Assembly: GCF_914768025.1 (NCBI RefSeq)
Contig: NZ_CAJZCE010000011.1
Location: 1 to 64,000, forward strand
Direction of reading: 5' to 3'
Length of the DNA stretch: 64,000 nucleotides
From: Snodgrassella gandavensis
GTDB taxonomy: Bacteria; Pseudomonadota; Gammaproteobacteria; Burkholderiales; Neisseriaceae
Shown: positions 1 to 64,000 of the stretch, in pieces
Position numbering within the stretch: the first letter of the stretch is position 1
How the letters are laid out: the number at the start of each line of letters is the position of its first letter
Position numbers and translations under genes: made by a program
Notes under the pieces: model-generated
What the model was told of the DNA's origin: nothing
Seen by the model: the letters and a program-made list of their open reading frames with translations, nothing else
Database searches by the model: none

Positions 1-189
1 AGAAATATATAAATATATTGTTTATTTATACAATGTTTTGGTATTTTTTATTTATATAATTTTAAATTAGCAATATTATTGTTTATTATATGTAAGGAAG
101 TAACATTTACATCTGAACGCTGTAAAAAGGATACAAAACCGGCTAGTGTAATTAAATTTTTAGTCAATTCAGTGATGTTACTAATAGAA

Positions 190-558
190 TTATCTGCCAC
201 TTTTGGCAGCAGCGGCATCTGGCAGCGGGTTGTAATGTTGTAAACTGGCGCCGATGCCTGCATTAGCTAGTGCCGACTAGACAGCAAACTGTGCGATACC
301 ACTTTCCTATTCCGACCAGATGGAAAACTGCTCGGTATAGCTGGGAAATTGCTGTTGCAGGCTGGCAATGGTTTGCTGATCTTCGTTAAACACTATTGTA
401 CCGATGCCGGCCGCAAAGCTATTGATTTTGGCTTCGGTGGGGGCAAATTTGTCGGCTGGAACGATGGCGCGTAATCCCTGCATGACAATCTGCCAGAATT
501 TTTGATTTTGCTGGCCAAATAATTCATTAAGATATATATTTTGTCTGTTAATAAACAC
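190..558 (-). pseudogene. Frm2/HBN1-type nitroreductase remnant
   Basis: One minus-strand frame reads through two in-frame TAG codons (307-309 and 277-279) before a TAA at 190-192. The first part contains KFWQIVMQGLRAIVPADKF, GTIVFNEDQQ and QQQFPSYTEQFSIWSE. The part after the first stop contains SGIAQFAV and, after the second, NAGIGASLQHYNPLPDA. These are the middle blocks of the Frm2/HBN1-like nitroreductases (flavoproteins of about 200 residues that reduce nitro compounds or quinones), in the right order and frame. The N-terminal 35-40 residues and the C-terminus are missing. The stops are most simply read as CAG to TAG and TGG to TAG changes, so the gene is dead but decayed recently. It lies divergent from the ThrE gene, 42 bp away. 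Confidence 0.75.
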
Positions 559-600
559 GAGGATTATAATAATTAAGTTATTGTTGTTATAATTAAATCT

Positions 601-1902
601 ATGAGTCTGCCTCTTTCTTCCGATGAACTTCAGCTAAGTATCAAATCAGATTTGGTTTTACGTGTAGGCAAAATTTGTCTGGCAGCAGGTACTGGTAGCT
701 ACCGCATTAAGCAGTCAATGCGCCATGTCGCTTATATGCTTGGGGTAGAAAATCAGGCGCATATTACGTTGACAGAAATCAATTCTACCTGCCGCAGCGG
801 CAAGCAGTTCAAAACTGAAGTCTCTAATATTCAAGGGGTGGGCATTAATATCTATAATATCCAATTACTCGAAACGCTGTTAATAGAAATACAAGCACGT
901 TATCAGCACATGAGTGAAAGCGAACTTATCCGCTATCTCGACCGTGCTTTGGCAAATATTGAAAATCAACCAGTTCTATATAGTCCGCGCCAGTCAGCTT
1001 TGTTTGCTGCTATTGCTTGTTCTTCTTTTACTTTTCTAATTGGCGGTGGCCTGATAGAAATGCTGGGCGTGCTGATTGGTTCTGGTTTTGGCCAGGCATT
1101 GCGGCGCATACTGTTACATAAACACTTGAATCAATTTGTGGTAACTATGTTGGCTGCAGCTGTGGCTTCGAGTCTGTATTTTATGATTATTGGTGCCAGT
1201 TATTTACTGTTAAAAGTAAATATTCAGCATACTGCTGGTTATATAGCTTCGATGCTGTTTTTGATTCCCGGCTTTCCATTGATAACCGGTGTACTGGATT
1301 TGGCCAAACTGGATTTTTCCTCGGGTATTCAGCGGGTAGCCTATGCGGTGGCCGTAATTTTTTGTGCTACTTTTGCCGCCTGGGTGGTTGCTGCCGGCAT
1401 TCATATGGCACCGGAGGCAATGCTCTCCCCTAATCTTTATCCTGTCTGGAGTGCATGTTTCCGCCTGATTGCCAGCTTTTTTGGGGTACTCGGCTTTTCC
1501 CTGCTCTTTAACAGCCCGATTAAAACTGCATTTACGACCGCGTTTATTGGTATGTATGCTAATACTCTGCGTCTGGAATTAATAGACTTTACCCATATTC
1601 CTATTCAGGCTGCTTCTCTGATCGCAGCTTTTATTGTTGGCATCAGTGCATTTTATTTTAGTCGGTATAATAAATGCCCGCGCATTGCTCTGTCGGTACC
1701 TGCGGTATGTATTATGGTCCCCGGTATCTATATGTTCCGCTCGATGTATTTTGTACAGCAAAACGATATTATTAGTGCCATTAACTGGGGAGCACAGGCT
1801 ATGCTTATTGTTCTTGCTCTGCCATTAGGTCTGGTACTGGCACGAGTATGTACTGATAAAGAATGGGCATTTAACCAGTTACCTGCTGATGAACAGAAGT
1901 AA
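601..1902 (+). CDS. ThrE-type threonine/serine exporter
   Basis: The 433-residue protein has the two-part architecture of ThrE exporters in one chain. A soluble N-terminal DUF1212 region (about 15-150, with KICLAAGTGSYRIKQSM and LTEINSTCRSG) is followed by about ten hydrophobic helices (about 135-425) that include the C-terminal ThrE_2 part. The family exports threonine and serine across the inner membrane, probably by proton antiport. Many genomes split these parts into two genes; here they are fused. The ATG at 601 is the first in frame and no strong ribosome-binding site is visible. No amino-acid biosynthesis gene adjoins it, so the substrate is inferred from the family alone. Confidence 0.8.
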   Translation: MSLPLSSDELQLSIKSDLVLRVGKICLAAGTGSYRIKQSMRHVAYMLGVENQAHITLTEINSTCRSGKQFKTEVSNIQGVGINIYNIQLLETLLIEIQARYQHMSESELIRYLDRALANIENQPVLYSPRQSALFAAIACSSFTFLIGGGLIEMLGVLIGSGFGQALRRILLHKHLNQFVVTMLAAAVASSLYFMIIGASYLLLKVNIQHTAGYIASMLFLIPGFPLITGVLDLAKLDFSSGIQRVAYAVAVIFCATFAAWVVAAGIHMAPEAMLSPNLYPVWSACFRLIASFFGVLGFSLLFNSPIKTAFTTAFIGMYANTLRLELIDFTHIPIQAASLIAAFIVGISAFYFSRYNKCPRIALSVPAVCIMVPGIYMFRSMYFVQQNDIISAINWGAQAMLIVLALPLGLVLARVCTDKEWAFNQLPADEQK

Positions 1903-2009
1903 TATGTTTTTTTCTCGCTGCTTTGTGCTTGTGCAGTTAATCACTTACGCAGATAGTTAAAAATAAATAATGATAAGTTTAATAGAAAGTTGCTTATATA
2001 TCTGGAAAT

Positions 2010-2042
2010 AAAAAAGATATCTAATTACTTAGATATCTTTTT
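2010..2042 (-). terminator. Terminator of tRNA-Leu copy 1
   Basis: Ten-base perfect stem (2015-2024 with 2029-2038) with a 4-base loop, flanked by an A run on the left and a T run on the right. It can therefore work in both directions. On the minus strand it sits just downstream of the tRNA; on the plus strand it could also end thrE transcription. Confidence 0.8.
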
Positions 2043-2053
2043 TTTCGGAATTC

Positions 2054-2140
2054 TGGTGCCCAGGAGAAGACTCGAACTTCCACACCATTGCTGGCACATG
2101 GACCTGAACCATGCGCGTCTACCAATTCCGCCACCTGGGC
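2054..2140 (-). tRNA. tRNA-Leu(CAG), copy 1
   Basis: An 87-nt minus-strand gene with encoded CCA. The acceptor stem GCCCAGG pairs with CCTGGGC, the D-arm begins TGGCGGAATTGGTAGACGC, there is a long class II variable arm, and the T-arm is GTTCGAGTC. The anticodon loop TTCAGGT gives anticodon CAG, which reads CUG leucine codons. The sequence is identical to the copy at 2854-2940. Confidence 0.95.
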
Positions 2141-2188
2141 TTATTCGCTACTGCAACTATTATATTGCTGCGTTCAGCGAAGTTGTGC

Positions 2189-2216
2189 ATTATATATTCT
2201 TGGTATAGATTGTCAA
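2189..2216 (-). promoter_or_regulatory. Sigma-70 promoter of tRNA-Leu copy 1
   Basis: On the minus strand a consensus TTGACA (2216-2211) and TATAAT (2194-2189) are separated by 16 bp. Transcription would start about 40 nt before the mature tRNA 5' end. The same promoter with the same spacing precedes copy 2. Confidence 0.75.
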
Positions 2217-2810
2217 TAGCTACGCTGGGATCAGTAATAATAGCTATTGATTAACAAGGGAATTTTTTGTTTTTACAAAAATATGCTGCGTACAGTATCT
2301 AAGCTGTTCAATTGACTGTGTACGGCATGCAATTTGGTTATTGAATATATCAAATATTTTTCTGGGTAAGTAAAAAATTATCGCAATTTTAGTTGTGATG
2401 GTTCATCAGGATGATTTTGATACTATCAATTAAACTGGCGATACAGATCGTGTTTTATCAGGTATTGGTATATTTTATACTGTACAAATTATATGGGAAT
2501 AATTTAATCGCTATATATGAATCTTTTTATAGATATTCTTATTTGTTTGTTTGATTTGTACCTGATTATGGTTTTACGATTGTTTTCGAAGACCAATATT
2601 TATGATGTGATGTTTTATTTTTATTATTCTAGATGGCCATGAAGACTTGCTATTTAAATATTGCTCAATTAGTTTATTCTAGCTAACAAAGCGTGCATAT
2701 AGTGGATAAAAATGTAATTTTCATTTTTAATGTAGGACTACATAAGTAGCTGATATAATATTAATTATTGGAAAAATTCCAGATTTAAGGATTTTACTCA
2801 TATCGGAAAT
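2217..2810. other. AT-rich spacer between the tRNA-Leu copies
   Basis: About 600 bp of AT-rich DNA without a convincing reading frame, RNA gene or recognisable relic on either strand. It separates two copies of the same promoter-tRNA-terminator unit, so it may be the scar of the duplication or insertion that created them. Confidence 0.5.
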
Positions 2811-2845
2811 AAAAAAAGATATCTAATCACTTAGATATCTTTTTT
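2811..2845 (-). terminator. Terminator of tRNA-Leu copy 2
   Basis: The same hairpin as at 2010-2042: stem 2817-2826 with 2831-2840, loop 2827-2830, flanked by A7 and T runs. It was duplicated together with the tRNA gene. Confidence 0.8.
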
Positions 2846-2853
2846 CGGAATTC

Positions 2854-2940
2854 TGGTGCCCAGGAGAAGACTCGAACTTCCACACCATTGCTGGCACATG
2901 GACCTGAACCATGCGCGTCTACCAATTCCGCCACCTGGGC
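2854..2940 (-). tRNA. tRNA-Leu(CAG), copy 2
   Basis: An 87-nt copy identical to 2054-2140, with the same anticodon CAG and encoded CCA. It lies divergent from rnr, and its promoter reaches to within 7 bp of the rnr start codon. Confidence 0.95.
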
Positions 2941-2993
2941 TTTTGCATATATTGCAACTTTCAGTTAAAGTACGTCTTTAACTGAGGAAATGC

Positions 2994-3021
2994 ATTATAT
3001 ATTCTCTAAAGAGATTGTCAA
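2994..3021 (-). promoter_or_regulatory. Sigma-70 promoter of tRNA-Leu copy 2
   Basis: Minus-strand TTGACA (3021-3016) and TATAAT (2999-2994) with 16-bp spacing, matching the copy 1 promoter. The -35 element ends only 6 bp before the rnr ATG, so RNA polymerase here would cover the rnr translation start region. Confidence 0.75.
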
Positions 3022-3027
3022 TACCCT

Positions 3028-5361
3028 ATGAAAAAAAAATCTGATTTACGCCATCAAGACCCTTATTTAGAACGAGAATTACAACGTTATCTTAATCCCC
3101 TACCTAGCCGCGAATGGATTATTGCCATTTTGGAAAAAATTGGTATTCCAGTCAAAATGACTGAGCTGGCACATAAACTCAATATTACTACTGAAGAAAC
3201 AGCTTTTTTTGAACGTCGTTTAAACGCTATGGCACGTGACGGGCAGATTTTGATTAATCGCCGTGGTGCTGTTTGCATAGCCAATAAGCTGGCACTGGTT
3301 AAGTGCCGTGTTGAAGTACATAAGGATGATTTTGGCTTTGCCGTACCGTTAAATGCGGCGGATGGCAGCGATTTTGTGCTTTATACCCGTCAGATGCGCG
3401 GGTTGATGAACGGAGATATTGTCACAGTACGACCAGCGGGTACTGACCGGCGCGGCCGGCGTGAAGGTCAGGTACTGGATGTGATTGAACGCGCCAATCG
3501 GGATGTGGTTGGTCGGCTGACTATTGAACATGGTGTGGCGATGTTGGTTCCTGAGGACAAGCGTCTGGGTGCAAGTATTGTGCTACAGCCGGATTCGCTT
3601 GGCAAAGCTAAAGCCGGACAGGTTCTGGTAGCCAGAATTGAGTCATACCCGAATGCAACACAGGCAGCCGTTGCGCGTGTTACTGAAATTTTGGGTGATT
3701 ATGCTGACAGTGGTATGGAAATTGAAATCGCTGTACGCAAGCATCATTTATCTTATCAGTTTAGCCGTGATTGTTTGGCTCAGGCCGCTAAAATACCTGA
3801 TCACGTTAAGGCTGCTGAGCGCAAGAACCGGGTGGATTTGCGTGAACTACCGCTGATTACTATTGATGGTGAAACGGCACGCGATTTTGATGATGCGGTA
3901 TATGCGGAAAAAATTGGCCGTAATTATCGTCTGGTGGTAGCCATTGCTGATGTCAGCCATTACGTTTATCCCGATGATGCTATTGATAAGGATGCACAGG
4001 AACGTGCTACGAGTGTGTATTTTCCGCGTCGGGTAATTCCGATGCTGCCAGAAAATCTTTCTAATGGGATCTGCTCGCTTAATCCAAATGTAGAGCGCTT
4101 GTGTCTGGTATGCGATATGGTGATTACTTATGCCGGTAATATTAAAAGCTATGAGTTTTATCCGGCTGTGATGCGTTCCCATGCACGGCTTACTTATACG
4201 CAGGCATGGGACTGGATTAGTAATGACCAGTTTGATGACCCGATGAAAACGCATGTGCTGAGTCTGTACCGCCTGTATCAGATTTTACTGAAAAAACGCC
4301 TGCAACGTGGTGCTGTAGAATTTGAAAGCATAGAAACACGGATGATATTTAATCAGCAGGGCAAAATTGAGCGTATTGTGCCAGTTGAACGGAATGAGGC
4401 TCATCGCCTGATTGAGGAATGTATGCTGGCGGCCAATGTTTGCGCTGCTGAGTTTCTTAAGCACCACAAGCACCCTGCTCTATACCGCAATCATGCTGGC
4501 CCTACCAGTGAACGTTTAGGCACTTTGCGTGAGCAGCTAGCTTTGCTTGGCTTGCAATTGAATGGTGGTAATAATCCTACGCCAAAGGATTATGCGGAGC
4601 TAAGCGAAAAAATTAAAGACCGCCCAGACAGCAATGTAATTGGTGTGATGTTGCTGCGCTCGATGCAGCAGGCTGTATACGAACCACAGAATATAGGTCA
4701 TTTTGGTTTGGCCTATCCGGCCTATACTCATTTTACTTCTCCGATTCGGCGTTATCCCGACTTGACGGTACATCGTGCCATTAAGGCAATTTTACAGCAT
4801 GGGCAATATCAGCCAAAATCGTGGACTGAGTTAGGTGTACATTGCTCGTTGGCGGAGCGTAAAGCTGATAATGCCAGCCGTGATGTTGAAAACTGGCTGA
4901 AAACCTATTATATGCAAGACAAAATTGGTGAGGTGTTTTCAGGTACGATTTCGGGCATGGCAAACTTCGGCCTGTTTGTTACTTTAGATAATGTTTACAT
5001 TGATGGTATGATTCATATCAGTGATCTGGGCGAAGATTATTTCAATTTCCATCCTGAACTGATGGCAATTATTGGCGAACGTAGTGGCATTCGCTTTATG
5101 CTTGGTGACAAGGTAATGGTGAAAGTAGCCCGTGCTGATCTGGATACTAGCCGGATTGATTTGGTACTGATTAGCACCACCAGTGGCAAGCGGCGTCAGA
5201 AAAACAATGCACAGAAAATTCAGAAACAGCTTAAGGCTACTGTCAGAAAACCGCGCAAGGTAGCTAATACCAAGCAAAAAGATGCTCGAACTAAAGCAAC
5301 AGGCCAGAATTCCCGCTCAGCCAGTACTCGCAGTAAGCCGTTAGGCCGAAAAAAATTCTGA
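3028..5361 (+). CDS. rnr: Ribonuclease R
   Basis: A 777-residue 3'-to-5' exoribonuclease of the RNB family that degrades structured RNA and takes part in rRNA, mRNA and tmRNA quality control. Order of parts: an N-terminal winged-helix region (about 20-85), cold-shock domains (about 90-240), and the RNB catalytic domain (about 265-600). The catalytic domain carries the acidic motif ETARDFDDAVYAE and the later signature HFTSPIRRYPDLTVHR. An S1 domain follows (about 645-730, GEVFSGTISGMANFGLFVTL), then a Lys/Arg-rich tail. Length and tail fit RNase R rather than RNase II. The ATG at 3028 follows no clear ribosome-binding site and abuts the divergent tRNA-Leu promoter. No promoter of its own is evident. 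Confidence 0.96.
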   Translation: MKKKSDLRHQDPYLERELQRYLNPLPSREWIIAILEKIGIPVKMTELAHKLNITTEETAFFERRLNAMARDGQILINRRGAVCIANKLALVKCRVEVHKDDFGFAVPLNAADGSDFVLYTRQMRGLMNGDIVTVRPAGTDRRGRREGQVLDVIERANRDVVGRLTIEHGVAMLVPEDKRLGASIVLQPDSLGKAKAGQVLVARIESYPNATQAAVARVTEILGDYADSGMEIEIAVRKHHLSYQFSRDCLAQAAKIPDHVKAAERKNRVDLRELPLITIDGETARDFDDAVYAEKIGRNYRLVVAIADVSHYVYPDDAIDKDAQERATSVYFPRRVIPMLPENLSNGICSLNPNVERLCLVCDMVITYAGNIKSYEFYPAVMRSHARLTYTQAWDWISNDQFDDPMKTHVLSLYRLYQILLKKRLQRGAVEFESIETRMIFNQQGKIERIVPVERNEAHRLIEECMLAANVCAAEFLKHHKHPALYRNHAGPTSERLGTLREQLALLGLQLNGGNNPTPKDYAELSEKIKDRPDSNVIGVMLLRSMQQAVYEPQNIGHFGLAYPAYTHFTSPIRRYPDLTVHRAIKAILQHGQYQPKSWTELGVHCSLAERKADNASRDVENWLKTYYMQDKIGEVFSGTISGMANFGLFVTLDNVYIDGMIHISDLGEDYFNFHPELMAIIGERSGIRFMLGDKVMVKVARADLDTSRIDLVLISTTSGKRRQKNNAQKIQKQLKATVRKPRKVANTKQKDARTKATGQNSRSASTRSKPLGRKKF

Positions 5362-5834
5362 TTTTTTGTCTGATTGCTACTAATTAAGTTGGTTAGCTTA
5401 AGACAAAATATTTGTCTGCTTTCTAGCAAGTTGGTATGCAGTAAATAATAGTGTCTTTATTATTTGGCCTATAAAGGCTTTTATTGGCTACTTTCTCAGT
5501 GACAGCTTTAACCTGTTCTGCAATTCATGCTCAATGTTACAACAATTGTGTGGTAGGCTTTTATAAATATTCAGGTTTGCTTATTTTTCTGGAAAAATAA
5601 TGTTAAAGGAATTGGGAGTCGTTTGTGTTTCTATTGAGTTATGAATGTTTTTTTAGAATTTAAGCAGGTATGTGTATTGTGTTCTTGCATTACATTATTT
5701 CGTATTAACACTGTATCTTAAAATGCATATTTGTATTGGTTTTAATTATTTATTTTTCTATTTTCATACTGTGCCATATTTACTAAGTCGTCATGGTTTT
5801 ATTGATTTGTTATTGCCACGGATATCATGAAATG
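5362..5834. other. Gene-free interval after rnr
   Basis: About 470 bp between rnr and the rplY terminator. It is AT-rich, and I see no plausible coding sequence, RNA gene or relic in it. Confidence 0.5.
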
Positions 5835-5870
5835 AAAAAGCTGAAGCCTGTAATAATAGGCTTCAGCTTT
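5835..5870 (-). terminator. Terminator of the prs-rplY unit
   Basis: Perfect 13-bp stem (5837-5849 with 5858-5870) and 8-base loop. Read on the minus strand it is followed by a T run. It lies about 65 bp downstream of the rplY stop. Confidence 0.85.
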
Positions 5871-5936
5871 GATTGGGTATTTATCTGTAATAGATTAAAT
5901 ACTTTTCAAATATAGGCTATATTTAAGCTTTACGGC

Positions 5937-6509
5937 TTATTTGTTTTTACCGGTAGCAGAAGCGATAGCCAGATTTTCGTTGCGATTCAAGGCAACGCTG
6001 GTAACGCCTTCTGGGAATACCAGATCAGACAGGTGACGGATTTCACCGGCACGGATGGTAGCAACATCCAGCTCCAGTACAGCCGGAATGTTTTTCGGCA
6101 ATGCATTCACTTCTACGCTGGTAGCCAACAGGGACACTCGACCACTCTGCAATTTTTCTGCTGGAGAAATAGCTGCATTCAATAAGTGCAATGGAACACG
6201 AATGTTGATGGCTTTATTTGCATCAACAGCCTGAAAATCAATATGCTGTACCTGCTGTTTAAACGGGTGCATCTGGAAATCACGTACGATAACGTCGTAG
6301 GCTTTACCATTAACATCCAGTTTGATGATAGCGGTATGGAAAGATTCTTTTTCCAGTGCATACCATAAGGTACGGTGATCTACAGTAATAGCTACTGGTT
6401 CGGTACCTTCGCCGTACAATACAGCCGGTACTTTACCTTCGCGACGCAGGCGGCGGCTCGCACCAGTGCCCTGAGCTTCACGGATTTCTGCTTTAATTTC
6501 GTAAGACAT
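5937..6509 (-). CDS. rplY: 50S ribosomal protein L25 (Ctc form)
   Basis: A 190-residue L25 of the long general-stress/Ctc type. An N-terminal 5S-rRNA-binding domain (about 1-90, with [12 protein letters not shown]) is followed by a C-terminal beta domain (about 95-185). The start is taken at 6509 ([14 protein letters not shown]), because a GGAG ribosome-binding site lies 7 bases upstream; an ATG further up would add nine non-family residues. It sits 63 bp downstream of prs, the order found in Neisseria, so the two are probably co-transcribed. An 8-base G run lies in its leader. Confidence 0.95.
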
Positions 6510-6572
6510 AACTACTCCAAGGTTAAATGCCATCATCGGCCGCGACCAGCTTAAGATGGCTTGGGGGGGGTA

Positions 6573-7559
6573 TTAAGGGAGAAACATTGCTCCCGGTACG
6601 GCCACATCCTCGTTAAAGAGATATGACACAGATTCTTCGTTGCTGATACGACGTACCGTTTCTGCCAATAAGCCGGAAATGCTTACTTGACGGATACGTT
6701 CACATTTCTGTGCAGCTTCTGATAATGGAATGGTATCAGTTACCACTACCTGATCGATTTCTGATGAGGCAATACGCTCGATTGCTGCGCCGGAGAATAC
6801 TGGATGCGTGGCATAGGCCAGTACGCGTTCTGCACCACGCTCTTTTAGTGCTGATGCAGCTTTACACAGGGTATTGGCGGTATCAATCATGTCGTCAATA
6901 ATCAGACAGGTACGATTCTGGATTTCGCCAATAATATTCATCACTTCGGCTACATTGGCTTTTGGCCGGCGTTTATCAATAATGGCTAAATCAGTACCCA
7001 GTGTTTTGGCTACGGCACGGGCACGTACTACACCGCCGATATCAGGGCTGACTACGGTCAGGTTGTCAATGCGCTGTTTTTCAATGTCGTGCACCAGAAT
7101 GGGAGTGGCGTAGATATTGTCAACCGGAATATCAAAAAAGCCCTGAATCTGGTCGGCATGCAAGTCAACTGTGAGCACACGGTCGATACCGGCAGAATAG
7201 AGCATATTGGCTACCAGCTTAGCCGAAATCGGTACACGAACTGAGCGCGGACGACGATCTTGGCGTGCATAGCCGAAATAAGGTATGGCAGCGGTAATCC
7301 GGCCGGCAGAAGCACGTTTGAGCGCGTCAGCCATGGTGAGGATTTCCATTAAATTATCATTGGTTGGTGCGCAGGTTGGCTGTACGATAAATACATCACG
7401 ACCACGTACATTTTCCAGTAATTCAATTGCGATTTCGCCATCTGAGAATTTTCCTACTGAGGCTCGTCCCAGAGAAATATCTAAATGTCTGGCTACGTTA
7501 TTAGCCAGCTCTGGGTTTGCATTGCCGGTAAACACCATCAAACTGTCGTATGCTGCCAT
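6573..7559 (-). CDS. prs: Ribose-phosphate pyrophosphokinase
   Basis: A 328-residue PRPP synthase. It transfers the pyrophosphoryl group of ATP to ribose 5-phosphate to give the precursor of nucleotides, histidine, tryptophan and NAD. Visible motifs are the N-terminal [10 protein letters not shown], the flexible-loop signature [17 protein letters not shown] and the PRPP-binding loop [15 protein letters not shown]-type ([15 protein letters not shown] here). The start [10 protein letters not shown] at 7559 matches the family length; an in-frame ATG at 7619 would add 20 unrelated residues rich in Thr, Lys and Gln. It is followed by rplY and preceded by the tRNA-Gln cluster. Confidence 0.96.
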
Positions 7560-8096
7560 TTCTGTTATACCTGAGTCCTGTTTAGGTTTGGTTTGGTTTG
7601 TATGAGGTAGATTAAACATTTAATCCAAGGCTTTCATATCACCACTGACGCCGGTGTATCTGTTATTTAAACAAGTGGTGAATATTAACCGGACAAAGTA
7701 GTTTTACTCTTCTTTCTCTCGGTCTTTATTCATTTACGCTGCTTTTAAATTCAAAAGCAATGACCACCTCTTTGAAAAAGATTTTCCAGTGTGCACTGGT
7801 TAGCTACAAGTATCAGGGCTGAAACCAATTTAATCAATGGATTTTGCTGATACTTGATAGCAGCATGGCAAAATAGTAACACTATTTTATTACTACAATT
7901 GAATCTGTATTGTGTTTTCAACCCTTCAACTGGTTTGCTTAGCACAAAAGTGAAAGCTGTTTATACATACTGTAACATCATTATGCCTGTATGAAATCCG
8001 GTATACCGGTTTTCAACCCATCAGGCTGAACTGGTAAATTATATCACTTCTACCAATCTACACGTGCTCTTACGTAACAATTTGTCATTTAAACAT
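7560..8096. other. Leader region upstream of prs
   Basis: About 540 bp between the tRNA-Gln terminator and prs. It presumably carries the prs promoter, but I cannot point to a clear -35/-10 pair. It contains a short GGTTT tandem (about 7586-7602) and no convincing gene. Confidence 0.4.
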
Positions 8097-8129
8097 TAAA
8101 TAAGCGTGTAAGTAAACTTACACGCTTAT
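8097..8129 (-). terminator. Terminator of the tRNA-Gln cluster
   Basis: Perfect 13-bp stem (8100-8112 with 8117-8129) and a 4-base loop. On the minus strand it is followed by a T-rich stretch, directly after the last tRNA-Gln. Confidence 0.8.
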
Positions 8130-8135
8130 CTGATT

Positions 8136-8211
8136 TGGCTGGGGAGGTAGGATTCGAACCTACGCATACCGGAATCAGAATCCGGGGTCTTAACCACTTG
8201 ACGACTCCCCA
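8136..8211 (-). tRNA. tRNA-Gln(CTG)
   Basis: A 76-nt gene with encoded CCA. The acceptor stem TGGGGAG pairs with CTCCCCA. The anticodon loop TTCTGAT, closed by CCGGA/TCCGG, gives anticodon CTG and reads CAG. It is the last of three tandem tRNA-Gln genes and differs from the other two mainly in the anticodon arm. Confidence 0.95.
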
Positions 8212-8241
8212 AAAGGGTTTACTGCTTAAATGCTTAAAATG

Positions 8242-8317
8242 TGGCTGGGGAGGTAGGATTCGAACCTACGCATACTGGGATCAAAACCCAGTGTCTTAAC
8301 CACTTGACGACTCCCCA
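8242..8317 (-). tRNA. tRNA-Gln(TTG), copy 2
   Basis: A 76-nt gene with encoded CCA and anticodon loop TTTTGAT closed by CTGGG/CCCAG, giving anticodon TTG (reads CAA and CAG). It is identical to 8338-8413. Confidence 0.95.
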
Positions 8318-8337
8318 ATGCTTCTGTATTAAGCAAT

Positions 8338-8413
8338 TGGCTGGGGAGGTAGGATTCGAACCTACGCATACTGGGATCAAAACCCAGTGTCTTAACCACT
8401 TGACGACTCCCCA
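8338..8413 (-). tRNA. tRNA-Gln(TTG), copy 1
   Basis: A 76-nt gene with encoded CCA and anticodon TTG. It starts 10 bp after the ispE stop, so it is probably processed from the lolB-ispE-tRNA transcript unless a promoter lies inside ispE. Confidence 0.95.
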
Positions 8414-8423
8414 ACAACACACA

Positions 8424-9275
8424 TCATTGATAAAACGGATGCCTCGATAAAGAAGCAACACAATACGCCTGATGCGCGTGAGAAACTTTATTGTAAACAG
8501 CTTGTGCAGCACCCTCAGAATCAAATGACAAGAACACGCATGCACCAGAACCGCTCATCATTGGTGAACCGTATTCAGCCAAAACATCAAATGCTACTTT
8601 TACCGCTGGATACTCAGCAAAAACAACGCTCTGCATATCATTACGCCAGTGCTGTCCTGCTTGAAAGTCTGGCATTATGCGTGGCTTGGAATCTCGTGTC
8701 AAGTCTTTATGTGCAAATATTTTCGGCGTACTAACGTGAACGGGCGGCTTTATAATCACATACCATTGTTTTGGCAGGGATATCGGACTTAAATCCTCAC
8801 CAATACCACGAGCGAATGCACTTTGGCCAAAAATAAAAAATGGCACATCTGCGCCTAGTTGAACACCGAGCTGTAATAGTTGTGTCTTATTTAGGTTAAG
8901 CTGCCACAAACGATTGAGTGCCATTAATACTACTGCGGCATCTGCACTGCCCCCTCCTAATCCGCCACCGATGGGAATCTGTTTGTCCAGCCAGATGTCC
9001 ACACCCTGCTGTGTCCCTGTATGACTACGTAGTAACTGTGCTGCACGTACACACAAATTCTGCTCCGCCATGATGCCGGCAACTGGTGTATTCAATGTTA
9101 TAGCGCCATTACTGTTTGCTCTAAGCCAAATTTGGTCATACAGTTCTATCAGGGTAAAGATGCTTTCGAGTAAATGATAGCCATCAGCACGCCGGCCGAC
9201 GATGCGCAAATCAAGATTCAGCTTGGCAGGTGCCAGAAAGTGGTGAGCATCGGCTGCTGGATATAAATTATTCAT
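8424..9275 (-). CDS. ispE: 4-diphosphocytidyl-2-C-methyl-D-erythritol kinase
   Basis: A 283-residue GHMP kinase that phosphorylates CDP-methylerythritol in the MEP route to isoprenoids. Motifs: APAKLNLDLRIVGRRADGYH near the start, the ATP-binding loop PIGGGLGGGSADAA (about 105-118), and the C-terminal SGSGACVF. It is 6 bp from lolB upstream and 10 bp from the first tRNA-Gln downstream, the arrangement known in Neisseria. Confidence 0.95.
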   Translation of the reverse strand: MNNLYPAADAHHFLAPAKLNLDLRIVGRRADGYHLLESIFTLIELYDQIWLRANSNGAITLNTPVAGIMAEQNLCVRAAQLLRSHTGTQQGVDIWLDKQIPIGGGLGGGSADAAVVLMALNRLWQLNLNKTQLLQLGVQLGADVPFFIFGQSAFARGIGEDLSPISLPKQWYVIIKPPVHVSTPKIFAHKDLTRDSKPRIMPDFQAGQHWRNDMQSVVFAEYPAVKVAFDVLAEYGSPMMSGSGACVFLSFDSEGAAQAVYNKVSHAHQAYCVASLSRHPFYQ

Positions 9276-9281
9276 GTTTTG

Positions 9282-9920
9282 CTAATTACTCAAATCAGGA
9301 TGTCTTTGACGCAATTCACATTGCGATGATGTCTGGCTGGTCGTATCTGTGTATTCATCAAAAACCAGTTTGATGTCAAAGCGTGCGTTATTTAACTGAA
9401 CGATACGTGGATTACGGCTGCCATTTTGCGGTTGGCGCTGGATAATCCAGCCAGACTGTTTGAGCTTGCCGTCTGGCAGTAACTGATAAGGTTCATCTGC
9501 AATCCAGTAGCCCTGCACCCACTGGTTCAGATGATCAAATGGCAGCGCAAAACCAAGCATACGCTGGCTTAATTCTTCTATGCTGGTAGCAGTGGTAATA
9601 TGCCCTTTGCTATCTTCCGCAATTACCCCTATGTTGTCACGACACAAAACACCTACGCTGTTACCCAATGGTGTTTTGACCTCAATGGTTTGTACTGTAC
9701 CTAAATTCTGCCAGCTAAAGTTGGCATATGTACCTTTGCCTTGATCTTTGATAGCCAGTCTGCCGGAGCTGTCAAAAGCGGAAACAGTATGTTCATGACC
9801 TGCCTGCCAGTCTGTGGCTGCGGTTGTTTTTTTCGATACCAGACTGCTACAGGCACTTAAGGCTAAGCTAAGGATAGCTGTGGACACATAGAGGCGTTGC
9901 CTATGAAAAAATGAATACAT
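9282..9920 (-). CDS. lolB: Outer-membrane lipoprotein LolB
   Basis: A 212-residue lipoprotein that receives lipoproteins from LolA and inserts them in the outer membrane. A signal peptide ends in the lipobox LSAC (cleavage before Cys24 in ALSACSS). The body contains FDSSGRLAIKDQGKGTYANFSWQ, the opening strands of the LolB fold. Non-Asp residues after the Cys fit outer-membrane targeting. It is the first gene of lolB-ispE-tRNA(Gln). Confidence 0.88.
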   Translation of the reverse strand: MYSFFHRQRLYVSTAILSLALSACSSLVSKKTTAATDWQAGHEHTVSAFDSSGRLAIKDQGKGTYANFSWQNLGTVQTIEVKTPLGNSVGVLCRDNIGVIAEDSKGHITTATSIEELSQRMLGFALPFDHLNQWVQGYWIADEPYQLLPDGKLKQSGWIIQRQPQNGSRNPRIVQLNNARFDIKLVFDEYTDTTSQTSSQCELRQRHPDLSN

Positions 9921-10027
9921 TATTTTCTGTTGTGGTAACTGTGATGCGTTTATTGTAACGGTATTAACAGCAACTGTATGTACTCTGAGCTATTAAATTT
10001 CTGCTTATAATCAGCATATAAATCAGT

Positions 10028-10060
10028 AGCTGCCGTTCACACGATATGTGTACGGCAGCT
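10028..10060. repeat. Inverted repeat between the TPR gene and lolB
   Basis: A 9-bp perfect stem (10028-10036 with 10052-10060) enclosing a second small stem. No T run follows on either strand, so it would be only a weak terminator for the TPR gene. Confidence 0.45.
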
Positions 10061-10128
10061 TGTTTGCGATATCACCAGATAATCTGGCTGACAGATTAAA
10101 TTAAACCATTAGGGTTACCCAAGGCTAT

Positions 10129-12957
10129 TTACTGGTCTGTGGCTGCGGGAGCAGACAAGCTGGCCGGATCGACAGCAAATTTTTTTAAAGTCTGTTGTAA
10201 AATTTTCTGGTCTGAATTTTTATTGGCCAGCCCTTGAGCCCAGATTTGCCGTGCCTGCTCTTGTTCACCCATTTGCCACAATACTTCACCCAGATGTGCT
10301 GCGACGGTACTTTCCGGTGATGTCTGATAAGCAGAGCGCAGGAGCGGTAAGGCTTTTTTTGGCTCACCATTAAGGTAATAGGCCCAACCCAGACTATCCT
10401 GAATCACCTCAGATTCTCCGTCTAACTGGTTTGCATGTTGCAGAATGGTTAGCGCTTCAGTCCAGTAACGTTTTGGCATATTGAGCATGGCATAACCCAG
10501 GTTATTCCAGCCATAGGCACTATCAGGTTTCAATTTGGTAAAGACACGAAAATCTTCTACTGCCTTTTTCGGCTGATCCAGATTTTCAGCATAAGCTACA
10601 CCACGCATATACGTGATCAATTCCACAGATTTGCTGTCATGAGTGGTATCGACAAGTTGCTGCGCTTCTTTCAGATACTGTGTCAGTTTACGTACATAAG
10701 CTTTTGGCTGAAGTATTTTACGGTCGATGCTAATTGAAAGCACAAGTACATCAATGTTATCAAAAAATTCTGGTGCTTGTTTGCTCTGATTTATGCGCTG
10801 CAACCATTGCTGCGCTGCTGATATGTTGTTTTGTTCTACTTCAATTAAGCCCATCAGATAGGCTTTATCGGTGGCATATTTGTTATCTGTCACTTTATTT
10901 AACCATTCTCGTGCTTCAGCATTATTTTTATTTTTGTAAAAATAAGATGCGGCCTGAAGTGCTGCTTCACTGCGCTGGCTAACATTACCTACTTGAATTG
11001 CCTTATTGATGTTATCAATAATAGCTGGTGTATTTGCTTTATTGGCATCTAATGCACTGGCCTGTCGCAGATAAGAATCCGCATCCGCTTGAGCTATTTC
11101 TGTTTTTGCTGCTGTCAGGGGCAAGCTGGTTGGCTTGATTCCATGTTTGCTCAGAATCTGGTTCAGTACTTTATGGTCGCTTTTTTTGTTAAGCCAGCCC
11201 TGAGCCCATATTTGGCGAGCCTCGTTTTCACGTCCCAGTTGCCAGTAAACTTCACCCAGATGGGCTGCTACTTCGCTTTCAGGCTGATGCTGATAGGCGT
11301 ACTCAAGTAGAGGCAGGGCTTTTTCTGCATCACCATTGAGAAAATAGGCCCAACCCAAACTATCATTGACAGCCGGAGACTGGCTACTTAGGGAATAAGC
11401 CTGTTCCAGTAATTTCTGAGCTTCTGGCCAGTTGGCTTTAGGCATGCTCAGCAGGGTATAACCCAGCGCATTGAGGCCGTCCACTTGATTAGGCCGCATC
11501 CTGACAAAGCGGCGCATGTCTGCCACGGCCTTTGCCGGTTCATTAAGTTTATCTGCATATAATAGCCCGCGCAGCAATAATAATGGCGGAACATCCAGTT
11601 CCTGTGCTTTGGCATCGCCCTGCTCGGCTTTGGCCAGCATTCTGTTCAGGTATTGCTCATACTGACGGTTCGTAAGGGAGGAGCCATTTATAAAGGTTTG
11701 CAGACGCAGCAAATCTCTGGAATTGAAAAATGTACCCTGCTTGCTGGTAGACTGAGCTTTATTCAGCCATTTTTGCGCTGCTGCCCAGTGTTCTTCTTCG
11801 GCATCCAATGAGCACATCATGAGCGCCTGATCAAAGGCAAACTTCGGATCATCTGCTTTTGCTGCCCATGAACGGGAAGTGGATAAATTATGTTCATCAT
11901 AATAGCGCATGGCTACCATCATAGCTGCTTTACTGCGCTGATTGCGATTACCCAGTTCGGCAATTTTTTCTGCATACGAAGCAATGGTAGCGGTATCTGC
12001 TTTCTGGCTGACGGCCAGATAAGCGGCCTGTAAATATAGGTCTGCACTTTTACTTTTGGCCAGTAACGGCTGCAAGGTTTGATATGCTTGCTGCAATTTG
12101 TTATTTTTAATCAGCAGTTCTATATAAAGGCTTTGCCATTTAGCTGGCATGGTATCCACGCCAGTTTGCTGATAAAAATCCAGCAGGTATTGTGGCTGTT
12201 TGAGATTAATCAGGTTCAGGGTGAGCTGGGTGGCCGGAAAGATATCGGTATCCAGACGAAGCAGCGATTGTAATGCTTTGATGGTTTGCTCTTCATGAGC
12301 ACCAGTTACACCATAAATGGCATCTGCAATCAATGCTTCCGCCATTTCGGGATGCAAGACTGCCTTTTTGTGAATTGGGGCATTCAGTTCATCAGTGGCA
12401 TCCAGGTTATTTAAGCGCAATTGTGCTAGTTTTAAAAACAGCCGGCGCAACTGATAATCATTGACATGAGACAGAACTGCATCTGTATTTTTCAGTACCT
12501 GTGGCACATCTTTTTTTGCTATGGCCAGCTCCCACATCAGGCGCTGTCTGGCTGGCGTCTCTGTTGGTTCGATTTGCTGCCAGCGCTCAGCAATGGTTTG
12601 CGCCTCTGTAATTTTATTGGCACCCAGTGCCATTTCCATAGCCCGCTCAGCTACCTCTGGTTCCTGTGTATGTTCGAGCATGCGCATGTCTGCTGCCAGA
12701 GCCTTATCGGTTTTACCCTGCGAATAGGTAAGTTCACTGGCAAACAGAGTAAAAATATCATTGGCACGTCCGGCAATGGCCAAACGCTGTTGCTGGGATG
12801 CGGCATCATCTGGAGCGGCAATCTGGTTTACGCGCTCAATTTTGGTTTGTATCAAAGGTACCGATGTCTGCCGTTCCTGCGTACTATTTGCATTGGCCAT
12901 ACTTGCAGCCATTAAACTCAAAACAATCGGGGTAATGCGATGAATCCAACGAGGCAT
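10129..12957 (-). CDS. Large exported tetratricopeptide-repeat protein
   Basis: A 942-residue protein with a signal peptide (MPRWIHRITPIVLSLMAASMANA) and many TPR-like helical hairpins. The start at 12957 follows a good GGAGAAG site; a further upstream ATG would put 13 residues before the signal peptide. A module of about 320 residues occurs twice. Matching pairs include LGYTLLSMPKANWPEA / LGYAMLNMPKRYWTEA, DSLGWAYFLNGDAEKALPLL / DSLGWAYYLNGEPKKALPLL and EARQIWAQGWLNKKSDHKVL / QARQIWAQGLANKNSDQKIL. It lies upstream of lolB-ispE. TPR proteins of this type scaffold envelope complexes; the exact role is unknown. Confidence 0.85.
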   Translation of the reverse strand: MPRWIHRITPIVLSLMAASMANANSTQERQTSVPLIQTKIERVNQIAAPDDAASQQQRLAIAGRANDIFTLFASELTYSQGKTDKALAADMRMLEHTQEPEVAERAMEMALGANKITEAQTIAERWQQIEPTETPARQRLMWELAIAKKDVPQVLKNTDAVLSHVNDYQLRRLFLKLAQLRLNNLDATDELNAPIHKKAVLHPEMAEALIADAIYGVTGAHEEQTIKALQSLLRLDTDIFPATQLTLNLINLKQPQYLLDFYQQTGVDTMPAKWQSLYIELLIKNNKLQQAYQTLQPLLAKSKSADLYLQAAYLAVSQKADTATIASYAEKIAELGNRNQRSKAAMMVAMRYYDEHNLSTSRSWAAKADDPKFAFDQALMMCSLDAEEEHWAAAQKWLNKAQSTSKQGTFFNSRDLLRLQTFINGSSLTNRQYEQYLNRMLAKAEQGDAKAQELDVPPLLLLRGLLYADKLNEPAKAVADMRRFVRMRPNQVDGLNALGYTLLSMPKANWPEAQKLLEQAYSLSSQSPAVNDSLGWAYFLNGDAEKALPLLEYAYQHQPESEVAAHLGEVYWQLGRENEARQIWAQGWLNKKSDHKVLNQILSKHGIKPTSLPLTAAKTEIAQADADSYLRQASALDANKANTPAIIDNINKAIQVGNVSQRSEAALQAASYFYKNKNNAEAREWLNKVTDNKYATDKAYLMGLIEVEQNNISAAQQWLQRINQSKQAPEFFDNIDVLVLSISIDRKILQPKAYVRKLTQYLKEAQQLVDTTHDSKSVELITYMRGVAYAENLDQPKKAVEDFRVFTKLKPDSAYGWNNLGYAMLNMPKRYWTEALTILQHANQLDGESEVIQDSLGWAYYLNGEPKKALPLLRSAYQTSPESTVAAHLGEVLWQMGEQEQARQIWAQGLANKNSDQKILQQTLKKFAVDPASLSAPAATDQ

Positions 12958-13301
12958 TAAACTTCTCCATATATGCTGATCAGTTGTCGTATACACTGAC
13001 TCATATAAACAAATAACAATTCTGTACCGGTACAGGCAAATTTTTTGCTAATTTCTGTTTATTACAAAATCTGTTTGGTAGCGGACAGTTATTCTATTCA
13101 AACAACTGTCTTAGGAATGTCTGCCACCCATTTAAAGACAATATTGTTGGGGTAAAATAGTTTGCTACTTTAACACAGACATTTTTAACTGCGCATGACT
13201 TATGCCAATTTTATCTGGTTATAGCCTGCACAACTTATGCTTTCAAATTTATTTTTACGATGCTATTGTAACGACTTTATTCTGGATTTTATCATTAAAT
13301 C
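12958..13301. other. Divergent intergenic region, TPR gene / mutM
   Basis: About 340 bp between divergent genes, so it should hold promoters for both. I cannot assign convincing -35/-10 pairs and see no gene in it. Confidence 0.4.
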
Positions 13302-14123
13302 ATGCCTGAACTTCCTGAAGTAGAAACCACTCGGCGTGGAATTGCTCCTTTTATTGTGGATCAGACTATTTCACAAGTAGAAGTGCGTCAACCACGTTTA
13401 CGCTGGCCGGTGATGGATAATCTTGGTTCACAGCTTGAGGGTGAAAAGGTTTTATCAGTTAAACGTCGGGCTAAATATCTGTTAATCGAGCTGGTTTCTG
13501 GCACATTAATCATTCATCTGGGCATGTCTGGCAGTTTGCGGGTTTTTACTGATTTCAGCGCGCCGCCTGTGCAAAAACATGATCATGTGGATATTGTTTT
13601 TACTAATGGTACTTTGCTGCGTTTTCATGACCCCAGGCGCTTTGGGGCAGTGTTATGGTTTGCTGGCCTGATTGAGCAGCATCCATTGCTGGTTAATCTG
13701 GGACCGGAACCACTCAGTACGGATTTTGATGCTGACTATCTACAGCAAAAACTGGCTAAACAGAAACGTGCGATTAAGTTAGCAATCATGGATAATAAAA
13801 CAGTTGTTGGAGTAGGCAATATTTATGCCAATGAGGCACTATTTCGCACTGGCATTCATCCGACCACCACCGCCATGTATTTGGACAAAATGCAGGTTAG
13901 CGCGCTGACTGAAGCAATCAAACAGATATTGCAGGAGGCGATTGGTGCGGGGGGCAGCACACTGCGCGATTTTGTGAATAGTGCTGGTCATAGTGGCTAT
14001 TTTCAGCTACAGCACGATGTATATGGGCGAGCAGGAGAGCCGTGCCGGCAATGTGGGCATCCGATTGAGAAAGTGGTTTTGGGTCAACGCAGCAGTTTTT
14101 ACTGTCCCCAATGCCAACGATAA
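13302..14123 (+). CDS. mutM: Formamidopyrimidine-DNA glycosylase (Fpg)
   Basis: A 273-residue bifunctional glycosylase/AP lyase that removes 8-oxoguanine and ring-opened purines. The N-terminus MPELPEVETTRRG carries the catalytic Pro and Glu. The helix-two-turns-helix stretch NIYANEALFRTGIHP is present, and the C-terminal zinc finger has four Cys (CRQCGHP and YCPQCQR). Full length. It ends 12 bp before an acyltransferase gene, a pairing also described in Neisseria (fpg-nlaA). Confidence 0.97.
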   Translation: MPELPEVETTRRGIAPFIVDQTISQVEVRQPRLRWPVMDNLGSQLEGEKVLSVKRRAKYLLIELVSGTLIIHLGMSGSLRVFTDFSAPPVQKHDHVDIVFTNGTLLRFHDPRRFGAVLWFAGLIEQHPLLVNLGPEPLSTDFDADYLQQKLAKQKRAIKLAIMDNKTVVGVGNIYANEALFRTGIHPTTTAMYLDKMQVSALTEAIKQILQEAIGAGGSTLRDFVNSAGHSGYFQLQHDVYGRAGEPCRQCGHPIEKVVLGQRSSFYCPQCQR

Positions 14124-14135
14124 TGATAAATAACA

Positions 14136-14948
14136 ATGACAAAATCAGAACATACTTCTTTGTTTACCCGCTGTGCGCGTATTTTCAAACTGGCTCTATG
14201 GTTGAGACAAACCATCAAGCGTGTAAAGCGCTTCAAGAATTTAAGCGCCACTGAGTGTAATAATGAATTAATTTCAATTGCGCACAATTTACTGCACGTA
14301 CTGCACATAAAAGTAAAACCTGAACAGGCTATGCCAGATACAGCCAGCATGCCATGGCTAACTGTTGCCAACCATGTTACGTGGCTGGATATTTTCGTAT
14401 TGATGGCTTATATCCCCGGTGGCTTTATTGCCAAAGAAAGTATCAAGTCCTGGCCGGTATTGGGTAAATTGGTCACCAATGGGGGCACGGTTTACATTAA
14501 CAGGCTGTCGCGGCAGGACATTAATCCAGTAATTAAAGCTATAGTACAGGCATTGCAAGAAGGAAAAAATGTGCTGTTTTTTCCAGAAGCCTATACATCC
14601 GAAGGTTTAACTATGCTACCGTTTAAAGCTGCTTTGTTTCAGGCAGCCATTGATGCCAACAGGCCAGTAATGGCTGTAGCAATACGTTATTATGATTCTC
14701 AGGGACAGCGCACGCCCAAAGTAGCTTTTGCCGGCAGAACCACCCTACTGCGTAGTCTGTGGAATATTGTTTCACTGCCGGAAATCATGGTGAAAGTTGA
14801 TTTTGCTGCTTTACTGAACACTGCTGATAATAAAATTGCTGACCGTTTCAGCCTGAAAACTCAGGCCGAAGATTTTATTCAGGCCAAAGTACTCAGCGAC
14901 AGCCCGATAACATCCACTGCATCGGCAGAAAGTGCATCCTCTCAATAA
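14136..14948 (+). CDS. Lysophospholipid acyltransferase (PlsC/NlaA-like)
   Basis: A 270-residue membrane-associated acyltransferase of the 1-acylglycerol-3-phosphate acyltransferase superfamily. The HX4D catalytic box is visible as NHVTWLD (about residue 77). The substrate-binding blocks are GGTVYINR and FFPEAYTSEG (usually FPEGT-like, here with Ala for Gly), followed by LPFKAALFQAAID. It probably adds the second acyl chain in phospholipid synthesis or remodels lysophospholipids. It is co-directional with mutM with a 12-bp gap. A second family member lies at 27300-28061. Confidence 0.85.
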   Translation: MTKSEHTSLFTRCARIFKLALWLRQTIKRVKRFKNLSATECNNELISIAHNLLHVLHIKVKPEQAMPDTASMPWLTVANHVTWLDIFVLMAYIPGGFIAKESIKSWPVLGKLVTNGGTVYINRLSRQDINPVIKAIVQALQEGKNVLFFPEAYTSEGLTMLPFKAALFQAAIDANRPVMAVAIRYYDSQGQRTPKVAFAGRTTLLRSLWNIVSLPEIMVKVDFAALLNTADNKIADRFSLKTQAEDFIQAKVLSDSPITSTASAESASSQ

Positions 14949-14987
14949 CAATAGACTAATATTTAATTCAGAAATAAATTATCTTAC

Positions 14988-15629
14988 CTATGGTGATAAA
15001 CGCTGTTTAATCCATAAGTTATTTTGTAGTTCATACTGGATACGGTCGTGTAAGCGGCTTGGTCGCCCCTGCCAGAATTCAATCAGTTCAGGCTGTACGA
15101 TATAACCGCCCCAATGAGGTGGCCTCGGCACATTCAGCAAATATTTTGCGCTCAGTTTCGCCGCTCGTGTCATCAGCTCGGTTTTGCTACTGATAACGGT
15201 ACTCTGTTCACTTGCCCATGCACCAATCCGGCTGCTATATGGCCGAGAATGAAAATATGCATCGGAATCGGCGGCGGGTAATGGCTGCACCACTCCCTCC
15301 ACTCGTACCTGCCGCTCCAATTCCGGCCAGAAAAATGTGAGTGCCGCATAAGGATGCTGGCTTAAAGCGCGGCCTTTGCGGCTATGGTAATTGGTAAAGA
15401 AGACAAAACCGTGTGCTGTTACTTCTTTTAACAGCACAATGCGCGCATTGGGGCGGCCATGCTGGTCAATAGTGGCGATATTCATGGCAGTGGGTTCATT
15501 TACTTTGGCATGCATGGCTGCCGTTAGCCACTTTTGGAATTGTTCTAGCGGGTTGGCACAGCAATCGGCCTCATTGAGTGACTGTTTGCTGTAGTCTTGA
15601 CGAATATCGTGCAAATCCAGATTATTCAT
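14988..15629 (-). CDS. pdxH: Pyridoxamine 5'-phosphate oxidase
   Basis: A 213-residue FMN enzyme that oxidises pyridoxamine- or pyridoxine-5'-phosphate to PLP. Family landmarks: [38 protein letters not shown], the signature [13 protein letters not shown] and the C-terminal RLSP. It converges on the acyltransferase gene with 39 bp between stops and no obvious terminator there. Its PLP product is used by HemL and SerC, both encoded elsewhere in this window. Confidence 0.95.
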
Positions 15630-15810
15630 AGTATTTATTCATGCATGCGAAAAATATATTTATACTGCCACCAGACCTGATTAGCTGCTTTTTCGACACC
15701 AATAGCGTATAATTGACCACTTTAACAGCTTTTATTTAATCAGAATGTAAAGTCTGGTTAGTAATCATCCTACCCGCGGTAGCGGGCAAACGCAAATTAC
15801 TTCAGGTAAC

Positions 15811-17073
15811 ATGTCTTTAACCGTTATCGGACTCAATCACCAAACTGCCCCTGTTTCTGTACGTGAACGTTTGGCCTTTCCGGCTATCATGCTGGCAGAA
15901 GCCTTAACTGCGCTTGGCAGTGAGACGGAAATTGCGGAGGCGATGATTTTGTCTACCTGTAACCGTACAGAAATCTACTGTATTGGTGACGCAGCCACAG
16001 CAGTACACTGGCTCTCCAGCTACCATCAATTACCACTGGCTGAATTTGCGCCCTATTTATACCAGTTCCATGACAAAGATGCTGTGCAACACGCCTTTCG
16101 GGTAGCATGTGGTCTGGATTCAATGGTTCTGGGTGAACCGCAGATTCTGGGGCAATTGAAAGAAGCCGTGCGTACAGCGCGTAGCCAGCATACGCTACAC
16201 CAGCATCTGAACGCGTTATTTGAGAAAACTTTTGCCGCTGCAAAAGAAATTCGCAACGAAAGTGCAGTTGGTGAAAACTCAGTGTCCATGGCTGCTGCCG
16301 CAGTAAAAATGGCCGCCCAGATTTTTCCTGATATTTCTGCACTGAATGTCTTGATGGTGGGCGCCGGTGAAATGATTGAGCTAGTAGCCACTTATTTTGC
16401 CGCTGAACATCCGCAGCGCCTGACGGTACTCAACCGTACGCTGGCGCGAGCACAGGAATTATGCAGCAAGCTGAATGCAGGAGCGGATGCTCGCATTTTA
16501 ACTGCTTTACCTGAAATTTTGGCTGAATATGATGTAATTGTTTCTTCTACGGCCAGTCCATTTCCGGTTATCGGCAAAGGACTGGTAGAACGTGCGCTCA
16601 AACAGCGGCGCGGCATGCCCATGTTTTTACTCGATCTGGCCGTACCACGCGATATTGAAGCCGAAGCTGGTGATCTGAACGATGCCTATTTGTATAGTGT
16701 CGACGATATGGTCAATATTGTACAGCACGGTCAGGCTGCACGGCAGCAGGCTGCGGCTTCTGCCGAAAAGATGGTTGCCAGCAAGGTAGCCGAATTTATT
16801 GCCTGGCAACAAACCCGTAGCAGTGTGCCTTTAATCTGCGCATTGCGCACTCAGGGAGAAGAACTTCGGTGCAAGGCTGTAGCCAAAGCGCTGCGCCGGT
16901 TACGCAAAGGCACATCCATTGAGGAGGTGTTGCAACGTTTAAGCCACGAGCTGACCAACAGTCTCTTGCATGCACCAACCAGAGCATTAAATAAAGATAG
17001 CCAGCAGCACCCTGAACTGGCTGAAGCCATCAGCCTGATTTATCACTTGCACGGCCAGAATCGGCAGCGTTAG
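15811..17073 (+). CDS. hemA: Glutamyl-tRNA reductase
   Basis: A 420-residue enzyme that reduces glutamyl-tRNA(Glu) to glutamate-1-semialdehyde, the first committed step of C5 haem synthesis. The catalytic cysteine is in LSTCNRTE (about residue 50). Others: GLDSMVLGEPQILGQLKEA, the NADPH-binding stretch VLMVGAGEMIELVATYF, and the C-terminal dimerisation helix. Its product is used by HemL (43722-45011). It is 84 bp upstream of prfA, a classic hemA-prfA pair. Confidence 0.96.
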   Translation: MSLTVIGLNHQTAPVSVRERLAFPAIMLAEALTALGSETEIAEAMILSTCNRTEIYCIGDAATAVHWLSSYHQLPLAEFAPYLYQFHDKDAVQHAFRVACGLDSMVLGEPQILGQLKEAVRTARSQHTLHQHLNALFEKTFAAAKEIRNESAVGENSVSMAAAAVKMAAQIFPDISALNVLMVGAGEMIELVATYFAAEHPQRLTVLNRTLARAQELCSKLNAGADARILTALPEILAEYDVIVSSTASPFPVIGKGLVERALKQRRGMPMFLLDLAVPRDIEAEAGDLNDAYLYSVDDMVNIVQHGQAARQQAAASAEKMVASKVAEFIAWQQTRSSVPLICALRTQGEELRCKAVAKALRRLRKGTSIEEVLQRLSHELTNSLLHAPTRALNKDSQQHPELAEAISLIYHLHGQNRQR

Positions 17074-17157
17074 CACGTTATTCAACATTCAGCCTCCATT
17101 ACACCTGTTCAACTTAACTTCAATTGACTAATAACTTATTTTAATACGGAACACCAG

Positions 17158-18240
17158 ATGAAACCTTCATTGATAAACAAGTTACAGCACCTGACTGAGC
17201 GTCTGGAAGAAGTAACCGCTTTGCTGGCTTCTCCTGACGTCACCAATAATATCGACGAGTATCGTCGCCTGACCCGTGAACATGCCGAACTCACTCCTGT
17301 GGTAGAAACCTACGGCCAGTATACGCAGGCAGAAACCGATCTGGCCGCAGCAGAAGAAATGCTTGCAGACCCTGAATTAAAAGAATTTGCGGCCGAGGAA
17401 ATCAGCAACGCACGAAACCAGATTGCACAACTGGATAGTGAACTGCAAAAACTGCTGCTACCAAAAGATGAAGATGACGATAAAAATATTTTTATTGAAA
17501 TCCGTGCTGGCGCCGGTGGCAATGAAGCAGCTCTGTTTGCCGGCGATTTGCTGCGCATGTACACCCGCTTTGCCGAACGCATGGGCTGGCAGATAGAAAT
17601 TGTCTCTGCCAGTGAAAGCGATCTGGGTGGCTATAAGGAAGTCATTGCACGTATTGCCGGTATGAATGTTTACAGCCAGCTCAAGTTTGAATCCGGCGGG
17701 CATCGGGTTCAACGCGTACCTACCACCGAAAGTCAGGGCAGAATCCATACTTCTGCCTGCACGGTTGCCATTATGCCCGAAGCTGATGAAGTAGCCGAAG
17801 TACAATTAAATCCCAATGATTTACGTATTGATACCTTCCGTGCTTCCGGTGCCGGTGGCCAGCATATTAATAAAACGGACTCAGCAGTACGGATTACTCA
17901 TCTGCCTACCGGAATGGTAGTGGAATGTCAGGATGGCCGCTCACAGCATGCCAATAAGGCACAGGCGATGCGCGTACTTGCTTCCCGCTTGTATGAGCAG
18001 CAGAAACATGCAGCCCACGCCAAAGAAGCGGCGGAACGCAAAAGCCTGATTGGCAGTGGCGACCGCAGTGAACGTATCCGTACCTACAATTATCCGCAAG
18101 GCCGGGTAACCGACCATCGTATTAACCTTACCCTGCACAAACTGGACTTTATTATGGACGGCGATTTAAGTGAACTGACACAGGCACTGATTGCCGAACA
18201 TCAGGCTCAACAGCTGGCACTACTGAGTAATGCCAGCTAA
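17158..18240 (+). CDS. prfA: Peptide chain release factor 1
   Basis: A 360-residue class I release factor that recognises UAA and UAG. The catalytic GGQ is in [18 protein letters not shown] (about 225-245). The upstream RF signature [20 protein letters not shown] is present. A coiled-coil N-terminal domain spans about 1-105. Full length and typical of RF1 rather than RF2 (no programmed frameshift). Followed by a strong bidirectional terminator. Confidence 0.96.
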
Positions 18241-18248
18241 AGTAGCTA

Positions 18249-18285
18249 CTAAAAAGCTGTTCTGGTATCCAGAACAGCTTTTTAG
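18249..18285 (+). terminator. Bidirectional terminator, prfA / EamA gene
   Basis: A 17-bp stem (18249-18265 with 18269-18285) and 3-base loop, with T5 on one side and A5 on the other. It sits between the converging prfA and EamA genes. Confidence 0.88.
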
Positions 18286-18286
18286 T

Positions 18287-19171
18287 TTACATCCCCGGCA
18301 GCCATGAATTGAGGCTGCTGCCATAGAATAAAAACCAGATTGCAGCAATAGCCAGTACAATCCCAGCAGCATTCAAACCATTAATTTTTTCTTTAAACAC
18401 AAAAGCACCAATAATAGTAGCCAGCGTAATCACCCCCAGATTCATGCCGGCAAATACCAGCGAAGGGTCTTGCTGAAACTGTTGATGGGCACGGATATAA
18501 AAAAGAATATTGGCAAAATTCAGACCGCCTAATAATAAACCGGCCAGAATACTAGCCGCATTCCAGACCGTTCTGCGCAAACACAGATAGCCTGTAATCA
18601 GAATAGCTGCCAGAATAAATGTCACCTGTAAAGTTGGTGCAAAGGCCGTCCCACTTTTGGCCATCTGTTTAAATAGAATATCTGTTGTACCGTAACATAA
18701 CCATACGCCGAACAAACAGCCAGCAGTACTGAAAAAACCACCCTGCCCCTTACCTTTAGCAGGATTCTGCCGATACAGTAGTGTTAGCAAAGCCATCAGT
18801 GCCAGCGCAATACCAATAATTTTGTTGCTACTCAGGCTTTCACCAAAAAACACGAATGCAGCCACAATGGGCAAAAACAGCGACAGGCGCTGTGCTGCAT
18901 CGGTTTTAACCATTCCTGCCTGCTCAATAGCCCGCCCCAGCACAATAAAGCCTAGCGGCAAACCAATCCCCAGTGCCAGAAAAATAATCCAGTGACTGGT
19001 GTACATATGCCAGTTGGCAAAATCCGGGCGCAGAAAAAACCAGTTACACAATGCAGCTACTGGATAATTAACCGCTACGGCCTGTGCAATATTCACCCCA
19101 TTCCTGCGCGCCAGTTTTAATAATACTGAAACCGAAACACTACACAAAATACTAATAATCAGAAAGTGCAT
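18287..19171 (-). CDS. EamA/DMT-family transporter
   Basis: A 294-residue integral membrane protein with about ten hydrophobic helices in two repeats of five, as in drug/metabolite transporters of the EamA type. A helix near the end of the first repeat carries LSLFLPIVAAFVFFGESLS, a family hallmark, and its counterpart in the second repeat is TLATIIGAFVFKEKINGLNA. The substrate cannot be told from sequence. A 49-bp gap separates it from the DUF1289 gene upstream, so they may form an operon. Confidence 0.82.
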   Translation of the reverse strand: MHFLIISILCSVSVSVLLKLARRNGVNIAQAVAVNYPVAALCNWFFLRPDFANWHMYTSHWIIFLALGIGLPLGFIVLGRAIEQAGMVKTDAAQRLSLFLPIVAAFVFFGESLSSNKIIGIALALMALLTLLYRQNPAKGKGQGGFFSTAGCLFGVWLCYGTTDILFKQMAKSGTAFAPTLQVTFILAAILITGYLCLRRTVWNAASILAGLLLGGLNFANILFYIRAHQQFQQDPSLVFAGMNLGVITLATIIGAFVFKEKINGLNAAGIVLAIAAIWFLFYGSSLNSWLPGM

Positions 19172-19220
19172 TTCCCCCCCTTAAACAGATTTAGGCCTGC
19201 TTAGCCAGTTATTCAAGAAT

Positions 19221-19490
19221 TTAAAAATCAAAATCCGCCTGTATCCATAATTGCGCCATCAGCCTGTCTCCGCCCTCTCCCGTCTGCTGAGCCTGCCACA
19301 TTAGCTGTTCCAGCTTGCGCCGGCGCAAGGCACATAAACGCAGCACATGCTGCTTCTGTGTATCAGATAAACGCAACCAGTGTAGACGCTCATTCCGGCT
19401 GCGCAGACAGCCCTTGCAATAGCCCTTGTGATTACTTTCGCACACACCACGGCAAGGGCTTGGAATAACAAAAAATTCCAACTGTTCCAT
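19221..19490 (-). CDS. DUF1289 small cysteine-motif protein
   Basis: An 89-residue protein with the DUF1289 core SPCRGVCESNHKGYCKGCLR followed by SRNERLHWLRLSD. The four conserved Cys suggest a metal or Fe-S site. The function of the family is not established. The C-terminal part is Arg/Leu/Gln-rich. It is read toward the EamA transporter gene and divergent from typA. Confidence 0.8.
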   Translation of the reverse strand: MEQLEFFVIPSPCRGVCESNHKGYCKGCLRSRNERLHWLRLSDTQKQHVLRLCALRRRKLEQLMWQAQQTGEGGDRLMAQLWIQADFDF

Positions 19491-19726
19491 CGCTCAGATT
19501 CCTGTAAGCCACGGCAGGGCAGCAATAGTAACCAATCCCTGCACCTGTCAGCTATAGGTAGATAAGGCAAACAATAACTGTAGTGGACACTTCGGCATAA
19601 ATCAGCCACTTTAGCACAGACAGACAGTCTGATTTTGCTAAATATCCCACGAAAAGCAGAGTAAATGTTATAATTCAAGGTTAATTTACCATCCAAATAG
19701 CAAATACAACTAGGTTACGCACTCCC

Positions 19727-21541
19727 ATGAGTAAAAAAATTCGTAATATTGCCATTATCGCACACGTCGACCACGGCAAAACCACACTGGTAGACCAGTT
19801 ATTGCGCCAGTCCGGTACTTTCCGTGCCAATCAGCAGGTAGACGAACGGGTGATGGATAGCAACGATCTGGAAAAAGAACGTGGCATTACCATTCTGGCC
19901 AAAAATACCGCCATCGAATATGAAGGCTTTCACATCAATATCGTTGATACCCCGGGACACGCTGACTTCGGTGGTGAAGTAGAACGCGTACTGGGCATGG
20001 TAGACTGCGTATTACTGCTGGTAGACGCACAGGAAGGCCCGATGCCACAAACCCGCTTTGTAACCAAAAAAGCACTGGCACTGGGGCTGAAACCTATCGT
20101 GGTTATCAACAAAATTGATAAACCAAGTGCCCGCCCAAGCTGGGTTATCGATCAGACTTTTGAATTGTTTGACAAACTGGGTGCTACCGACGAACAGCTC
20201 GACTTCCCCATTGTATACGCTTCCGGCCTTTCCGGCTTTGCCAAGTTGAATGAAGAAGACGAATCCAGCGACATGCGCCCGCTGTTTGATACCATACTGA
20301 AATACACTCCCGAACCATCAGGTGATGCGGATAAACCACTGCAATTGCAGATTTCCCAGCTTGATTATGATAACTACACTGGCCGCTTGGGTATTGGCCG
20401 TATTCTGAACGGGCGCATTAAACCCGGCCAGGTAGTGGCCATCATGAATGAAGACCAACAGATTGGTCAGGGACGGATTAACCAGTTACTTGGTTTCAAG
20501 GGTTTGGAGCGCATTCCCCTACAGGAAGCTGAGGCGGGCGATATTGTTACCATTTCCGGTTTGGAAGATATTGGTATCGGTGTCACCATTGCCGACCGTG
20601 AACAGCCTCAGGGTTTACCCATGCTCAGCGTGGACGAGCCTACACTAACCATGGATTTCATGGTTAACACCAGCCCGCTGGCGGGCACCGAAGGCAAATT
20701 TGTCACCAGCCGCCAGATTCGCGAGCGTTTGCAAAAAGAATTACTTACCAACGTGGCTTTGAAAGTTGAAGACACTGCTGATGCAGATGTTTTCCGCGTT
20801 TCTGGCCGTGGTGAACTGCATCTGACCATTCTGATTGAAAATATGCGTCGCGAGGGCTATGAGCTGGCGGTTGGTAAGCCACGTGTGGTTTTCCGCGAAA
20901 TTGACGGTGTAAAATGCGAACCATACGAAAATCTCACCGTAGATGTGGAAGACAACACTCAGGGCGCGGTAATGGAAGAACTGGGTCGCCGTCGTGGTGA
21001 ACTAACCAATATGGAAAGTGATGGCAAAGGACGCACTCGTCTGGAATACCGCATTCCTGCACGTGGTCTGATTGGTTTTCAGGGTGAATTTATGACCATG
21101 ACCCGCGGCCAAGGCCTGATGAGCCACGTATTTGACAATTACGCACCGGTAAAAGCTGAAATACCCGGCCGCCGCAACGGTGTACTGGTATCGCAGGAAC
21201 AGGGTGATGCCGTGGCCTATGCCTTATGGAATCTGGAAGACCGTGGCCGTATGTTTATCAATCCGGGCGAAAAAATCTACGAAGGCATGATTATCGGCAT
21301 TCACAGCCGTGACAACGATCTGGTAGTCAACCCGCTGAAAGGCAAAAAACTGACCAATGTCCGTGCCTCTGGTACAGACGAAGCAGTACGCCTGACGCCA
21401 CCGGTACTGATGTCTCTGGAAGCTGCGGTCGAGTTCATTGATGATGATGAACTGGTAGAAATCACCCCGCAAACCATTCGCCTGCGTAAACGTTACCTGA
21501 GCGAGCAGGAACGACGCAAGCACTTCAAAAAACTGGATTAA
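19727..21541 (+). CDS. typA: Ribosome-associated GTPase TypA/BipA
   Basis: A 604-residue translational GTPase involved in 50S assembly and stress adaptation. G1 [16 protein letters not shown]3 [14 protein letters not shown] and G4 [10 protein letters not shown] are intact. EF-G-like domains II, III and V follow, then the BipA-specific C-terminal domain (about 480-600) with [18 protein letters not shown]. The start at 19727 is the family start. Confidence 0.97.
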
Positions 21542-21557
21542 TTCTGATTATTGATCT

Positions 21558-21593
21558 AAAAACAGGCAGCTTTTACGGGCTGCCTGTTTTTTG
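21558..21593 (+). terminator. typA terminator
   Basis: GC-rich hairpin: AACAGGCAGC (with flanking A's) pairs with GCTGCCTGTT across a short loop, ending in T6. It lies 17 bp after the typA stop. Confidence 0.88.
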
Positions 21594-21929
21594 GATTAGT
21601 GTAAATATGCGGATAAACAAAGCTTCTGTCTTTAAAATAAATCACTCTATAACCGGCAAAATCTTGCTTTCTGGCCAATACACATTTGCCAAACAATACA
21701 GCATGAGAGAATAATATAGTCGCTGGTGTTATTAATTATTTCAGACAATCTCTTAGCGCATAAATCCAGCACCAATATACAAATACCATTTCAAACTGCT
21801 AAAATTACCAATTGCTAACTCTCAGATTACATATTTTTTATTTTTACAACAAAACTTTCTCTTGTTTGTGAAAACAGCATCCCCCATCTCAACATTCATT
21901 ATTTCGTTTTTCGTGAGGACTAATTTGCC
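21594..21929. other. Intergenic region before the DUF456 gene
   Basis: About 335 bp, AT-rich, with no gene seen. A GTGAGGA ribosome-binding site lies at its right end, just before the DUF456 start. Confidence 0.4.
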
Positions 21930-22418
21930 ATGACCGCAGTATTGGTGATACTGGCTATTGTTTTATTGCTTATCGGCCTGTTGGGCACATTCATGCCCGC
22001 CTTGCCCGGATTACCCTTAATGTTCGGCGGTGTCTGGTTACTGGCACTAAGCAGCAATTACCAGATAATGGGTGCAGGAACATTGATTAGTCTGGGTATT
22101 TTAACCATACTTGGCTGTGCCCTGGATTATATAGCTGGCATGCTGGGAGCCAAACATAGTGGCGCAAGCAGAAAAGCCATTTGGGGATCGTTTATTGGTG
22201 CCATTATTGGCATGTTTTTTGCTCTGCCCGGCATGATACTTGGCCCCTTGCTGGGTGCAGCCGCTGGCGAATTTATAGCCAGACGTAATCTGGTGGCCGC
22301 TGGCAAAGTAGGGTTAGCTACAGTTATCGGCCTGATTTTTGGCGTAGTAGCCAAAATCGGCTGCGCATTCGCCATGCTAATAACCATCGCTGTGATGTAC
22401 TTGTATTCATTATATTGA
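21930..22418 (+). CDS. DUF456 membrane protein
   Basis: A 162-residue, very hydrophobic protein with about four to five membrane helices. Gly-rich pairs such as GTFMPALPGLPLMFGGVWLL and FALPGMILGPLLGAAAGEFI are typical of DUF456. A central LDYIAGMLGAKHSGASRKAIWG segment separates the helices. The family function is unknown. It stands alone between typA and mfd. Confidence 0.8.
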   Translation: MTAVLVILAIVLLLIGLLGTFMPALPGLPLMFGGVWLLALSSNYQIMGAGTLISLGILTILGCALDYIAGMLGAKHSGASRKAIWGSFIGAIIGMFFALPGMILGPLLGAAAGEFIARRNLVAAGKVGLATVIGLIFGVVAKIGCAFAMLITIAVMYLYSLY

Positions 22419-22604
22419 TGCCGTCAGTTTTCCCGCAAAGAATGTGGCTACAGTATCTGAATGAGTACTGTAGCCATTTATCCGCTTTCCTGTACCTATT
22501 CAGAACCATCTGGATGCAATTGCCTGTCAATACAGGCTTGTCTTATCATAGCTTGCCCATAAGTATTGACAATCAAATTAATTATTACCTGTAAAACTGA
22601 AATT

Positions 22605-25600
22605 ATGCCCGCTGTTGCCCATTTTGCATTGCCCCAAGCCAGTCAGACTGTATCCTGGCCAGATTTAAACGCTGGTAGCTTGCCATTGCTGCTCAGCGAA
22701 CATTTACCCGAAAAAAAACTGAAAATCATTTTGACTGCCGATGCTGAGCAGGCAATTCGCATTCAGTCAGCCTGGCAGTTTTTCGACCCGGCAGCACGGG
22801 TAGTATTCTTTCCCGACTGGGAAACCTTACCCTATGAACATTTCTCCCCTCATCAGGAACTAGTATCCGAGCGCCTTAGTACCTTATGGCAATTAAAAAA
22901 TGGGCTGGTTGATGTCTTACTCCTGCCTCTGGCCACAGCAATGCAAAAAATTGCGCCGCCTTCATTTCTGCTTGGCCGCACTTTCTGGCTGAAAGCTGGT
23001 CAGCAATTGGACATAGATGTACTCAAGCATAGCCTGATTGAAGCTGGCTACAATCATGTTACACATGTTGTGGCAACAGGCGAATTTGCTACTCGTGGCG
23101 GTATTCTGGATATTTTTCCTATGGGTAGCGATATACCGTTTCGACTGGATTTATTCGATAACGAAATTGATACTATTAAAACTTTCGATGCTGACAGTCA
23201 GCGCACATTAACCAGTGTAGATGAAATCCGCCTGCTACCTGCTCACGAATTTCCTACTGACAGCGATGCACAAAAAATCTTTCGTAGCCGCTTTCGTGAA
23301 GAAATCAGCGATGATGCCCGCAAAGCCACTGTTTATACCGCGGTATCAGAAGGCCATTTCGGAGCAGGTGTTGAATACTACCTGCCTTTATTCTTTGAAG
23401 AAGAATGTGTCAGCATTTTTGATTATATCAATGCAGACGCTATTCTGGTTTGTCTGGGTGATATACATAATGAAGCCGCGCGTATCTGGCAAGACGTCAA
23501 GCAGCGTTATGCCTTGGCACAGGGCGATCCGGCCTATCCGCCTCTGGCGCCCAGTTACCTGTATTTGAGTGAGGATCAGCTTGGCGCACGTATTAAACCT
23601 TACCCACGCCTAATACCTCAATTAAGCGAAAACAATATTTACACCCTGCCCCATGTCGCTGTAGACCGTCAGGCAGATGACCCATTGCATGCACTGAAAA
23701 TTTTCCTGCAACAACATTCTTACCGGGTGCTGATTTGCGCAGAAAGCCTCGGACGACGTGAAACCATGTTGAATTTTATGCGTGAGTATAATTTACAACC
23801 TAACGTCGTAAATGGCTGGCAGGATTTCTTCAATAGCAGCACCAGCCTGTGCCTGACAATTGCGCCATTAAGTTATGGCTGTCTGTTACCAGAACAACAA
23901 CTGGCCATTATTACTGAAGCTGATTTATATCAGTATATTGTGCGCGGTCGCCGTACACGACGCAAACACAGTGCTGTTTCCGACGGTATGCTGCGTGATT
24001 TAGCTGAAATCAAAATTGGCGATCCAGTCGTTCATGAACAACATGGTATCGGTCGCTATCAGGGACTGGTTACACTGGATTTGGGCGAAGGCGCCAGTGA
24101 AATGATGCTACTGGAGTATGCGGAGGGTTCACAGCTATACGTGCCTGTTGGCCAGCTACAATTGATTTCACGTTATGCAGGCAGTGCCCATGAAAACGTC
24201 AGCTTGCACAAACTCGGCCATGGCGCCTGGGATAAAGCGCGCCATAAAGCGGCTGAAAAAGCCCGCGATACTGCCGCGGAGCTGCTAAATCTGTATGCCC
24301 AGCGAGAAGCCCAGCAAGGGCACCGTTTCAGTTTGAATGAAATGGATTATCAGGCCTTTGCCAATGGCTTTGGCTATGAAGAAACAGAAGATCAGGCGGC
24401 TGCAATTGCTGCCACCATTAAGGATTTATGTGCTGAAAAACCCATGGATCGGCTTATTTGCGGCGATGTAGGCTTTGGTAAAACCGAAGTAGCCTTACGT
24501 GCAGCCTTTGTTGCCGCCATGGCTGGTAAACAGGTAGTGGTTCTTGCGCCGACAACATTGCTGGTAGAGCAACATGCACAGAATTTTGCTGACCGCTTTG
24601 CCGATTTTCCCATCAAAGTGGCACAGCTATCCCGTTTTAATACAAGCAAGCAGACACAGGCTACGCTGGCCGGTTTGGCTGATGGCACAGTAGACATCGT
24701 AATTGGTACACACAAACTGGTACAACCAGATGTACATTTTAAAAATCTGGGGCTGGTTATCATTGATGAAGAACACCGTTTCGGAGTACGTCAGAAAGAA
24801 CAGTTGAAACGTTTGCGCGCTAATGTCGACGTACTTACCCTCACCGCCACACCGATTCCACGTACCTTAAGCATGGCATTGGAAGGTTTGCGTGATTTTT
24901 CACTCATTACCACAGCGCCCAGCCGCCGTCTGGCGGTGAAAACTTTTGTCCGTCCTTTTAGTGATGGTTTGATACGCGAGGCTGTAATACGTGAACTGAA
25001 ACGTGGTGGTCAGGTATTTTTTCTGCATAATGAAGTAGATACCATAGCCAACACCTATGAAAGACTGAGCACCCTACTGCCCGAAGCACGCATTGGTATT
25101 GCTCACGGTCAGTTACGTGAACGTGAACTTGAACAGGTGATGCGCGATTTTCTCCAGCAGCGTTATAACATTTTACTGTGCTCAACCATTATCGAAACCG
25201 GAATTGATATTCCTAATGCCAATACCATTATCATCGAACGGGCAGATAAATTTGGTCTTGCTCAGCTACACCAGCTACGCGGTCGCGTAGGCCGCTCCCA
25301 CCATCAGGCCTATGCTTATTTACTGGTACCGGAAGCGATGACTAAAGATGCACAGAAGCGTCTGGAAGCCATTGAAATGGCCGATGATTTGGGTGCAGGC
25401 TTTACCCTTGCCATGCAGGACCTGGAAATCCGTGGTGCAGGTGAAATTCTAGGTGAAGGACAGTCAGGTGAAATGATTCAGGTAGGCTTCACGCTGTATA
25501 CTGAAATGCTGAAACAGGCTGTACGTAACCTGAAAAAAGGCCGCGAACCTGATCTGGATACGCCATTGGGCATCACCAGTGACATCAAGCTGCATAGTCC

Positions 25601-26024
25601 TGCTTTACTACCAGAAAGTTACTGCCCCGATATTCATGCCCGTCTGGTGCTTTATAAACGTCTGGCCAGTTGTGAAACTGAAGCTGAGATAGACCAGATA
25701 CACGAGGAACTCATCGACCGCTTCGGCCTGCCCGAACCGGCTGTATCTAGTCTGATTGCCAGCCACCATCTGCGTATTGAGGCAGCCAGTCTGGGCATCG
25801 ATACCATTGATGCCAGCAGTGAAGCCATTACGTTTACCTTTGGCAAACATCACCGTATCAATCCGGCCACCATTGTGGCTATTATGCAAAGTGACAAAAA
25901 CTACCGTCTCGTTGGTGCAGACAAACTCAGGGTTAATATTGCCATTGAAGATGTCATGCAACGCGTACAGATAATTAAAAACATCATGAAGCAGCTTGCT
26001 GTTGATATGGCTAAATCAGACTAA
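22605..26024 (+). CDS. mfd: Transcription-repair coupling factor
   Basis: A 1139-residue SF2 translocase that removes stalled RNA polymerase and recruits UvrA. It has a UvrB-homology N-terminus (about 1-330, with EFATRGGILDIFPMGSDIPFR), an RNA-polymerase-interaction/CarD-like domain (KIGDPVVHEQHGIGRYQGL, about 465), and a helicase core with CGDVGFGKTEVALRAAF (Walker A) and IIDEEHRFGVRQKEQLK (DEEH). The TRG region and the UvrA-binding C-terminal domain follow. The ATG at 22605 begins the family-like MPAVAHFALP; a TTG at 22566 would add 13 residues. A degraded inverted copy of its 3' part lies at 27053-27299. Confidence 0.96.
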   Translation: MPAVAHFALPQASQTVSWPDLNAGSLPLLLSEHLPEKKLKIILTADAEQAIRIQSAWQFFDPAARVVFFPDWETLPYEHFSPHQELVSERLSTLWQLKNGLVDVLLLPLATAMQKIAPPSFLLGRTFWLKAGQQLDIDVLKHSLIEAGYNHVTHVVATGEFATRGGILDIFPMGSDIPFRLDLFDNEIDTIKTFDADSQRTLTSVDEIRLLPAHEFPTDSDAQKIFRSRFREEISDDARKATVYTAVSEGHFGAGVEYYLPLFFEEECVSIFDYINADAILVCLGDIHNEAARIWQDVKQRYALAQGDPAYPPLAPSYLYLSEDQLGARIKPYPRLIPQLSENNIYTLPHVAVDRQADDPLHALKIFLQQHSYRVLICAESLGRRETMLNFMREYNLQPNVVNGWQDFFNSSTSLCLTIAPLSYGCLLPEQQLAIITEADLYQYIVRGRRTRRKHSAVSDGMLRDLAEIKIGDPVVHEQHGIGRYQGLVTLDLGEGASEMMLLEYAEGSQLYVPVGQLQLISRYAGSAHENVSLHKLGHGAWDKARHKAAEKARDTAAELLNLYAQREAQQGHRFSLNEMDYQAFANGFGYEETEDQAAAIAATIKDLCAEKPMDRLICGDVGFGKTEVALRAAFVAAMAGKQVVVLAPTTLLVEQHAQNFADRFADFPIKVAQLSRFNTSKQTQATLAGLADGTVDIVIGTHKLVQPDVHFKNLGLVIIDEEHRFGVRQKEQLKRLRANVDVLTLTATPIPRTLSMALEGLRDFSLITTAPSRRLAVKTFVRPFSDGLIREAVIRELKRGGQVFFLHNEVDTIANTYERLSTLLPEARIGIAHGQLRERELEQVMRDFLQQRYNILLCSTIIETGIDIPNANTIIIERADKFGLAQLHQLRGRVGRSHHQAYAYLLVPEAMTKDAQKRLEAIEMADDLGAGFTLAMQDLEIRGAGEILGEGQSGEMIQVGFTLYTEMLKQAVRNLKKGREPDLDTPLGITSDIKLHSPALLPESYCPDIHARLVLYKRLASCETEAEIDQIHEELIDRFGLPEPAVSSLIASHHLRIEAASLGIDTIDASSEAITFTFGKHHRINPATIVAIMQSDKNYRLVGADKLRVNIAIEDVMQRVQIIKNIMKQLAVDMAKSD

Positions 26025-26058
26025 TTTATAAAACCTTCTATAATTTCACCATAAAATT

Positions 26059-26090
26059 AGCGGTAATACCGCCTAAGCTGTATTACCGCT
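26059..26090 (-). terminator. Hairpin between mfd and the YgjP-like gene
   Basis: A 10-bp stem AGCGGTAATA/TATTACCGCT with a 12-base loop. On the minus strand it is followed by AATTTTATGG, so it may end the YgjP-like transcript; on the plus strand there is no T run. Confidence 0.5.
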
Positions 26091-26146
26091 GACTACTATT
26101 GTCTAAGCAGACTGGCTGTGTAACAAGTATTAGCCACAAATATATT

Positions 26147-26845
26147 TCAGCTCACCTTATCCAGAGCAAACAGCTCCGTACCATGCTGTTTTAGCCATAA
26201 ACGCGCATTAACTGTATCGGCTGTATATTCAGCCACCATCGCCCAGAATGCCTTACCATGATTGGCGTGACGCAAATGGCACAGCTCATGAATACAGACA
26301 TAATCCACCACAAAAGCAGGTGCACCAATCAAGCGCCAGTTTAAACGAATACCAGTACGTCTGCGGCACACCCCCCAAAAAGTACGCGCCTGACTTAAAG
26401 CAATTGCTGCCGGCTGCAATTGCATTATCTGTGCCCAGTATTGCAAGCGCGATAATAATTCGATTTGAGCATACTGCTTTAGCCATGCACTCAAAGCCTC
26501 ATGCGGTAATTGTGCAGCCGCCAGTGGCAACAAAAATCCCTGCTGTGCATGCCATTGCACACGAGTAAGCACAGCCACCAGCGTATAAGAATAAGTCTGG
26601 CCACGAAACCAGATATATGCGGGTAAAGCCGTTGAGATTTGTACCGCCTGTTGCCACAACTTCTTAATAGAAGGTTCATGAGCACTTAACCATTGATACA
26701 AAGACTTCATCGATACAAATGGTGGTACATTGATATCCAGCAAATCGCGTGAAGCTGTACGTACAATAATATTTTTCCGCGCAGTGCGCCGCAGTTTCAG
26801 TCTGATGGCACAGCCATCCGCAGTTGTATAAATAAACACCGACAT
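26147..26845 (-). CDS. YgjP-like M48-type metallopeptidase domain protein
   Basis: A 232-residue YgjP/DUF45 protein. The zinc-binding signature VCIHELCHLRHANHGKAFW (about residues 180-198) has the HExxH pair and the distal His. Upstream RTFWGVCRRRTGIRLNWRL matches the family's conserved WGSC/NWRL block, with Val for the usual Ser. Some members have been reported as nucleotide pyrophosphatases rather than proteases, so activity is uncertain. The start at 26845 (MSVFIYTTADG) suits the family; an ATG at 26953 would add 36 residues unlike it. Confidence 0.78.
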   Translation of the reverse strand: MSVFIYTTADGCAIRLKLRRTARKNIIVRTASRDLLDINVPPFVSMKSLYQWLSAHEPSIKKLWQQAVQISTALPAYIWFRGQTYSYTLVAVLTRVQWHAQQGFLLPLAAAQLPHEALSAWLKQYAQIELLSRLQYWAQIMQLQPAAIALSQARTFWGVCRRRTGIRLNWRLIGAPAFVVDYVCIHELCHLRHANHGKAFWAMVAEYTADTVNARLWLKQHGTELFALDKVS

Positions 26846-27052
26846 AACAACTAATCTATCAAAACCCCATAAAAAATAACCACAATACAGACTATTATTT
26901 TTGCATACCAATACCCAAACCCGTTGATTCTGTTTTGGGTACAACTGCATCAATTACTAACAGTAATTTAATCTTAGGCCATCAGACTAATTTTTTAAGA
27001 TTAAATGCATATTATTTTTGGTAATTCGATTATAGGGATTCAAGCTTAACAG

Positions 27053-27299
27053 TTATACATTACTGCCATTACCAATAAATTCATAATCATCTACAAGAAT
27101 AGCAATATTAACCTGAATTTATCAGCACCGATGCGATGGTAGTTTTTACCACTTTGCATAGTAGCTACAATCGTAACCAGACTGATACGGAGATGCTTGC
27201 CAAAGGTAAACTTAATGATTTCACTGCTGACATCAATAATATCGATATCCAGACTGGCTGCTTCGATGTGTAGATGGTGGCAGGCAATCAGACCAGCCA
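27053..27299 (-). pseudogene. Inverted partial copy of the mfd 3' end
   Basis: The minus strand encodes LIACHHLHIEAASLDIDIID, FTFGKHLRIS, TIVATMQSGKNYHRIGADKF. This aligns with Mfd LIASHHLRIEAASLGIDTID, FTFGKHHRIN, TIVAIMQSDKNYRLVGADKL. About four in five bases match mfd near 25755-25945. A one-base loss after GADKF shifts the frame; corrected, it reads RVNIAI as in Mfd and then diverges to a TAA at 27053-27055. The match begins at the plsC stop codon (27300-27302). Only about 65 Mfd residues survive, with no start or upstream domain, so this is a dead fragment oriented opposite to mfd. Confidence 0.85.
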
Positions 27300-28061
27300 T
27301 TAATGGTGTAATACCGGAGTGGGCGTTTGCGGGTTTTGCGGTGCAAATGGGCCAGCACCCTGAATTTTAATCTGCTGATTTTCTATCCACTGTTCACACA
27401 GTTTGATTAACTCTTCTGGCGTGTGTGCAATTTCATAAGAAATCGGTGCACCAATCACTACGGTTACTTTGCCCGGATATTTAAAAAAAGAATCCTTAGG
27501 CCAGAATTCGCCGCTATTTAAGGCCACTGGCACCAGATTCATATGCAGCATCTGAGCCATACGCGCTGCCCCTTTTTTATAATGTCCCCGGTATCCGGGC
27601 TTAATCCGCGTACCTTCCGGAAAAATACAAATCCACATACCTTTTTGACGACATATTTTACCCTGACTGATAATCTGAGCATTCGCAGCTTTAGGATTAT
27701 TGCGGTCAATACCTATTGTGCCGCGCCATTTCAGTGCCCAGCCAAATATTGGAATACGGAAAAGCTCACGTTTGGCAACAAAGGCCAAATCAGGAAAAAA
27801 GCAAAGCATGGCCAGTGTTTCCCAGCCAGATTGATGTTTACAGCACACGATACTCGGCTCATGCGGAATATTCTCCCGGCCAATTACTTCATATTTCAAG
27901 CCAATAACGTGCTCCAGCATCCAGAACAGCACTTTTGCCCAAGCGGTAGTTGTCCATGTAATACCTTTGGGAATGAGCATGGAAATAATAACCACCACCA
28001 GCCATATCAGCGAAAACACACATAAACAAAACCAGTAAATCAAATTACGTAACAACAACAT
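27300..28061 (-). CDS. plsC: 1-acyl-sn-glycerol-3-phosphate acyltransferase
   Basis: A 253-residue acyltransferase with one or two N-terminal membrane helices (about 5-35). The catalytic box reads KHQSGWET, an HX4E form instead of HX4D, seen in one proteobacterial branch of the family. GTIGIDR and the FPEGTRIKPG motif are present, with KKGAARMAQMLHMNLVPVAL after it. It makes phosphatidate from lysophosphatidate at the inner membrane. It follows gmhB by 6 bp and is the last gene of the glyQ-glyS operon. Its stop codon abuts the mfd fragment. Confidence 0.9.
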   Translation of the reverse strand: MLLLRNLIYWFCLCVFSLIWLVVVIISMLIPKGITWTTTAWAKVLFWMLEHVIGLKYEVIGRENIPHEPSIVCCKHQSGWETLAMLCFFPDLAFVAKRELFRIPIFGWALKWRGTIGIDRNNPKAANAQIISQGKICRQKGMWICIFPEGTRIKPGYRGHYKKGAARMAQMLHMNLVPVALNSGEFWPKDSFFKYPGKVTVVIGAPISYEIAHTPEELIKLCEQWIENQQIKIQGAGPFAPQNPQTPTPVLHH

Positions 28062-28067
28062 GTTATA

Positions 28068-28643
28068 TTATTCCTCGGCTGCCTTTTCAGCCTGTGCGCG
28101 ACAAAATTTGGCAAAATCCAGCAAATCGTCATACACCTGTGTATCATCCGGCAAAGTCTCCATTTTCAGCGTTTCCTTGCCTTTCCCTGTTAACACAAGC
28201 ACCGGATGTCCGCCAATTGCTGCGATTGCCTGCATATCACGAATGCCATCCCCTACCAGCCAGGTATTTTCAGCTTTCATATGCAAACGGTCGAGAATGT
28301 CCAGCAACAAACCCGGCTGAGGCTTGCGGCAGTTACATTTGGCACTATTGGTATGCGGGCAAAACCAGACTCCGCTCAAGCGACCACCGGCTTTCTGAAT
28401 ATGGGTATGCATTTTGCCATGTACTTCATTAAGCTGCTGCATACTCACCTGATCGCGTCCGATTCCAGACATATTCTCAGCCACAACTACGGTGTACCCA
28501 CTTTGAGTTAAAAAGGCAACAGCATCCATGCTACCGGGTAAAGGAAGCCATTGATCAGGGTCGCTGATTGGCTGTGGCCGCATTGCATTCAGCACACCAT
28601 CACGATCAAGAATAATTAATTTACCTTTTCCACTCAATGCCAT
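28068..28643 (-). CDS. gmhB: Heptose-1,7-bisphosphate 7-phosphatase
   Basis: A 191-residue HAD phosphatase of the GmhB/HisB-N type for ADP-heptose synthesis in LPS/LOS. Seen: the nucleophile motif IILDRDGVLN, a zinc site CPHTNSAKCNCRKPQPG (Cys-His-Cys-Cys pattern), and motif III/IV VGDGIRDMQAIAAIGG, where the usual second Asp (VGDSxxD) is kept as GDGIRD. Motif II reads VVAENMSGIGRD instead of the usual TNQSG block, a mild deviation. The start at 28643 has an AGGA site; the ORF could be opened 13 codons further up but would overlap the gene before it. Confidence 0.85.
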   Translation of the reverse strand: MALSGKGKLIILDRDGVLNAMRPQPISDPDQWLPLPGSMDAVAFLTQSGYTVVVAENMSGIGRDQVSMQQLNEVHGKMHTHIQKAGGRLSGVWFCPHTNSAKCNCRKPQPGLLLDILDRLHMKAENTWLVGDGIRDMQAIAAIGGHPVLVLTGKGKETLKMETLPDDTQVYDDLLDFAKFCRAQAEKAAEE

Positions 28644-28651
28644 AATGATCC

Positions 28652-29101
28652 TTATTGGGTTGGCTTCAAACTTTGACGCCACTGAATCAGGGCACTATCA
28701 AATACACCGTCAAGCAAAACCTGATTTTTATCATTTATTTCTACATGATAAAAACTTTCCAGAGCCGGTGTATTTAGAGTTTGCACGTAGTCTTCCATAA
28801 AACGGCCATAGCCTTCCTCTTCATCCTCATAATAATAAAGGGAAAAACGGCGTCCTTCATCATTGAAATCACTGTCTTCCAGACAACCAGCCATATTATT
28901 CAGAACAAATTCAGCTCCGCTCATCACTTGTGCTTTTAGCGCAGCTATGTCTTCTTCTGCCGCCTCATCCCATTGCGGGTTATATAATCCACGGCGCACA
29001 ATCCATGACCAGTAATAACCCATATGCGTGGCAGCATTGGCCATGGCCAGCGCTGGCGGATAATCTTCTTCTGTATGAAATACTACATTATCAAATATCA
29101 T
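28652..29101 (-). CDS. Uncharacterised protein resembling DUF7832
   Basis: A 149-residue acidic soluble protein. The opening FHTEEDYPPALAMANAATHMGYYWSWIVRRG resembles small proteins (DUF7832-like) that start with an Asp/Trp-rich strand and an ATHIGxxxxW helix. An acidic stretch (YYYEDEEEGYGRF) follows. The function is unknown. It lies between glyS (45-bp gap) and gmhB (8-bp gap) in the operon. The start is placed at the ATG at 29101 rather than the GTG at 29119. Confidence 0.65.
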   Translation of the reverse strand: MIFDNVVFHTEEDYPPALAMANAATHMGYYWSWIVRRGLYNPQWDEAAEEDIAALKAQVMSGAEFVLNNMAGCLEDSDFNDEGRRFSLYYYEDEEEGYGRFMEDYVQTLNTPALESFYHVEINDKNQVLLDGVFDSALIQWRQSLKPTQ

Positions 29102-29146
29102 GATTTGACTCTCATCCACTATCAGAACGGACTGTACAAACAGATA

Positions 29147-31210
29147 TTACTCATTCAGTAAAGCAATGTCGGCCACTGCATTCATCTGGTGTGACAAAGA
29201 CAGTAACAAAGCCAAGCGATTATTTCTAATCGCTTCATTTTCATCCATTACCATTACATTAGTAAAGAATGTATCCACCTTTTCCTTGATACCAGTCAAC
29301 TCCGCCAGTGCCTGAACAAAATTCTGTTGCTTCAGGGCAGCCTGAATTTTTACGGCTACCTGTTCAGTTGCCTGATGCAGGTTCTGCTCATCCTGTAGCT
29401 GTAAAAGCGTAGTTTCCATAGCAGGTAAAGCAGAAATATCGACTCTTTTCAACAAATTGTGCACACGCTTGTTCGCGGCTATTAATGCAGTAGCTTCATC
29501 CAGCCGTTTAAACTGAGTCACAGCGGCCAGTCTCGCTTCCAATTCACCCAGATTCTCCACATTACCAGCCAGCACGGCGGCTACCACATCCTGCGCATAA
29601 GTATTTTGCAACAGAATAGCCAGACGCGCCTGCATGAATTCGGCTACCTCGCTCACAGTATTAGCAGCCAGTTTGCCAGCAGGAAAAGTATCAAATGCAG
29701 CCTGTAATAGCGGTGTTAGCGCCAGATTATGCTGCATCAGCATCCGCAGAATACCCAGCGCACTGCGGCGCAATGCGTACGGGTCTTTGTCTCCGGTTGG
29801 AATCAGCCCAATACCCCAGATCCCCAGCAAAGTTTCCAACTTATCTGCCAGTGCCACTACTGTACCGAGTAAATTATCCGGCAATGCATCATTAGCAAAA
29901 CGCGGCCAGTAATGTTGCTCAATTGCCACAGCCACATCGGCATCTTCACCATCATGCCGTGCATAGTATTTACCCATCGTACCCTGCAATTCAGGAAATT
30001 CACCAACCATATCGGTAAGTAAATCCGCCTTAGCCAGTTCGGCCGTTCGAGCTGCTTTATTAATATCAACACCTAACAGCGGTGCAATTGCTGTAGCCAG
30101 CTGACTAATGCGCTGCACTCTTTCTGCCTGACTGCCCAATTTATTGTGGTAAACGACATTTTGCAGTCGAGATACGCGGCTAGCCAGAGAGGTTTTCTGA
30201 TCCTGAAGGTAAAAGAACTCAGCATCAGCCAGACGGGCACGCAGTACGCGTTCATTGCCATGAATGATATGAAACGGATTTTCAGTCTGTAAATTGGATA
30301 CCAGTAAAAAGCGGTTAATCAGTTTGCCTTCACTGTTTAACAGTGGGAAATATTTCTGATTCTGCTGCATAGTTAAAATCAGGCATTCCTGTGGCACCTG
30401 TAAAAAGCGCTCATCAAAACCTGCCTGCAATACTACCGGCCACTCAACCAGTGCCGTTACCTCATCCAGCAAACCTTCAGCATAGGCCACCCGTGCATGC
30501 ATCGCTTTCTCAGCCTCACTTAAACCCTGTTCAATGCGGGCACGACGCTCAGCAAAGCTGGCCACAACCTTACCTTGTTCCAGTAGTTGTTGCGCATAAT
30601 CTGCTGCATGGTTAAATGTAATCCTGCCCTCACTCAGGAAACGGTGGCCTAATGTCCAGTTCTGGCTGCTTAATCCCAGCACACTGCCGGCAACTGTTTC
30701 AGTACCGTGCAGCATAACCAGCCCATGTACCGGCCGAACAAAGGTATAAGTACTGCTACCCCAGTGCATTACCTTGGGAATAGGCAATTTCTTAATGGCC
30801 AGATTCAGAATATCACTTAACAATGCACTTAATGGCTGGCCGGCCTGAGTATACTCATAAGCAAACACCATCTGTTTGCCATCATCAATCTGGCTGAGCT
30901 GGTCAATTTCTACCTGATTACTGCGGGCAAATCCCTGCAAGGCTTTGGTAGGTTCACCATCTTTCATGCCAGCAGCTACACTCGGGCCTTTTTTCACCAT
31001 GCGTTGGTCTGCCTGCACCGGTTTAACATTCTGTACCAGAACACCTAAACGTCTGGGCGCAGCAAATACCTGATAATCAGCCACACCACTGATGAGTTGT
31101 GCTTTCTCCAATCCATCAACAACACCAGCAGCCAGACTTTCGCCCAGATTATTCAGGGCTTTTGGTGGTAATTCTTCGGTACGCAGTTCAATTAATAAGG
31201 GAGCATTCAT
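29147..31210 (-). CDS. glyS: Glycine-tRNA ligase beta subunit
   Basis: A 687-residue beta chain of the alpha2-beta2 glycyl-tRNA synthetase. It opens with LLIELRTEELPPKAL, the family signature. The HD-like middle region and C-terminal anticodon-binding region (about 560-680) are complete. The beta subunit binds tRNA and supports the catalytic alpha chain. It follows glyQ by 22 bp. Confidence 0.96.
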   Translation of the reverse strand: MNAPLLIELRTEELPPKALNNLGESLAAGVVDGLEKAQLISGVADYQVFAAPRRLGVLVQNVKPVQADQRMVKKGPSVAAGMKDGEPTKALQGFARSNQVEIDQLSQIDDGKQMVFAYEYTQAGQPLSALLSDILNLAIKKLPIPKVMHWGSSTYTFVRPVHGLVMLHGTETVAGSVLGLSSQNWTLGHRFLSEGRITFNHAADYAQQLLEQGKVVASFAERRARIEQGLSEAEKAMHARVAYAEGLLDEVTALVEWPVVLQAGFDERFLQVPQECLILTMQQNQKYFPLLNSEGKLINRFLLVSNLQTENPFHIIHGNERVLRARLADAEFFYLQDQKTSLASRVSRLQNVVYHNKLGSQAERVQRISQLATAIAPLLGVDINKAARTAELAKADLLTDMVGEFPELQGTMGKYYARHDGEDADVAVAIEQHYWPRFANDALPDNLLGTVVALADKLETLLGIWGIGLIPTGDKDPYALRRSALGILRMLMQHNLALTPLLQAAFDTFPAGKLAANTVSEVAEFMQARLAILLQNTYAQDVVAAVLAGNVENLGELEARLAAVTQFKRLDEATALIAANKRVHNLLKRVDISALPAMETTLLQLQDEQNLHQATEQVAVKIQAALKQQNFVQALAELTGIKEKVDTFFTNVMVMDENEAIRNNRLALLLSLSHQMNAVADIALLNE

Positions 31211-31232
31211 GCAAGTATTACTTTCATTCGGT

Positions 31233-32150
31233 TCAGGCTGTCTGGCCGTTAGTATTTTTTTTCAGTAACGGGAAACCAAGTTTTTCGCGGCTTTCCACAT
31301 ATTTATGCGCAACTGCACGGCTTAAAGCACGTACACGGCCAATATAAGTGGCGCGTTCAGTCACAGAAATGGCACCACGTGCATCCAGCAGATTAAATGT
31401 ATGTCCGGCCTTGAGTACCAGCTCATATGCAGGCAGCGCCAGACTGACATTCTCTATAGCCAGCAGACGCTTGGCTTCCGCTTCATAATGGTTAAACTGT
31501 GCCAGTAACCATTCTGCATTACTGAACTCAAAATTATAAGTAGACTGCTCTACCTCATTCTGATGGTATACATCGCCATAAGTCACAATCTGCCCGTCCT
31601 GAGTTTTGGCCCAAACCAGATCGTAGACATTTTCAACGCCTTGCAAATACATGGCCAGCCGCTCAATACCATAAGTAATTTCCCCCAAAACCGGTGAACA
31701 GTCCATACCGCCTACCTGCTGAAAATAGGTAAACTGTGTCACCTCCATGCCATTGAGCCATACCTCCCAGCCCAACCCCCAGGCACCTAAGGTAGGATTT
31801 TCCCAATCGTCCTCAACAAAGCGGATATCATGCTGACGCGGATCAATACCCAGCTCCTGCAAAGAGGCCAGATATAACTCCTGAATATTATCCGGTGCCG
31901 GCTTTAGCGCCACTTGAAACTGGTAATAATGTTGCAGGCGATTCGGATTTTCACCATAGCGGCCATCCTTGGGACGGCGCGACGGTTGTACATAGGCTGC
32001 AAACCAAGGTTCAGGCCCCAGAGCGCGCAGACAGGTGGCCGGATGGCTGGTACCCGCGCCCACCTCCATATCCAGAGGCTGCAACACCACACAGCCATGG
32101 CGTGCCCAGTAATTCTGTAAAGTAAAAATAATTTCTTGGAAAGTCAGCAT
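31233..32150 (-). CDS. glyQ: Glycine-tRNA ligase alpha subunit
   Basis: A 305-residue catalytic chain. It starts [20 protein letters not shown] and contains [58 protein letters not shown] and [19 protein letters not shown], all invariant in the family. The start at 32150 is chosen because a TTG/ATG further upstream would add 57 residues absent from the family and overlap the divergent TrhA gene. Confidence 0.97.
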
Positions 32151-32329
32151 GACGGGAAATTTCTGATAGTCTGCAAAATTGTCTATTTTACTGTGCTTGC
32201 CAGCAGTTGAACAGCCATCATCACGTTCCAGAATAACCACCCGTGTAAATAATAAACTCAAAAAACACTTGCACCTTCTGGCTGGCGGTGAAACGATAGC
32301 CTTTTCATTTATTGACTCCATCTCTCAAA

Positions 32330-32953
32330 ATGTATCGTGGCGAACGCTTTAACGCATATTCTCACCTTGTCGGCTTTATCCTTGCCATCGTAGGCACAGG
32401 ATTTCTCCTAATCAAATCTGCACATTACGGAGATGCTTACCGTATTGTCAGTTCAATTATTTATGGCGCCAGCCTGATCCTTCTGTATGGTATATCAACT
32501 CTGTACCATTCCATTCCTTCACACCGCGCCAAGGCAGTGTTACAAAAATTTGATCACTGTGCCATTTATCTGCTGATTGCCGGTAGCTATACCCCTTTTA
32601 CTCTCACAACATTAAACGGTGGCTGGGGCTGGTCGTTACTCGGTGTATCGTGGGGACTGGCAATATTTGGTATCATTCAGGAAGTGACTATTGGACGCAA
32701 AAGTGAAACCCGCATCTTGTCACTGATTCTTTATCTGTTGATGGGCTGGCTGATTATCATTGCCATCTATCCGCTGACACAGCGTATGTCTTCACCGGGT
32801 CTATTCTGGCTGACTAGCGGTGGGCTGGCATACAGTATCGGCATTTACTGGTTTATCAATGATGAAAAAATCCGCCATGGTCATGGCATCTGGCACTTAT
32901 TTGTGATGCTGGGCAGTCTGGCACAATTTATCTGTGTTTACGCCTATATCTGA
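32330..32953 (+). CDS. TrhA/hemolysin III family membrane protein
   Basis: A 207-residue seven-helix protein of the PAQR/YqfA (hemolysin III, TrhA) family. It starts RGERFNAYSHLVGFILAI with the conserved NxxSH, then LYGISTLYHSIPSHRAKAVLQKFDHCAIYLLIAGSYTPF, and near the C-terminus GHGIWHLFVMLGS. These conserved Ser/His/Asp residues form the metal site of the superfamily. Members affect membrane energetics and fatty-acid balance; haemolysis is not their general role. The ATG at 32330 is preferred to the TTG at 32312. Confidence 0.88.
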   Translation: MYRGERFNAYSHLVGFILAIVGTGFLLIKSAHYGDAYRIVSSIIYGASLILLYGISTLYHSIPSHRAKAVLQKFDHCAIYLLIAGSYTPFTLTTLNGGWGWSLLGVSWGLAIFGIIQEVTIGRKSETRILSLILYLLMGWLIIIAIYPLTQRMSSPGLFWLTSGGLAYSIGIYWFINDEKIRHGHGIWHLFVMLGSLAQFICVYAYI

Positions 32954-33027
32954 AATTACGGCAATACAGATAGTTAAATACAAATGTCGCCAACATCAAT
33001 TACCAATGATTAAATGGAAGAAGTTAA

Positions 33028-33894
33028 GTGAAAATATACCTGAAAACTTTGTTTTTTAGTCTGTGCCTGCTCACTCTGGCGGCCTGTGGTGGTGAAAAAA
33101 CCACACAATCTGCTGCTTCATCTGAGCAGACGAAAAAAGAAATTATTGTCGGTACTACCGTAGGCGACTTTGCCGATATGGTGCGTGATCAGGTGAAGCC
33201 CGAACTGGAAAAACAGGGCTATAAGGTACAACTATTGGAATTTACCGATTATGTTCGCCCCAATCTGGCGCTGGCAGATAAATCTATTGACATCAACATT
33301 TTCCAGCACAAGCCATATCTGGATGATTTTGCCCAGTCGCGCCACTTGGCAATCATACCGGCTTTTCAGGTTCCTACCGGCCCTCTGGGCATATATACCG
33401 GCAAGCTGCACGAACTGAGTGCCGTAAAAAGTGGTTCCAGCGTCTCTGTACCCAATGATCCATCCAATCTGGCACGTGCACTGGTTATGTTGGACAAACT
33501 GGGCTGGATTACCCTAAAAGCCAACATTAACCCTCTTAAGGCCTCATTAGCCGATATTGCCAGCAATAACAAAAACATCAAACTGGTACCACTGGAAGCT
33601 GCTCAATTACCCCGCTCCCGCCACGATGTGGATTTTGCAGTGATTAATGGCAATTTTGCCACCAGCTCAGGCCTGAAATTTACATCGGCATTGTTCCTCG
33701 AACCCGGCTTCACTTATGTTAACTGGGCTGCAATCCGAGCTGCCGACAAAGATAGTCAGTGGGTAAAAGACATAAAAGCTGCATACAATTCTGCTGCATT
33801 CAAACAGTATGCGTTCAAGCGTTTTGCTGGTTACAAGTATCCTGAATCCTGGGGCATACAGGGCACTCAACCCACATCTGCACCAGCACAATAA
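33028..33894 (+). CDS. metQ: MetQ-type methionine-binding lipoprotein
   Basis: A 288-residue lipoprotein of the NlpA/MetQ family, the substrate-binding part of a D/L-methionine ABC importer. The GTG start at 33028 follows a GGAAG site. The signal peptide ends in LAAC with Cys20. Family blocks: EIIVGTTVGDFADMVRD, LEFTDYVRPNLALADKSIDINIFQHKPYLD, VSVPNDPSNLARALVML and the C-terminal YKYPESWG. No metN or metI gene is nearby, so the transporter must be encoded elsewhere, or this binding protein serves a distant system. Confidence 0.9.
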   Translation: MKIYLKTLFFSLCLLTLAACGGEKTTQSAASSEQTKKEIIVGTTVGDFADMVRDQVKPELEKQGYKVQLLEFTDYVRPNLALADKSIDINIFQHKPYLDDFAQSRHLAIIPAFQVPTGPLGIYTGKLHELSAVKSGSSVSVPNDPSNLARALVMLDKLGWITLKANINPLKASLADIASNNKNIKLVPLEAAQLPRSRHDVDFAVINGNFATSSGLKFTSALFLEPGFTYVNWAAIRAADKDSQWVKDIKAAYNSAAFKQYAFKRFAGYKYPESWGIQGTQPTSAPAQ

Positions 33895-33915
33895 TTACCC
33901 GCAGTAGCCTTGACC

Positions 33916-33953
33916 AAGCATTTCGTTACAAACGTCGATAACGAAATGCTTTT
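33916..33953 (+). terminator. metQ terminator
   Basis: Perfect 13-bp stem (33916-33928 with 33939-33951) with a 10-base loop; the T tail is short (TTTT including the stem end). It lies 22 bp after the metQ stop. Confidence 0.7.
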
Positions 33954-33974
33954 ACCACTAAGATTTAGATAAGC

Positions 33975-34310
33975 ATGAAGACGAACAATTTTATCGCCGG
34001 TGATAAACTACCATTAGAACAGAAAATTAATCTAGAAACTGCACGTATCTGCTGGCATGAGCTCCAACCTCATTTTGCCCGTGGCAGCTGTATTTATGTT
34101 GCACCGGAGCTGGATTTAGTTGATATTGCCCGTATGATAGCCGCAGATGACAGCGCTACCATTGCACTTTTGATACATAAAGGTAAAATTAGTAAAATCA
34201 GCGATATAATGGCACAGCAGTATTTTGATTGTAATCAGCCAATGTGGGCCGTTGTGGTAAGGCCATATGTGCTGATCCAGCTAGACAATACTATTGTCGG
34301 AAGCAAATAA
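33975..34310 (+). CDS. DUF2288 protein
   Basis: A 111-residue soluble protein with the DUF2288 pattern: LARICWHELQPHFARG-like (here ARICWHELQPHFARGSCIYV), LDLVDIARMIAADD and ALLIHKGKISKISD. The family's function is not known. It is followed by a type IV pilin gene after 45 bp. Confidence 0.8.
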   Translation: MKTNNFIAGDKLPLEQKINLETARICWHELQPHFARGSCIYVAPELDLVDIARMIAADDSATIALLIHKGKISKISDIMAQQYFDCNQPMWAVVVRPYVLIQLDNTIVGSK

Positions 34311-34355
34311 GCCATAAGTACTTAACACAAGCATTCATAATAGAAAGAGAACATT

Positions 34356-34748
34356 ATGCAACGTCACAATCAGGGCTTTACACTCATTGATATGATGATT
34401 ACCATCATCATTATCGCCATATTAGCCGTTATAGCCTACCCATCCTATAATAACTATGTGATTAAAGCTCGCGAACAAAATGCCCGCGCTGATTTAGTGC
34501 GAAATGCCAACAAACTGGAACGGTATTACGCTAAAAATAATACTTTCAGTGGTTATGGGGATACGCTCGAACAAGGTAAAAGCGCAACATTTTTTACTTT
34601 TGCAGGCGACTATCAACCCAATAGCTATCGTCTGGTGGCTACGCCTACAGCAGCCAATAGCGGTGCTACCAGAGAGGTTGTCTATGACAGTTTAGAGGGT
34701 ATATTATTGTGCGAGAACACTCAACCACAAGAATGTAATCCTTATTAA
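34356..34748 (+). CDS. Type IV pilin-like protein with Asp at +5
   Basis: A 130-residue class III-signal pilin. The short leader MQRHNQG is followed by FTLIDMMITIIIIAILAVIA, so prepilin peptidase would cut after Gly7. The usual Glu at mature position 5 is replaced by Asp. The N-terminal helix continues to about residue 60, and a C-terminal loop LLCENTQPQEC could be closed by a disulfide. It may be a minor pilin (a PilE- or ComP-like small pilin); the assembly genes are not in the window. A DUF2288 gene lies upstream and a small exported protein downstream. Confidence 0.85.
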   Translation: MQRHNQGFTLIDMMITIIIIAILAVIAYPSYNNYVIKAREQNARADLVRNANKLERYYAKNNTFSGYGDTLEQGKSATFFTFAGDYQPNSYRLVATPTAANSGATREVVYDSLEGILLCENTQPQECNPY

Positions 34749-34942
34749 ACTCTCATTCATGCATTTCATGTTACAACACATACTATTGAAAACCGTATTT
34801 TTCAACAATATATTTACTTTGATAACTTTGGTTTTACCTTTCAAGTATAATAATAGTTGAAAAATCGCGAAAAGATTCAATATTTAACCTTGTAGTTTCA
34901 AGCAAGTGATTAAATTTTTGACAAAAATAGAAGATCAGATAT

Positions 34943-35371
34943 ATGGAAATGCTGAAATCAATCCTACTCCTATCAACCACTTTAACACTGGCCAATTCCG
35001 CACTGGCAGCCAGCCATCGAAATGATGCTGTTAATGATGGGCTAGATGATGCTGAAAAAATCATCGTGCAGATGTACAACCAGCAACAACAGATTGAGAA
35101 AGAAATCGACAAATTATCTGCTTCGTTTTTTCAGGATGATAATCAGGTTAAGCTATTTAAAAACTGTAAACAGCCAGAATGTCATCAATACAGTGAAACT
35201 TCATCTTTCAGCCTTGACCCGAATCAAAATTTTACATATCAGAATCAGGTTAGCAGAGATGGTCTGACCAAATCTGTTAGCCGTAGTGGCAAATTTGACC
35301 ATCGGAAGAGCAAACAGACACTGATACTGAATAATGCAGATGGCCAGCCAGATATGTATCTGCATCAGTAA
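34943..35371 (+). CDS. Small exported protein of unknown function
   Basis: A 142-residue protein with a signal peptide (MEMLKSILLLSTTLTLANSALA, cut before ASHRND). The mature part has a Gln/Glu/Lys-rich, probably coiled segment around 45-65, a single Cys pair (NCKQPEC), and a polar, Ser/Asp/Gln-rich tail. I recognise no family. It lies 195 bp downstream of the pilin and just before a bidirectional terminator. A periplasmic or outer-membrane accessory role is only a guess. Confidence 0.6.
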   Translation: MEMLKSILLLSTTLTLANSALAASHRNDAVNDGLDDAEKIIVQMYNQQQQIEKEIDKLSASFFQDDNQVKLFKNCKQPECHQYSETSSFSLDPNQNFTYQNQVSRDGLTKSVSRSGKFDHRKSKQTLILNNADGQPDMYLHQ

Positions 35372-35420
35372 ATTCCCAGAACTTCAGAATGACATTTATC
35401 TAGAAAGCTGCAGATTACAT

Positions 35421-35451
35421 AAAAAGGCAATGAATAAATCATTGCCTTTTT
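35421..35451 (+). terminator. Bidirectional terminator before the META-domain gene
   Basis: Perfect 13-bp stem with a 5-base loop, flanked by A and T runs (AAAAAGGCAATGA / TCATTGCCTTTTT). It separates the plus-strand exported protein from the converging META-domain gene. Confidence 0.88.
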
Positions 35452-35475
35452 ATTTAACTACTTATCAGGTAAATT

Positions 35476-36294
35476 TTATTTATGCTTGGATTTGGATGAA
35501 TTCACTACAGAGCGTTCAATTATTTGATCCAATTTATAAACATACTGGCTGGCAGTAGTATCATCCGCAGCACCAGCCGGTTTTACCTCATAGACATTCA
35601 ACCGTAGTACCTGATTTTCTGCCGGATTAAACTGCCAGCCGTCAATCGTGCCGGCAAAATTACGCCATACACCAGTTTTGACTTTCACCCCCTGATCGTT
35701 ATAGAAAATTTCACGCACTTTCAGGCATTGAGCTGCGCCATTGTCCGTCTGACAGGTTTGTGTCTGCGGACTTATTTCCCAGAACACCACTGTAGGCTGG
35801 CCATACTGGGCAGTGGCTGTGGGCACACCACGCCAGAGCAAATGTTCGCCACGCCGATTTTCAATCCATAACTGCGGCTGAGCATTCTGGGCATTTTCAG
35901 TGTTAAGCAATCCTGCATGCAGTTTCTGCCCATTCATAAAAGCAATAATCGCTGCATCCTGTGCCATCACATCAGGGGCACAGGCCATCATAGTACTCAT
36001 TGGTGCCTGAATTTGCATATCCTGTCCGCTTAGCTGGTAAGCAGAACCAATAGAGTTACATCCACCCGAAACATTTAGCCGCTGGCCAGCAAAATTCAGT
36101 TTCAAGGCCGAATTCGTCTTGAAATTAGCCAATGGCCGGCCATGTCGATCAGTTGCTTCTACTAGCTGCCAATCATAAGCGCCTAACTGCTGCACACTAG
36201 CAGCACGCATATTAACTTTATGGTCAGATGTATGTGCACAGGCAGTCAGACTGCCGACAATCAGGGCAGTTACTACCATTTTTTTGATAGTCAT
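35476..36294 (-). CDS. META-domain (HslJ-like) lipoprotein with DUF4377
   Basis: A 272-residue lipoprotein. The signal peptide MTIKKMVVTALIVGSLTAC has its lipobox Cys at residue 19. A META/DUF306 domain (about 40-150) contains LNVSGGCNSIGSAY and MSTMMAC. A second domain (about 175-260, with FWEISPQTQTC and VKVREIFYNDQGVKV-type block) resembles DUF4377. Such proteins are linked to heat or novobiocin resistance and envelope stress, but the mechanism is unknown. The start at 36294 follows AAGGAT; an ATG at 36330 would place 12 residues before the signal peptide. Confidence 0.8.
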   Translation of the reverse strand: MTIKKMVVTALIVGSLTACAHTSDHKVNMRAASVQQLGAYDWQLVEATDRHGRPLANFKTNSALKLNFAGQRLNVSGGCNSIGSAYQLSGQDMQIQAPMSTMMACAPDVMAQDAAIIAFMNGQKLHAGLLNTENAQNAQPQLWIENRRGEHLLWRGVPTATAQYGQPTVVFWEISPQTQTCQTDNGAAQCLKVREIFYNDQGVKVKTGVWRNFAGTIDGWQFNPAENQVLRLNVYEVKPAGAADDTTASQYVYKLDQIIERSVVNSSKSKHK

Positions 36295-36426
36295 AAGTAT
36301 ATCCTTGCTTAAACAACACAACACCTGCACATTAAAATAAATCTACGCATAAAACAACTATCATGTTTTATATAACTGCAAGATTAGCTATTATGCAACA
36401 GCGGCAACAAATTCAGGAGAGTCAGC

Positions 36427-37242
36427 ATGCAAATTGGCATCATCATTATCGGCGATGAAATTCTGAATGGTTCACGTCAGGACAGCCATTTTATTTTTTT
36501 CAGACAGCTATTCCAACAACACGGTCTATATATGGCCTGGGCGCAATATTTACCTGATGATCGGGCAATAATCAGCCGGCAGTTAGAGCAGTCATTTAAA
36601 GAGAAAATACCTGTTTTTGTCACCGGAGGCATAGGAGCCACACCAGATGACCATACTCGTCAGGCCTGTGCCAATGCTTTAAACCTGCCATTAACCGCTC
36701 ATCCCGAAGCTCTGAAAGCGATTGAAGCCATTTCAGTCCAATATGGCGACACATTAAACAGCCCAGCTCATTTACAACGGGCAAAAATGGCCGCTTTTCC
36801 TCAGGGAGCGGCACTGATTCCAAATCCGTTCAACAACATCGCCGGCTTCTCAATCCAAGAACATTACTTTTTACCCGGCTTCCCCAAAATGGCACACCCA
36901 ATGGCTCAATGGGTATTAGACCAATATTACCGGCAGAACTTTTTCCAGCATAAACTGGCCATTAAAGCCGCAGTGGTTGACGGCATACCCGAATCGCGGA
37001 TTGCGCCACTGATGGAGCAGATTGAACAAAACTGGCCGGGTATGAAAACTTTCAGCCTGCCCACCATCCGTGATGATTTACCAGCTAAAGAACAAATACA
37101 TCAATACCGGCTCGAATTTGGCTTGAAAGCCTGGGGTAAAGACTGCTCCACTCTGCCAGAAGTCTGGGAAGAGGCTGTACAGAAACTGAAACAGCTTGGT
37201 GCCACCCAGATCACCCCACTGGATAAAAGCAGTGAAGGCTGA
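36427..37242 (+). CDS. CinA-like molybdopterin-binding (MoCF) domain protein
   Basis: A 271-residue protein with the MoaB/MogA fold seen in the N-terminal half of CinA: IGIIIIGDEILNGSRQDSHF, then FVTGGIGATPDDHTRQA, then PGFPKMAHPMAQWVL. It lacks the C-terminal PncC/CinA deamidase domain. Family members bind a molybdopterin-like nucleotide, and in CinA a linked activity cleaves ADP-ribose or NAD by-products. With nadB and nadC broken nearby, an NAD-salvage role is possible but not shown. It stands alone, divergent from the META-domain gene. Confidence 0.8.
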   Translation: MQIGIIIIGDEILNGSRQDSHFIFFRQLFQQHGLYMAWAQYLPDDRAIISRQLEQSFKEKIPVFVTGGIGATPDDHTRQACANALNLPLTAHPEALKAIEAISVQYGDTLNSPAHLQRAKMAAFPQGAALIPNPFNNIAGFSIQEHYFLPGFPKMAHPMAQWVLDQYYRQNFFQHKLAIKAAVVDGIPESRIAPLMEQIEQNWPGMKTFSLPTIRDDLPAKEQIHQYRLEFGLKAWGKDCSTLPEVWEEAVQKLKQLGATQITPLDKSSEG

Positions 37243-37553
37243 ATCTGCATCCGATATAGTGGATTAATATCAGGATAAATTCTGTAATTTATAGAAAAAT
37301 TACCTGTCTAAATGCTAAAAAAAAGGGTTTAAAACTATATCCATCGTGCTGACAGGCTGAAAAAACCATACTTTTACCACTTTACATGCAAAATGGTTTT
37401 GTATTTGCGTTTCAATTGGCAAGCAACTAGAATTCCAGCAACTTACAGCAGTATCTGGTTTAGTGGTTATCCGGATACCGATACATATAGAACCAGTCGA
37501 TAGTGTACTAAACCTATCAACCGTACACCTTAGCAACAGGTATTAATTTATTC
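37243..37553. other. Intergenic region before serC
   Basis: About 310 bp with no recognised gene. It must contain the serC promoter; none is obvious. Confidence 0.4.
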
Positions 37554-38657
37554 ATGACAACACTGAACAAATACAATTTTTCTGCCGGTCCTGCAATACT
37601 GCCAGAGGCCGTATTACAAACAGCACAGGCTGAAATGCTGGATTATAACGGTATCGGTAGCTCAGTCATGACCATGAGCCACCGCTCAGATGCATTTATC
37701 AGTATTCTGTATCATGCCGAGCAAGACTTGCGTCAACTACTGCATATTCCAGACAACTATAAAATACTGTTTATGCAGGGCGGAGCCAGTGCTCAATTCA
37801 ATATGGTAGTCATGAATCTGGCCAATGGCTTTAAACGGGTTGATTCAGTCGTTTCCGGCAACTGGAGCCGGATTGCCCACAGCCAAATGGGCAAACTTTC
37901 CAATGCCGAAATACACTTGGCAGCACATGGCGGTGATTTGTATAACTATACTGACGTACCTGCCCCCACAAGCTGGGACGTTGACCCAAACTCAGCCTTT
38001 GTCCACTATTGCATTAATGAAACCGTACATGGTCTGCAATACCGTGATATTCCCAAGCCAGACGGGTTGCCGCCAATTGTGTGTGATATGTCGAGTGAAA
38101 TACTTTCACGGCCGATTAATGTTGCCGATTTTGGTGTTATTTATGCCGGTGCCCAGAAAAATATTGGTCCGTCAGGAGCCACCATCGTTATTATTCGCGA
38201 AGATTTGCTTGAACGCTGTTCCGAACGAATCCCCGACGTATGGAATTATCAAAGCCATATCAGCCGTCAGGGGATGTACAACACCCCTGCTACCTATCCG
38301 ATTTATATTTCTGGTCTGGTATTCCGCTGGCTACAGGCTCAGGGTGGAGTGGAACAAATGCAGGCAATCAATACCATGAAAGCTGAAACCCTGTATTCTG
38401 CTATTGATAATAGTAATGGCTTTTATACCAACAATGTGCAACAACATGCCCGTTCACATATGAATGTCATTTTCCATACTCCGGAAAAAGAACTGGACAA
38501 AATATTTGTTCAGCAAGCTAATGCCCATGGTTTATGTGCGCTACACGGCTATAAATCAATTGGTGGCATGCGCGCCAGCATTTATAACGCTATGCCCATT
38601 CAGGGCGTAGAAGCTTTGGTAAGTTTTATGCAGGAATTTCAGCGCCGATACGGCTAA
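37554..38657 (+). CDS. serC: Phosphoserine aminotransferase
   Basis: A 367-residue class V PLP aminotransferase that makes 3-phosphoserine from 3-phosphohydroxypyruvate and also acts in pyridoxal phosphate synthesis. Motifs: NFSAGPAILPEAVLQTA at the start, GGASAQFNMVVMNL, DMSSEILSRPINV and the PLP lysine in VIYAGAQKNIGPSG (about residue 200). Full length. Confidence 0.96.
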   Translation: MTTLNKYNFSAGPAILPEAVLQTAQAEMLDYNGIGSSVMTMSHRSDAFISILYHAEQDLRQLLHIPDNYKILFMQGGASAQFNMVVMNLANGFKRVDSVVSGNWSRIAHSQMGKLSNAEIHLAAHGGDLYNYTDVPAPTSWDVDPNSAFVHYCINETVHGLQYRDIPKPDGLPPIVCDMSSEILSRPINVADFGVIYAGAQKNIGPSGATIVIIREDLLERCSERIPDVWNYQSHISRQGMYNTPATYPIYISGLVFRWLQAQGGVEQMQAINTMKAETLYSAIDNSNGFYTNNVQQHARSHMNVIFHTPEKELDKIFVQQANAHGLCALHGYKSIGGMRASIYNAMPIQGVEALVSFMQEFQRRYG

Positions 38658-38676
38658 TTTCTTTGATTTTTTCTTC

Positions 38677-38712
38677 AACCGGTGTAGCAGCAATGTGCTA
38701 CACCGGTTTTTA
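38677..38712 (+). terminator. serC terminator
   Basis: Perfect 13-bp stem (38677-38689 with 38696-38708), 6-base loop and a T5 tail. It lies 20 bp after the serC stop. Confidence 0.88.
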
Positions 38713-38800
38713 ATTTTATCCCAAATAAATTATTATTTTGCACCATAAATCATTAATTTGGACTTAACTTTTGCTTAAAAGATGCAGCTTCCGCTTTACC

Positions 38801-40198
38801 CTACTGAATAGTTTTAGGACGGTATCGCTCCAACAGCATATTATTGAATTTATTTTCTGGGTCTAGTTGCGCTTTAAGTTTAAAAAACTGCTCTGCTTGT
38901 GGATATGCACGCTGAAACTGCTCAGGAGTTGCATGCAACTGATAAGGTAAAAAATAACTACCACCGTTTGCCAGTACAGCATCTATTAACCCTCGAGTCC
39001 AAATACCTACCTGCTCTTTACTGCTTTCATCAGTAGCCTGCTGATAATAAACAACAAAAGCAAACACCTCAGTTCTGGCCCATGCCAGCAGCGAACCACT
39101 ATCGGGATTTGCATGACGAATAGAAATATTGACAACATTAGCCCGATGTTTTTTCAGGATAGCAACTAGCTCAGGATAAAAATCGTCAAACCGCTCTACT
39201 GGTATAAAATATTCCTCCAGAGCAAAACTTTTATTTTTTTCAGCAATAGGTTGCAAACTGGCTACATCATAACTGGCCTCATAATTACGCCACATCACCG
39301 GTTGCTTTACATAATGCACCTCATCACGTAATTTGCGCAATTCTTTGCCCAAATCAGATGCAGCCACAATTTTTAGTTTTTGTTCCTGCTGGCGTGAACG
39401 CTTAAAGGGCGGTCTTAACCTGCTGAAAATAGTTAGTGGTTCTTGCGTTTGTTCAAAAGTGACCGCACGAACTTTTTTGAAATCAGGTGGGTACATTATA
39501 GCATTGTGAAATATTGCGGCCTTATCAGTACGAACATGTTGAGAGAAATACTGGGAATACTGTGCAATTGGCATCACCCTACTAATCCGTTTTACTTTAA
39601 CATTATCAGCAAGCCGTAAAGTTACTTCCGTGATAACGCCCAAGCCACCATAACCACCAATAGCGCCATAAAATATGTCCTGATTTTCTTGCGGACTGGC
39701 CATTACTACCGAACCATCAGCCAGTACAATTTTGAACTGCTCAACAGACAGGATAATAGGCCCTTCACCAATATAACGACCATGCACATTCACACCCAAT
39801 GAACCGCCAATGCTGAAATTGGCATAGCTTTGCATGATTTTTACCGATAATCCATAAGGATCAATTAATTCCTGTACCTGACGCCAGCTTGCACCGGCCT
39901 CAATGGTTAATAGCTTCTGTTCAGGATTAAAAGCAATCACATGATTTAGCTTGCGTGTATCTATCTGGAGCGCACCTGGCATCGCCGTTTGTCCGCCCAT
40001 GCTGTACTTGCCTCCGGCGATGCTGATTGAGCCTGAAGTGCTTTTAACCAGCTCAGCGACCTGTTGGGTAGATTCTGGCTGCACGACAGCAGCTACTTGC
40101 ATGGGTGTCATCCCAGTAACATCATTTACAACCACGGCATGTGTTTTAAACGACAGTAACAGGCAAAGACAGCAGTACAACAAATTTAATTTTTTCAT
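38801..40198 (-). CDS. Exported FAD-binding oxidase
   Basis: A 465-residue protein with a signal peptide (MKKLNLLYCCLCLLLSFKTHA) and the PCMH/FAD_binding_4 domain: ISIAGGKYSMGGQTAM, then ANFSIGGSLGVNVHGRYIGEGP, and GGYGGLGVITEVTLRL. The C-terminal half resembles sugar-lactone oxidases (D-arabinono-lactone/gulono-lactone oxidase group) and DprE1-like enzymes, ending in FFKLKAQLDPENKFNNMLLERY. Export of such a flavoenzyme to the periplasm is unusual; the substrate is unknown. It lies next to decayed nadC. Confidence 0.8.
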   Translation of the reverse strand: MKKLNLLYCCLCLLLSFKTHAVVVNDVTGMTPMQVAAVVQPESTQQVAELVKSTSGSISIAGGKYSMGGQTAMPGALQIDTRKLNHVIAFNPEQKLLTIEAGASWRQVQELIDPYGLSVKIMQSYANFSIGGSLGVNVHGRYIGEGPIILSVEQFKIVLADGSVVMASPQENQDIFYGAIGGYGGLGVITEVTLRLADNVKVKRISRVMPIAQYSQYFSQHVRTDKAAIFHNAIMYPPDFKKVRAVTFEQTQEPLTIFSRLRPPFKRSRQQEQKLKIVAASDLGKELRKLRDEVHYVKQPVMWRNYEASYDVASLQPIAEKNKSFALEEYFIPVERFDDFYPELVAILKKHRANVVNISIRHANPDSGSLLAWARTEVFAFVVYYQQATDESSKEQVGIWTRGLIDAVLANGGSYFLPYQLHATPEQFQRAYPQAEQFFKLKAQLDPENKFNNMLLERYRPKTIQ

Positions 40199-40330
40199 TA
40201 TTAAGTGATATACATTCGATATAGCCAAAGCCGATTAGCAATTTTATCTGTGCCAAACAAATAAATAAAAGATACAAATTGTCTATATTTAACAAAAATC
40301 AAATATTTTATCTAATTCTAAAAAATTTGA

Positions 40331-40950
40331 TTACTTGCGCTTTGACTTAATAATCTGAGTATCCACATAATCCAGACTAATATCCCCATAACAGGCACGG
40401 TGAGTCAGATAACCCTACGCCAGAAAATCTACACCAGCTTTTGCTATAGCCTATACTGTATCCGCGCGCGATTATCTGAGGTCGCAGTCTGACACAGTCC
40501 TTTGCACCTGCTTACTGCCGTGTGTGGTTTTTCTATCGGCATATTACCTAGCAACACCAAGTCGATACTTATATCCACCTCCACAACTATCAGATGGCCT
40601 GTATCAACTTGGGCTTGACGCACAGTGGCCACAATCGCACCTCCGTGCCTAAGCAATATAATTATCTTTAATTAAAATAACAGCATTCATACCCATGCAG
40701 TTATTTCAGCCGCTGCCTATTTCTTACAGTATAACTTTCAATTGCGCGCAGATTGGATAGATTTTACAGGTACAGACTAGCTTTGCCCCTATGGGCATGC
40801 TATCAATGTCTGACGCCCGTGAATCATGGCAGCAATTTCACTAAAGTTGGGTAAGGAAGTTCAATACAGAACCTTCCGCCATTAGCATAGCGCACGTTAC
40901 CGCAAGCCTATGCCTGCTCAATTCCGGCAACAATCACTTCGCCATCACAT
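40331..40950 (-). pseudogene. nadC: nadC pseudogene (quinolinate phosphoribosyltransferase)
   Basis: Pieces of NadC occur in order on the minus strand in different frames. They are GEVIVAGIEQA; AEGSVLNFLTQL then SEIAAMIHGRQTLIACP (family: SGIAT block); GAKLVCTCKIYPI (family: TRKTIPGLR, both catalytic Arg now Cys or lost); NAVILIKDNYIA; GGAIVATVRQAQ; VVEVDISIDLVLLGNMPIEK (family: VEVxxxx..LLDNM). Then GVDFLA, a stop, and GYLTHRACYGDISLDYVDTQ up to a TAA at 40331-40333. Several frameshifts and in-frame stops separate the blocks, and the N-terminal part is lost. NadC makes nicotinate mononucleotide from quinolinate in de novo NAD synthesis, so it cannot be functional here. Its 5' side abuts a nadB relic. 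Confidence 0.8.
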
Positions 40951-40969
40951 GGATACGTAGTAAACGTCA

Positions 40970-41551
40970 AACTACTGTTCACCATACCACGTAACATCAT
41001 GGCCAGTGACATAGTCAAATCCGGCCATCATTGCGGGTATCAGGATATTACCCATGAGTTAATCTCAGCAGTACCGGCAGCACATTAGGTATACGCCAAC
41101 ATCACCACTGATATGACTGGCCACATCGAAGTACTTCAAACTGCATACATCAGTAAAACAGTCACCAGTCGCAGATTGCATGGCGCCAATCATCTGGCCA
41201 GTAATTCCCCGCTTGAATGTGTGGTAACCGAACAGGTGGCTGCTGCTAAGGCAGCATCACAACACTAACCCCGCACGTGGCGGCGAAATTCAGGAATTAA
41301 GCGGTTTCCAAAAACTGAAGCCCGCGCCACCCATATACACCGATTTGAATCCATACAGTACAGCATTCAATCTCACCACGCTGTAACAGATTAGAACCCA
41401 ACACGTTAGCATTTGCCGGCATAACGGAGAAATACACAGTTTGTATAGCCAATTACAACAATGGAATCTGCACATCAGCAATCATCAGGATAAACTAGCA
41501 CTGGAAACCCGGCCTTACTACTGGAGCAAGCTGACCTTAATCAGCAAATAA
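40970..41551 (+). pseudogene. nadB: nadB pseudogene (L-aspartate oxidase)
   Basis: The plus strand retains C-terminal NadB blocks: PRNIMASDIVKSGHHCGYQD ITH (family: PRDVVARxI...CVYLDITH), SAVPAAH followed by a TAG and ITTDMTG (family: VPAAHYxxGGI.TD..G), and SRRLHGANHLASNSPLECVV (family: TGLHGANRLASNSLLE, the FAD site). A frameshift follows at about 41266, then TLQQIRTQHVSICR-like sequence and a TAA within it. The last block reads QDKLALETRPYYWSKLTLIS and ends at TAA 41549-41551 (family: helical tail with ELRN). The N-terminal FAD dinucleotide fold and a large middle part are gone. NadB makes iminoaspartate for quinolinate. This copy is dead and is oriented opposite to nadC. Confidence 0.8.
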
Positions 41552-41588
41552 ACTGGGGGATGCATTTTTTTCTTGACCGGCAAAGAAT

Positions 41589-42107
41589 TTATAAGCGAAC
41601 TTTGCGTTGCGCACATTGTTTTCTGGCTGCTGCAACTGCTTGATTGAGTCTGGCTTCAGTAAGCGTGCCCAGCAGTGGCTGCTGAAACCCGCATTTGGGA
41701 GCCCGTACCAGTGTAAATGGTACACCACCAATCTCATTGCCTAATTGTTTCATCCAGGCACGGCTATCTGTACCCGTATAGCGATACAATGGATATCGTA
41801 CGGACACCCGCTGAGTAAAACGTTGTAAATTAGCATCAGTATCCAGAGCCACCCCTGCCACAGCAACCGTGCCTTTACCAGAACGCTGTTGCTGCTGGTA
41901 CCAGCGTGACAACATGGGCATTTCTTTCCGGCAGGGCGTACACCAAGTTGCCCAGATATTGACCACAAGTATCGGCTTATCCATTGGTAAAACTGCAGCC
42001 TTACCCTGTGGCCAGCTTTGCAATTCTGCCGCCTGTAAACGAATACAACCTAAAAACAACACACTAAATAAAAATATTTTTTTTAAAAGCACGGCTGACT
42101 GAGACAT
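41589..42107 (-). CDS. TlpA-like periplasmic thioredoxin
   Basis: A 172-residue exported thioredoxin-fold protein of the TlpA/ResA type. An N-terminal signal/anchor helix (about 8-27) precedes WATWCTPCRKEMPML, with the CxxC active site in WCTPC. The cis-Pro loop is GGVPFTLV (about residue 128), and a second Cys pair occurs near the C-terminus (PKCGF, KQCAQR). It probably reduces periplasmic disulfides, for example in cytochrome c maturation. It stands alone next to the nadB relic. Confidence 0.82.
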   Translation of the reverse strand: MSQSAVLLKKIFLFSVLFLGCIRLQAAELQSWPQGKAAVLPMDKPILVVNIWATWCTPCRKEMPMLSRWYQQQQRSGKGTVAVAGVALDTDANLQRFTQRVSVRYPLYRYTGTDSRAWMKQLGNEIGGVPFTLVRAPKCGFQQPLLGTLTEARLNQAVAAARKQCAQRKVRL

Positions 42108-42384
42108 ATCCTTACCTCAATATTACATTTTAATAGCATTAATTATAGAATACATCATCTACAATTAAGCAGCATAAATTACAGAGAAGCAGTTGGCTTT
42201 CATTTCTATTCTTCTATCCTGCCGCAATCTACTAAAATATGTAACTAAAATCTGATGATCCATTTACATCAATCACAAAAATCAGCTTAACCATTAGAAT
42301 AATTAATAATACTTGTCAAAATTGAAAGTTTCGTCCACACTTCCAATTTAGATTTTTCATTTCTTTAGAAGTTCAGGGATAATC

Positions 42385-42741
42385 ATGACAAATACCGTCA
42401 TACTGTACCACAACCCGAATTGTTCCAAATCACGCGCGGCTTTGTCCTTACTTCAGGTACGCAATGTCGACACCAAAGTTATCCCCTACCTGACCGAACC
42501 ATTAACCGAAGCACAAATTCGCGTACTGAAACGGAAACTCGCGATTAACTCAGCACGGGAAATGATGCGCAGCAAAGACGATCTCTTTAAGCAACTGAAT
42601 TTGCGCGAAGCCGATGAAGATACACTGATAGCAGCCATGGCAGCACATCCGATATTGATAGAGCGGCCAATAGCAGTAATTGGTGAACATGCCGCCATAG
42701 GTCGCCCGTTAACCAATATCGAAGCTTTACTTGAACAGTAA
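42385..42741 (+). CDS. arsC: Arsenate reductase (ArsC/Spx family)
   Basis: A 118-residue ArsC-family protein. The motif YHNPNCSKSRAALSLL carries the redox Cys (residue 13) and the family's NPxCSKSR. PILIERPIAVIGEHAAIGRP is the second conserved block. It uses glutathione and glutaredoxin to reduce arsenate, or acts as a YffB/YfgD-like relative with another role; no other arsenic genes are nearby. The next gene starts at the base after its stop. Confidence 0.88.
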   Translation: MTNTVILYHNPNCSKSRAALSLLQVRNVDTKVIPYLTEPLTEAQIRVLKRKLAINSAREMMRSKDDLFKQLNLREADEDTLIAAMAAHPILIERPIAVIGEHAAIGRPLTNIEALLEQ

Positions 42742-43401
42742 ATGAACGCCAGCACTAATTTTGGTTTCTGGTACTGTTTGCGTAGTGTTATTGTTGCCGG
42801 CAGCCTGTTTGTCGGAACCAATTTTGCCATCAGTGTTGCTACAGTTTACCAATTCAGCCATCCGCAAGTACTTAGTGAGGCCGATGCAGCAATCGTACTT
42901 GGTGCAGCAGCATGGGATAAACGCCCGTCTCCGGTTTTTCGCGAACGCATTAACCATGCTATCTATCTGTATCGTACCGGCAAAGTAAAAAAAATTTTAT
43001 TCACTGGTGGCAGCCCCAAGAGCGGTTTTATGACTGAAGCCGCAGTTGGCCGACGCTACGCAATCCGCAACGGCGTAGATGCCAGTGATATTATCTACGA
43101 AAACCATTCGCGTGATACCTGGCAGAATCTGGTTAATGCCCAAGCTATTGCCGAAGATAATGACTTAGACAGTTTTATCATCGTCAGCGACCCCTATCAT
43201 CTGGCACGTGCCGATTTTATGGCACGTGATTTGGGTTTAAATGTTCAGGTTTCGCCTACCCCGACTACCCGTTATACCGCTACCCAGTCTAAATTGCGCT
43301 TTCTGGCACAGGAAAGCTATACCCTTATGATGTATCAATGGGTAAAACTTCTGGCGCATTTCCCGCAGTTTATCCATCAATTACACACCAGATTTTTGTA
43401 A
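42742..43401 (+). CDS. YdcF-like DUF218 envelope protein
   Basis: A 219-residue protein with one N-terminal membrane helix (about 10-35) and a DUF218 domain: DAAIVLGAAAWDKRPSPVFRERINHAIYLY, ILFTGGSPKSGFMTEA, RDTWQNLVNA and IIVSDPYHLARADFMA. Relatives (SanA, YdcF, ElyC) act at the envelope, perhaps on polyprenyl carriers. The ATG follows the arsC stop directly, so translation is probably coupled. Confidence 0.85.
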   Translation: MNASTNFGFWYCLRSVIVAGSLFVGTNFAISVATVYQFSHPQVLSEADAAIVLGAAAWDKRPSPVFRERINHAIYLYRTGKVKKILFTGGSPKSGFMTEAAVGRRYAIRNGVDASDIIYENHSRDTWQNLVNAQAIAEDNDLDSFIIVSDPYHLARADFMARDLGLNVQVSPTPTTRYTATQSKLRFLAQESYTLMMYQWVKLLAHFPQFIHQLHTRFL

Positions 43402-43721
43402 CTATTTCGAATTACAATTCCTCTTGTATAGACTTATTCAGAAATCAGAACTTTCACAGAATCAGCACTCCACCCTTTCATAACGGGTATTTATAAACTA
43501 AAATCTGTTACAGCAACTTTCGCAAGACTGAATAACTTCACAACTATTTCTCCCTGTATATCATAGAACTACCGGTAAGCATAGACAGTCATTTTTTCCA
43601 TACCCGACAATACTGGCTAAAAAACCGCCAAAGGCCATTAACCCTGTCGGGCAATCGATAGTATGATTAATCCCTGACAGCGAATCATTCGACATATTTA
43701 CTATTAGCAAAGGCTCAAATC
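43402..43721. other. Intergenic region before hemL
   Basis: About 320 bp without a gene. It contains a long-range 7-bp inverted repeat CCCGACA (43603-43609) / TGTCGGG (43645-43651), possibly structural or a regulatory site for hemL. I cannot assign a regulator. Confidence 0.4.
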
Positions 43722-45011
43722 ATGGATCGAAACCAGCAACTCTTCGAACAGGCAAAAGCCATTATTCCGGGCGGAGTGAATTCTCCGGTACGCGCTTTTG
43801 GCAGCGTAGGCGGCATTCCACGCTTTATTAATAAAGCACAGGGAGCATATGTATGGGATGAAAACCAGAACCGTTATATCGATTACGTTGGTTCATGGGG
43901 GCCGGCTATTGTCGGACATGCGCATCCAGAAGTAGTTGCAGCAGTATGTCAAGCTGCCGAAAAAGGCCTGTCTTTCGGAGCGCCCACTGAAAATGAAATC
44001 CGGATGGCCGAAGAAATTCGCCATATTATGCCCAGTATGGAGCAAATCCGTCTGGTCAGCTCTGGTACGGAAGCCACCATGAGTGCCATTCGTGTGGCCA
44101 GAGGCTTTACCGGACGCGACAACATCATCAAATTCGAAGGCTGTTATCATGGTCATTCCGACAGCCTGCTGGTTAAAGCCGGTTCCGGTCTGCTAACTTT
44201 CGGCCATCCCAGCTCAGCCGGTGTACCTGAAGACTTTAGCCGTCACACTCTGGTTCTGCCTTATAATGATGTAGAGGCACTGCAACAGATATTTGCCAGT
44301 CAGGGCGACAGTATAGCCTGTGTGATTGTTGAACCGATTGCTGGCAATATGAACATGATTCCGGCCTCACCAGAGTTTGTTCAGGCGCTGCGCACCCTTA
44401 CTGAACAACATGGTAGCGTACTGATTTACGATGAAGTGATGACCGGTTTTCGTGTTGCTCTGGGCGGTGCACAGTCAATTCATGGCATCAAACCCGATTT
44501 AACCACAATTGGCAAAATCATTGGCGGTGGTATGCCCGTTGCTGCTTTTGGCGGTCGCGCAGACATCATGGCCTGTGTTTCACCGTTAGGTGCGGTTTAT
44601 CAGGCAGGTACATTATCCGGCAATCCGGTATGCGTGGCTGCCGGGCTGAAAACACTGGAAATCATACAGCGCCCCGATTTTTACACCACGCTAAGCGCAC
44701 GCACTCAAGAACTCAGTAATGGACTGGCTGCAATAGCCCATGAAGCCAATATTCCATTCAGTACTCGCAGTATCGGTGGTATGTTTGGTTTTTACTTTAC
44801 CGCCAAACTGCCAAATTGTTTTGCAGACATGCAGCACTGCAATCAAGTATTGTTTAAAGCGTTTTTCCATACCATGCTCTCACACGGTGTGGCATTTGCG
44901 CCATCCGCATATGAAGCCTGTTTTGTATCCGCTGCTCATAGCAGTGAAATCGTTGCCGACACCCTCGGTCTGGCCACAGAAGCATTTACCGAAATTGCAC
45001 GCACTGTCTAA
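43722..45011 (+). CDS. hemL: Glutamate-1-semialdehyde 2,1-aminomutase
   Basis: A 429-residue PLP enzyme that converts glutamate-1-semialdehyde to 5-aminolevulinate, the step after HemA (15811-17073). Motifs: [75 protein letters not shown] and the PLP lysine in [19 protein letters not shown]. Full length, with a downstream terminator. Confidence 0.97.
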
Positions 45012-45024
45012 CATAAAAAATATT

Positions 45025-45066
45025 ATCGGCGCATATCCCATATGGGGGCATGCGCCGGTATTTTTT
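45025..45066 (+). terminator. hemL terminator
   Basis: GC-rich hairpin CGGCGCA (45027-45033) with TGCGCCG (45051-45057), an inner ATCCC/GGGGG pairing, and a T6 tail (45061-45066). Confidence 0.88.
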
Positions 45067-45828
45067 ACCAGCTAAGCAAACCAGCCTTAGCTGATAGCCA
45101 TGCATCTCCAGTATCACTTTTCCGTTCAAGCATAACACACCCGCTTTTCCATACTATTGAATCAATAGCTCACTGGTTATTAAACACAGAACTTTATCGG
45201 TCAATCACACAGATAGAGTTCCTGATTAAAATATCACCTGAGCTAGCTGCTTGATCAAGTGCGTACACATAAAACCTGTGTCATTGTTAGCTATCGACGC
45301 TCTCGTTATTTGCTGCAAACCATAAGCCCATTTTACTTACAGTTAGTTGCCATAACTATAAATTATCTATTTTTCTAGCCTCTATAAAAAACGTATCAGC
45401 AACCTACAGAAATTTTTGTTCATCCGTGCTCAGGTAATCAATTGTTGGCCACAGTACAACAAATAAAACTTACACCACACTTAACAACCATATCATATTA
45501 AATTTATTGCCGTATTGCCTTGCCAGCCTCATAAAAAATGATTCACAGCATATTTGCTTTTTTACCACCCTTACATTTGTTCCAGCCCAACTGATATCCA
45601 TGATTTTTCTGACATATTTTGTGTATAACCAGTGACTGGTAATGATTTAAATTTAAAAAACAAAATTAGCAAAATCTAAAATATACAGCATAAATTAACT
45701 AACAATTACAAAAAAATAACAACAAAAAACAATTAACTAAGTCTCGCCTAAGTATTTAGAGCCATACTGTGCGTTAACAAGAACCGAGATGGTTATTGTC
45801 CCAAATTACTTTTTAATGGAGATCTGTC
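45067..45828. other. Long gene-poor gap before the acid-shock-like gene
   Basis: About 760 bp, AT-rich toward its right end. Short open frames occur, but none has a family resemblance or a good ribosome-binding site. It may carry regulatory sequence for the small exported protein that follows. A GGAGATC site lies 6 bp before that gene's ATG. Confidence 0.45.
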
Positions 45829-46116
45829 ATGAAAAAAATTACTGCTGCTGTTGTAAGTGCTATTTTCGGTTTAACTGCTGCTGCATCTTTTGCCGCTCCT
45901 GTTGCTGCAACTACCACTACCACCACTAACACCTCTGCTGCTACCACATCCGTTAAACCAGCTACTACTTCTGTTAAACCTGCCCCTAAAGCTGTTAAAC
46001 CAGCTGCAAAAAAAACTCATGTAAGAAAAATACATGCTAAAAAAGCCCATACCAGAAAAGCAGATGCCAGCATGACTACTACCAAGCAAACCACTACCAC
46101 TACTGAAACCAATTAA
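45829..46116 (+). CDS. Acid-shock-like small exported Thr/Ala/Lys protein
   Basis: A 95-residue low-complexity protein with a signal peptide (MKKITAAVVSAIFGLTAAASFA). The mature part is a Thr-rich run, two ATTSVKP repeats, then Lys/His/Ala-rich HVRKIHAKKAHTRKA and a Thr-rich tail. This composition resembles Asr-type acid-shock proteins, which are exported, basic and Ala/Lys-rich; homology cannot be proved by eye because of the low complexity. A strong GGAGATC site precedes the ATG, and a terminator follows. It lies 133 bp upstream of a QseBC-type two-component system. Confidence 0.7.
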   Translation: MKKITAAVVSAIFGLTAAASFAAPVAATTTTTTNTSAATTSVKPATTSVKPAPKAVKPAAKKTHVRKIHAKKAHTRKADASMTTTKQTTTTTETN

Positions 46117-46140
46117 TCAGCTAGCTGGTTAACGTTTGAA

Positions 46141-46174
46141 TAAAAACCGTTTCAGGAACACTGAAGCGGTTTTT
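46141..46174 (+). terminator. Terminator after the acid-shock-like gene
   Basis: Stem AAAACCGTTTCAG / CTGAAGCGGTTTT with one G-U pair, 5-base loop and a T5 tail. It separates the small protein from the response regulator. Confidence 0.8.
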
Positions 46175-46248
46175 GTTATCATAGACATCTTCTATAAGCC
46201 TGATTTCATACAGGCTGCTTATCAGTCTATGTGGAAAAATGTTAACCC

Positions 46249-46911
46249 ATGCGAATTCTACTTCTTGAAGACGATAAAATGATTGCAGAAGCGCTAAGCG
46301 ACATGCTTCATGTTGCCGGTTTTGCTGTCGATTGTGTTACAGACGGCCTAGCAGCAGAAAGTGCATTACAACCAGATATCTACGATATCGCCTTATTGGA
46401 TATCGGTGTACCCAAACAGGACGGCTTAAGTGTATTGCGCCACCTGCGCGCCAAAAACAGCGATTTACCCGTCATCCTGATTACTGCCCGTGATAGCGTA
46501 GAAGAACGCATTAATGGTCTGGACAGTGGTGCCGATGACTATGTAATCAAACCATTTGCGCCTGCTGAATTACTGGCTCGTATCCGGGCTTTATTGCGCC
46601 GGCGCAGTGGACATGTCAACCCCGTACTCAGCAATGGCATCATCACATTAAACCCAGCCACCAGAGAAGTTAGCGCCAATGGTCTGGTTACCCGCCTGTC
46701 AGCACGCGAATACGCCCTGCTTTACAGTTTATTGCTGCAGCCGGGTACCATACTGTCTCGGCAAGAACTGGAAGAAAAAATTTATGGCTGGAATGAAGAA
46801 GTGGAGAGCAATGCTGTGGAAGTGGTCATTCATGGAATTCGCAAAAAGCTCGGCAGCAATGTCATTAAAAATGTGCGGGGACTGGGATGGCTAGTGGATC
46901 GACGCGGATAG
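46249..46911 (+). CDS. OmpR-family response regulator (QseB-like)
   Basis: A 220-residue response regulator. The receiver domain (about 1-118) has LLEDD at the start, the phosphoacceptor Asp51 in LLDIGVPKQDG, the Thr in LITARDS and Lys in VIKPFAPAELL. A C-terminal winged-helix DNA-binding domain (about 125-218) contains LSAREYALLYSLL and the recognition region VVIHGIRKKLG. It overlaps the kinase gene by 25 bp, so the pair is coupled. It may control the neighbouring acid-shock-like gene. Confidence 0.9.
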   Translation: MRILLLEDDKMIAEALSDMLHVAGFAVDCVTDGLAAESALQPDIYDIALLDIGVPKQDGLSVLRHLRAKNSDLPVILITARDSVEERINGLDSGADDYVIKPFAPAELLARIRALLRRRSGHVNPVLSNGIITLNPATREVSANGLVTRLSAREYALLYSLLLQPGTILSRQELEEKIYGWNEEVESNAVEVVIHGIRKKLGSNVIKNVRGLGWLVDRRG

Positions 46912-48278
46912 TATCATCACTGCAATGGCGTTTATTACTGGTTTTAACCATCGTGGTCACCTTTATCGCCATTATTGGCGACATTCTTGCCTATCAGACT
47001 GCATTTCGGGAAACTCAGGATTTGCAGGATGCACAACTGGAACAGATTGCGCACTTACTTGACCCGCGCAGTGCCATATTGCGCAGAGATACACCGGAAG
47101 ATCTCAACTTTCCCGAAAGCACCAGAACACTGCCCAAACCCCGTATTCTGGCACAGACCCTCGATTCACCCTATCTCAATATCCTGATGGGTGATGACAA
47201 TGCTGTACAGAACTTACAGCAACTACAAGATGGCTTTCACAACTTTACCACCGTAGCCCGGCACTGGCGGGTCTACATCCTTAGTCGCGAACACGAACGC
47301 ATTATTGTTGCCCAGCGCACAGCATACCGTAATCATATTGCCAAAGACAGCGCCCTGAGTGTAGTGTGGCCATTTCTTATTCTTATGCCCCTCTTATGGC
47401 TGTTTACCGCCATCTGGATTCGCCGCCTGTTCCGGGCAACACAAGAAATGAGTACCGAATTAACTGCACGCAACGCCAATGATTTATCACCACTGGATAC
47501 CAAGCACGTACCCACTGAAATTCGTCCTTTCATCACCGCACTAAACCGCCTTTTCAGCCAGCTACAGGCTGCAATTGAACTTGATAAAAAATTTATCAGT
47601 CATGCAGCACATGAGTTGCGTACCCCCATCACTGCACTTACCATACAGATAGCCCGTTTTGACGAACCAAATTTAACCATTCAGGAACAGCACAAACTGA
47701 TTGGTCAAATCAAAGCCGGTATAGCACGCACCGAACAACTGCTTACCCAGCTATTATCCATGGCCAGAGCACAACATCAGCAACAACAGCACCTTATGCC
47801 GAATAATGCTTACACTGCCTTGATGCCCTTACTGCGCGACCTGATTGCAGAATTACTTCCCCTGGCTGAACAGAAGCAGCAGAACCTGAGTGTCGACATT
47901 GGCGAAGACATCAACCTGCCCATCAGCAGCAATGATTTACAAACCATTCTGAAGAATATTCTGGTTAATGCCATCAAATACACACCTGCTCACGGCCAGA
48001 TATGTATTCAAACCAAACCAACCACAGACAACCGGCTGGCTTTATGGATAGAAGACAGTGGCTATGGTATTTCTGAAACTGAACGAAAGCTGATATTCGA
48101 ACCGTTTTACCGCATTCTGGGCAATAATGAAAACGGCAGCGGCTTAGGACTGGCCATCGTCAAAACCCTGTGTGACCAATGGCATATAACCATTCAGCTG
48201 GCAGACTCAAACCTGACAAATAGCCAACATAAGCCGGGGCTGGCTGTTGGACTGATATTTAACATCTACAATCAATAA
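46887..48278 (+). CDS. QseC-like sensor histidine kinase
   Basis: A 463-residue kinase. Two membrane helices (about 15-38 and 155-177) flank a periplasmic 2CSK_N-type domain. A HAMP-like linker follows, then HisKA with the phosphorylated His242 in FISHAAHELRTPITAL, then HATPase_c with N-box LKNILVNAIKYTPAHG, G1 WIEDSGYGIS and G2 GSGLGLAIV. The layout matches QseC/PmrB-type kinases. The ATG lies inside the regulator gene. The signal sensed is unknown. Confidence 0.9.
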   Translation: MASGSTRIVSSLQWRLLLVLTIVVTFIAIIGDILAYQTAFRETQDLQDAQLEQIAHLLDPRSAILRRDTPEDLNFPESTRTLPKPRILAQTLDSPYLNILMGDDNAVQNLQQLQDGFHNFTTVARHWRVYILSREHERIIVAQRTAYRNHIAKDSALSVVWPFLILMPLLWLFTAIWIRRLFRATQEMSTELTARNANDLSPLDTKHVPTEIRPFITALNRLFSQLQAAIELDKKFISHAAHELRTPITALTIQIARFDEPNLTIQEQHKLIGQIKAGIARTEQLLTQLLSMARAQHQQQQHLMPNNAYTALMPLLRDLIAELLPLAEQKQQNLSVDIGEDINLPISSNDLQTILKNILVNAIKYTPAHGQICIQTKPTTDNRLALWIEDSGYGISETERKLIFEPFYRILGNNENGSGLGLAIVKTLCDQWHITIQLADSNLTNSQHKPGLAVGLIFNIYNQ

Positions 48279-48505
48279 ATTCAGACAAAACCCTGCTATT
48301 TACACCAGTTAATGTTCATTAAAACCAGATAGCATCAATAACAACCTTTGCTTTCCCCTAAACGAATACAGAACAAAAACTTAAATGCTCATTGACCCAA
48401 ACAATACTCAAAATATTTATCTGCAAGGCTAATTGCAATCAGATGGCTGATTAGATTACTGCACATCATACCGTGCGCCAAACCTGATTTCATTGAACAT
48501 AAATT

Positions 48506-48545
48506 AAAAAGACAGAATGCCCACATTGAGCATTCTGTCTTTTAA
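48506..48545. terminator. Bidirectional terminator, kinase / upp
   Basis: Perfect 10-bp stem GACAGAATGC (48511-48520) / GCATTCTGTC (48530-48539), with A5 on the left and T4 on the right, between two converging transcription units. The 230 bp before it hold no gene. Confidence 0.85.
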
Positions 48546-48601
48546 AATTGGCAAATTTTTCCCTGTCCACCAACAGACTGATTTAAAAACCGGCCAGTAG
48601 C

Positions 48602-49234
48602 TTACCAGTGTTTGGTACCAAAAATTTTGTCACCAGCATCGCCCAGCCCGGGGATAATATAGCCATTATCGTCCAGATGGTCATCCAGAGCGGCGGTATA
48701 GATTGTCACATCCGGATGTGCCTCATTAACCGCTTTAACGCCTTCCGGCGCTGCTACCAATACCAGTGCCTTAATATCCTTGCACCCCTTTTTCTTGAGC
48801 AAGTCAATGGTTGCATTCATTGAACCACCAGTAGCCAGCATGGGGTCAATAATCAGTGCCGGACGTTTATCCATCTGGCTAACAAATTTTTCAAAATAAG
48901 GTACCGGTTCCAGCGTCTCTTCATCACGCTGCAAACCGACTACGCTGATTTTAGCCGTAGGAATTAAATCCAGTACCCCATCCAGCATACCCAGTCCAGC
49001 GCGCAGAATAGGCACCACAGTAACAGTCTTGCCTTTAATCTGGTAAGCATCAATCTCACCACACCAGCCCTGCATTTTGACAATCTCTACATCAAAATCG
49101 CGACTGGCCTCATAAGCCATTAACCGTGCCAGCTCTTTTGTCAGCGTGCGAAAACGATAGGTACTGCAATCCTCTTCACGCATCAATGACAGTTTGTGCT
49201 TCACCAGCGGATGGTCAATCACATTGATATTCAT
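48602..49234 (-). CDS. upp: Uracil phosphoribosyltransferase
   Basis: A 210-residue enzyme that makes UMP from uracil and PRPP (salvage). It has [41 protein letters not shown], the PRPP-binding loop [13 protein letters not shown] (about 125-137) and the C-terminal [16 protein letters not shown]. The start is [10 protein letters not shown] at 49234; a TTG/ATG 10 codons upstream is less likely. It is 74 bp after grxD and may be the end of the operon. Confidence 0.96.
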
Positions 49235-49308
49235 AGCCTGTTCCAAAAATAATTCCTTTAACACTTAAATCAAAATAGTTACCGGGAAATTCCCCGAACA
49301 GAATTCAG

Positions 49309-49620
49309 TCAGACAGAAGCCAGTAAAGTCTGCAATTCACCTGCTTCATACATTTCCAGCATAATGTCAGAACCACCAACAAATTCACCTTTTACATACA
49401 ATTGCGGAATCGTTGGCCAGTCAGCATATTCCTTGATACCCTGACGGATATCATCATCTTCGAGCACATTAACAGTATAGAAATCCTTCAAACCAGCTGC
49501 CTGCAAAATCTGCACAGCACGGGATGAAAAACCACACTGTGGAAACTGTTTTGTCCCTTTCATGAACAACACAACCGGATGTTCGGTAACAAGTGTTTTA
49601 ATTTTTTCCTGAGTACTCAT
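49309..49620 (-). CDS. grxD: Monothiol glutaredoxin (Grx4 type)
   Basis: A 103-residue CGFS monothiol glutaredoxin that binds and passes on Fe-S clusters with glutathione. Motifs: [19 protein letters not shown] (active Cys about residue 29), [19 protein letters not shown]. The start at 49620 is chosen because the AAGGA site is correctly spaced for it; an ATG at 49626 would overlap that site. Confidence 0.95.
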
Positions 49621-49638
49621 GTACATTCCTTATTTCAT

Positions 49639-50904
49639 TTACTTAATGCGTGTTAGTACAGCGGCAAAAAAGCCGTCTGTATGATGTTCACTGGTATTCA
49701 ACTGCAAATAATCACTCTGCATGGATGGCAAAGCAATACCCTTGAGCAATGTATGTACCGGTTCAATATGCCAGCCTGTATTAGCGGCCAGAAAATCATT
49801 TAACGGCTGCTGATTTTCAGCCTCCAGAATACTGCAAGTAGCATATACCAGTCTGCCACCTGAGCGTACCAGAGCAGAAGCAGCCTGCAAAATCGACCGT
49901 TGCTGTTGCTGCAATGCCTGTACATTGTCACCACTCTGACGATATTTTAAATCAGGATTGCGCCGCAAAGTACCCAGCCCGGAACAGGGAGCATCCACCA
50001 AAACACAATCCGCCTTACCTTTCAAGCGGGCAATACGCGCATCATGTTCATTATCAATGCGTTGCGGATGAATATTGGTCAAACCGGCACGCACCATACG
50101 TGGTTTTAGATTAGCCAAACGTTTTTCTGCCACATCCAGCGCATATAAGCGTCCGCTGCCTGCCATCATCGCGCCCATTGCCAGAGTTTTACCGCCAGCA
50201 CCAGCACAAAAATCTACTGCAATCTGCCCACGTTTTACGCCAGTTAACAGAGCCAGTAACTGGCTGCCTTCATCCTGTACTTCCAGCACACCATCCAGAA
50301 ACAACGGGTGACGGTTTAATGCTGGTTTATCATACAATCGGATTCCCCAAGGTGAATAAGGAGTAGCTTCTGCGCGTAAGCCTTCTGCCTGTAGCGCAAC
50401 CAAAACCTTATCACGTTTACCTTTCAGGGTATTAACCCGCACATCCAGCGGCGCTGCCTGCATCACACTGCGGCCATAAGCAATAATCTGATTCTCATTC
50501 CAGTCCTGCTGCTGCAAACAGTCAATCAGCCATTGAGGCAGTTCGGCAGCAGTTGTCAGCGTAGCAGCAAAATCAGACTTGTGCTGCTTTAATTCAACCA
50601 GCCACTGCTTTTCTTCAGCATCACATAAGCTTTCCACTGCATGAATACTTAAACCGCGCCCTAAAACCAGTGCCGCCAGAGCAGCACGGCGTGGCTTGTT
50701 ATGAGGTCTGGGCAGCATTTTCTGGATTTTCTGCAAGTGACGAATAGTAGCAAATACAGTTTCGGCTATTTCATGCCGGTCACGTACACCCAGCTTGCGC
50801 TGGCGCCGGAAAAAGGTCGACAACACAACATCTGCCGGCTGTCTGAACGTTAACACCTGAGCCAGAGCAGCAGCTGTCAAATCAAGTTGTTGCGCATTTA
50901 TCAT
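49639..50904 (-). CDS. rsmB: RsmB/NOP-family rRNA (cytosine-C5) methyltransferase
   Basis: A 421-residue SAM-dependent m5C methyltransferase of the RsmB/NOP family. An N-terminal NusB-like helical region (about 1-130) is followed by the Rossmann core: VDFCAGAGGKTLAMGAMM, then LVDAPCSGLGTLRRNPDLKYR (Cys that helps release) and VYATCSILEAEN (catalytic Cys). In E. coli, RsmB modifies 16S C967. The N-terminus is less canonical than E. coli RsmB, so a sister methyltransferase is possible. It is 6 bp after the DUF3108 gene. Confidence 0.85.
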   Translation of the reverse strand: MINAQQLDLTAAALAQVLTFRQPADVVLSTFFRRQRKLGVRDRHEIAETVFATIRHLQKIQKMLPRPHNKPRRAALAALVLGRGLSIHAVESLCDAEEKQWLVELKQHKSDFAATLTTAAELPQWLIDCLQQQDWNENQIIAYGRSVMQAAPLDVRVNTLKGKRDKVLVALQAEGLRAEATPYSPWGIRLYDKPALNRHPLFLDGVLEVQDEGSQLLALLTGVKRGQIAVDFCAGAGGKTLAMGAMMAGSGRLYALDVAEKRLANLKPRMVRAGLTNIHPQRIDNEHDARIARLKGKADCVLVDAPCSGLGTLRRNPDLKYRQSGDNVQALQQQQRSILQAASALVRSGGRLVYATCSILEAENQQPLNDFLAANTGWHIEPVHTLLKGIALPSMQSDYLQLNTSEHHTDGFFAAVLTRIK

Positions 50905-50910
50905 AATTTC

Positions 50911-51585
50911 TTAAATAGCCTTCCCGTCAATTTGGCCACCTTTCAGTTGCAAGGTATAAACCTTACCATTATCCATATAGCTAATCTGTACCGGAATATT
51001 CTCAAACTGTGGCGCAAAAGCATATTCCACCACATCATCACCACGACTGATACTGTACTGGCTAATATCAATTTGCCGGCCATTAACCAGCAGTTGTGCA
51101 TTGCCACGACTACGAACTGCATCCAACAGGTAAACTTTTTTGCCATTAGTCAGATAGGTATTTGCGGGCAATTTACCGTGATTAAAGCCCAGTTGCCAGC
51201 CAAGTGCAAACATATCGTATACCGGTCCGTTTACCGCCATATGCTTACTGGCTTCAGAAACCTTACCATAATCAATACCCTGTTCAGTAAAGCGCGCCTG
51301 TGCATAAGGTTTACCAAAGCGACTATCCGTATAGGAAAGCGGATTCAGGGTAGAACCATTTACCGTACCAGTAGAAACAAATTGCATTTGGTAAAAAATC
51401 AGATTAATTTGGGTATTAATCCAGTACTGCTCACCTTGCTGTACAAAGTCCATACTTACCGGCAAACCATAACTGTCTACAAACTGCAATTGTGCCCGTT
51501 GCGGCAAATCGGCAGCCCGCACTACTGGTAGCAATAGTAAACTTACCCAAGCAAGCAATATACCCAGCCAGAATTTTACTTTCAT
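50911..51585 (-). CDS. DUF3108 exported protein
   Basis: A 224-residue protein with a signal peptide (MKVKFWLGILLAWVSLLLLPVVRA) and a beta-rich body typical of DUF3108 (NPLSYTDSRFGKPYAQARF, VYDMFALGWQLG, VYLLDAVRSRGNAQL, VEYAFAPQFENIPVQI). The family is periplasmic and of unknown function. It sits between purN (17 bp) and rsmB (6 bp) in an operon, an order seen in related bacteria. Confidence 0.82.
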   Translation of the reverse strand: MKVKFWLGILLAWVSLLLLPVVRAADLPQRAQLQFVDSYGLPVSMDFVQQGEQYWINTQINLIFYQMQFVSTGTVNGSTLNPLSYTDSRFGKPYAQARFTEQGIDYGKVSEASKHMAVNGPVYDMFALGWQLGFNHGKLPANTYLTNGKKVYLLDAVRSRGNAQLLVNGRQIDISQYSISRGDDVVEYAFAPQFENIPVQISYMDNGKVYTLQLKGGQIDGKAI

Positions 51586-51602
51586 ACTTCTCTCATAGCA
51601 TA

Positions 51603-52235
51603 CTAATTTTTCAGGAAAATCGAATCATCTATATCAACCATAGACAAATTACTAACTCGATTACCCTCTACAACCAGCTTGCCAGCAACAAAATCAGCCA
51701 CTGCCTGTGGTAATAACTCATGCTCAACCCGCAATACCCGCTGCGCTAGAGTATCAGCAGTATCGCCACCTAGAACAGGTACAACGCCCTGAACAATAAT
51801 CGGGCCACAATCCAGTTGTGCAGTGACAAAATGAATGGTACATCCCGCCACCCGGCAGCCACTGTCCAGCGCCCGCTGATGCGTATGCAGTCCGGGGAAA
51901 GCAGGCAATAAAGATGGGTGAATATTAATCAGCCTGCCGGCATAATGTTCACAGAATTCAGGCGTCAAAATACGCATAAAGCCAGCCAGCACCACCAGAT
52001 CCGGCTGATAAGCATCAATTCGCGCCATAAGAGCGGTATCAAACGCTTCACGGCCGGCATAATCCTGATGGCAGACTGCCTCAGTGGCCAGACCGCGCTG
52101 TGCAGCCCACTGCAAACCAGCTGCATCAGCTCGATTACTGATTACTGCCACCACTTCTGCCTGCGCAATATCCGCCTCCACCACAGCCTGCATATTACTG
52201 CCACGCCCAGAAATCAGAATCACAATTCTTTTCAT
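51603..52235 (-). CDS. purN: Phosphoribosylglycinamide formyltransferase
   Basis: A 210-residue GAR transformylase of purine synthesis using 10-formyl-THF. It has VILISGRGSNMQAVVEA, VLAGFMRILTPEF, INIHPSLLPAFPGLHT (catalytic Asn/His) and VAGCTIHFV with the conserved Asp later in QLDCGPII. The ATG at 52235 gives the usual length; the longer frame to 52352 adds 39 unrelated residues and overlaps murI. Confidence 0.96.
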   Translation of the reverse strand: MKRIVILISGRGSNMQAVVEADIAQAEVVAVISNRADAAGLQWAAQRGLATEAVCHQDYAGREAFDTALMARIDAYQPDLVVLAGFMRILTPEFCEHYAGRLINIHPSLLPAFPGLHTHQRALDSGCRVAGCTIHFVTAQLDCGPIIVQGVVPVLGGDTADTLAQRVLRVEHELLPQAVADFVAGKLVVEGNRVSNLSMVDIDDSIFLKN

Positions 52236-52266
52236 ACCGCTTATTTTTCTCCTGCCAACAGAAAAC

Positions 52267-53076
52267 CTAGCCCAAAGATACCATTTCCAACTGTTCGAGG
52301 CTACGCCCAAGAAACCGTTCCCCGATTGTCTGGAATCGCAGAGGAATATCACTTACATAGAAACGGTATTGCGCCCCCGTGTGATCCGGATTAAGCAACT
52401 GCTGCTGTTGCAGTGCCTGTGCCGTTGCCTCTGCCGTCGTAATTGCTGAATCAACCAGTTTCAGTTCAGGTGCTTCCTGCCGGATTAATGATTTAAGTAA
52501 TGGATAATGAGTACAACCCAAAACCAGCGTATCCACATCTTCCGCCAAAATCGGCTTTAAATATTCTCTGGCAGTCAAGCGTGTTACTTCATGATCCAGC
52601 CAGCCTTCTTCCACCAGTGGCACCAATAAAGGACATGCCTGTGAAAATACACGTGTTTGTGCATTCTGCTTATGAATCGCCCGGGCATAAGCATTACTAT
52701 TGACAGTGGTACTGGTAGCAATCACACCGATGTGATTATTCCGTGTTGTTTCCAGTGCAGCCTTGGCACCGGCATCAATCACATCCAGTACTGGCATACC
52801 ACCGGCCAGTTGTCTTATCTTTTCCCGTGCCACAGCAGCTATGGTATTACAGGCCACAACCAGAGCCTTAACATCATGTTCCAGCAGAAACGACACAATC
52901 TGTTCGGTATAAACTTCAATTGTGTGTCTGGATTTCACCCCATACGGAACCCGTGCCGTATCACCAAAATAAATAATATTTTCATTAGGCAGCCGTTCCA
53001 TCAAAGCCCGAACCACAGTCAGGCCGCCTACTCCGGAATCAAATACACCTATCGGGCGTTGTTGTAGTGCAATCAT
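52267..53076 (-). CDS. murI: Glutamate racemase
   Basis: A 269-residue racemase supplying D-glutamate for peptidoglycan. It has IGVFDSGVGGLTVVRAL, ALVVACNTIAAVA (first catalytic Cys) and VLGCTHYPLLKSLI (second catalytic Cys). The start MIALQQRPIGVFDSG at 53076 is taken over one 9 codons upstream. First gene of a co-directional set murI-purN-DUF3108-rsmB-grxD-upp. Confidence 0.95.
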   Translation of the reverse strand: MIALQQRPIGVFDSGVGGLTVVRALMERLPNENIIYFGDTARVPYGVKSRHTIEVYTEQIVSFLLEHDVKALVVACNTIAAVAREKIRQLAGGMPVLDVIDAGAKAALETTRNNHIGVIATSTTVNSNAYARAIHKQNAQTRVFSQACPLLVPLVEEGWLDHEVTRLTAREYLKPILAEDVDTLVLGCTHYPLLKSLIRQEAPELKLVDSAITTAEATAQALQQQQLLNPDHTGAQYRFYVSDIPLRFQTIGERFLGRSLEQLEMVSLG

Positions 53077-53309
53077 TTGTCTCTTTATCTGTAGCCATGA
53101 CACTCAATACACCACGTACTGAATCCGTCACAAGCCAGTTATCATTGCGATTATAGCATTGACCCGAAAATATACTCATAGTACAAATCCAGCCAAATAG
53201 GCTTAAAACCGGCTTTTAGCCTGCAACCTGACAAATCGGCAGAACTTTACTACTTTCACTCTTACAAACTTTATCGCATAATAAACCCGTTTTGTTAATT
53301 AAACATACC

Positions 53310-53780
53310 ATGTCTGCATCTCAAATCCGTGAAATCGTTCTGGCCGGCGAAAACGATACCCTGAATCTGGGCGCCCGTTTTGCCCAGCATATCAGCCCGC
53401 CTTTAATCATCTGGCTAGTAGGAGACTTAGGTGCGGGCAAAACCACCTTTACCCGCGGTCTGCTCAACGCACTGGGTCATCATGGCGCAGTTAAAAGCCC
53501 CACATACAATATAGTTGAAACCTATCCATTTAGCGGATTTCACCTGCATCATTTTGATCTATACCGTTTTCAAAGCCCGGAAGAATGGCTGGATGCAGGA
53601 CTGGATGAACTCATCACCGCAGATAGCATTGTTCTGATTGAATGGCCGCAACTCGGTGGCGATCTGGCTCCGTCGGCTGATATCATCCTGAACATTACTG
53701 CTAATAGCAGTGGCCGCACAGTGCAGATGAGTGCTGCCACAGCCAATGGCACACACATCCTAGACAAGATTACAGAATAA
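53310..53780 (+). CDS. tsaE: tRNA threonylcarbamoyladenosine biosynthesis protein TsaE
   Basis: A 156-residue ATPase required for t6A37 in tRNA. The P-loop is WLVGDLGAGKTTFTRGLL, then VKSPTYNIVETY and HHFDLYRF, and IVLIEWPQLGG. The ATG at 53310 is preferred over the TTG at 53292. It is followed after 3 bp by amiC, the order common in Neisseriaceae and other proteobacteria. Confidence 0.95.
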   Translation: MSASQIREIVLAGENDTLNLGARFAQHISPPLIIWLVGDLGAGKTTFTRGLLNALGHHGAVKSPTYNIVETYPFSGFHLHHFDLYRFQSPEEWLDAGLDELITADSIVLIEWPQLGGDLAPSADIILNITANSSGRTVQMSAATANGTHILDKITE

Positions 53781-53783
53781 ACC

Positions 53784-55103
53784 ATGCCTAACCATATCAG
53801 CCGCCGAAAATTGTTACTTGCTTCTACCGGCACGCTATTAATCAGCCTTACCCCGTTTGCGCGTGCCGCCAAAGCTGGCGCAGACATCGTGGCTTCGCGT
53901 ATCTGGCCAGCCACAGCCTATACCAGAATGACGCTGGAATCCACAACACCTATCCAATTTAAATACTTTCAACTCAAAAACCCTGACAGACTGGTTATCG
54001 ATATTCAGGGCTCAGCCACCAATCAGGTCTTGCGTGAACTGAGCAACAAAGTCATTCCCATGGATCCGTATATTGCCAGTGTTCGCATCGGGCAATTCAA
54101 TCCCGAAACCATACGTATCGTAATGGACTTGAAAACGACCGTTAATCCACAGATATTTTCGTTGACGCCAGTAGCCAATTTCAAAAACCGGCTGGTAGTG
54201 GACTTATACCCCACCGCCACAGTAGCCATGGAACAGGAAAAAAACGATCCATTAATGGCACTTTTACAGGACTATAGCCACGGCAAGGTCAACAGTGACG
54301 GCACCACACGCCCACAGGCCACCGCTTCTACGCCTCCTGTACAAAAACCGCGTGAAAGCAAGCCGCCAGTTATCAACCAACCCCCAACATCAGGCAAGCC
54401 GAATAAATTCAACCGCCAGCCGGTTATCATGATTGATCCGGGACATGGTGGTGAAGACCCCGGTGCCACAGGCCCATCCGGCTTGCATGAAAAAGATGTG
54501 GTACTGGCTATTGGACGCGAAGTAAAAAAAATACTGGACTCCAATGGCTACAAAACCTACATGACCCGAAACGAAGACATATTCATTCCGCTAGGTGTGC
54601 GCGTAGCCAAAGCGCGTAAACTCAGAGCCGATGTATTTGTTTCCATCCATGCCGATGCATTTACCAATCCATCCGCCAAAGGTACCGGTGTATACGCCCT
54701 TAATCCCAAAGGTGCCACCAGTGCAGCAGCCAAATATCTGGCACAAACCCAGAATGCAGCCGATTCAATTGGTGGCGTAAGTTACTCCACCGATAAAAAT
54801 GTCAACAACACCCTGTTTGACCTTACCCAAACAGCAACCATCAACGACAGCCTGAAACTGGGCAAGGATGTTTTAAATCAGCTTGGCAAAATCAATAACC
54901 TGCATAAGGGCAGTGTCGATCAGGCTAATTTTGCCGTTCTGAAAGCGCCAGATGTCCCATCTATACTGGTTGAAACCGCTTTTATTTCCAATCCGATTGA
55001 AGAACGATTACTATCAAGCAGCAATTTCCGTCAGAAAATGGCCAATTCCATTGCCAGCGGTATTAAAGATTACTTATCTACAGCAGTCTTGGCACGTCGT
55101 TGA
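53784..55103 (+). CDS. amiC: N-acetylmuramoyl-L-alanine amidase AmiC-type
   Basis: A 439-residue zinc amidase that splits septal peptidoglycan. The N-terminus SRRKLLLASTGTLLISLTPFARA looks like a Tat signal (twin Arg), as in AmiA/AmiC. An AMIN domain (about 35-140) is followed by a Pro/Gln/Thr linker (about 155-205), then Amidase_3 (about 210-435) with IDPGHGGEDPGATGPSGLHEK, VFVSIHADAF and SILVETAFISNP (zinc ligands His, Glu, His and catalytic Glu). It is translationally close to tsaE. Confidence 0.95.
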   Translation: MPNHISRRKLLLASTGTLLISLTPFARAAKAGADIVASRIWPATAYTRMTLESTTPIQFKYFQLKNPDRLVIDIQGSATNQVLRELSNKVIPMDPYIASVRIGQFNPETIRIVMDLKTTVNPQIFSLTPVANFKNRLVVDLYPTATVAMEQEKNDPLMALLQDYSHGKVNSDGTTRPQATASTPPVQKPRESKPPVINQPPTSGKPNKFNRQPVIMIDPGHGGEDPGATGPSGLHEKDVVLAIGREVKKILDSNGYKTYMTRNEDIFIPLGVRVAKARKLRADVFVSIHADAFTNPSAKGTGVYALNPKGATSAAAKYLAQTQNAADSIGGVSYSTDKNVNNTLFDLTQTATINDSLKLGKDVLNQLGKINNLHKGSVDQANFAVLKAPDVPSILVETAFISNPIEERLLSSSNFRQKMANSIASGIKDYLSTAVLARR

Positions 55104-55603
55104 TAGCAATGAATCATTTACTTCTTATATATTAATCAATACTGCAATTCTGGTATAAATGGCCAATGAAATGACACTTTTACAGCCTGAATATCTGTTT
55201 TGCGACAGCAATTAAACTTCTCTTTTCGACGTTTAATTACTGGCTTGACTGACAGTCTGTTAGTATTTTTATTACAGTACAAAATAGCGTTTTTATTAAA
55301 TGACAATTTAATTTATCGCGCTGGGTGCTTGGAGAAATTAAATATTATTGATTTAAGCTGCAACAAAAATTACAGCTTAATGATTGAATTAGATTGAAAA
55401 TAATCTAACATTGAACTCAAGACAAGAATATCGAATACCGATTGCAGAATGTATTTCAGCCTGCAATCGGTAATTCGCAGATAAAAATATAATGATTAAT
55501 TGTTGCTCAGAAATAAAGGCTAACGAAAAAGCTGCGAGACAAATCGATTATTATTTAGCAGCAAAATATTGCATAAAATTACTTAAATATTACTTCGCAA
55601 CCA
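55104..55603. other. Junction between amiC and the prophage
   Basis: 500 bp, AT-rich, with no gene seen. It should contain the right end of the Mu-like prophage and any phage-host junction, which I cannot pinpoint. A long inverted repeat (TACCGATTGCAG near 55436-55447 with CTGCAATCGGTA at 55461-55472) has no T tail and could be a regulatory or end-binding site. Confidence 0.45.
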
Positions 55604-56245
55604 TCAAATATGAATAGCATCATTCCATAAATCAAATATTTGCTTTTCATTCAGAAGCAGAACATCAGTTAAAAATTTCCACCAATTATGATTATCCAAC
55701 GAAAAACTTTGCGTTTCCACAATGTAATTGCGAATCTTAATTAATTCTATACCTGACATTGCATTTTCTGCAGCTTCAACCAGAGCTTGCTTATTTTTAC
55801 CTAAGCTAATTTCCAACTGAGAAAGCATTTGCATGCGAGACAAAGTACCGGCAGTGCTGCGTTTATTCTGTAAACGTAACTGTGCAGCATCAGCTTTTTC
55901 TACCCAGCTATTCGCTTTCTCTGACCACTGATGATAAATATCAGGGCAAGGCATGGTGGTAACAGTAGCCGGTAATACGCCCGGTTCATCTATTGCTACG
56001 ACTTCTCCGGTTTCCTTGCTGTACACCGTTTCACCTCGATGGTCTTCGATATATTGCCAGTTATCGCCTGTCCATTGTGCAATAAAGCCTTTTTTAGACA
56101 CCGGTTCTTCAGCCTGAATACACAGTCTGGGAATCAGATAATGGCCATTATTTTCCAGAGGATCCAAATCTGCTGTAGTCATGCCAACAAAGTAGTTGTT
56201 TTCGTCTAATTGGCATACAGGAATAGTTTGTGCATAGATTTCCAT
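55604..56245 (-). CDS. Phage tail-fibre assembly protein (intact copy)
   Basis: A 213-residue protein following the second fibre gene by 10 bp. The N-terminal half (MEIYAQTIPVCQLDENNYFVG, HYLIPRLCIQAEEP, WQYIEDHRGETVYSKETGEV) is shared with a broken copy at 57314-57634. The C-terminal half is a helical region (about 115-213) with LSQLEISLGKNKQALVEAAE. Position and the IEDHRGETVYSKETGE pattern fit fibre-assembly chaperones of Mu-like and other tailed phages. I infer that it helps fold or attach the fibre tip. Confidence 0.7.
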   Translation of the reverse strand: MEIYAQTIPVCQLDENNYFVGMTTADLDPLENNGHYLIPRLCIQAEEPVSKKGFIAQWTGDNWQYIEDHRGETVYSKETGEVVAIDEPGVLPATVTTMPCPDIYHQWSEKANSWVEKADAAQLRLQNKRSTAGTLSRMQMLSQLEISLGKNKQALVEAAENAMSGIELIKIRNYIVETQSFSLDNHNWWKFLTDVLLLNEKQIFDLWNDAIHI

Positions 56246-56255
56246 TTTTTATTCC

Positions 56256-57152
56256 TTAAATTTTGATACAAGCTAAAAGTGACACGTTGCGCGGTCGGTT
56301 TTCATTTGCAGTAGGCACACATAAAGATGCATCAAAACCGATAACTGTCAGATAATTTGAAGAACCTACATTAACTGCTCCTCGTTGCAAATAACACTCA
56401 ATAGATTTAAATGCGCCTTTATTTCTATTATAAATGTTACCTAATGTCTGAACATGTAAAGGCTCAGATTCTCCTGTAATATTACGTATTGCATCTACCT
56501 GCGTGTCACCAAATATCCGACCTGTATCAACCCCACGCCCATCATCCCAGCCACGTAAAAACTCTCCACGCAAATCCGGTAAATTAAATGTAGTTTTACC
56601 ATCTCCCGCACCAAATCTAGTGCCAATAGCTGCAAACAAATTAGTATATAGTGTACGGGATATTGTCGCGCCGTTGGCTTTTAACCAGCCTACTGGCACA
56701 GAATCCATGGCAAAATACTGTACTGTACCTGATGGGGTGGCATTAATATCCTGAGAACCGTCGAATGGCAAACCATTAATCTTGCATGGTTTGTATAACT
56801 TAGATGCAGTAACCGCATTACCATCCTTATCCAACTTGCTGTCATTCAGGGCTTTACCCTGTCGTGCAGATAATGCTGAAAGTTTGTCATTAGAATTCAG
56901 CGTGTCAATTATCTTGGTTACACCGGCAATATCAGCAGTTGCGGCTGCTGGCGTATTTGATGCTATTAACATTTTTATTGCTGTTATTACCTGATTCTGT
57001 GTGGCCTTTTCCGGCTTGATACCAGCTGCGGCCAGAATGGCAATTAATTCAGTCTGCACCTGATTCAGCCAGCTTGCTGGCAATACAGTGCCCAGTTCGT
57101 TTATTCCGTTACCATCATGAAACAGTCCGTCTTGCGTATCAATTGGATACAT
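56256..57152 (-). CDS. Tail fibre / tail-collar protein, copy 2
   Basis: A 298-residue fibre protein. Residues 1-115 are almost the same as in copy 1 (57645-58499) and should be the baseplate-binding part. A phage tail-collar domain follows (about 140-215: FAMDSVPVGWLKANGATISR, GDGKTTFNLPDLRGEFLRGW). The C-terminal about 85 residues differ completely from copy 1 (VDAIRNITGESEPLHVQT... to RPRNVSLLACIKI) and are probably the receptor-binding tip. It is preceded by a gp48-type relic and followed by the intact assembly gene. Confidence 0.85.
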   Translation of the reverse strand: MYPIDTQDGLFHDGNGINELGTVLPASWLNQVQTELIAILAAAGIKPEKATQNQVITAIKMLIASNTPAAATADIAGVTKIIDTLNSNDKLSALSARQGKALNDSKLDKDGNAVTASKLYKPCKINGLPFDGSQDINATPSGTVQYFAMDSVPVGWLKANGATISRTLYTNLFAAIGTRFGAGDGKTTFNLPDLRGEFLRGWDDGRGVDTGRIFGDTQVDAIRNITGESEPLHVQTLGNIYNRNKGAFKSIECYLQRGAVNVGSSNYLTVIGFDASLCVPTANENRPRNVSLLACIKI

Positions 57153-57298
57153 TTCTTATTTGTCCTTATATGTAAATCGTATGTCGGTAAATGCTGGTTT
57201 CAGCTCTTTTAATACAGTTTCAATTATTACATCACCATATGCTGTCAATCTGTCGCCAGCCGTTGACATCCCAGCACGAAAGTGGGTTGCGCGACTAT
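56820..57298. repeat. Direct repeat, copy 2, about 480 bp
   Basis: It matches 58167-58645 with only a few mismatches, at a constant offset of 1347 bp. It covers the 5' part of fibre gene copy 2 and the 3' tail of a gp48-type gene. It could support recombination or gene conversion between the fibre cassettes. Confidence 0.9.
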
Positions 57299-57340
57299 CG
57301 GTATTCTTGAATCTTAGTGATAACCGCCAGTATTCGATGT
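57156..57340 (-). pseudogene. gp48-type (DUF2313) tail gene fragment
   Basis: The DNA is nearly identical to the 3' part of the gp48-type gene 58503-59069: NTDSRATHFRAGMSTAGDRL and on to FTDIRFTYKDK then TAA at 57156-57158. Upstream of this it is joined to a short piece coding RILAVITKI, which lies about 50 residues earlier in the intact gene, in a shifted frame. So it is a copy with an internal deletion and a frameshift at the junction. It marks the duplication unit boundary. Confidence 0.85.
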
Positions 57341-57634
57341 AATTATGGTAACAGTGGGTGGTAATACACCGGCTTCTTCAGTCGATATTATTTCTCCGAT
57401 TTCCTTGCTGTATACCGTTTCTCCACGATGATCTTCGATATATTGCCAGTAATCGCCTGCCCATTGTGCAACATGCCCTTTTTTAGGCTTTGGTTCTTCA
57501 ATCTGCATATATAGTCTAGGAGTCAGATAATGGCCATTATTTCCCAGAGGATCCAAGTCCACAACAGTCATATCAACAAAATAATTTCCCTCATCTAGTT
57601 GACAAACAGGAATAATTTATGCATAGATTTTCAT
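57314..57634 (-). pseudogene. Broken copy of the tail-fibre assembly gene
   Basis: It starts MKIYA then TAA (57617-57619), where the intact copy has MEIYAQ, so CAA became TAA. Beyond it the frame reads IIPVCQLDEGNYFVDMT, NNGHYLTPRLYMQIEEP and WQYIEDHRGETVYSKEIGEI, the same as the intact gene (55604-56245). It ends early where it runs into the gp48-type fragment, so the C-terminal half is absent. It follows fibre copy 1 by 10 bp, so copy 1 has no intact partner of its own. Confidence 0.85.
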
Positions 57635-57644
57635 TTTTTATTCC

Positions 57645-58499
57645 TTAAATTTTGATACAAGCTAGTAACGCCATATTTTTTGGTCGAGTTTCCGATCCGC
57701 CACTACTACTAACCCAAATATCTCTGCCAATTCCAACTGTTGACAGTTCTGCGCCAGTAGTAATAGGTTTTACTATTCCAGCATTAACATTCTTAAACTG
57801 TGGAAGTATATGACTGTGTGACTCGAATATATCTTTTTGGTAAGTACCAAAAATTCGACCCGCATCAATTCCACGACCATCATCCCAACCTCGCAGGAAT
57901 TCTCCACGTAAATCCGGCAAATTAAATGTAGTTTTACCATCTCCTGCACCAAATCGTGTACCGAGAGCTGCAAATAGATTTGCATATGTTGTACGTGATA
58001 TGGCTGCACCATTAGCCTTTAACCAGCCTGTAGGTGCCCAGTCAATGGCAAAATAATGAACTGCACCAACAGGTGTAACATTTATATCCATACTACCATC
58101 AAACGGCACACCATTAATTTTTCGTACTGTTTTCAATCTGGATGCGGTATCAGCAGTTTTAGCGGTACCATCCTTATCCAGCTTGCTGTCATTCAGTGCT
58201 TTACCCTGTCGTGCAGATAATGCTGAAAGTTTGTCATTAGAATTCAGCGTGTCAATTATCTTGGTTACACCGGCAATATCAGCAGTTGCGGCTGCTGGCG
58301 TATTTGATGCTATTAACATTTTTATTGCTGTTATTACCTGATTCTGTGTGGCCTTTTCCGGCTTGATACCAGCTGCGGCCAGAATGGCAATTAATTCAGT
58401 CTGCACCTGATTCAGCCAGCTTGCTGGCAATACAGTGCCCAGTTCGTTTATTCCGTTACCATCATGAAACAGTCCGTCTTGCGTATCAATTGGATACAT
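57645..58499 (-). CDS. Tail fibre / tail-collar protein, copy 1
   Basis: A 284-residue fibre protein. The N-terminal 115 residues match copy 2 almost exactly (MYPIDTQDGLFHDGNGINEL...). The collar domain (about 140-205) is similar but not the same (FAIDWAPTGWLKANGAAISR, GKTTFNLPDLRGEFLRGW). The C-terminal end is unlike copy 2 (YQKDIFESHSHILPQFKNVN... to RPKNMALLACIKI), with an HSH motif as in many fibre tips. The start at 58499 is 3 bp after the gp48-type gene's stop. Confidence 0.85.
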   Translation of the reverse strand: MYPIDTQDGLFHDGNGINELGTVLPASWLNQVQTELIAILAAAGIKPEKATQNQVITAIKMLIASNTPAAATADIAGVTKIIDTLNSNDKLSALSARQGKALNDSKLDKDGTAKTADTASRLKTVRKINGVPFDGSMDINVTPVGAVHYFAIDWAPTGWLKANGAAISRTTYANLFAALGTRFGAGDGKTTFNLPDLRGEFLRGWDDGRGIDAGRIFGTYQKDIFESHSHILPQFKNVNAGIVKPITTGAELSTVGIGRDIWVSSSGGSETRPKNMALLACIKI

Positions 58500-58645
58500 T
58501 TCTTATTTGTCCTTATATGTAAATCGTATGTCGGTAAATGCTGGTTTCAGCTCTTTTAATACAGTTTCAATTATTACATCACCATATGCTGTCAATCTGT
58601 CGCCAGCCGTTGACATCCCAGCACGAAAGCGGGTTGCGCGACTAT
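58167..58645. repeat. Direct repeat, copy 1, about 480 bp
   Basis: Partner of 56820-57298. It spans the 5' part of fibre copy 1 and the 3' end of the gp48-type gene. Confidence 0.9.
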
Positions 58646-59069
58646 CAGCATTTTTAACGTTTACCCACCATACCCACATAATGTCTTCACGCGCCAGTCT
58701 GTCACCGGCACGACTGATACCCACTCGGAATGGCTGCGGCTCGGTTATGGTGGTGTCGTAGCCAATTGAAGCGGCCATCTGCATAAAATAGGGAATACTC
58801 AAACCACCGATTTCATTGATTTTGGTGATAACTGCCAATATTCTTTGCTGGCCGTTTATGCCGGTGCTGTCCAGATTGAGCAATTCCTCCCAGCGCATGA
58901 TGTAATTTTCCGATGTGCGTGGGTCAATAACGCCCAGTTTACGACGAGCAGCATTTTGTATTTCATCCAGACAGTTGCCATCAATTGTGGCGGCATTTCT
59001 TACTGCCGGTGCAGTACGGTTGTATGCAACCGGAGGTAATAATCCCAATAAAGTATTGACGTAACTCAT
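58503..59069 (-). CDS. Mu gp48-like tail protein (DUF2313/YmfQ)
   Basis: A 188-residue protein of the YmfQ/Mu gp48 family: SYVNTLLGLLPPVAYN at the start, RRKLGVIDPRTSENYIMRWEELLNL and GGLSIPYFMQMAASIGYDTTITEPQPFRVG. It is a baseplate or tail-tip component in Mu-like phages. It overlaps the gp47 gene's stop by 4 bp. A truncated copy of its 3' end lies at 57156-57340. Confidence 0.88.
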   Translation of the reverse strand: MSYVNTLLGLLPPVAYNRTAPAVRNAATIDGNCLDEIQNAARRKLGVIDPRTSENYIMRWEELLNLDSTGINGQQRILAVITKINEIGGLSIPYFMQMAASIGYDTTITEPQPFRVGISRAGDRLAREDIMWVWWVNVKNADSRATRFRAGMSTAGDRLTAYGDVIIETVLKELKPAFTDIRFTYKDK

Positions 59070-60124
59070 AGTAAACTCACATCAACCTTACCCAGCCTAA
59101 ACCATTCAATCTTTTTGCTTGTCTCTGCGATTAGATTGGCTGCTGGCTGAGTCATCTTGCGATCGGTCACACCAGACACATCACTGATTACCGCTTCCAG
59201 CTGGGATGCAATCACGCTATCACCAGGCTTTAAAGCGCTGAAATGCTCCTGCAAGGCCTGTCGGATATCTGCTGTCGTCCTGTCAAGGTTTACATCGGAC
59301 AAACGCACTTTAACTTTAATATCAACTCTGGTGACATCTGGCTTGATAACAAAGCTGTTTTTAGCCGTTACCGGTCGCACTGAATCAATATAAGCCTGTA
59401 CTTTGCTGACTATCTCATCACTGGGTAAATAATTATTGCTGGTAATGACAATATCTACCGTACCAAGCCCGCGGCGTAATGGGTATACATATGCACTGGT
59501 AACGCCATCCACGCTCAATGCCCAGGCCCGATAATCATATTTATTGCCTCCGGCAGGTGGCCGACGCAACAAATCCAATAAACGGTTCAATAATGAAGTA
59601 TCGCTTTCAACATCAGTACCACCGGTAGCTTGTATGATTTCCACATCGCTGGATATACCTATCGGTGCAGCCATAAATTGTGCTGCTTTATTATGCTGAT
59701 TTGATGCAGAACCAGCCTCATGCGCCTGTATGGATAAAACAGCAGTACCCTCATTACCAATCACTGCCTGTTGCTGCACAGTATATAAATGTTCACCACA
59801 TATAATTTGTAATTTTGCTTCAATTAATGATCCTTCAATACCATGAGCAATAGCGGTTCCGCTGGCGGAAGTAGCATGTTTACGGCGTATACCACGCAGA
59901 TTACAATGTCTCTCTAGAAATTCTGTGTCCGCAGTATCCGGAAAAAACTGTCTTAAGATCCATGCCTGATGAGCATATTGTCCCGTGGCACAACTGGCCA
60001 GATTGCTGGCGCGAATATAATTATCACTATCTGAAGAAACATCAGCTTTAGGGTTTAATGAAACCATATCACGCAAAATAGCGTGGCGTATTTCCTCAAA
60101 TGTTGGAATATTGTGCATTTTCAA
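59066..60124 (-). CDS. Mu gp47-like baseplate J protein
   Basis: A 352-residue baseplate J-like protein: IPTFEEIRHAILRDMVSLNP, RQFFPDTADTEFLERHCNLRGI, TDVESDTSLLNRLLDLLRRPPAGGNKYDYRAWAL and the C-terminal wedge region. It forms baseplate wedge parts. It lies between gp46- and gp48-type genes, as in Mu. Confidence 0.9.
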   Translation of the reverse strand: MKMHNIPTFEEIRHAILRDMVSLNPKADVSSDSDNYIRASNLASCATGQYAHQAWILRQFFPDTADTEFLERHCNLRGIRRKHATSASGTAIAHGIEGSLIEAKLQIICGEHLYTVQQQAVIGNEGTAVLSIQAHEAGSASNQHNKAAQFMAAPIGISSDVEIIQATGGTDVESDTSLLNRLLDLLRRPPAGGNKYDYRAWALSVDGVTSAYVYPLRRGLGTVDIVITSNNYLPSDEIVSKVQAYIDSVRPVTAKNSFVIKPDVTRVDIKVKVRLSDVNLDRTTADIRQALQEHFSALKPGDSVIASQLEAVISDVSGVTDRKMTQPAANLIAETSKKIEWFRLGKVDVSLL

Positions 60125-60143
60125 AATCCATTTAATTATTTTT

Positions 60144-60494
60144 TTAAATTACTTTAACCGGACACTCAAATATAAATTTTTCTCCAGTTAATTGCGTTAT
60201 CTGTATACTCAAATTCAGCATGCCATTATGTGGTTGCATGGTGGCGACAGAAATATCTGCTGCACGCCCATCATCAATAATTGGCTGTAAAGCCTGTTGC
60301 GCATACTGTTTGGCTAGTAAGCTAACTGATTGCAAATCTTTTTCCCGTTCAAGCGTATACAACAGTGAGCCTAATTTTTTATCCGCCCAATAACTACCCA
60401 GCGGTGTCATCAGACGCAGATAAACTGCATTTTGTAAGTGGTTTATAATCTGTCCGGTGTAATCACCTGTTCTGGTGTCTATTTCTCTATCCAT
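60144..60494 (-). CDS. Mu gp46-like baseplate protein
   Basis: A 116-residue GP46-family protein: REIDTRTGDYTG at the start, VYLRLMTPLGSYWADKKLGS and the C-terminal strand IQITQLTGEKFIFECP. It is a wedge initiator similar to T4 gp25. It is followed by gp47 after 19 bp. Confidence 0.88.
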   Translation of the reverse strand: MDREIDTRTGDYTGQIINHLQNAVYLRLMTPLGSYWADKKLGSLLYTLEREKDLQSVSLLAKQYAQQALQPIIDDGRAADISVATMQPHNGMLNLSIQITQLTGEKFIFECPVKVI

Positions 60495-60572
60495 AAACTA
60501 CTCCGGTTATGTTATTTTTATAGTTTACTAAAATAACTATTTTTATCTGAATCTGAAGAGCTTCAGCTGCTA

Positions 60573-61253
60573 TCAGACAGGCTTGCCCACTCTGACTGCA
60601 TGATCATGGCTTGCCAGACTGATTCCACTGGCTTTAACATCGCCGACAGTGGTATAGCTACCATTAGTTTGTACAATATTGCCTGAAAATGTTGCCCCTT
60701 GTCCTCCTTTGATATCCATTCCGCCATTACCATTGATCTGGCCTGCGGCAGTGATTTCCTGCGAGCAATTAACATTTTGGGCACTGATATTCACTCCCGC
60801 CTGAGCATCGATATTAATGCCAGCCGCAGCCTCAATTTTTACTCCTGCCGGTGCTTTAATATTTAAAGTTTCACAATCAATCTCAATCAGTTTGCCATTT
60901 TTTAAGGTAATAGAGGCACCAGACTGGTTATAAACAGCTACTTCTCCTGCAGCCAGTGCTTTAATCCGGTATTCACCATGCTCAGTGGCAATGATAATGC
61001 CATGACTGGTCTGACCACTTAAAGGCAAAACAATAACTTCCGAGCCCACGGGCGGATTACTGGTAAAACCAAATTGCTGTATCTGCTCCACATCCTGTAA
61101 AACCTCATCGGCCAGAGCTGCTACCTGAGCAGATTGAATCGGCTGCGAGGCATTTACCCGTGTCAGCCTGCCTCGAAAAGCCTGCCGGACTGAGCTGGTG
61201 GTATTATTAATTGTCGTTCTGGTTTTATTTACCAGCTTCGCAACATAACTCAT
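60573..61253 (-). CDS. Mu gp45-like baseplate spike protein
   Basis: A 226-residue membrane-piercing spike protein. The OB-fold N-terminal part (about 10-110, with VGSEVIVLPLSGQTSHGIII) is followed by a triple-stranded beta-helix-like repeat of short strands (NIKAPAGVKIEAAAGINIDAQAG). The C-terminal HDHAVRVGKP has an HxH like the iron site at the tip of Mu gp45. The start at 61253 has a GGAGAG site; a TTG at 61265 would add four residues. Confidence 0.87.
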   Translation of the reverse strand: MSYVAKLVNKTRTTINNTTSSVRQAFRGRLTRVNASQPIQSAQVAALADEVLQDVEQIQQFGFTSNPPVGSEVIVLPLSGQTSHGIIIATEHGEYRIKALAAGEVAVYNQSGASITLKNGKLIEIDCETLNIKAPAGVKIEAAAGINIDAQAGVNISAQNVNCSQEITAAGQINGNGGMDIKGGQGATFSGNIVQTNGSYTTVGDVKASGISLASHDHAVRVGKPV

Positions 61254-61297
61254 CTGACTCTCCAATTAAAATTTATTCCAATTAAATATATACGCTG

Positions 61298-62437
61298 TTA
61301 TATCTTGACCTGTTTTATCTGCCGGTTAGTCACACCTTTACGTTTCCCTTTACGTGATCGTGCTGCTGCAGATTTTTTAACATAAGCATCTGGCGTCCAT
61401 ATTCCATCCTCTTTTAAGCGCAGTTCAGTCAGCGTGCCGCCACTTCGATTCAGTAAAAAACGGCGTCCCATCAGAAAAAAAATGGCATCTATCTGCTGTT
61501 CTTCATCAATCACATGCACACGTTGTCCGGGTTGCCACAACAGGCCATCCTGAGTTTTATGATCTGCAACCGTAATGGTTAAAGTGAAACCTTCCAGATG
61601 CCAGTCAGAAAGCATTTTTTTTGCCTGCACCTTCAACTGTTCCAGATTTTCTGCATCACCGATTACTACTGTTTTCGGCTTGTATAAAACCATTGTTTCG
61701 TCTTTGTATACCCATTTCAAATCATGTTTTGACGAATTGGCATAACGGGTGTGACTTTGGCCAAGAAAGGTCACTTCCGAGTAACGATTTTCAGTACTAT
61801 ACTCAATATGAATATTTTGAATATTACGTCGGCGATCATTTTTACTGTGGCACAGGGTTGCCACTGGTGGGCTGGCATAATCAGCACCACCAACAACCAG
61901 CGTACCATCTGGTTCCAGCCACACATGCAGGCCAGCTTTATAGGCAATTTTGCTCAATGCCTGCCATGCAGTTTCCCCGGGTTCGATATCTACTTTGTCC
62001 AGAACTGGATTTTTTTCAGCTTTTAATATCACTTTTTTGATTTGTGGCCAGGGTTCAACTATCTTCTGTGCTGCAGCTAAAACATTCATTCCTTTAACAT
62101 TAATTTGTTTAACACTGCAATCCACCAGCAAACCGGCAAGGTCACGGCCATTAAAACCGATACTATGGTTGTTTTTATCAACCATTTCACTCTGATGGCC
62201 AATAATTCCGGTCATAACCAACTGGTTATTAATTAAAACTTCACATTGCAAGGAGCTATAGTCGGCCAGAACACCCTGATTTTGAGAAACATTGGTTTCA
62301 AAACTGAAGGCATCAGCAGGAATCAGAAAATCACTGTCAATATCATAGCTAAGCCAGTCTTTATGTTCTTTCCCCCCTATTCTTACTACCACTTCATTGC
62401 CATATGGATAAGGCAACATTTCAGTTTCATTTAACAT
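61298..62437 (-). CDS. Mu gp44-like baseplate hub protein
   Basis: A 379-residue hub protein (Mu gp44 / gpD-like, T4 gp27-like). It has VVVRIGGKEHKDWLSYDIDS, SIGFNGRDLAGLLVDCS and GETAWQALSKIAYKAGLHVWLEPDGTLVVGG, and a basic C-terminal tail (SRKGKRKGVTNRQIKQ). The start at 62437 (MLNETEMLPYPYG) has a GGA site and overlaps the gp43 gene by 11 bp; an ATG at 62455 would add six residues. Confidence 0.85.
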   Translation of the reverse strand: MLNETEMLPYPYGNEVVVRIGGKEHKDWLSYDIDSDFLIPADAFSFETNVSQNQGVLADYSSLQCEVLINNQLVMTGIIGHQSEMVDKNNHSIGFNGRDLAGLLVDCSVKQINVKGMNVLAAAQKIVEPWPQIKKVILKAEKNPVLDKVDIEPGETAWQALSKIAYKAGLHVWLEPDGTLVVGGADYASPPVATLCHSKNDRRRNIQNIHIEYSTENRYSEVTFLGQSHTRYANSSKHDLKWVYKDETMVLYKPKTVVIGDAENLEQLKVQAKKMLSDWHLEGFTLTITVADHKTQDGLLWQPGQRVHVIDEEQQIDAIFFLMGRRFLLNRSGGTLTELRLKEDGIWTPDAYVKKSAAARSRKGKRKGVTNRQIKQVKI

Positions 62438-63755
62438 AATAATTAATCCACTCATTACGCTGAATAAATGATGGATGGCACAAATGAGGATTAAGGCGCA
62501 TTAATTCATTTGCCCGCTCAATATCCCGATAAAGTAAATATGCCAACTGATGAATGGTGCCGTTAATATCTGCTTTTCTGGTACGCATTGGCGGTTTCTG
62601 ATTAATGACGGCCAAAGCATAGTCATTAAATTGTGCGGCCATATTGGCCAGCAACTGAATCATTATCTTCGTTTGCGTATAAATATTGGCAGCATTAATG
62701 CTTTTGACATTATCAGCATAATCATAAGTTTCACGTAAAATATCTATTAATTTTTGAATACGCAGACGAAGATTATTATTTATATACAGCAACTCATTTG
62801 CTGTCACTATGTCACTATTCGCTTCAATCATCGTGACGGTATTCTGTATCAAAGCACCAATACTCAAGAATTGCAGAATCTGGGCAATCGGTTGCATCTG
62901 AATATCAGCAATCTTTTGTACATGATTGATCGCCTCTTCCTCAGTTTCCTGTCTATCCTGACTATACAGAATATTATCAGGCAATTTATTCAGGCCATCT
63001 ACACGGTTACTGACAGAATCAAAAGTCTGTCTGGTAGTTAAACTGCCAGTAGCAAACTGTGTATCACTCGCTAGACCTGTTGTCACCATTGTGGCTACAG
63101 AATGAATCAGTCTGCTGACGTCCTGACTGTAAGATGCAGAAGAAAAAGCTTTACTGGTCAAATACTTTATAGGATCAAGATCGAAAAAGCGGCGAACACT
63201 GCCAGCTACGCCACACAATGCGGCAAATACACCATTTGTACTGCCCCATAAAGACGAAATTCCCTCCCGAACGCTTAACAGCGTTTCAGAATAACCCAGT
63301 AACTGCTGTGTATACTTTTCCAGAGTATTCTGTATCTGTTCTAACTTGGCTAACCACTGATTCTCAAATAAAAATATCGGAGCAGACTCTTTTGCTTCAA
63401 AAAAAGTGATATCCAGTGCAACATAATTAACTGAATCCGCTTCAGTACGAAATGACCAGCTTGCGGCAATCATATTTTGTAACAGGCCTAAAACCGGATG
63501 AACTAATGTGCCTGCACCTGGTTCCTCTAGCACAGCCAGTAACTGTGATAACTGTGTATCAAAGCCTGCACCAAAATAGACAGCAGCAACCTGACATTGT
63601 CGTCCCTGTGTACCCAAATCCTCAATATCGGTTCCATTTGCAAACGGACGGCCATGCCGTACCAGTGCTTTCTCATTTTTATCACTGATAGAAATGACAT
63701 CAAAGGCAACATTTTTGTAACTGGCCTTTTGCAGATTATTCTTCCACATAGTCAT
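62427..63755 (-). CDS. Mu gp43-like DNA-circularisation/tail protein
   Basis: A 442-residue protein with the DNA-circularisation N-terminal domain of Mu gp43: WKNNLQKASYKNVAFDVIS, ALVRHGRPFANGTDIEDLG, YFGAGFDTQLSQLLAVLEEPGAGTLVHPVLG. The C-terminal half is helical. In Mu this protein links the tail and hub. The ATG overlaps the tape-measure stop (TAATG), with a GGAGG site upstream. Confidence 0.87.
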   Translation of the reverse strand: MTMWKNNLQKASYKNVAFDVISISDKNEKALVRHGRPFANGTDIEDLGTQGRQCQVAAVYFGAGFDTQLSQLLAVLEEPGAGTLVHPVLGLLQNMIAASWSFRTEADSVNYVALDITFFEAKESAPIFLFENQWLAKLEQIQNTLEKYTQQLLGYSETLLSVREGISSLWGSTNGVFAALCGVAGSVRRFFDLDPIKYLTSKAFSSASYSQDVSRLIHSVATMVTTGLASDTQFATGSLTTRQTFDSVSNRVDGLNKLPDNILYSQDRQETEEEAINHVQKIADIQMQPIAQILQFLSIGALIQNTVTMIEANSDIVTANELLYINNNLRLRIQKLIDILRETYDYADNVKSINAANIYTQTKIMIQLLANMAAQFNDYALAVINQKPPMRTRKADINGTIHQLAYLLYRDIERANELMRLNPHLCHPSFIQRNEWINYYVK

Positions 63756-64000
63756 TATTGTGCACCTCCACGGTTATACATTTCCATCTGATTGCGTGAA
63801 ACCAGATTGCTAATCACTCTGCCATCAAGCGTCACCGTAAGATTATTCTGAATAACCTGTTGCTGGTTCGAGAGAATAGTAGCTATTTTGTCTAAACGTA
63901 TCCCCAACTCCTGTACAACAGCCTGAAAAGCATTTTGAAATTCAGCACTTTGCTGCACAAGCATAGGCTGCCCAGCACCAGACTGGCTTTCTATTGCGGG
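63755..64000 (-). CDS. Tape-measure protein, C-terminal end (partial)
   Basis: An open frame runs from beyond the window edge to a TAA at 63755-63757. The 81 visible residues begin PAIESQSGAGQPMLVQQSAE and contain VQELGIRLDKIATILSNQQQ and TVTLDGRVISNLVSRNQMEM, typical of the C-terminus of tape-measure proteins. It lies directly upstream of gp43, as in Mu. The start is outside the window. Confidence 0.75.
   Translation of the reverse strand, partial: PAIESQSGAGQPMLVQQSAEFQNAFQAVVQELGIRLDKIATILSNQQQVIQNNLTVTLDGRVISNLVSRNQMEMYNRGGAQ

What the first reader, a model, noticed from the sequence alone, without database searches (positions are those of the whole stretch)
55604..59069. Duplicated tail-fibre cassette with shared 5' end and divergent tips
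Two fibre genes share a near-identical N-terminal part within a 480-bp direct repeat (offset 1347 bp) but carry unrelated C-terminal tips. A broken assembly gene and a deleted gp48 copy lie between them. Recombination between the repeats would delete one fibre or swap tips, so this may be a host-range switching or diversification locus. The more distal fibre has an intact assembly gene; the proximal one does not.
Basis: seen in the sequence. Interest (0 to 1): 0.7.

Follow-up and report, generated by a model that had tools for sequence, protein, structure and literature searches.

The report
Bee-symbiont tailocin carrying two fibre alleles
A bee gut bacterium carries headless phage tails that probably serve as weapons against rival strains, and in this strain one tail has two alternative binding fibres side by side, one of which has lost its own helper gene but still looks functional.

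Summary
In detail: two intact fibre genes (A 57645-58499, B 56256-57152, minus strand) share a 481-bp direct repeat (478 identical, offset 1347), with a broken assembly gene and a deleted gp48 piece between them. The setting is not a headed prophage but two contractile tail modules (P2-like, Mu-like) without head genes, at one chromosomal place in several Snodgrassella genomes: most likely a double tailocin. The tips differ only in an internal 60-80 aa. A-type and B-type fibres each occur behind gp48, with an intact assembly gene, in other strains (L048, L051; L052). Best explanation: recombination put two interchangeable alleles in tandem; both look selected, and the surviving assembly protein probably serves both. 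The dead assembly gene has decayed but the repeat has not, suggesting recent gene conversion. Programmed switching is unlikely: repeats are direct and no Resolvase-family invertase was found in this genome; a crossover would delete fibre A. Tip exchange is known in Pectobacterium and Pseudomonas tailocins; no Snodgrassella tailocin was seen in the papers listed or opened.

The parts
55604..56245 (-). asmB: intact tail-fibre assembly (chaperone) gene, 213 aa
   Evidence: PHROG tail fiber assembly E 9e-24; no Pfam match at 0.001
56256..57152 (-). fibB: distal fibre, 298 aa; Mu-S-like start, collar, B-type tip
   Evidence: Pfam Collar 3.1e-23; same allele behind gp48 in L052 at 96%
56819..57299 (-). 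repeat copy B: end of gp48 remnant plus start of fibB
   Evidence: 478 of 481 identical to copy A
57156..57342 (-). gp48 remnant: 3' end plus a short decayed internal piece, joined to the assembly remnant
57343..57634 (-). asmA remnant: assembly gene with early stop and lost 3' half, decayed at all codon positions
57645..58499 (-). fibA: proximal fibre, 284 aa; A-type tip
   Evidence: Pfam Collar 2.7e-23; same allele behind gp48 in L048 and L051 at 95%
58166..58646 (-). repeat copy A: end of intact gp48 plus start of fibA
58503..59069 (-). gp48, intact
   Evidence: Pfam Phage_Mu_Gp48 6e-19
59066..64000 (-). rest of the Mu-like contractile tail module inside the window (gp47 J, gp46, gp45, gp44, gp43, end of tape measure); it runs on to gp37 at C11 about 69.7 kb, then the P2-like module to about 83.6 kb
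53784..55103 (+). amiC, chromosomal flank of the tail locus
   Evidence: matched in 14 of 14 Snodgrassella-genus genomes; flanks tail modules in sister genomes

Best explanation
The region is the fibre end of a double tailocin (two headless contractile tails, P2-like and Mu-like) fixed in the Snodgrassella chromosome. Strains exchange the receptor-binding tip of the fibre by homologous recombination, using the conserved fibre start/collar on one side and the conserved fibre end/assembly gene on the other (shown by comparison). In this strain an incoming B-type fibre cassette was added next to the resident A-type one instead of replacing it. The join ran through the resident assembly gene and left the asmA/gp48 debris (structure shown, route inferred). 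Both fibre genes stayed intact; the surviving assembly protein most likely folds both, giving particles with A fibres, B fibres or both, hence a wider set of recognised strains (inferred). The 481-bp repeat was copied between the two units after asmA had decayed, so it remains a recombination substrate (supported, not proven); its simple crossover product is loss of fibre A with B kept.
For: Tail-only: two sets of sheath, tube, tape measure and baseplate genes and no recognised capsid gene between amiC and DUF441. Portal_Mu and Terminase_6N are each without a match in this genome. Of 14 genus genomes, 5 carry both modules here (one with a contig break before DUF441), 2 Mu-like only, 1 P2-like only, 2 have the empty site, 4 are unresolved. 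Alleles: A behind gp48 in L048 and L051, B in L052, each with an intact assembly gene. Fibre A is a mosaic: against L050, gp48 87-97%, fibre start 95-100%, collar 97-100%, then 82% falling to 47-65% in the tip; against L048, fibre start 83-95%, collar and tip 90-100%. Selection: fibA collar and tip against L048 and L051 dN 0.01, dS 0.05-0.15, base changes 2,3,15 and 2,3,16 by codon position; asmA private changes 9,9,6 against 8,5,23 pooled over nine intact copies, Fisher p 0.004. Shared helper: assembly proteins beside five different collar-type tips are 89-93% identical to asmB in six close relatives; App4-8 (G002) has a Mu-module fibre with no adjacent assembly gene. Repeat copying: the dead gp48 piece inside the repeat differs at 1 of the 143 bp tested, just outside it matches at 25 of 32; P 5.5e-5 if it had aged like asmA.
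Against: No expression, particle or killing data. No lysis gene was recognised: Phage_lysozyme matches 0 of 14 genus genomes; a second endolysin search was uninformative, since its controls were silent too. No LexA-type box in L005 or L006. The tandem form is seen in one assembly only; its junction 30-mer is in 0 IMG/VR contigs. The assembly protein of a more distant strain with a clustered tip (L130) is only 54% identical to asmB, and collar-less fibres have a different 147-aa helper, so sharing may be limited. The A-type tip may have been swapped in after asmA died, so the selection contrast may cover different times. asmA could have decayed elsewhere and arrived dead, which would weaken the gene-conversion argument; at half the decay rate the probability is 0.016. 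The two AlphaFold models were too poor to use.
Confidence: 0.6

Rival explanations
1. The tandem is a neutral, short-lived by-product of allele replacement: fibre A is on its way out and will be lost by crossover between the repeats, leaving a clean B cassette.
For: Debris of former assembly genes lies after an intact one in the P2-like module of 3 of the 6 genus genomes in which that module was mapped (G002, G009, G010); the tandem is found in 1 of 7 genomes with the Mu-like module at this place and a visible downstream flank; the crossover product would look like the B cassette of L052.
Against: asmA has had time to decay (24 private changes in 288 bp) while fibA stayed open and conserved. 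Arrays of three or four fibres exist in seven other tail loci.
Confidence: 0.25
2. A programmed switch: the repeats serve a dedicated recombinase that swaps or inverts tips.
For: A long, nearly perfect repeat sits at the fibre start, as in invertible fibre loci.
Against: Repeats are direct, and one search found no inverted repeat pair (25 bp or more) in 50000-64000. The Resolvase family has no match in this genome, with 10 of 14 controls ringing. Sister strains differ by replaced tips, not by orientation. Tyrosine recombinases were not searched for.
Confidence: 0.04
3. Two decaying prophages side by side, no longer functional.
For: Pseudogene debris; no lysis or regulator gene recognised in the locus; IMG/VR lists such regions as viral contigs.
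Against: The genes compared are full length or nearly so in five genomes at the same place (the P2-like J gene was not in that comparison). Six backbone proteins of nine close loci are 91-99% identical to the window's at dS 0.04-0.57; a tenth, distant one (L130) 76-90% at dS 1.3-2.0. No head genes appear in those genomes' intervals.
Confidence: 0.06
4. Assembly artefact merging two strains.
For: Draft genome (45 contigs), nearly identical 481-bp repeat, single observation.
Against: The asmA/gp48 junction does not lie in the repeat, carries its own internal deletion and old substitutions, and so is not what collapsing or bridging a repeat would make; contamination estimate 0.2%.
Confidence: 0.05

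Closest known systems
Carotovoricin tail-fibre loci of Pectobacterium (PMC13195805; outline with abstract, Results section in two parts, and found passages seen)
   Same: Tailocin cluster at one conserved chromosomal place; conserved fibre start, variable C-terminal part; genus-wide exchange by homologous recombination.
   Different: About half of those clusters (172 of 365) carry the invertase ein; here no Resolvase-family gene was found, and two alleles sit as direct tandem copies with one assembly gene.
R-type syringacins of Pseudomonas syringae (PMC6331570; passages seen)
   Same: Localised recombination of receptor-binding protein and chaperone against surrounding genes that follow the strain tree; the pair sets the killing spectrum there.
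   Different: No tandem copy in the passages seen ('duplicat' has 0 occurrences); in close Snodgrassella relatives the helper does not track the tip.
Xenorhabdicin (PMC13280938; passages seen)
   Same: Authors suggest that fibre variants may use a common chaperone; fibre C-terminus variable; no invertase gene in the locus.
   Different: Different host; a tandem array with decayed helper was not in the passages seen.
Double tailocins of Pseudomonas chlororaphis (seen only as passages in the review PMC12090994 and in PMC13280938)
   Same: Two divergent tailocins in one cluster.
   Different: There a shared lysis cassette is described; none was recognised here.
Phage Mu tail fibre S and phage T4 gp12 (PDB sequence hits)
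   Same: Fibre start matches Mu S (5yvq, 8ju3); collar, tip and end match T4 gp12 (1ocy) to residue 196 of 198.
   Different: Combined in one short 284-298 aa fibre; weak sequence similarity (E 5e-12 to 2e-3 over the 8 hits).

Membership tests
R-type tailocin (headless contractile phage tail) | Complete contractile tail gene set (sheath, tube, tape measure, baseplate, fibre) | tested here: met
   Two sets
R-type tailocin (headless contractile phage tail) | No head, packaging or integration genes | tested here: met
   None recognised in the locus (the P2-like J and E genes and ORFs under 80-100 aa were not scanned). PHROGs calls two small proteins 'portal' and the P2-like tube 'head closure'; Pfam names the two small proteins Phage_Mu_Gp37 and Gp37. 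Portal_Mu and Terminase_6N have no match in the genome; other terminase and integrase families were not searched genome-wide.
R-type tailocin (headless contractile phage tail) | Fixed chromosomal place shared by related species | tested here: met
   Tail modules in the amiC to DUF441 interval in 8 of 10 genus genomes that could be judged, 2 empty, 4 unresolved
R-type tailocin (headless contractile phage tail) | Lysis genes for release | tested here: inconclusive
   None recognised in the locus; Phage_lysozyme 0 of 14 with 3 of 14 controls ringing; Glyco_hydro_108 search uninformative; holins and other lysis families not searched.
R-type tailocin (headless contractile phage tail) | Particles that kill related strains | not testable with these tools
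   Needs induction, microscopy and spot tests
Invertible tail-fibre locus (Gin/Ein type) | Inverted repeats and an invertase gene | tested here: not met
   0 inverted pairs of 25 bp or more in 50000-64000; Resolvase family 0 matches in this genome, 2 of 14 in the genus
Temperate Mu-like prophage | Head genes and a whole phage genome at the site | tested here: not met
   Tail genes only between chromosomal flanks; Portal_Mu without match in this genome
Temperate Mu-like prophage | Transposase | not tested
   No genome-wide transposase search was made

The most novel reading that the evidence does not exclude
The Snodgrassella genus keeps one common pool of fibre tips that moves freely between two tailocin modules and its own prophages. 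The window catches the step by which a tailocin becomes multivalent: a second allele is added in tandem, its fibre start is kept identical by gene conversion, and one promiscuous assembly protein serves all fibres, so the other assembly gene is free to decay. Longer arrays of three or four fibres in other tail loci would be the later stages of the same process.
Probability: 0.3. Interest if true: 0.68.

Novelty: new member of a known kind. Interest (0 to 1): 0.5.

Why it matters
Snodgrassella is a core honeybee and bumblebee gut symbiont; the antagonism papers met deal with its type VI secretion system. Searches for Snodgrassella with tailocin (2 papers, both opened by passages: the words come from unrelated places), phage tail-like (6 papers, 2 opened by passages: reference-list hits only), bacteriocin (62 papers, 15 listed) and prophage (36 papers, 25 listed) showed none that describes a tailocin in it, in titles, abstract starts or passages seen. 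A fixed, double, tip-exchanging tailocin would be a second, long-range weapon with a readable specificity code. The tandem form gives a natural test of whether one tailocin particle can use two fibre types with one helper, and of how single-fibre weapons become multi-fibre ones.

Tried and rejected
Structure prediction of fibres A and B gave pLDDT 36 and 41; not used, and no fold search was run on them. A promoter scan found no excess over shuffles (17 against 17.2) and no terminator-like site on the coding strand between the two fibres. LexA-type box (motif recalled): 0 in L005 and L006. A Neisseria-like DNA-uptake word did not stand out among k-mers of the first 55 kb, so natural transformation is not supported by that test. 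Glyco_hydro_108 search: controls silent, no conclusion. A search of annotated phages with the locus gave only short partial matches (best 10% of the query covered). The 7 other loci with fibre arrays could not be given a host name; an order-wide search (399 genomes, drawn from a larger group) with their fibre start matched 7 genomes, and only G000 had two matches within 2 kb. Papers: searches; passages seen in PMC9239279, PMC10259446, PMC12366320, PMC6331570, PMC12090994, PMC13280938, PMC12208367, PMC12354948, PMC11237606, PMC8125069, PMC5727410; abstract, Results section and passages of PMC13195805; all other papers listing only.
Full report
WHAT IS THERE. On the minus strand the order is gp48 - fibA - asmA remnant - gp48 remnant - fibB - asmB - 500 bp - amiC. 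The repeat covers the last 144 bp of gp48, a 3-bp spacer and the first 334 bp of each fibre. Outside it the two units are old relatives: collar 77% identical protein with dS 1.3, tips 36%, last 18 residues 61%; assembly DNA about 80%.

THE SETTING IS A DOUBLE TAILOCIN-LIKE LOCUS. Upstream of the fibres lies a Mu-like contractile tail module (gp47 to sheath and gp37), and beyond the window a second, P2-like one with its own fibre (fibC) and assembly gene (asmC), ending at a DUF441 gene. No capsid, terminase or true portal gene was recognised in between. PHROGs labels two small proteins 'portal', but Pfam names them Phage_Mu_Gp37 and Gp37. Portal_Mu was found in 3 of 14 and Terminase_6N in 4 of 14 genus genomes, not in this one. 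amiC is matched in 14 of 14 and DUF441 in 13 of 14. In the 10 genomes where the interval can be judged, G000, G002, G003, G009 and G010 hold both modules (G002 with a contig break before DUF441), G008 and G013 Mu-like only, G006 P2-like only, G004 and G007 neither; G001, G005, G011 and G012 are unresolved. I infer a tailocin. Lysis genes were not recognised (uninformative), which is a real gap.

FIBRE ANATOMY. By sequence profile the fibre start matches the phage Mu tail fibre S and the rest matches T4 gp12, in the case of 1ocy up to residue 196 of 198. So the tip is an internal, variable part of a gp12-like receptor-binding head whose end is conserved; this gives homology on both sides of the tip. 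AlphaFold models were unusable.

ONE SLOT, MANY TIPS. I clustered the tips of 37 fibre proteins (ORFs of 180 aa or more in the loci listed; some are the same strain in two collections) at 60% identity: 13 clusters. Six contain proteins with the Mu-like fibre start. Four of 13 clusters occur on more than one fibre start: the A tip (TIP1), the B tip (TIP3) and TIP5 each on the Mu-like start, the P2-like start and a third start (MSKNP...), TIP4 on the first two. The A tip is also on the fibre of a Mu-like element in G003 (contig C3) that has Portal_Mu about 17 kb upstream on the same strand. Tips therefore move between tailocin modules and at least one element with a head gene; whether the MSKNP elements have heads was not tested.

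THE TWO ALLELES ELSEWHERE. L048 and L051 carry the A-type fibre (95% over its length) and L052 the B-type (96%), each directly behind gp48 and followed by an intact assembly gene. These three IMG/VR contigs end at the end of that assembly gene, so a further fibre downstream cannot be excluded there. Fibre A is a mosaic: against L050 gp48 runs at 87-97%, the fibre start at 95-100% and the collar at 97-100%, then identity goes through 82% to 47-65% in the tip; against L048 the fibre start is 83-95% and the collar and tip 90-100%. The B-type collar is at dS 0.11 from L052 although six backbone genes of L052 are at dS 0.40-0.55, as expected if the B cassette crossed between lineages; against this, the B tip itself is at dS 0.40. 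Seven genus genomes have the Mu-like module at this place with a visible downstream flank: one (this) has two fibres, six have one.

IS FIBRE A ALIVE? Its collar and tip differ from L048 and L051 at 2,3,15 and 2,3,16 bases by codon position, dN about 0.01 against dS 0.05-0.15. The neighbouring asmA has 24 private changes spread 9,9,6, against 8,5,23 pooled over nine intact copies (Fisher p 0.004), and 26 amino-acid-changing codons against 2-8 in intact copies. So the helper has been free to decay while the fibre has not, unless the A tip was swapped in later. Assembly proteins that go with five different collar-type tips in six close relatives are 89-93% identical to asmB; L048 and L049, with different tips, differ at only 7 of 288 bases, L048 and L051, with the same tip, at 24. 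The helper therefore does not track the tip among them, and asmB can plausibly serve both fibres. Limits: the more distant L130, whose tip clusters with that of L049, has an assembly protein only 54% identical to asmB, and the TIP4 fibres, which lack the collar, have a different 147-aa helper. App4-8 (G002) has a fibre in its Mu-like module with no assembly gene beside it but has one in the P2-like module.

HOW IT AROSE AND WHETHER IT STILL RECOMBINES. The structure fits an incoming gp48-end/fibre/assembly segment that recombined by homology on its far side and joined illegitimately inside the resident assembly gene on its near side; this is inference. The dead gp48 piece inside the repeat differs from the live gp48 at 1 of 143 bp tested, while just outside the repeat it matches at only 25 of 32 and asmA has 24 private changes in 288. 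If all had aged together, 1 or fewer differences has probability 5.5e-5 (0.016 at half the rate). Hence the repeat was probably copied between the units after the debris decayed. The alternative is that the debris arrived already decayed. The window's closest backbones (L050, L128) have different cassettes with one fibre visible. The Resolvase family has no match in this genome (2 of 14 in the genus; 10 of 14 controls ring), so a Gin-type invertase is not at hand; tyrosine recombinases were not searched for.

PROBABLY OUTSIDE SNODGRASSELLA. A self-comparison of 256 loci (some from the same contig) for direct repeats of at least 150 bp and 80% identity, 600-3500 bp apart, found the window and 11 other loci. 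In seven of those (L105, L116, L117, L118, L121, L125, L126; 61-64% G+C against 44% in the window) three or four fibres with a shared start follow the same gp37-to-gp48 order; in five of the seven a fibre-like end lies just before gp37 (ORFs looked at in L117 and L126). L178, L220, L260 and L278 were not followed. These arrays support multi-fibre tails as a recurrent form. Their hosts could not be named.

COMPARISON AND VERDICT. Works like: recombining tail-fibre loci of carotovoricin (PMC13195805) and syringacins (PMC6331570), with the common-chaperone idea raised for xenorhabdicin (PMC13280938) and prophages carrying tailocin-like fibres reported in P. syringae (PMC12208367). PMC13195805 also names multiple fibre genes within tailocin loci as a known way to widen the target range. 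So the kind is known; this is a new host and a clear tandem, helper-sharing instance. It is not an invertible locus and not a headed prophage. No paper among those listed or opened was seen to describe a Snodgrassella tailocin; opened by passages were PMC9239279, PMC10259446, PMC12366320, PMC12354948, PMC11237606, PMC8125069 and PMC5727410, and the lists were cut.

Noticed in passing
L117 10832-18290 (also L105, L116, L118, L121, L125, L126): Arrays of three or four tandem fibre genes with a shared start behind a Mu-like tail module, some with their own assembly gene; host not named.
   Followed up: partly
L005 17721-18071 and 18237-18585 (plus strand): A putative lipoprotein gene and a second, apparently broken copy on the opposite strand inside the P2-like module; no Pfam or PHROG match for the first. 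Could be an immunity or release factor (guess).
   Followed up: no
L031 3608-4242 (App4-8): Mu-like module whose fibre has no adjacent assembly gene; the P2-like module has one.
   Followed up: partly
L027 18563-18679; L029 17126-17386; L031 16740-16856: 3' ends of displaced assembly genes left behind an intact, different one in the P2-like module: debris of earlier cassette swaps.
   Followed up: partly
L247 (G004) and L248 (G007): Empty amiC-DUF441 site in two genus genomes, showing the state without tail modules.
   Followed up: yes
L053, L054 (Mu-like start) and L246 13626-14831 (P2-like start): Very similar collar-less tip and 147-aa helper on two unrelated tail types.
   Followed up: partly
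window 1998-2218 and 2800-3023: Direct repeat of about 225 bp at 85% identity near the start of the window, outside the tail locus.
   Followed up: no
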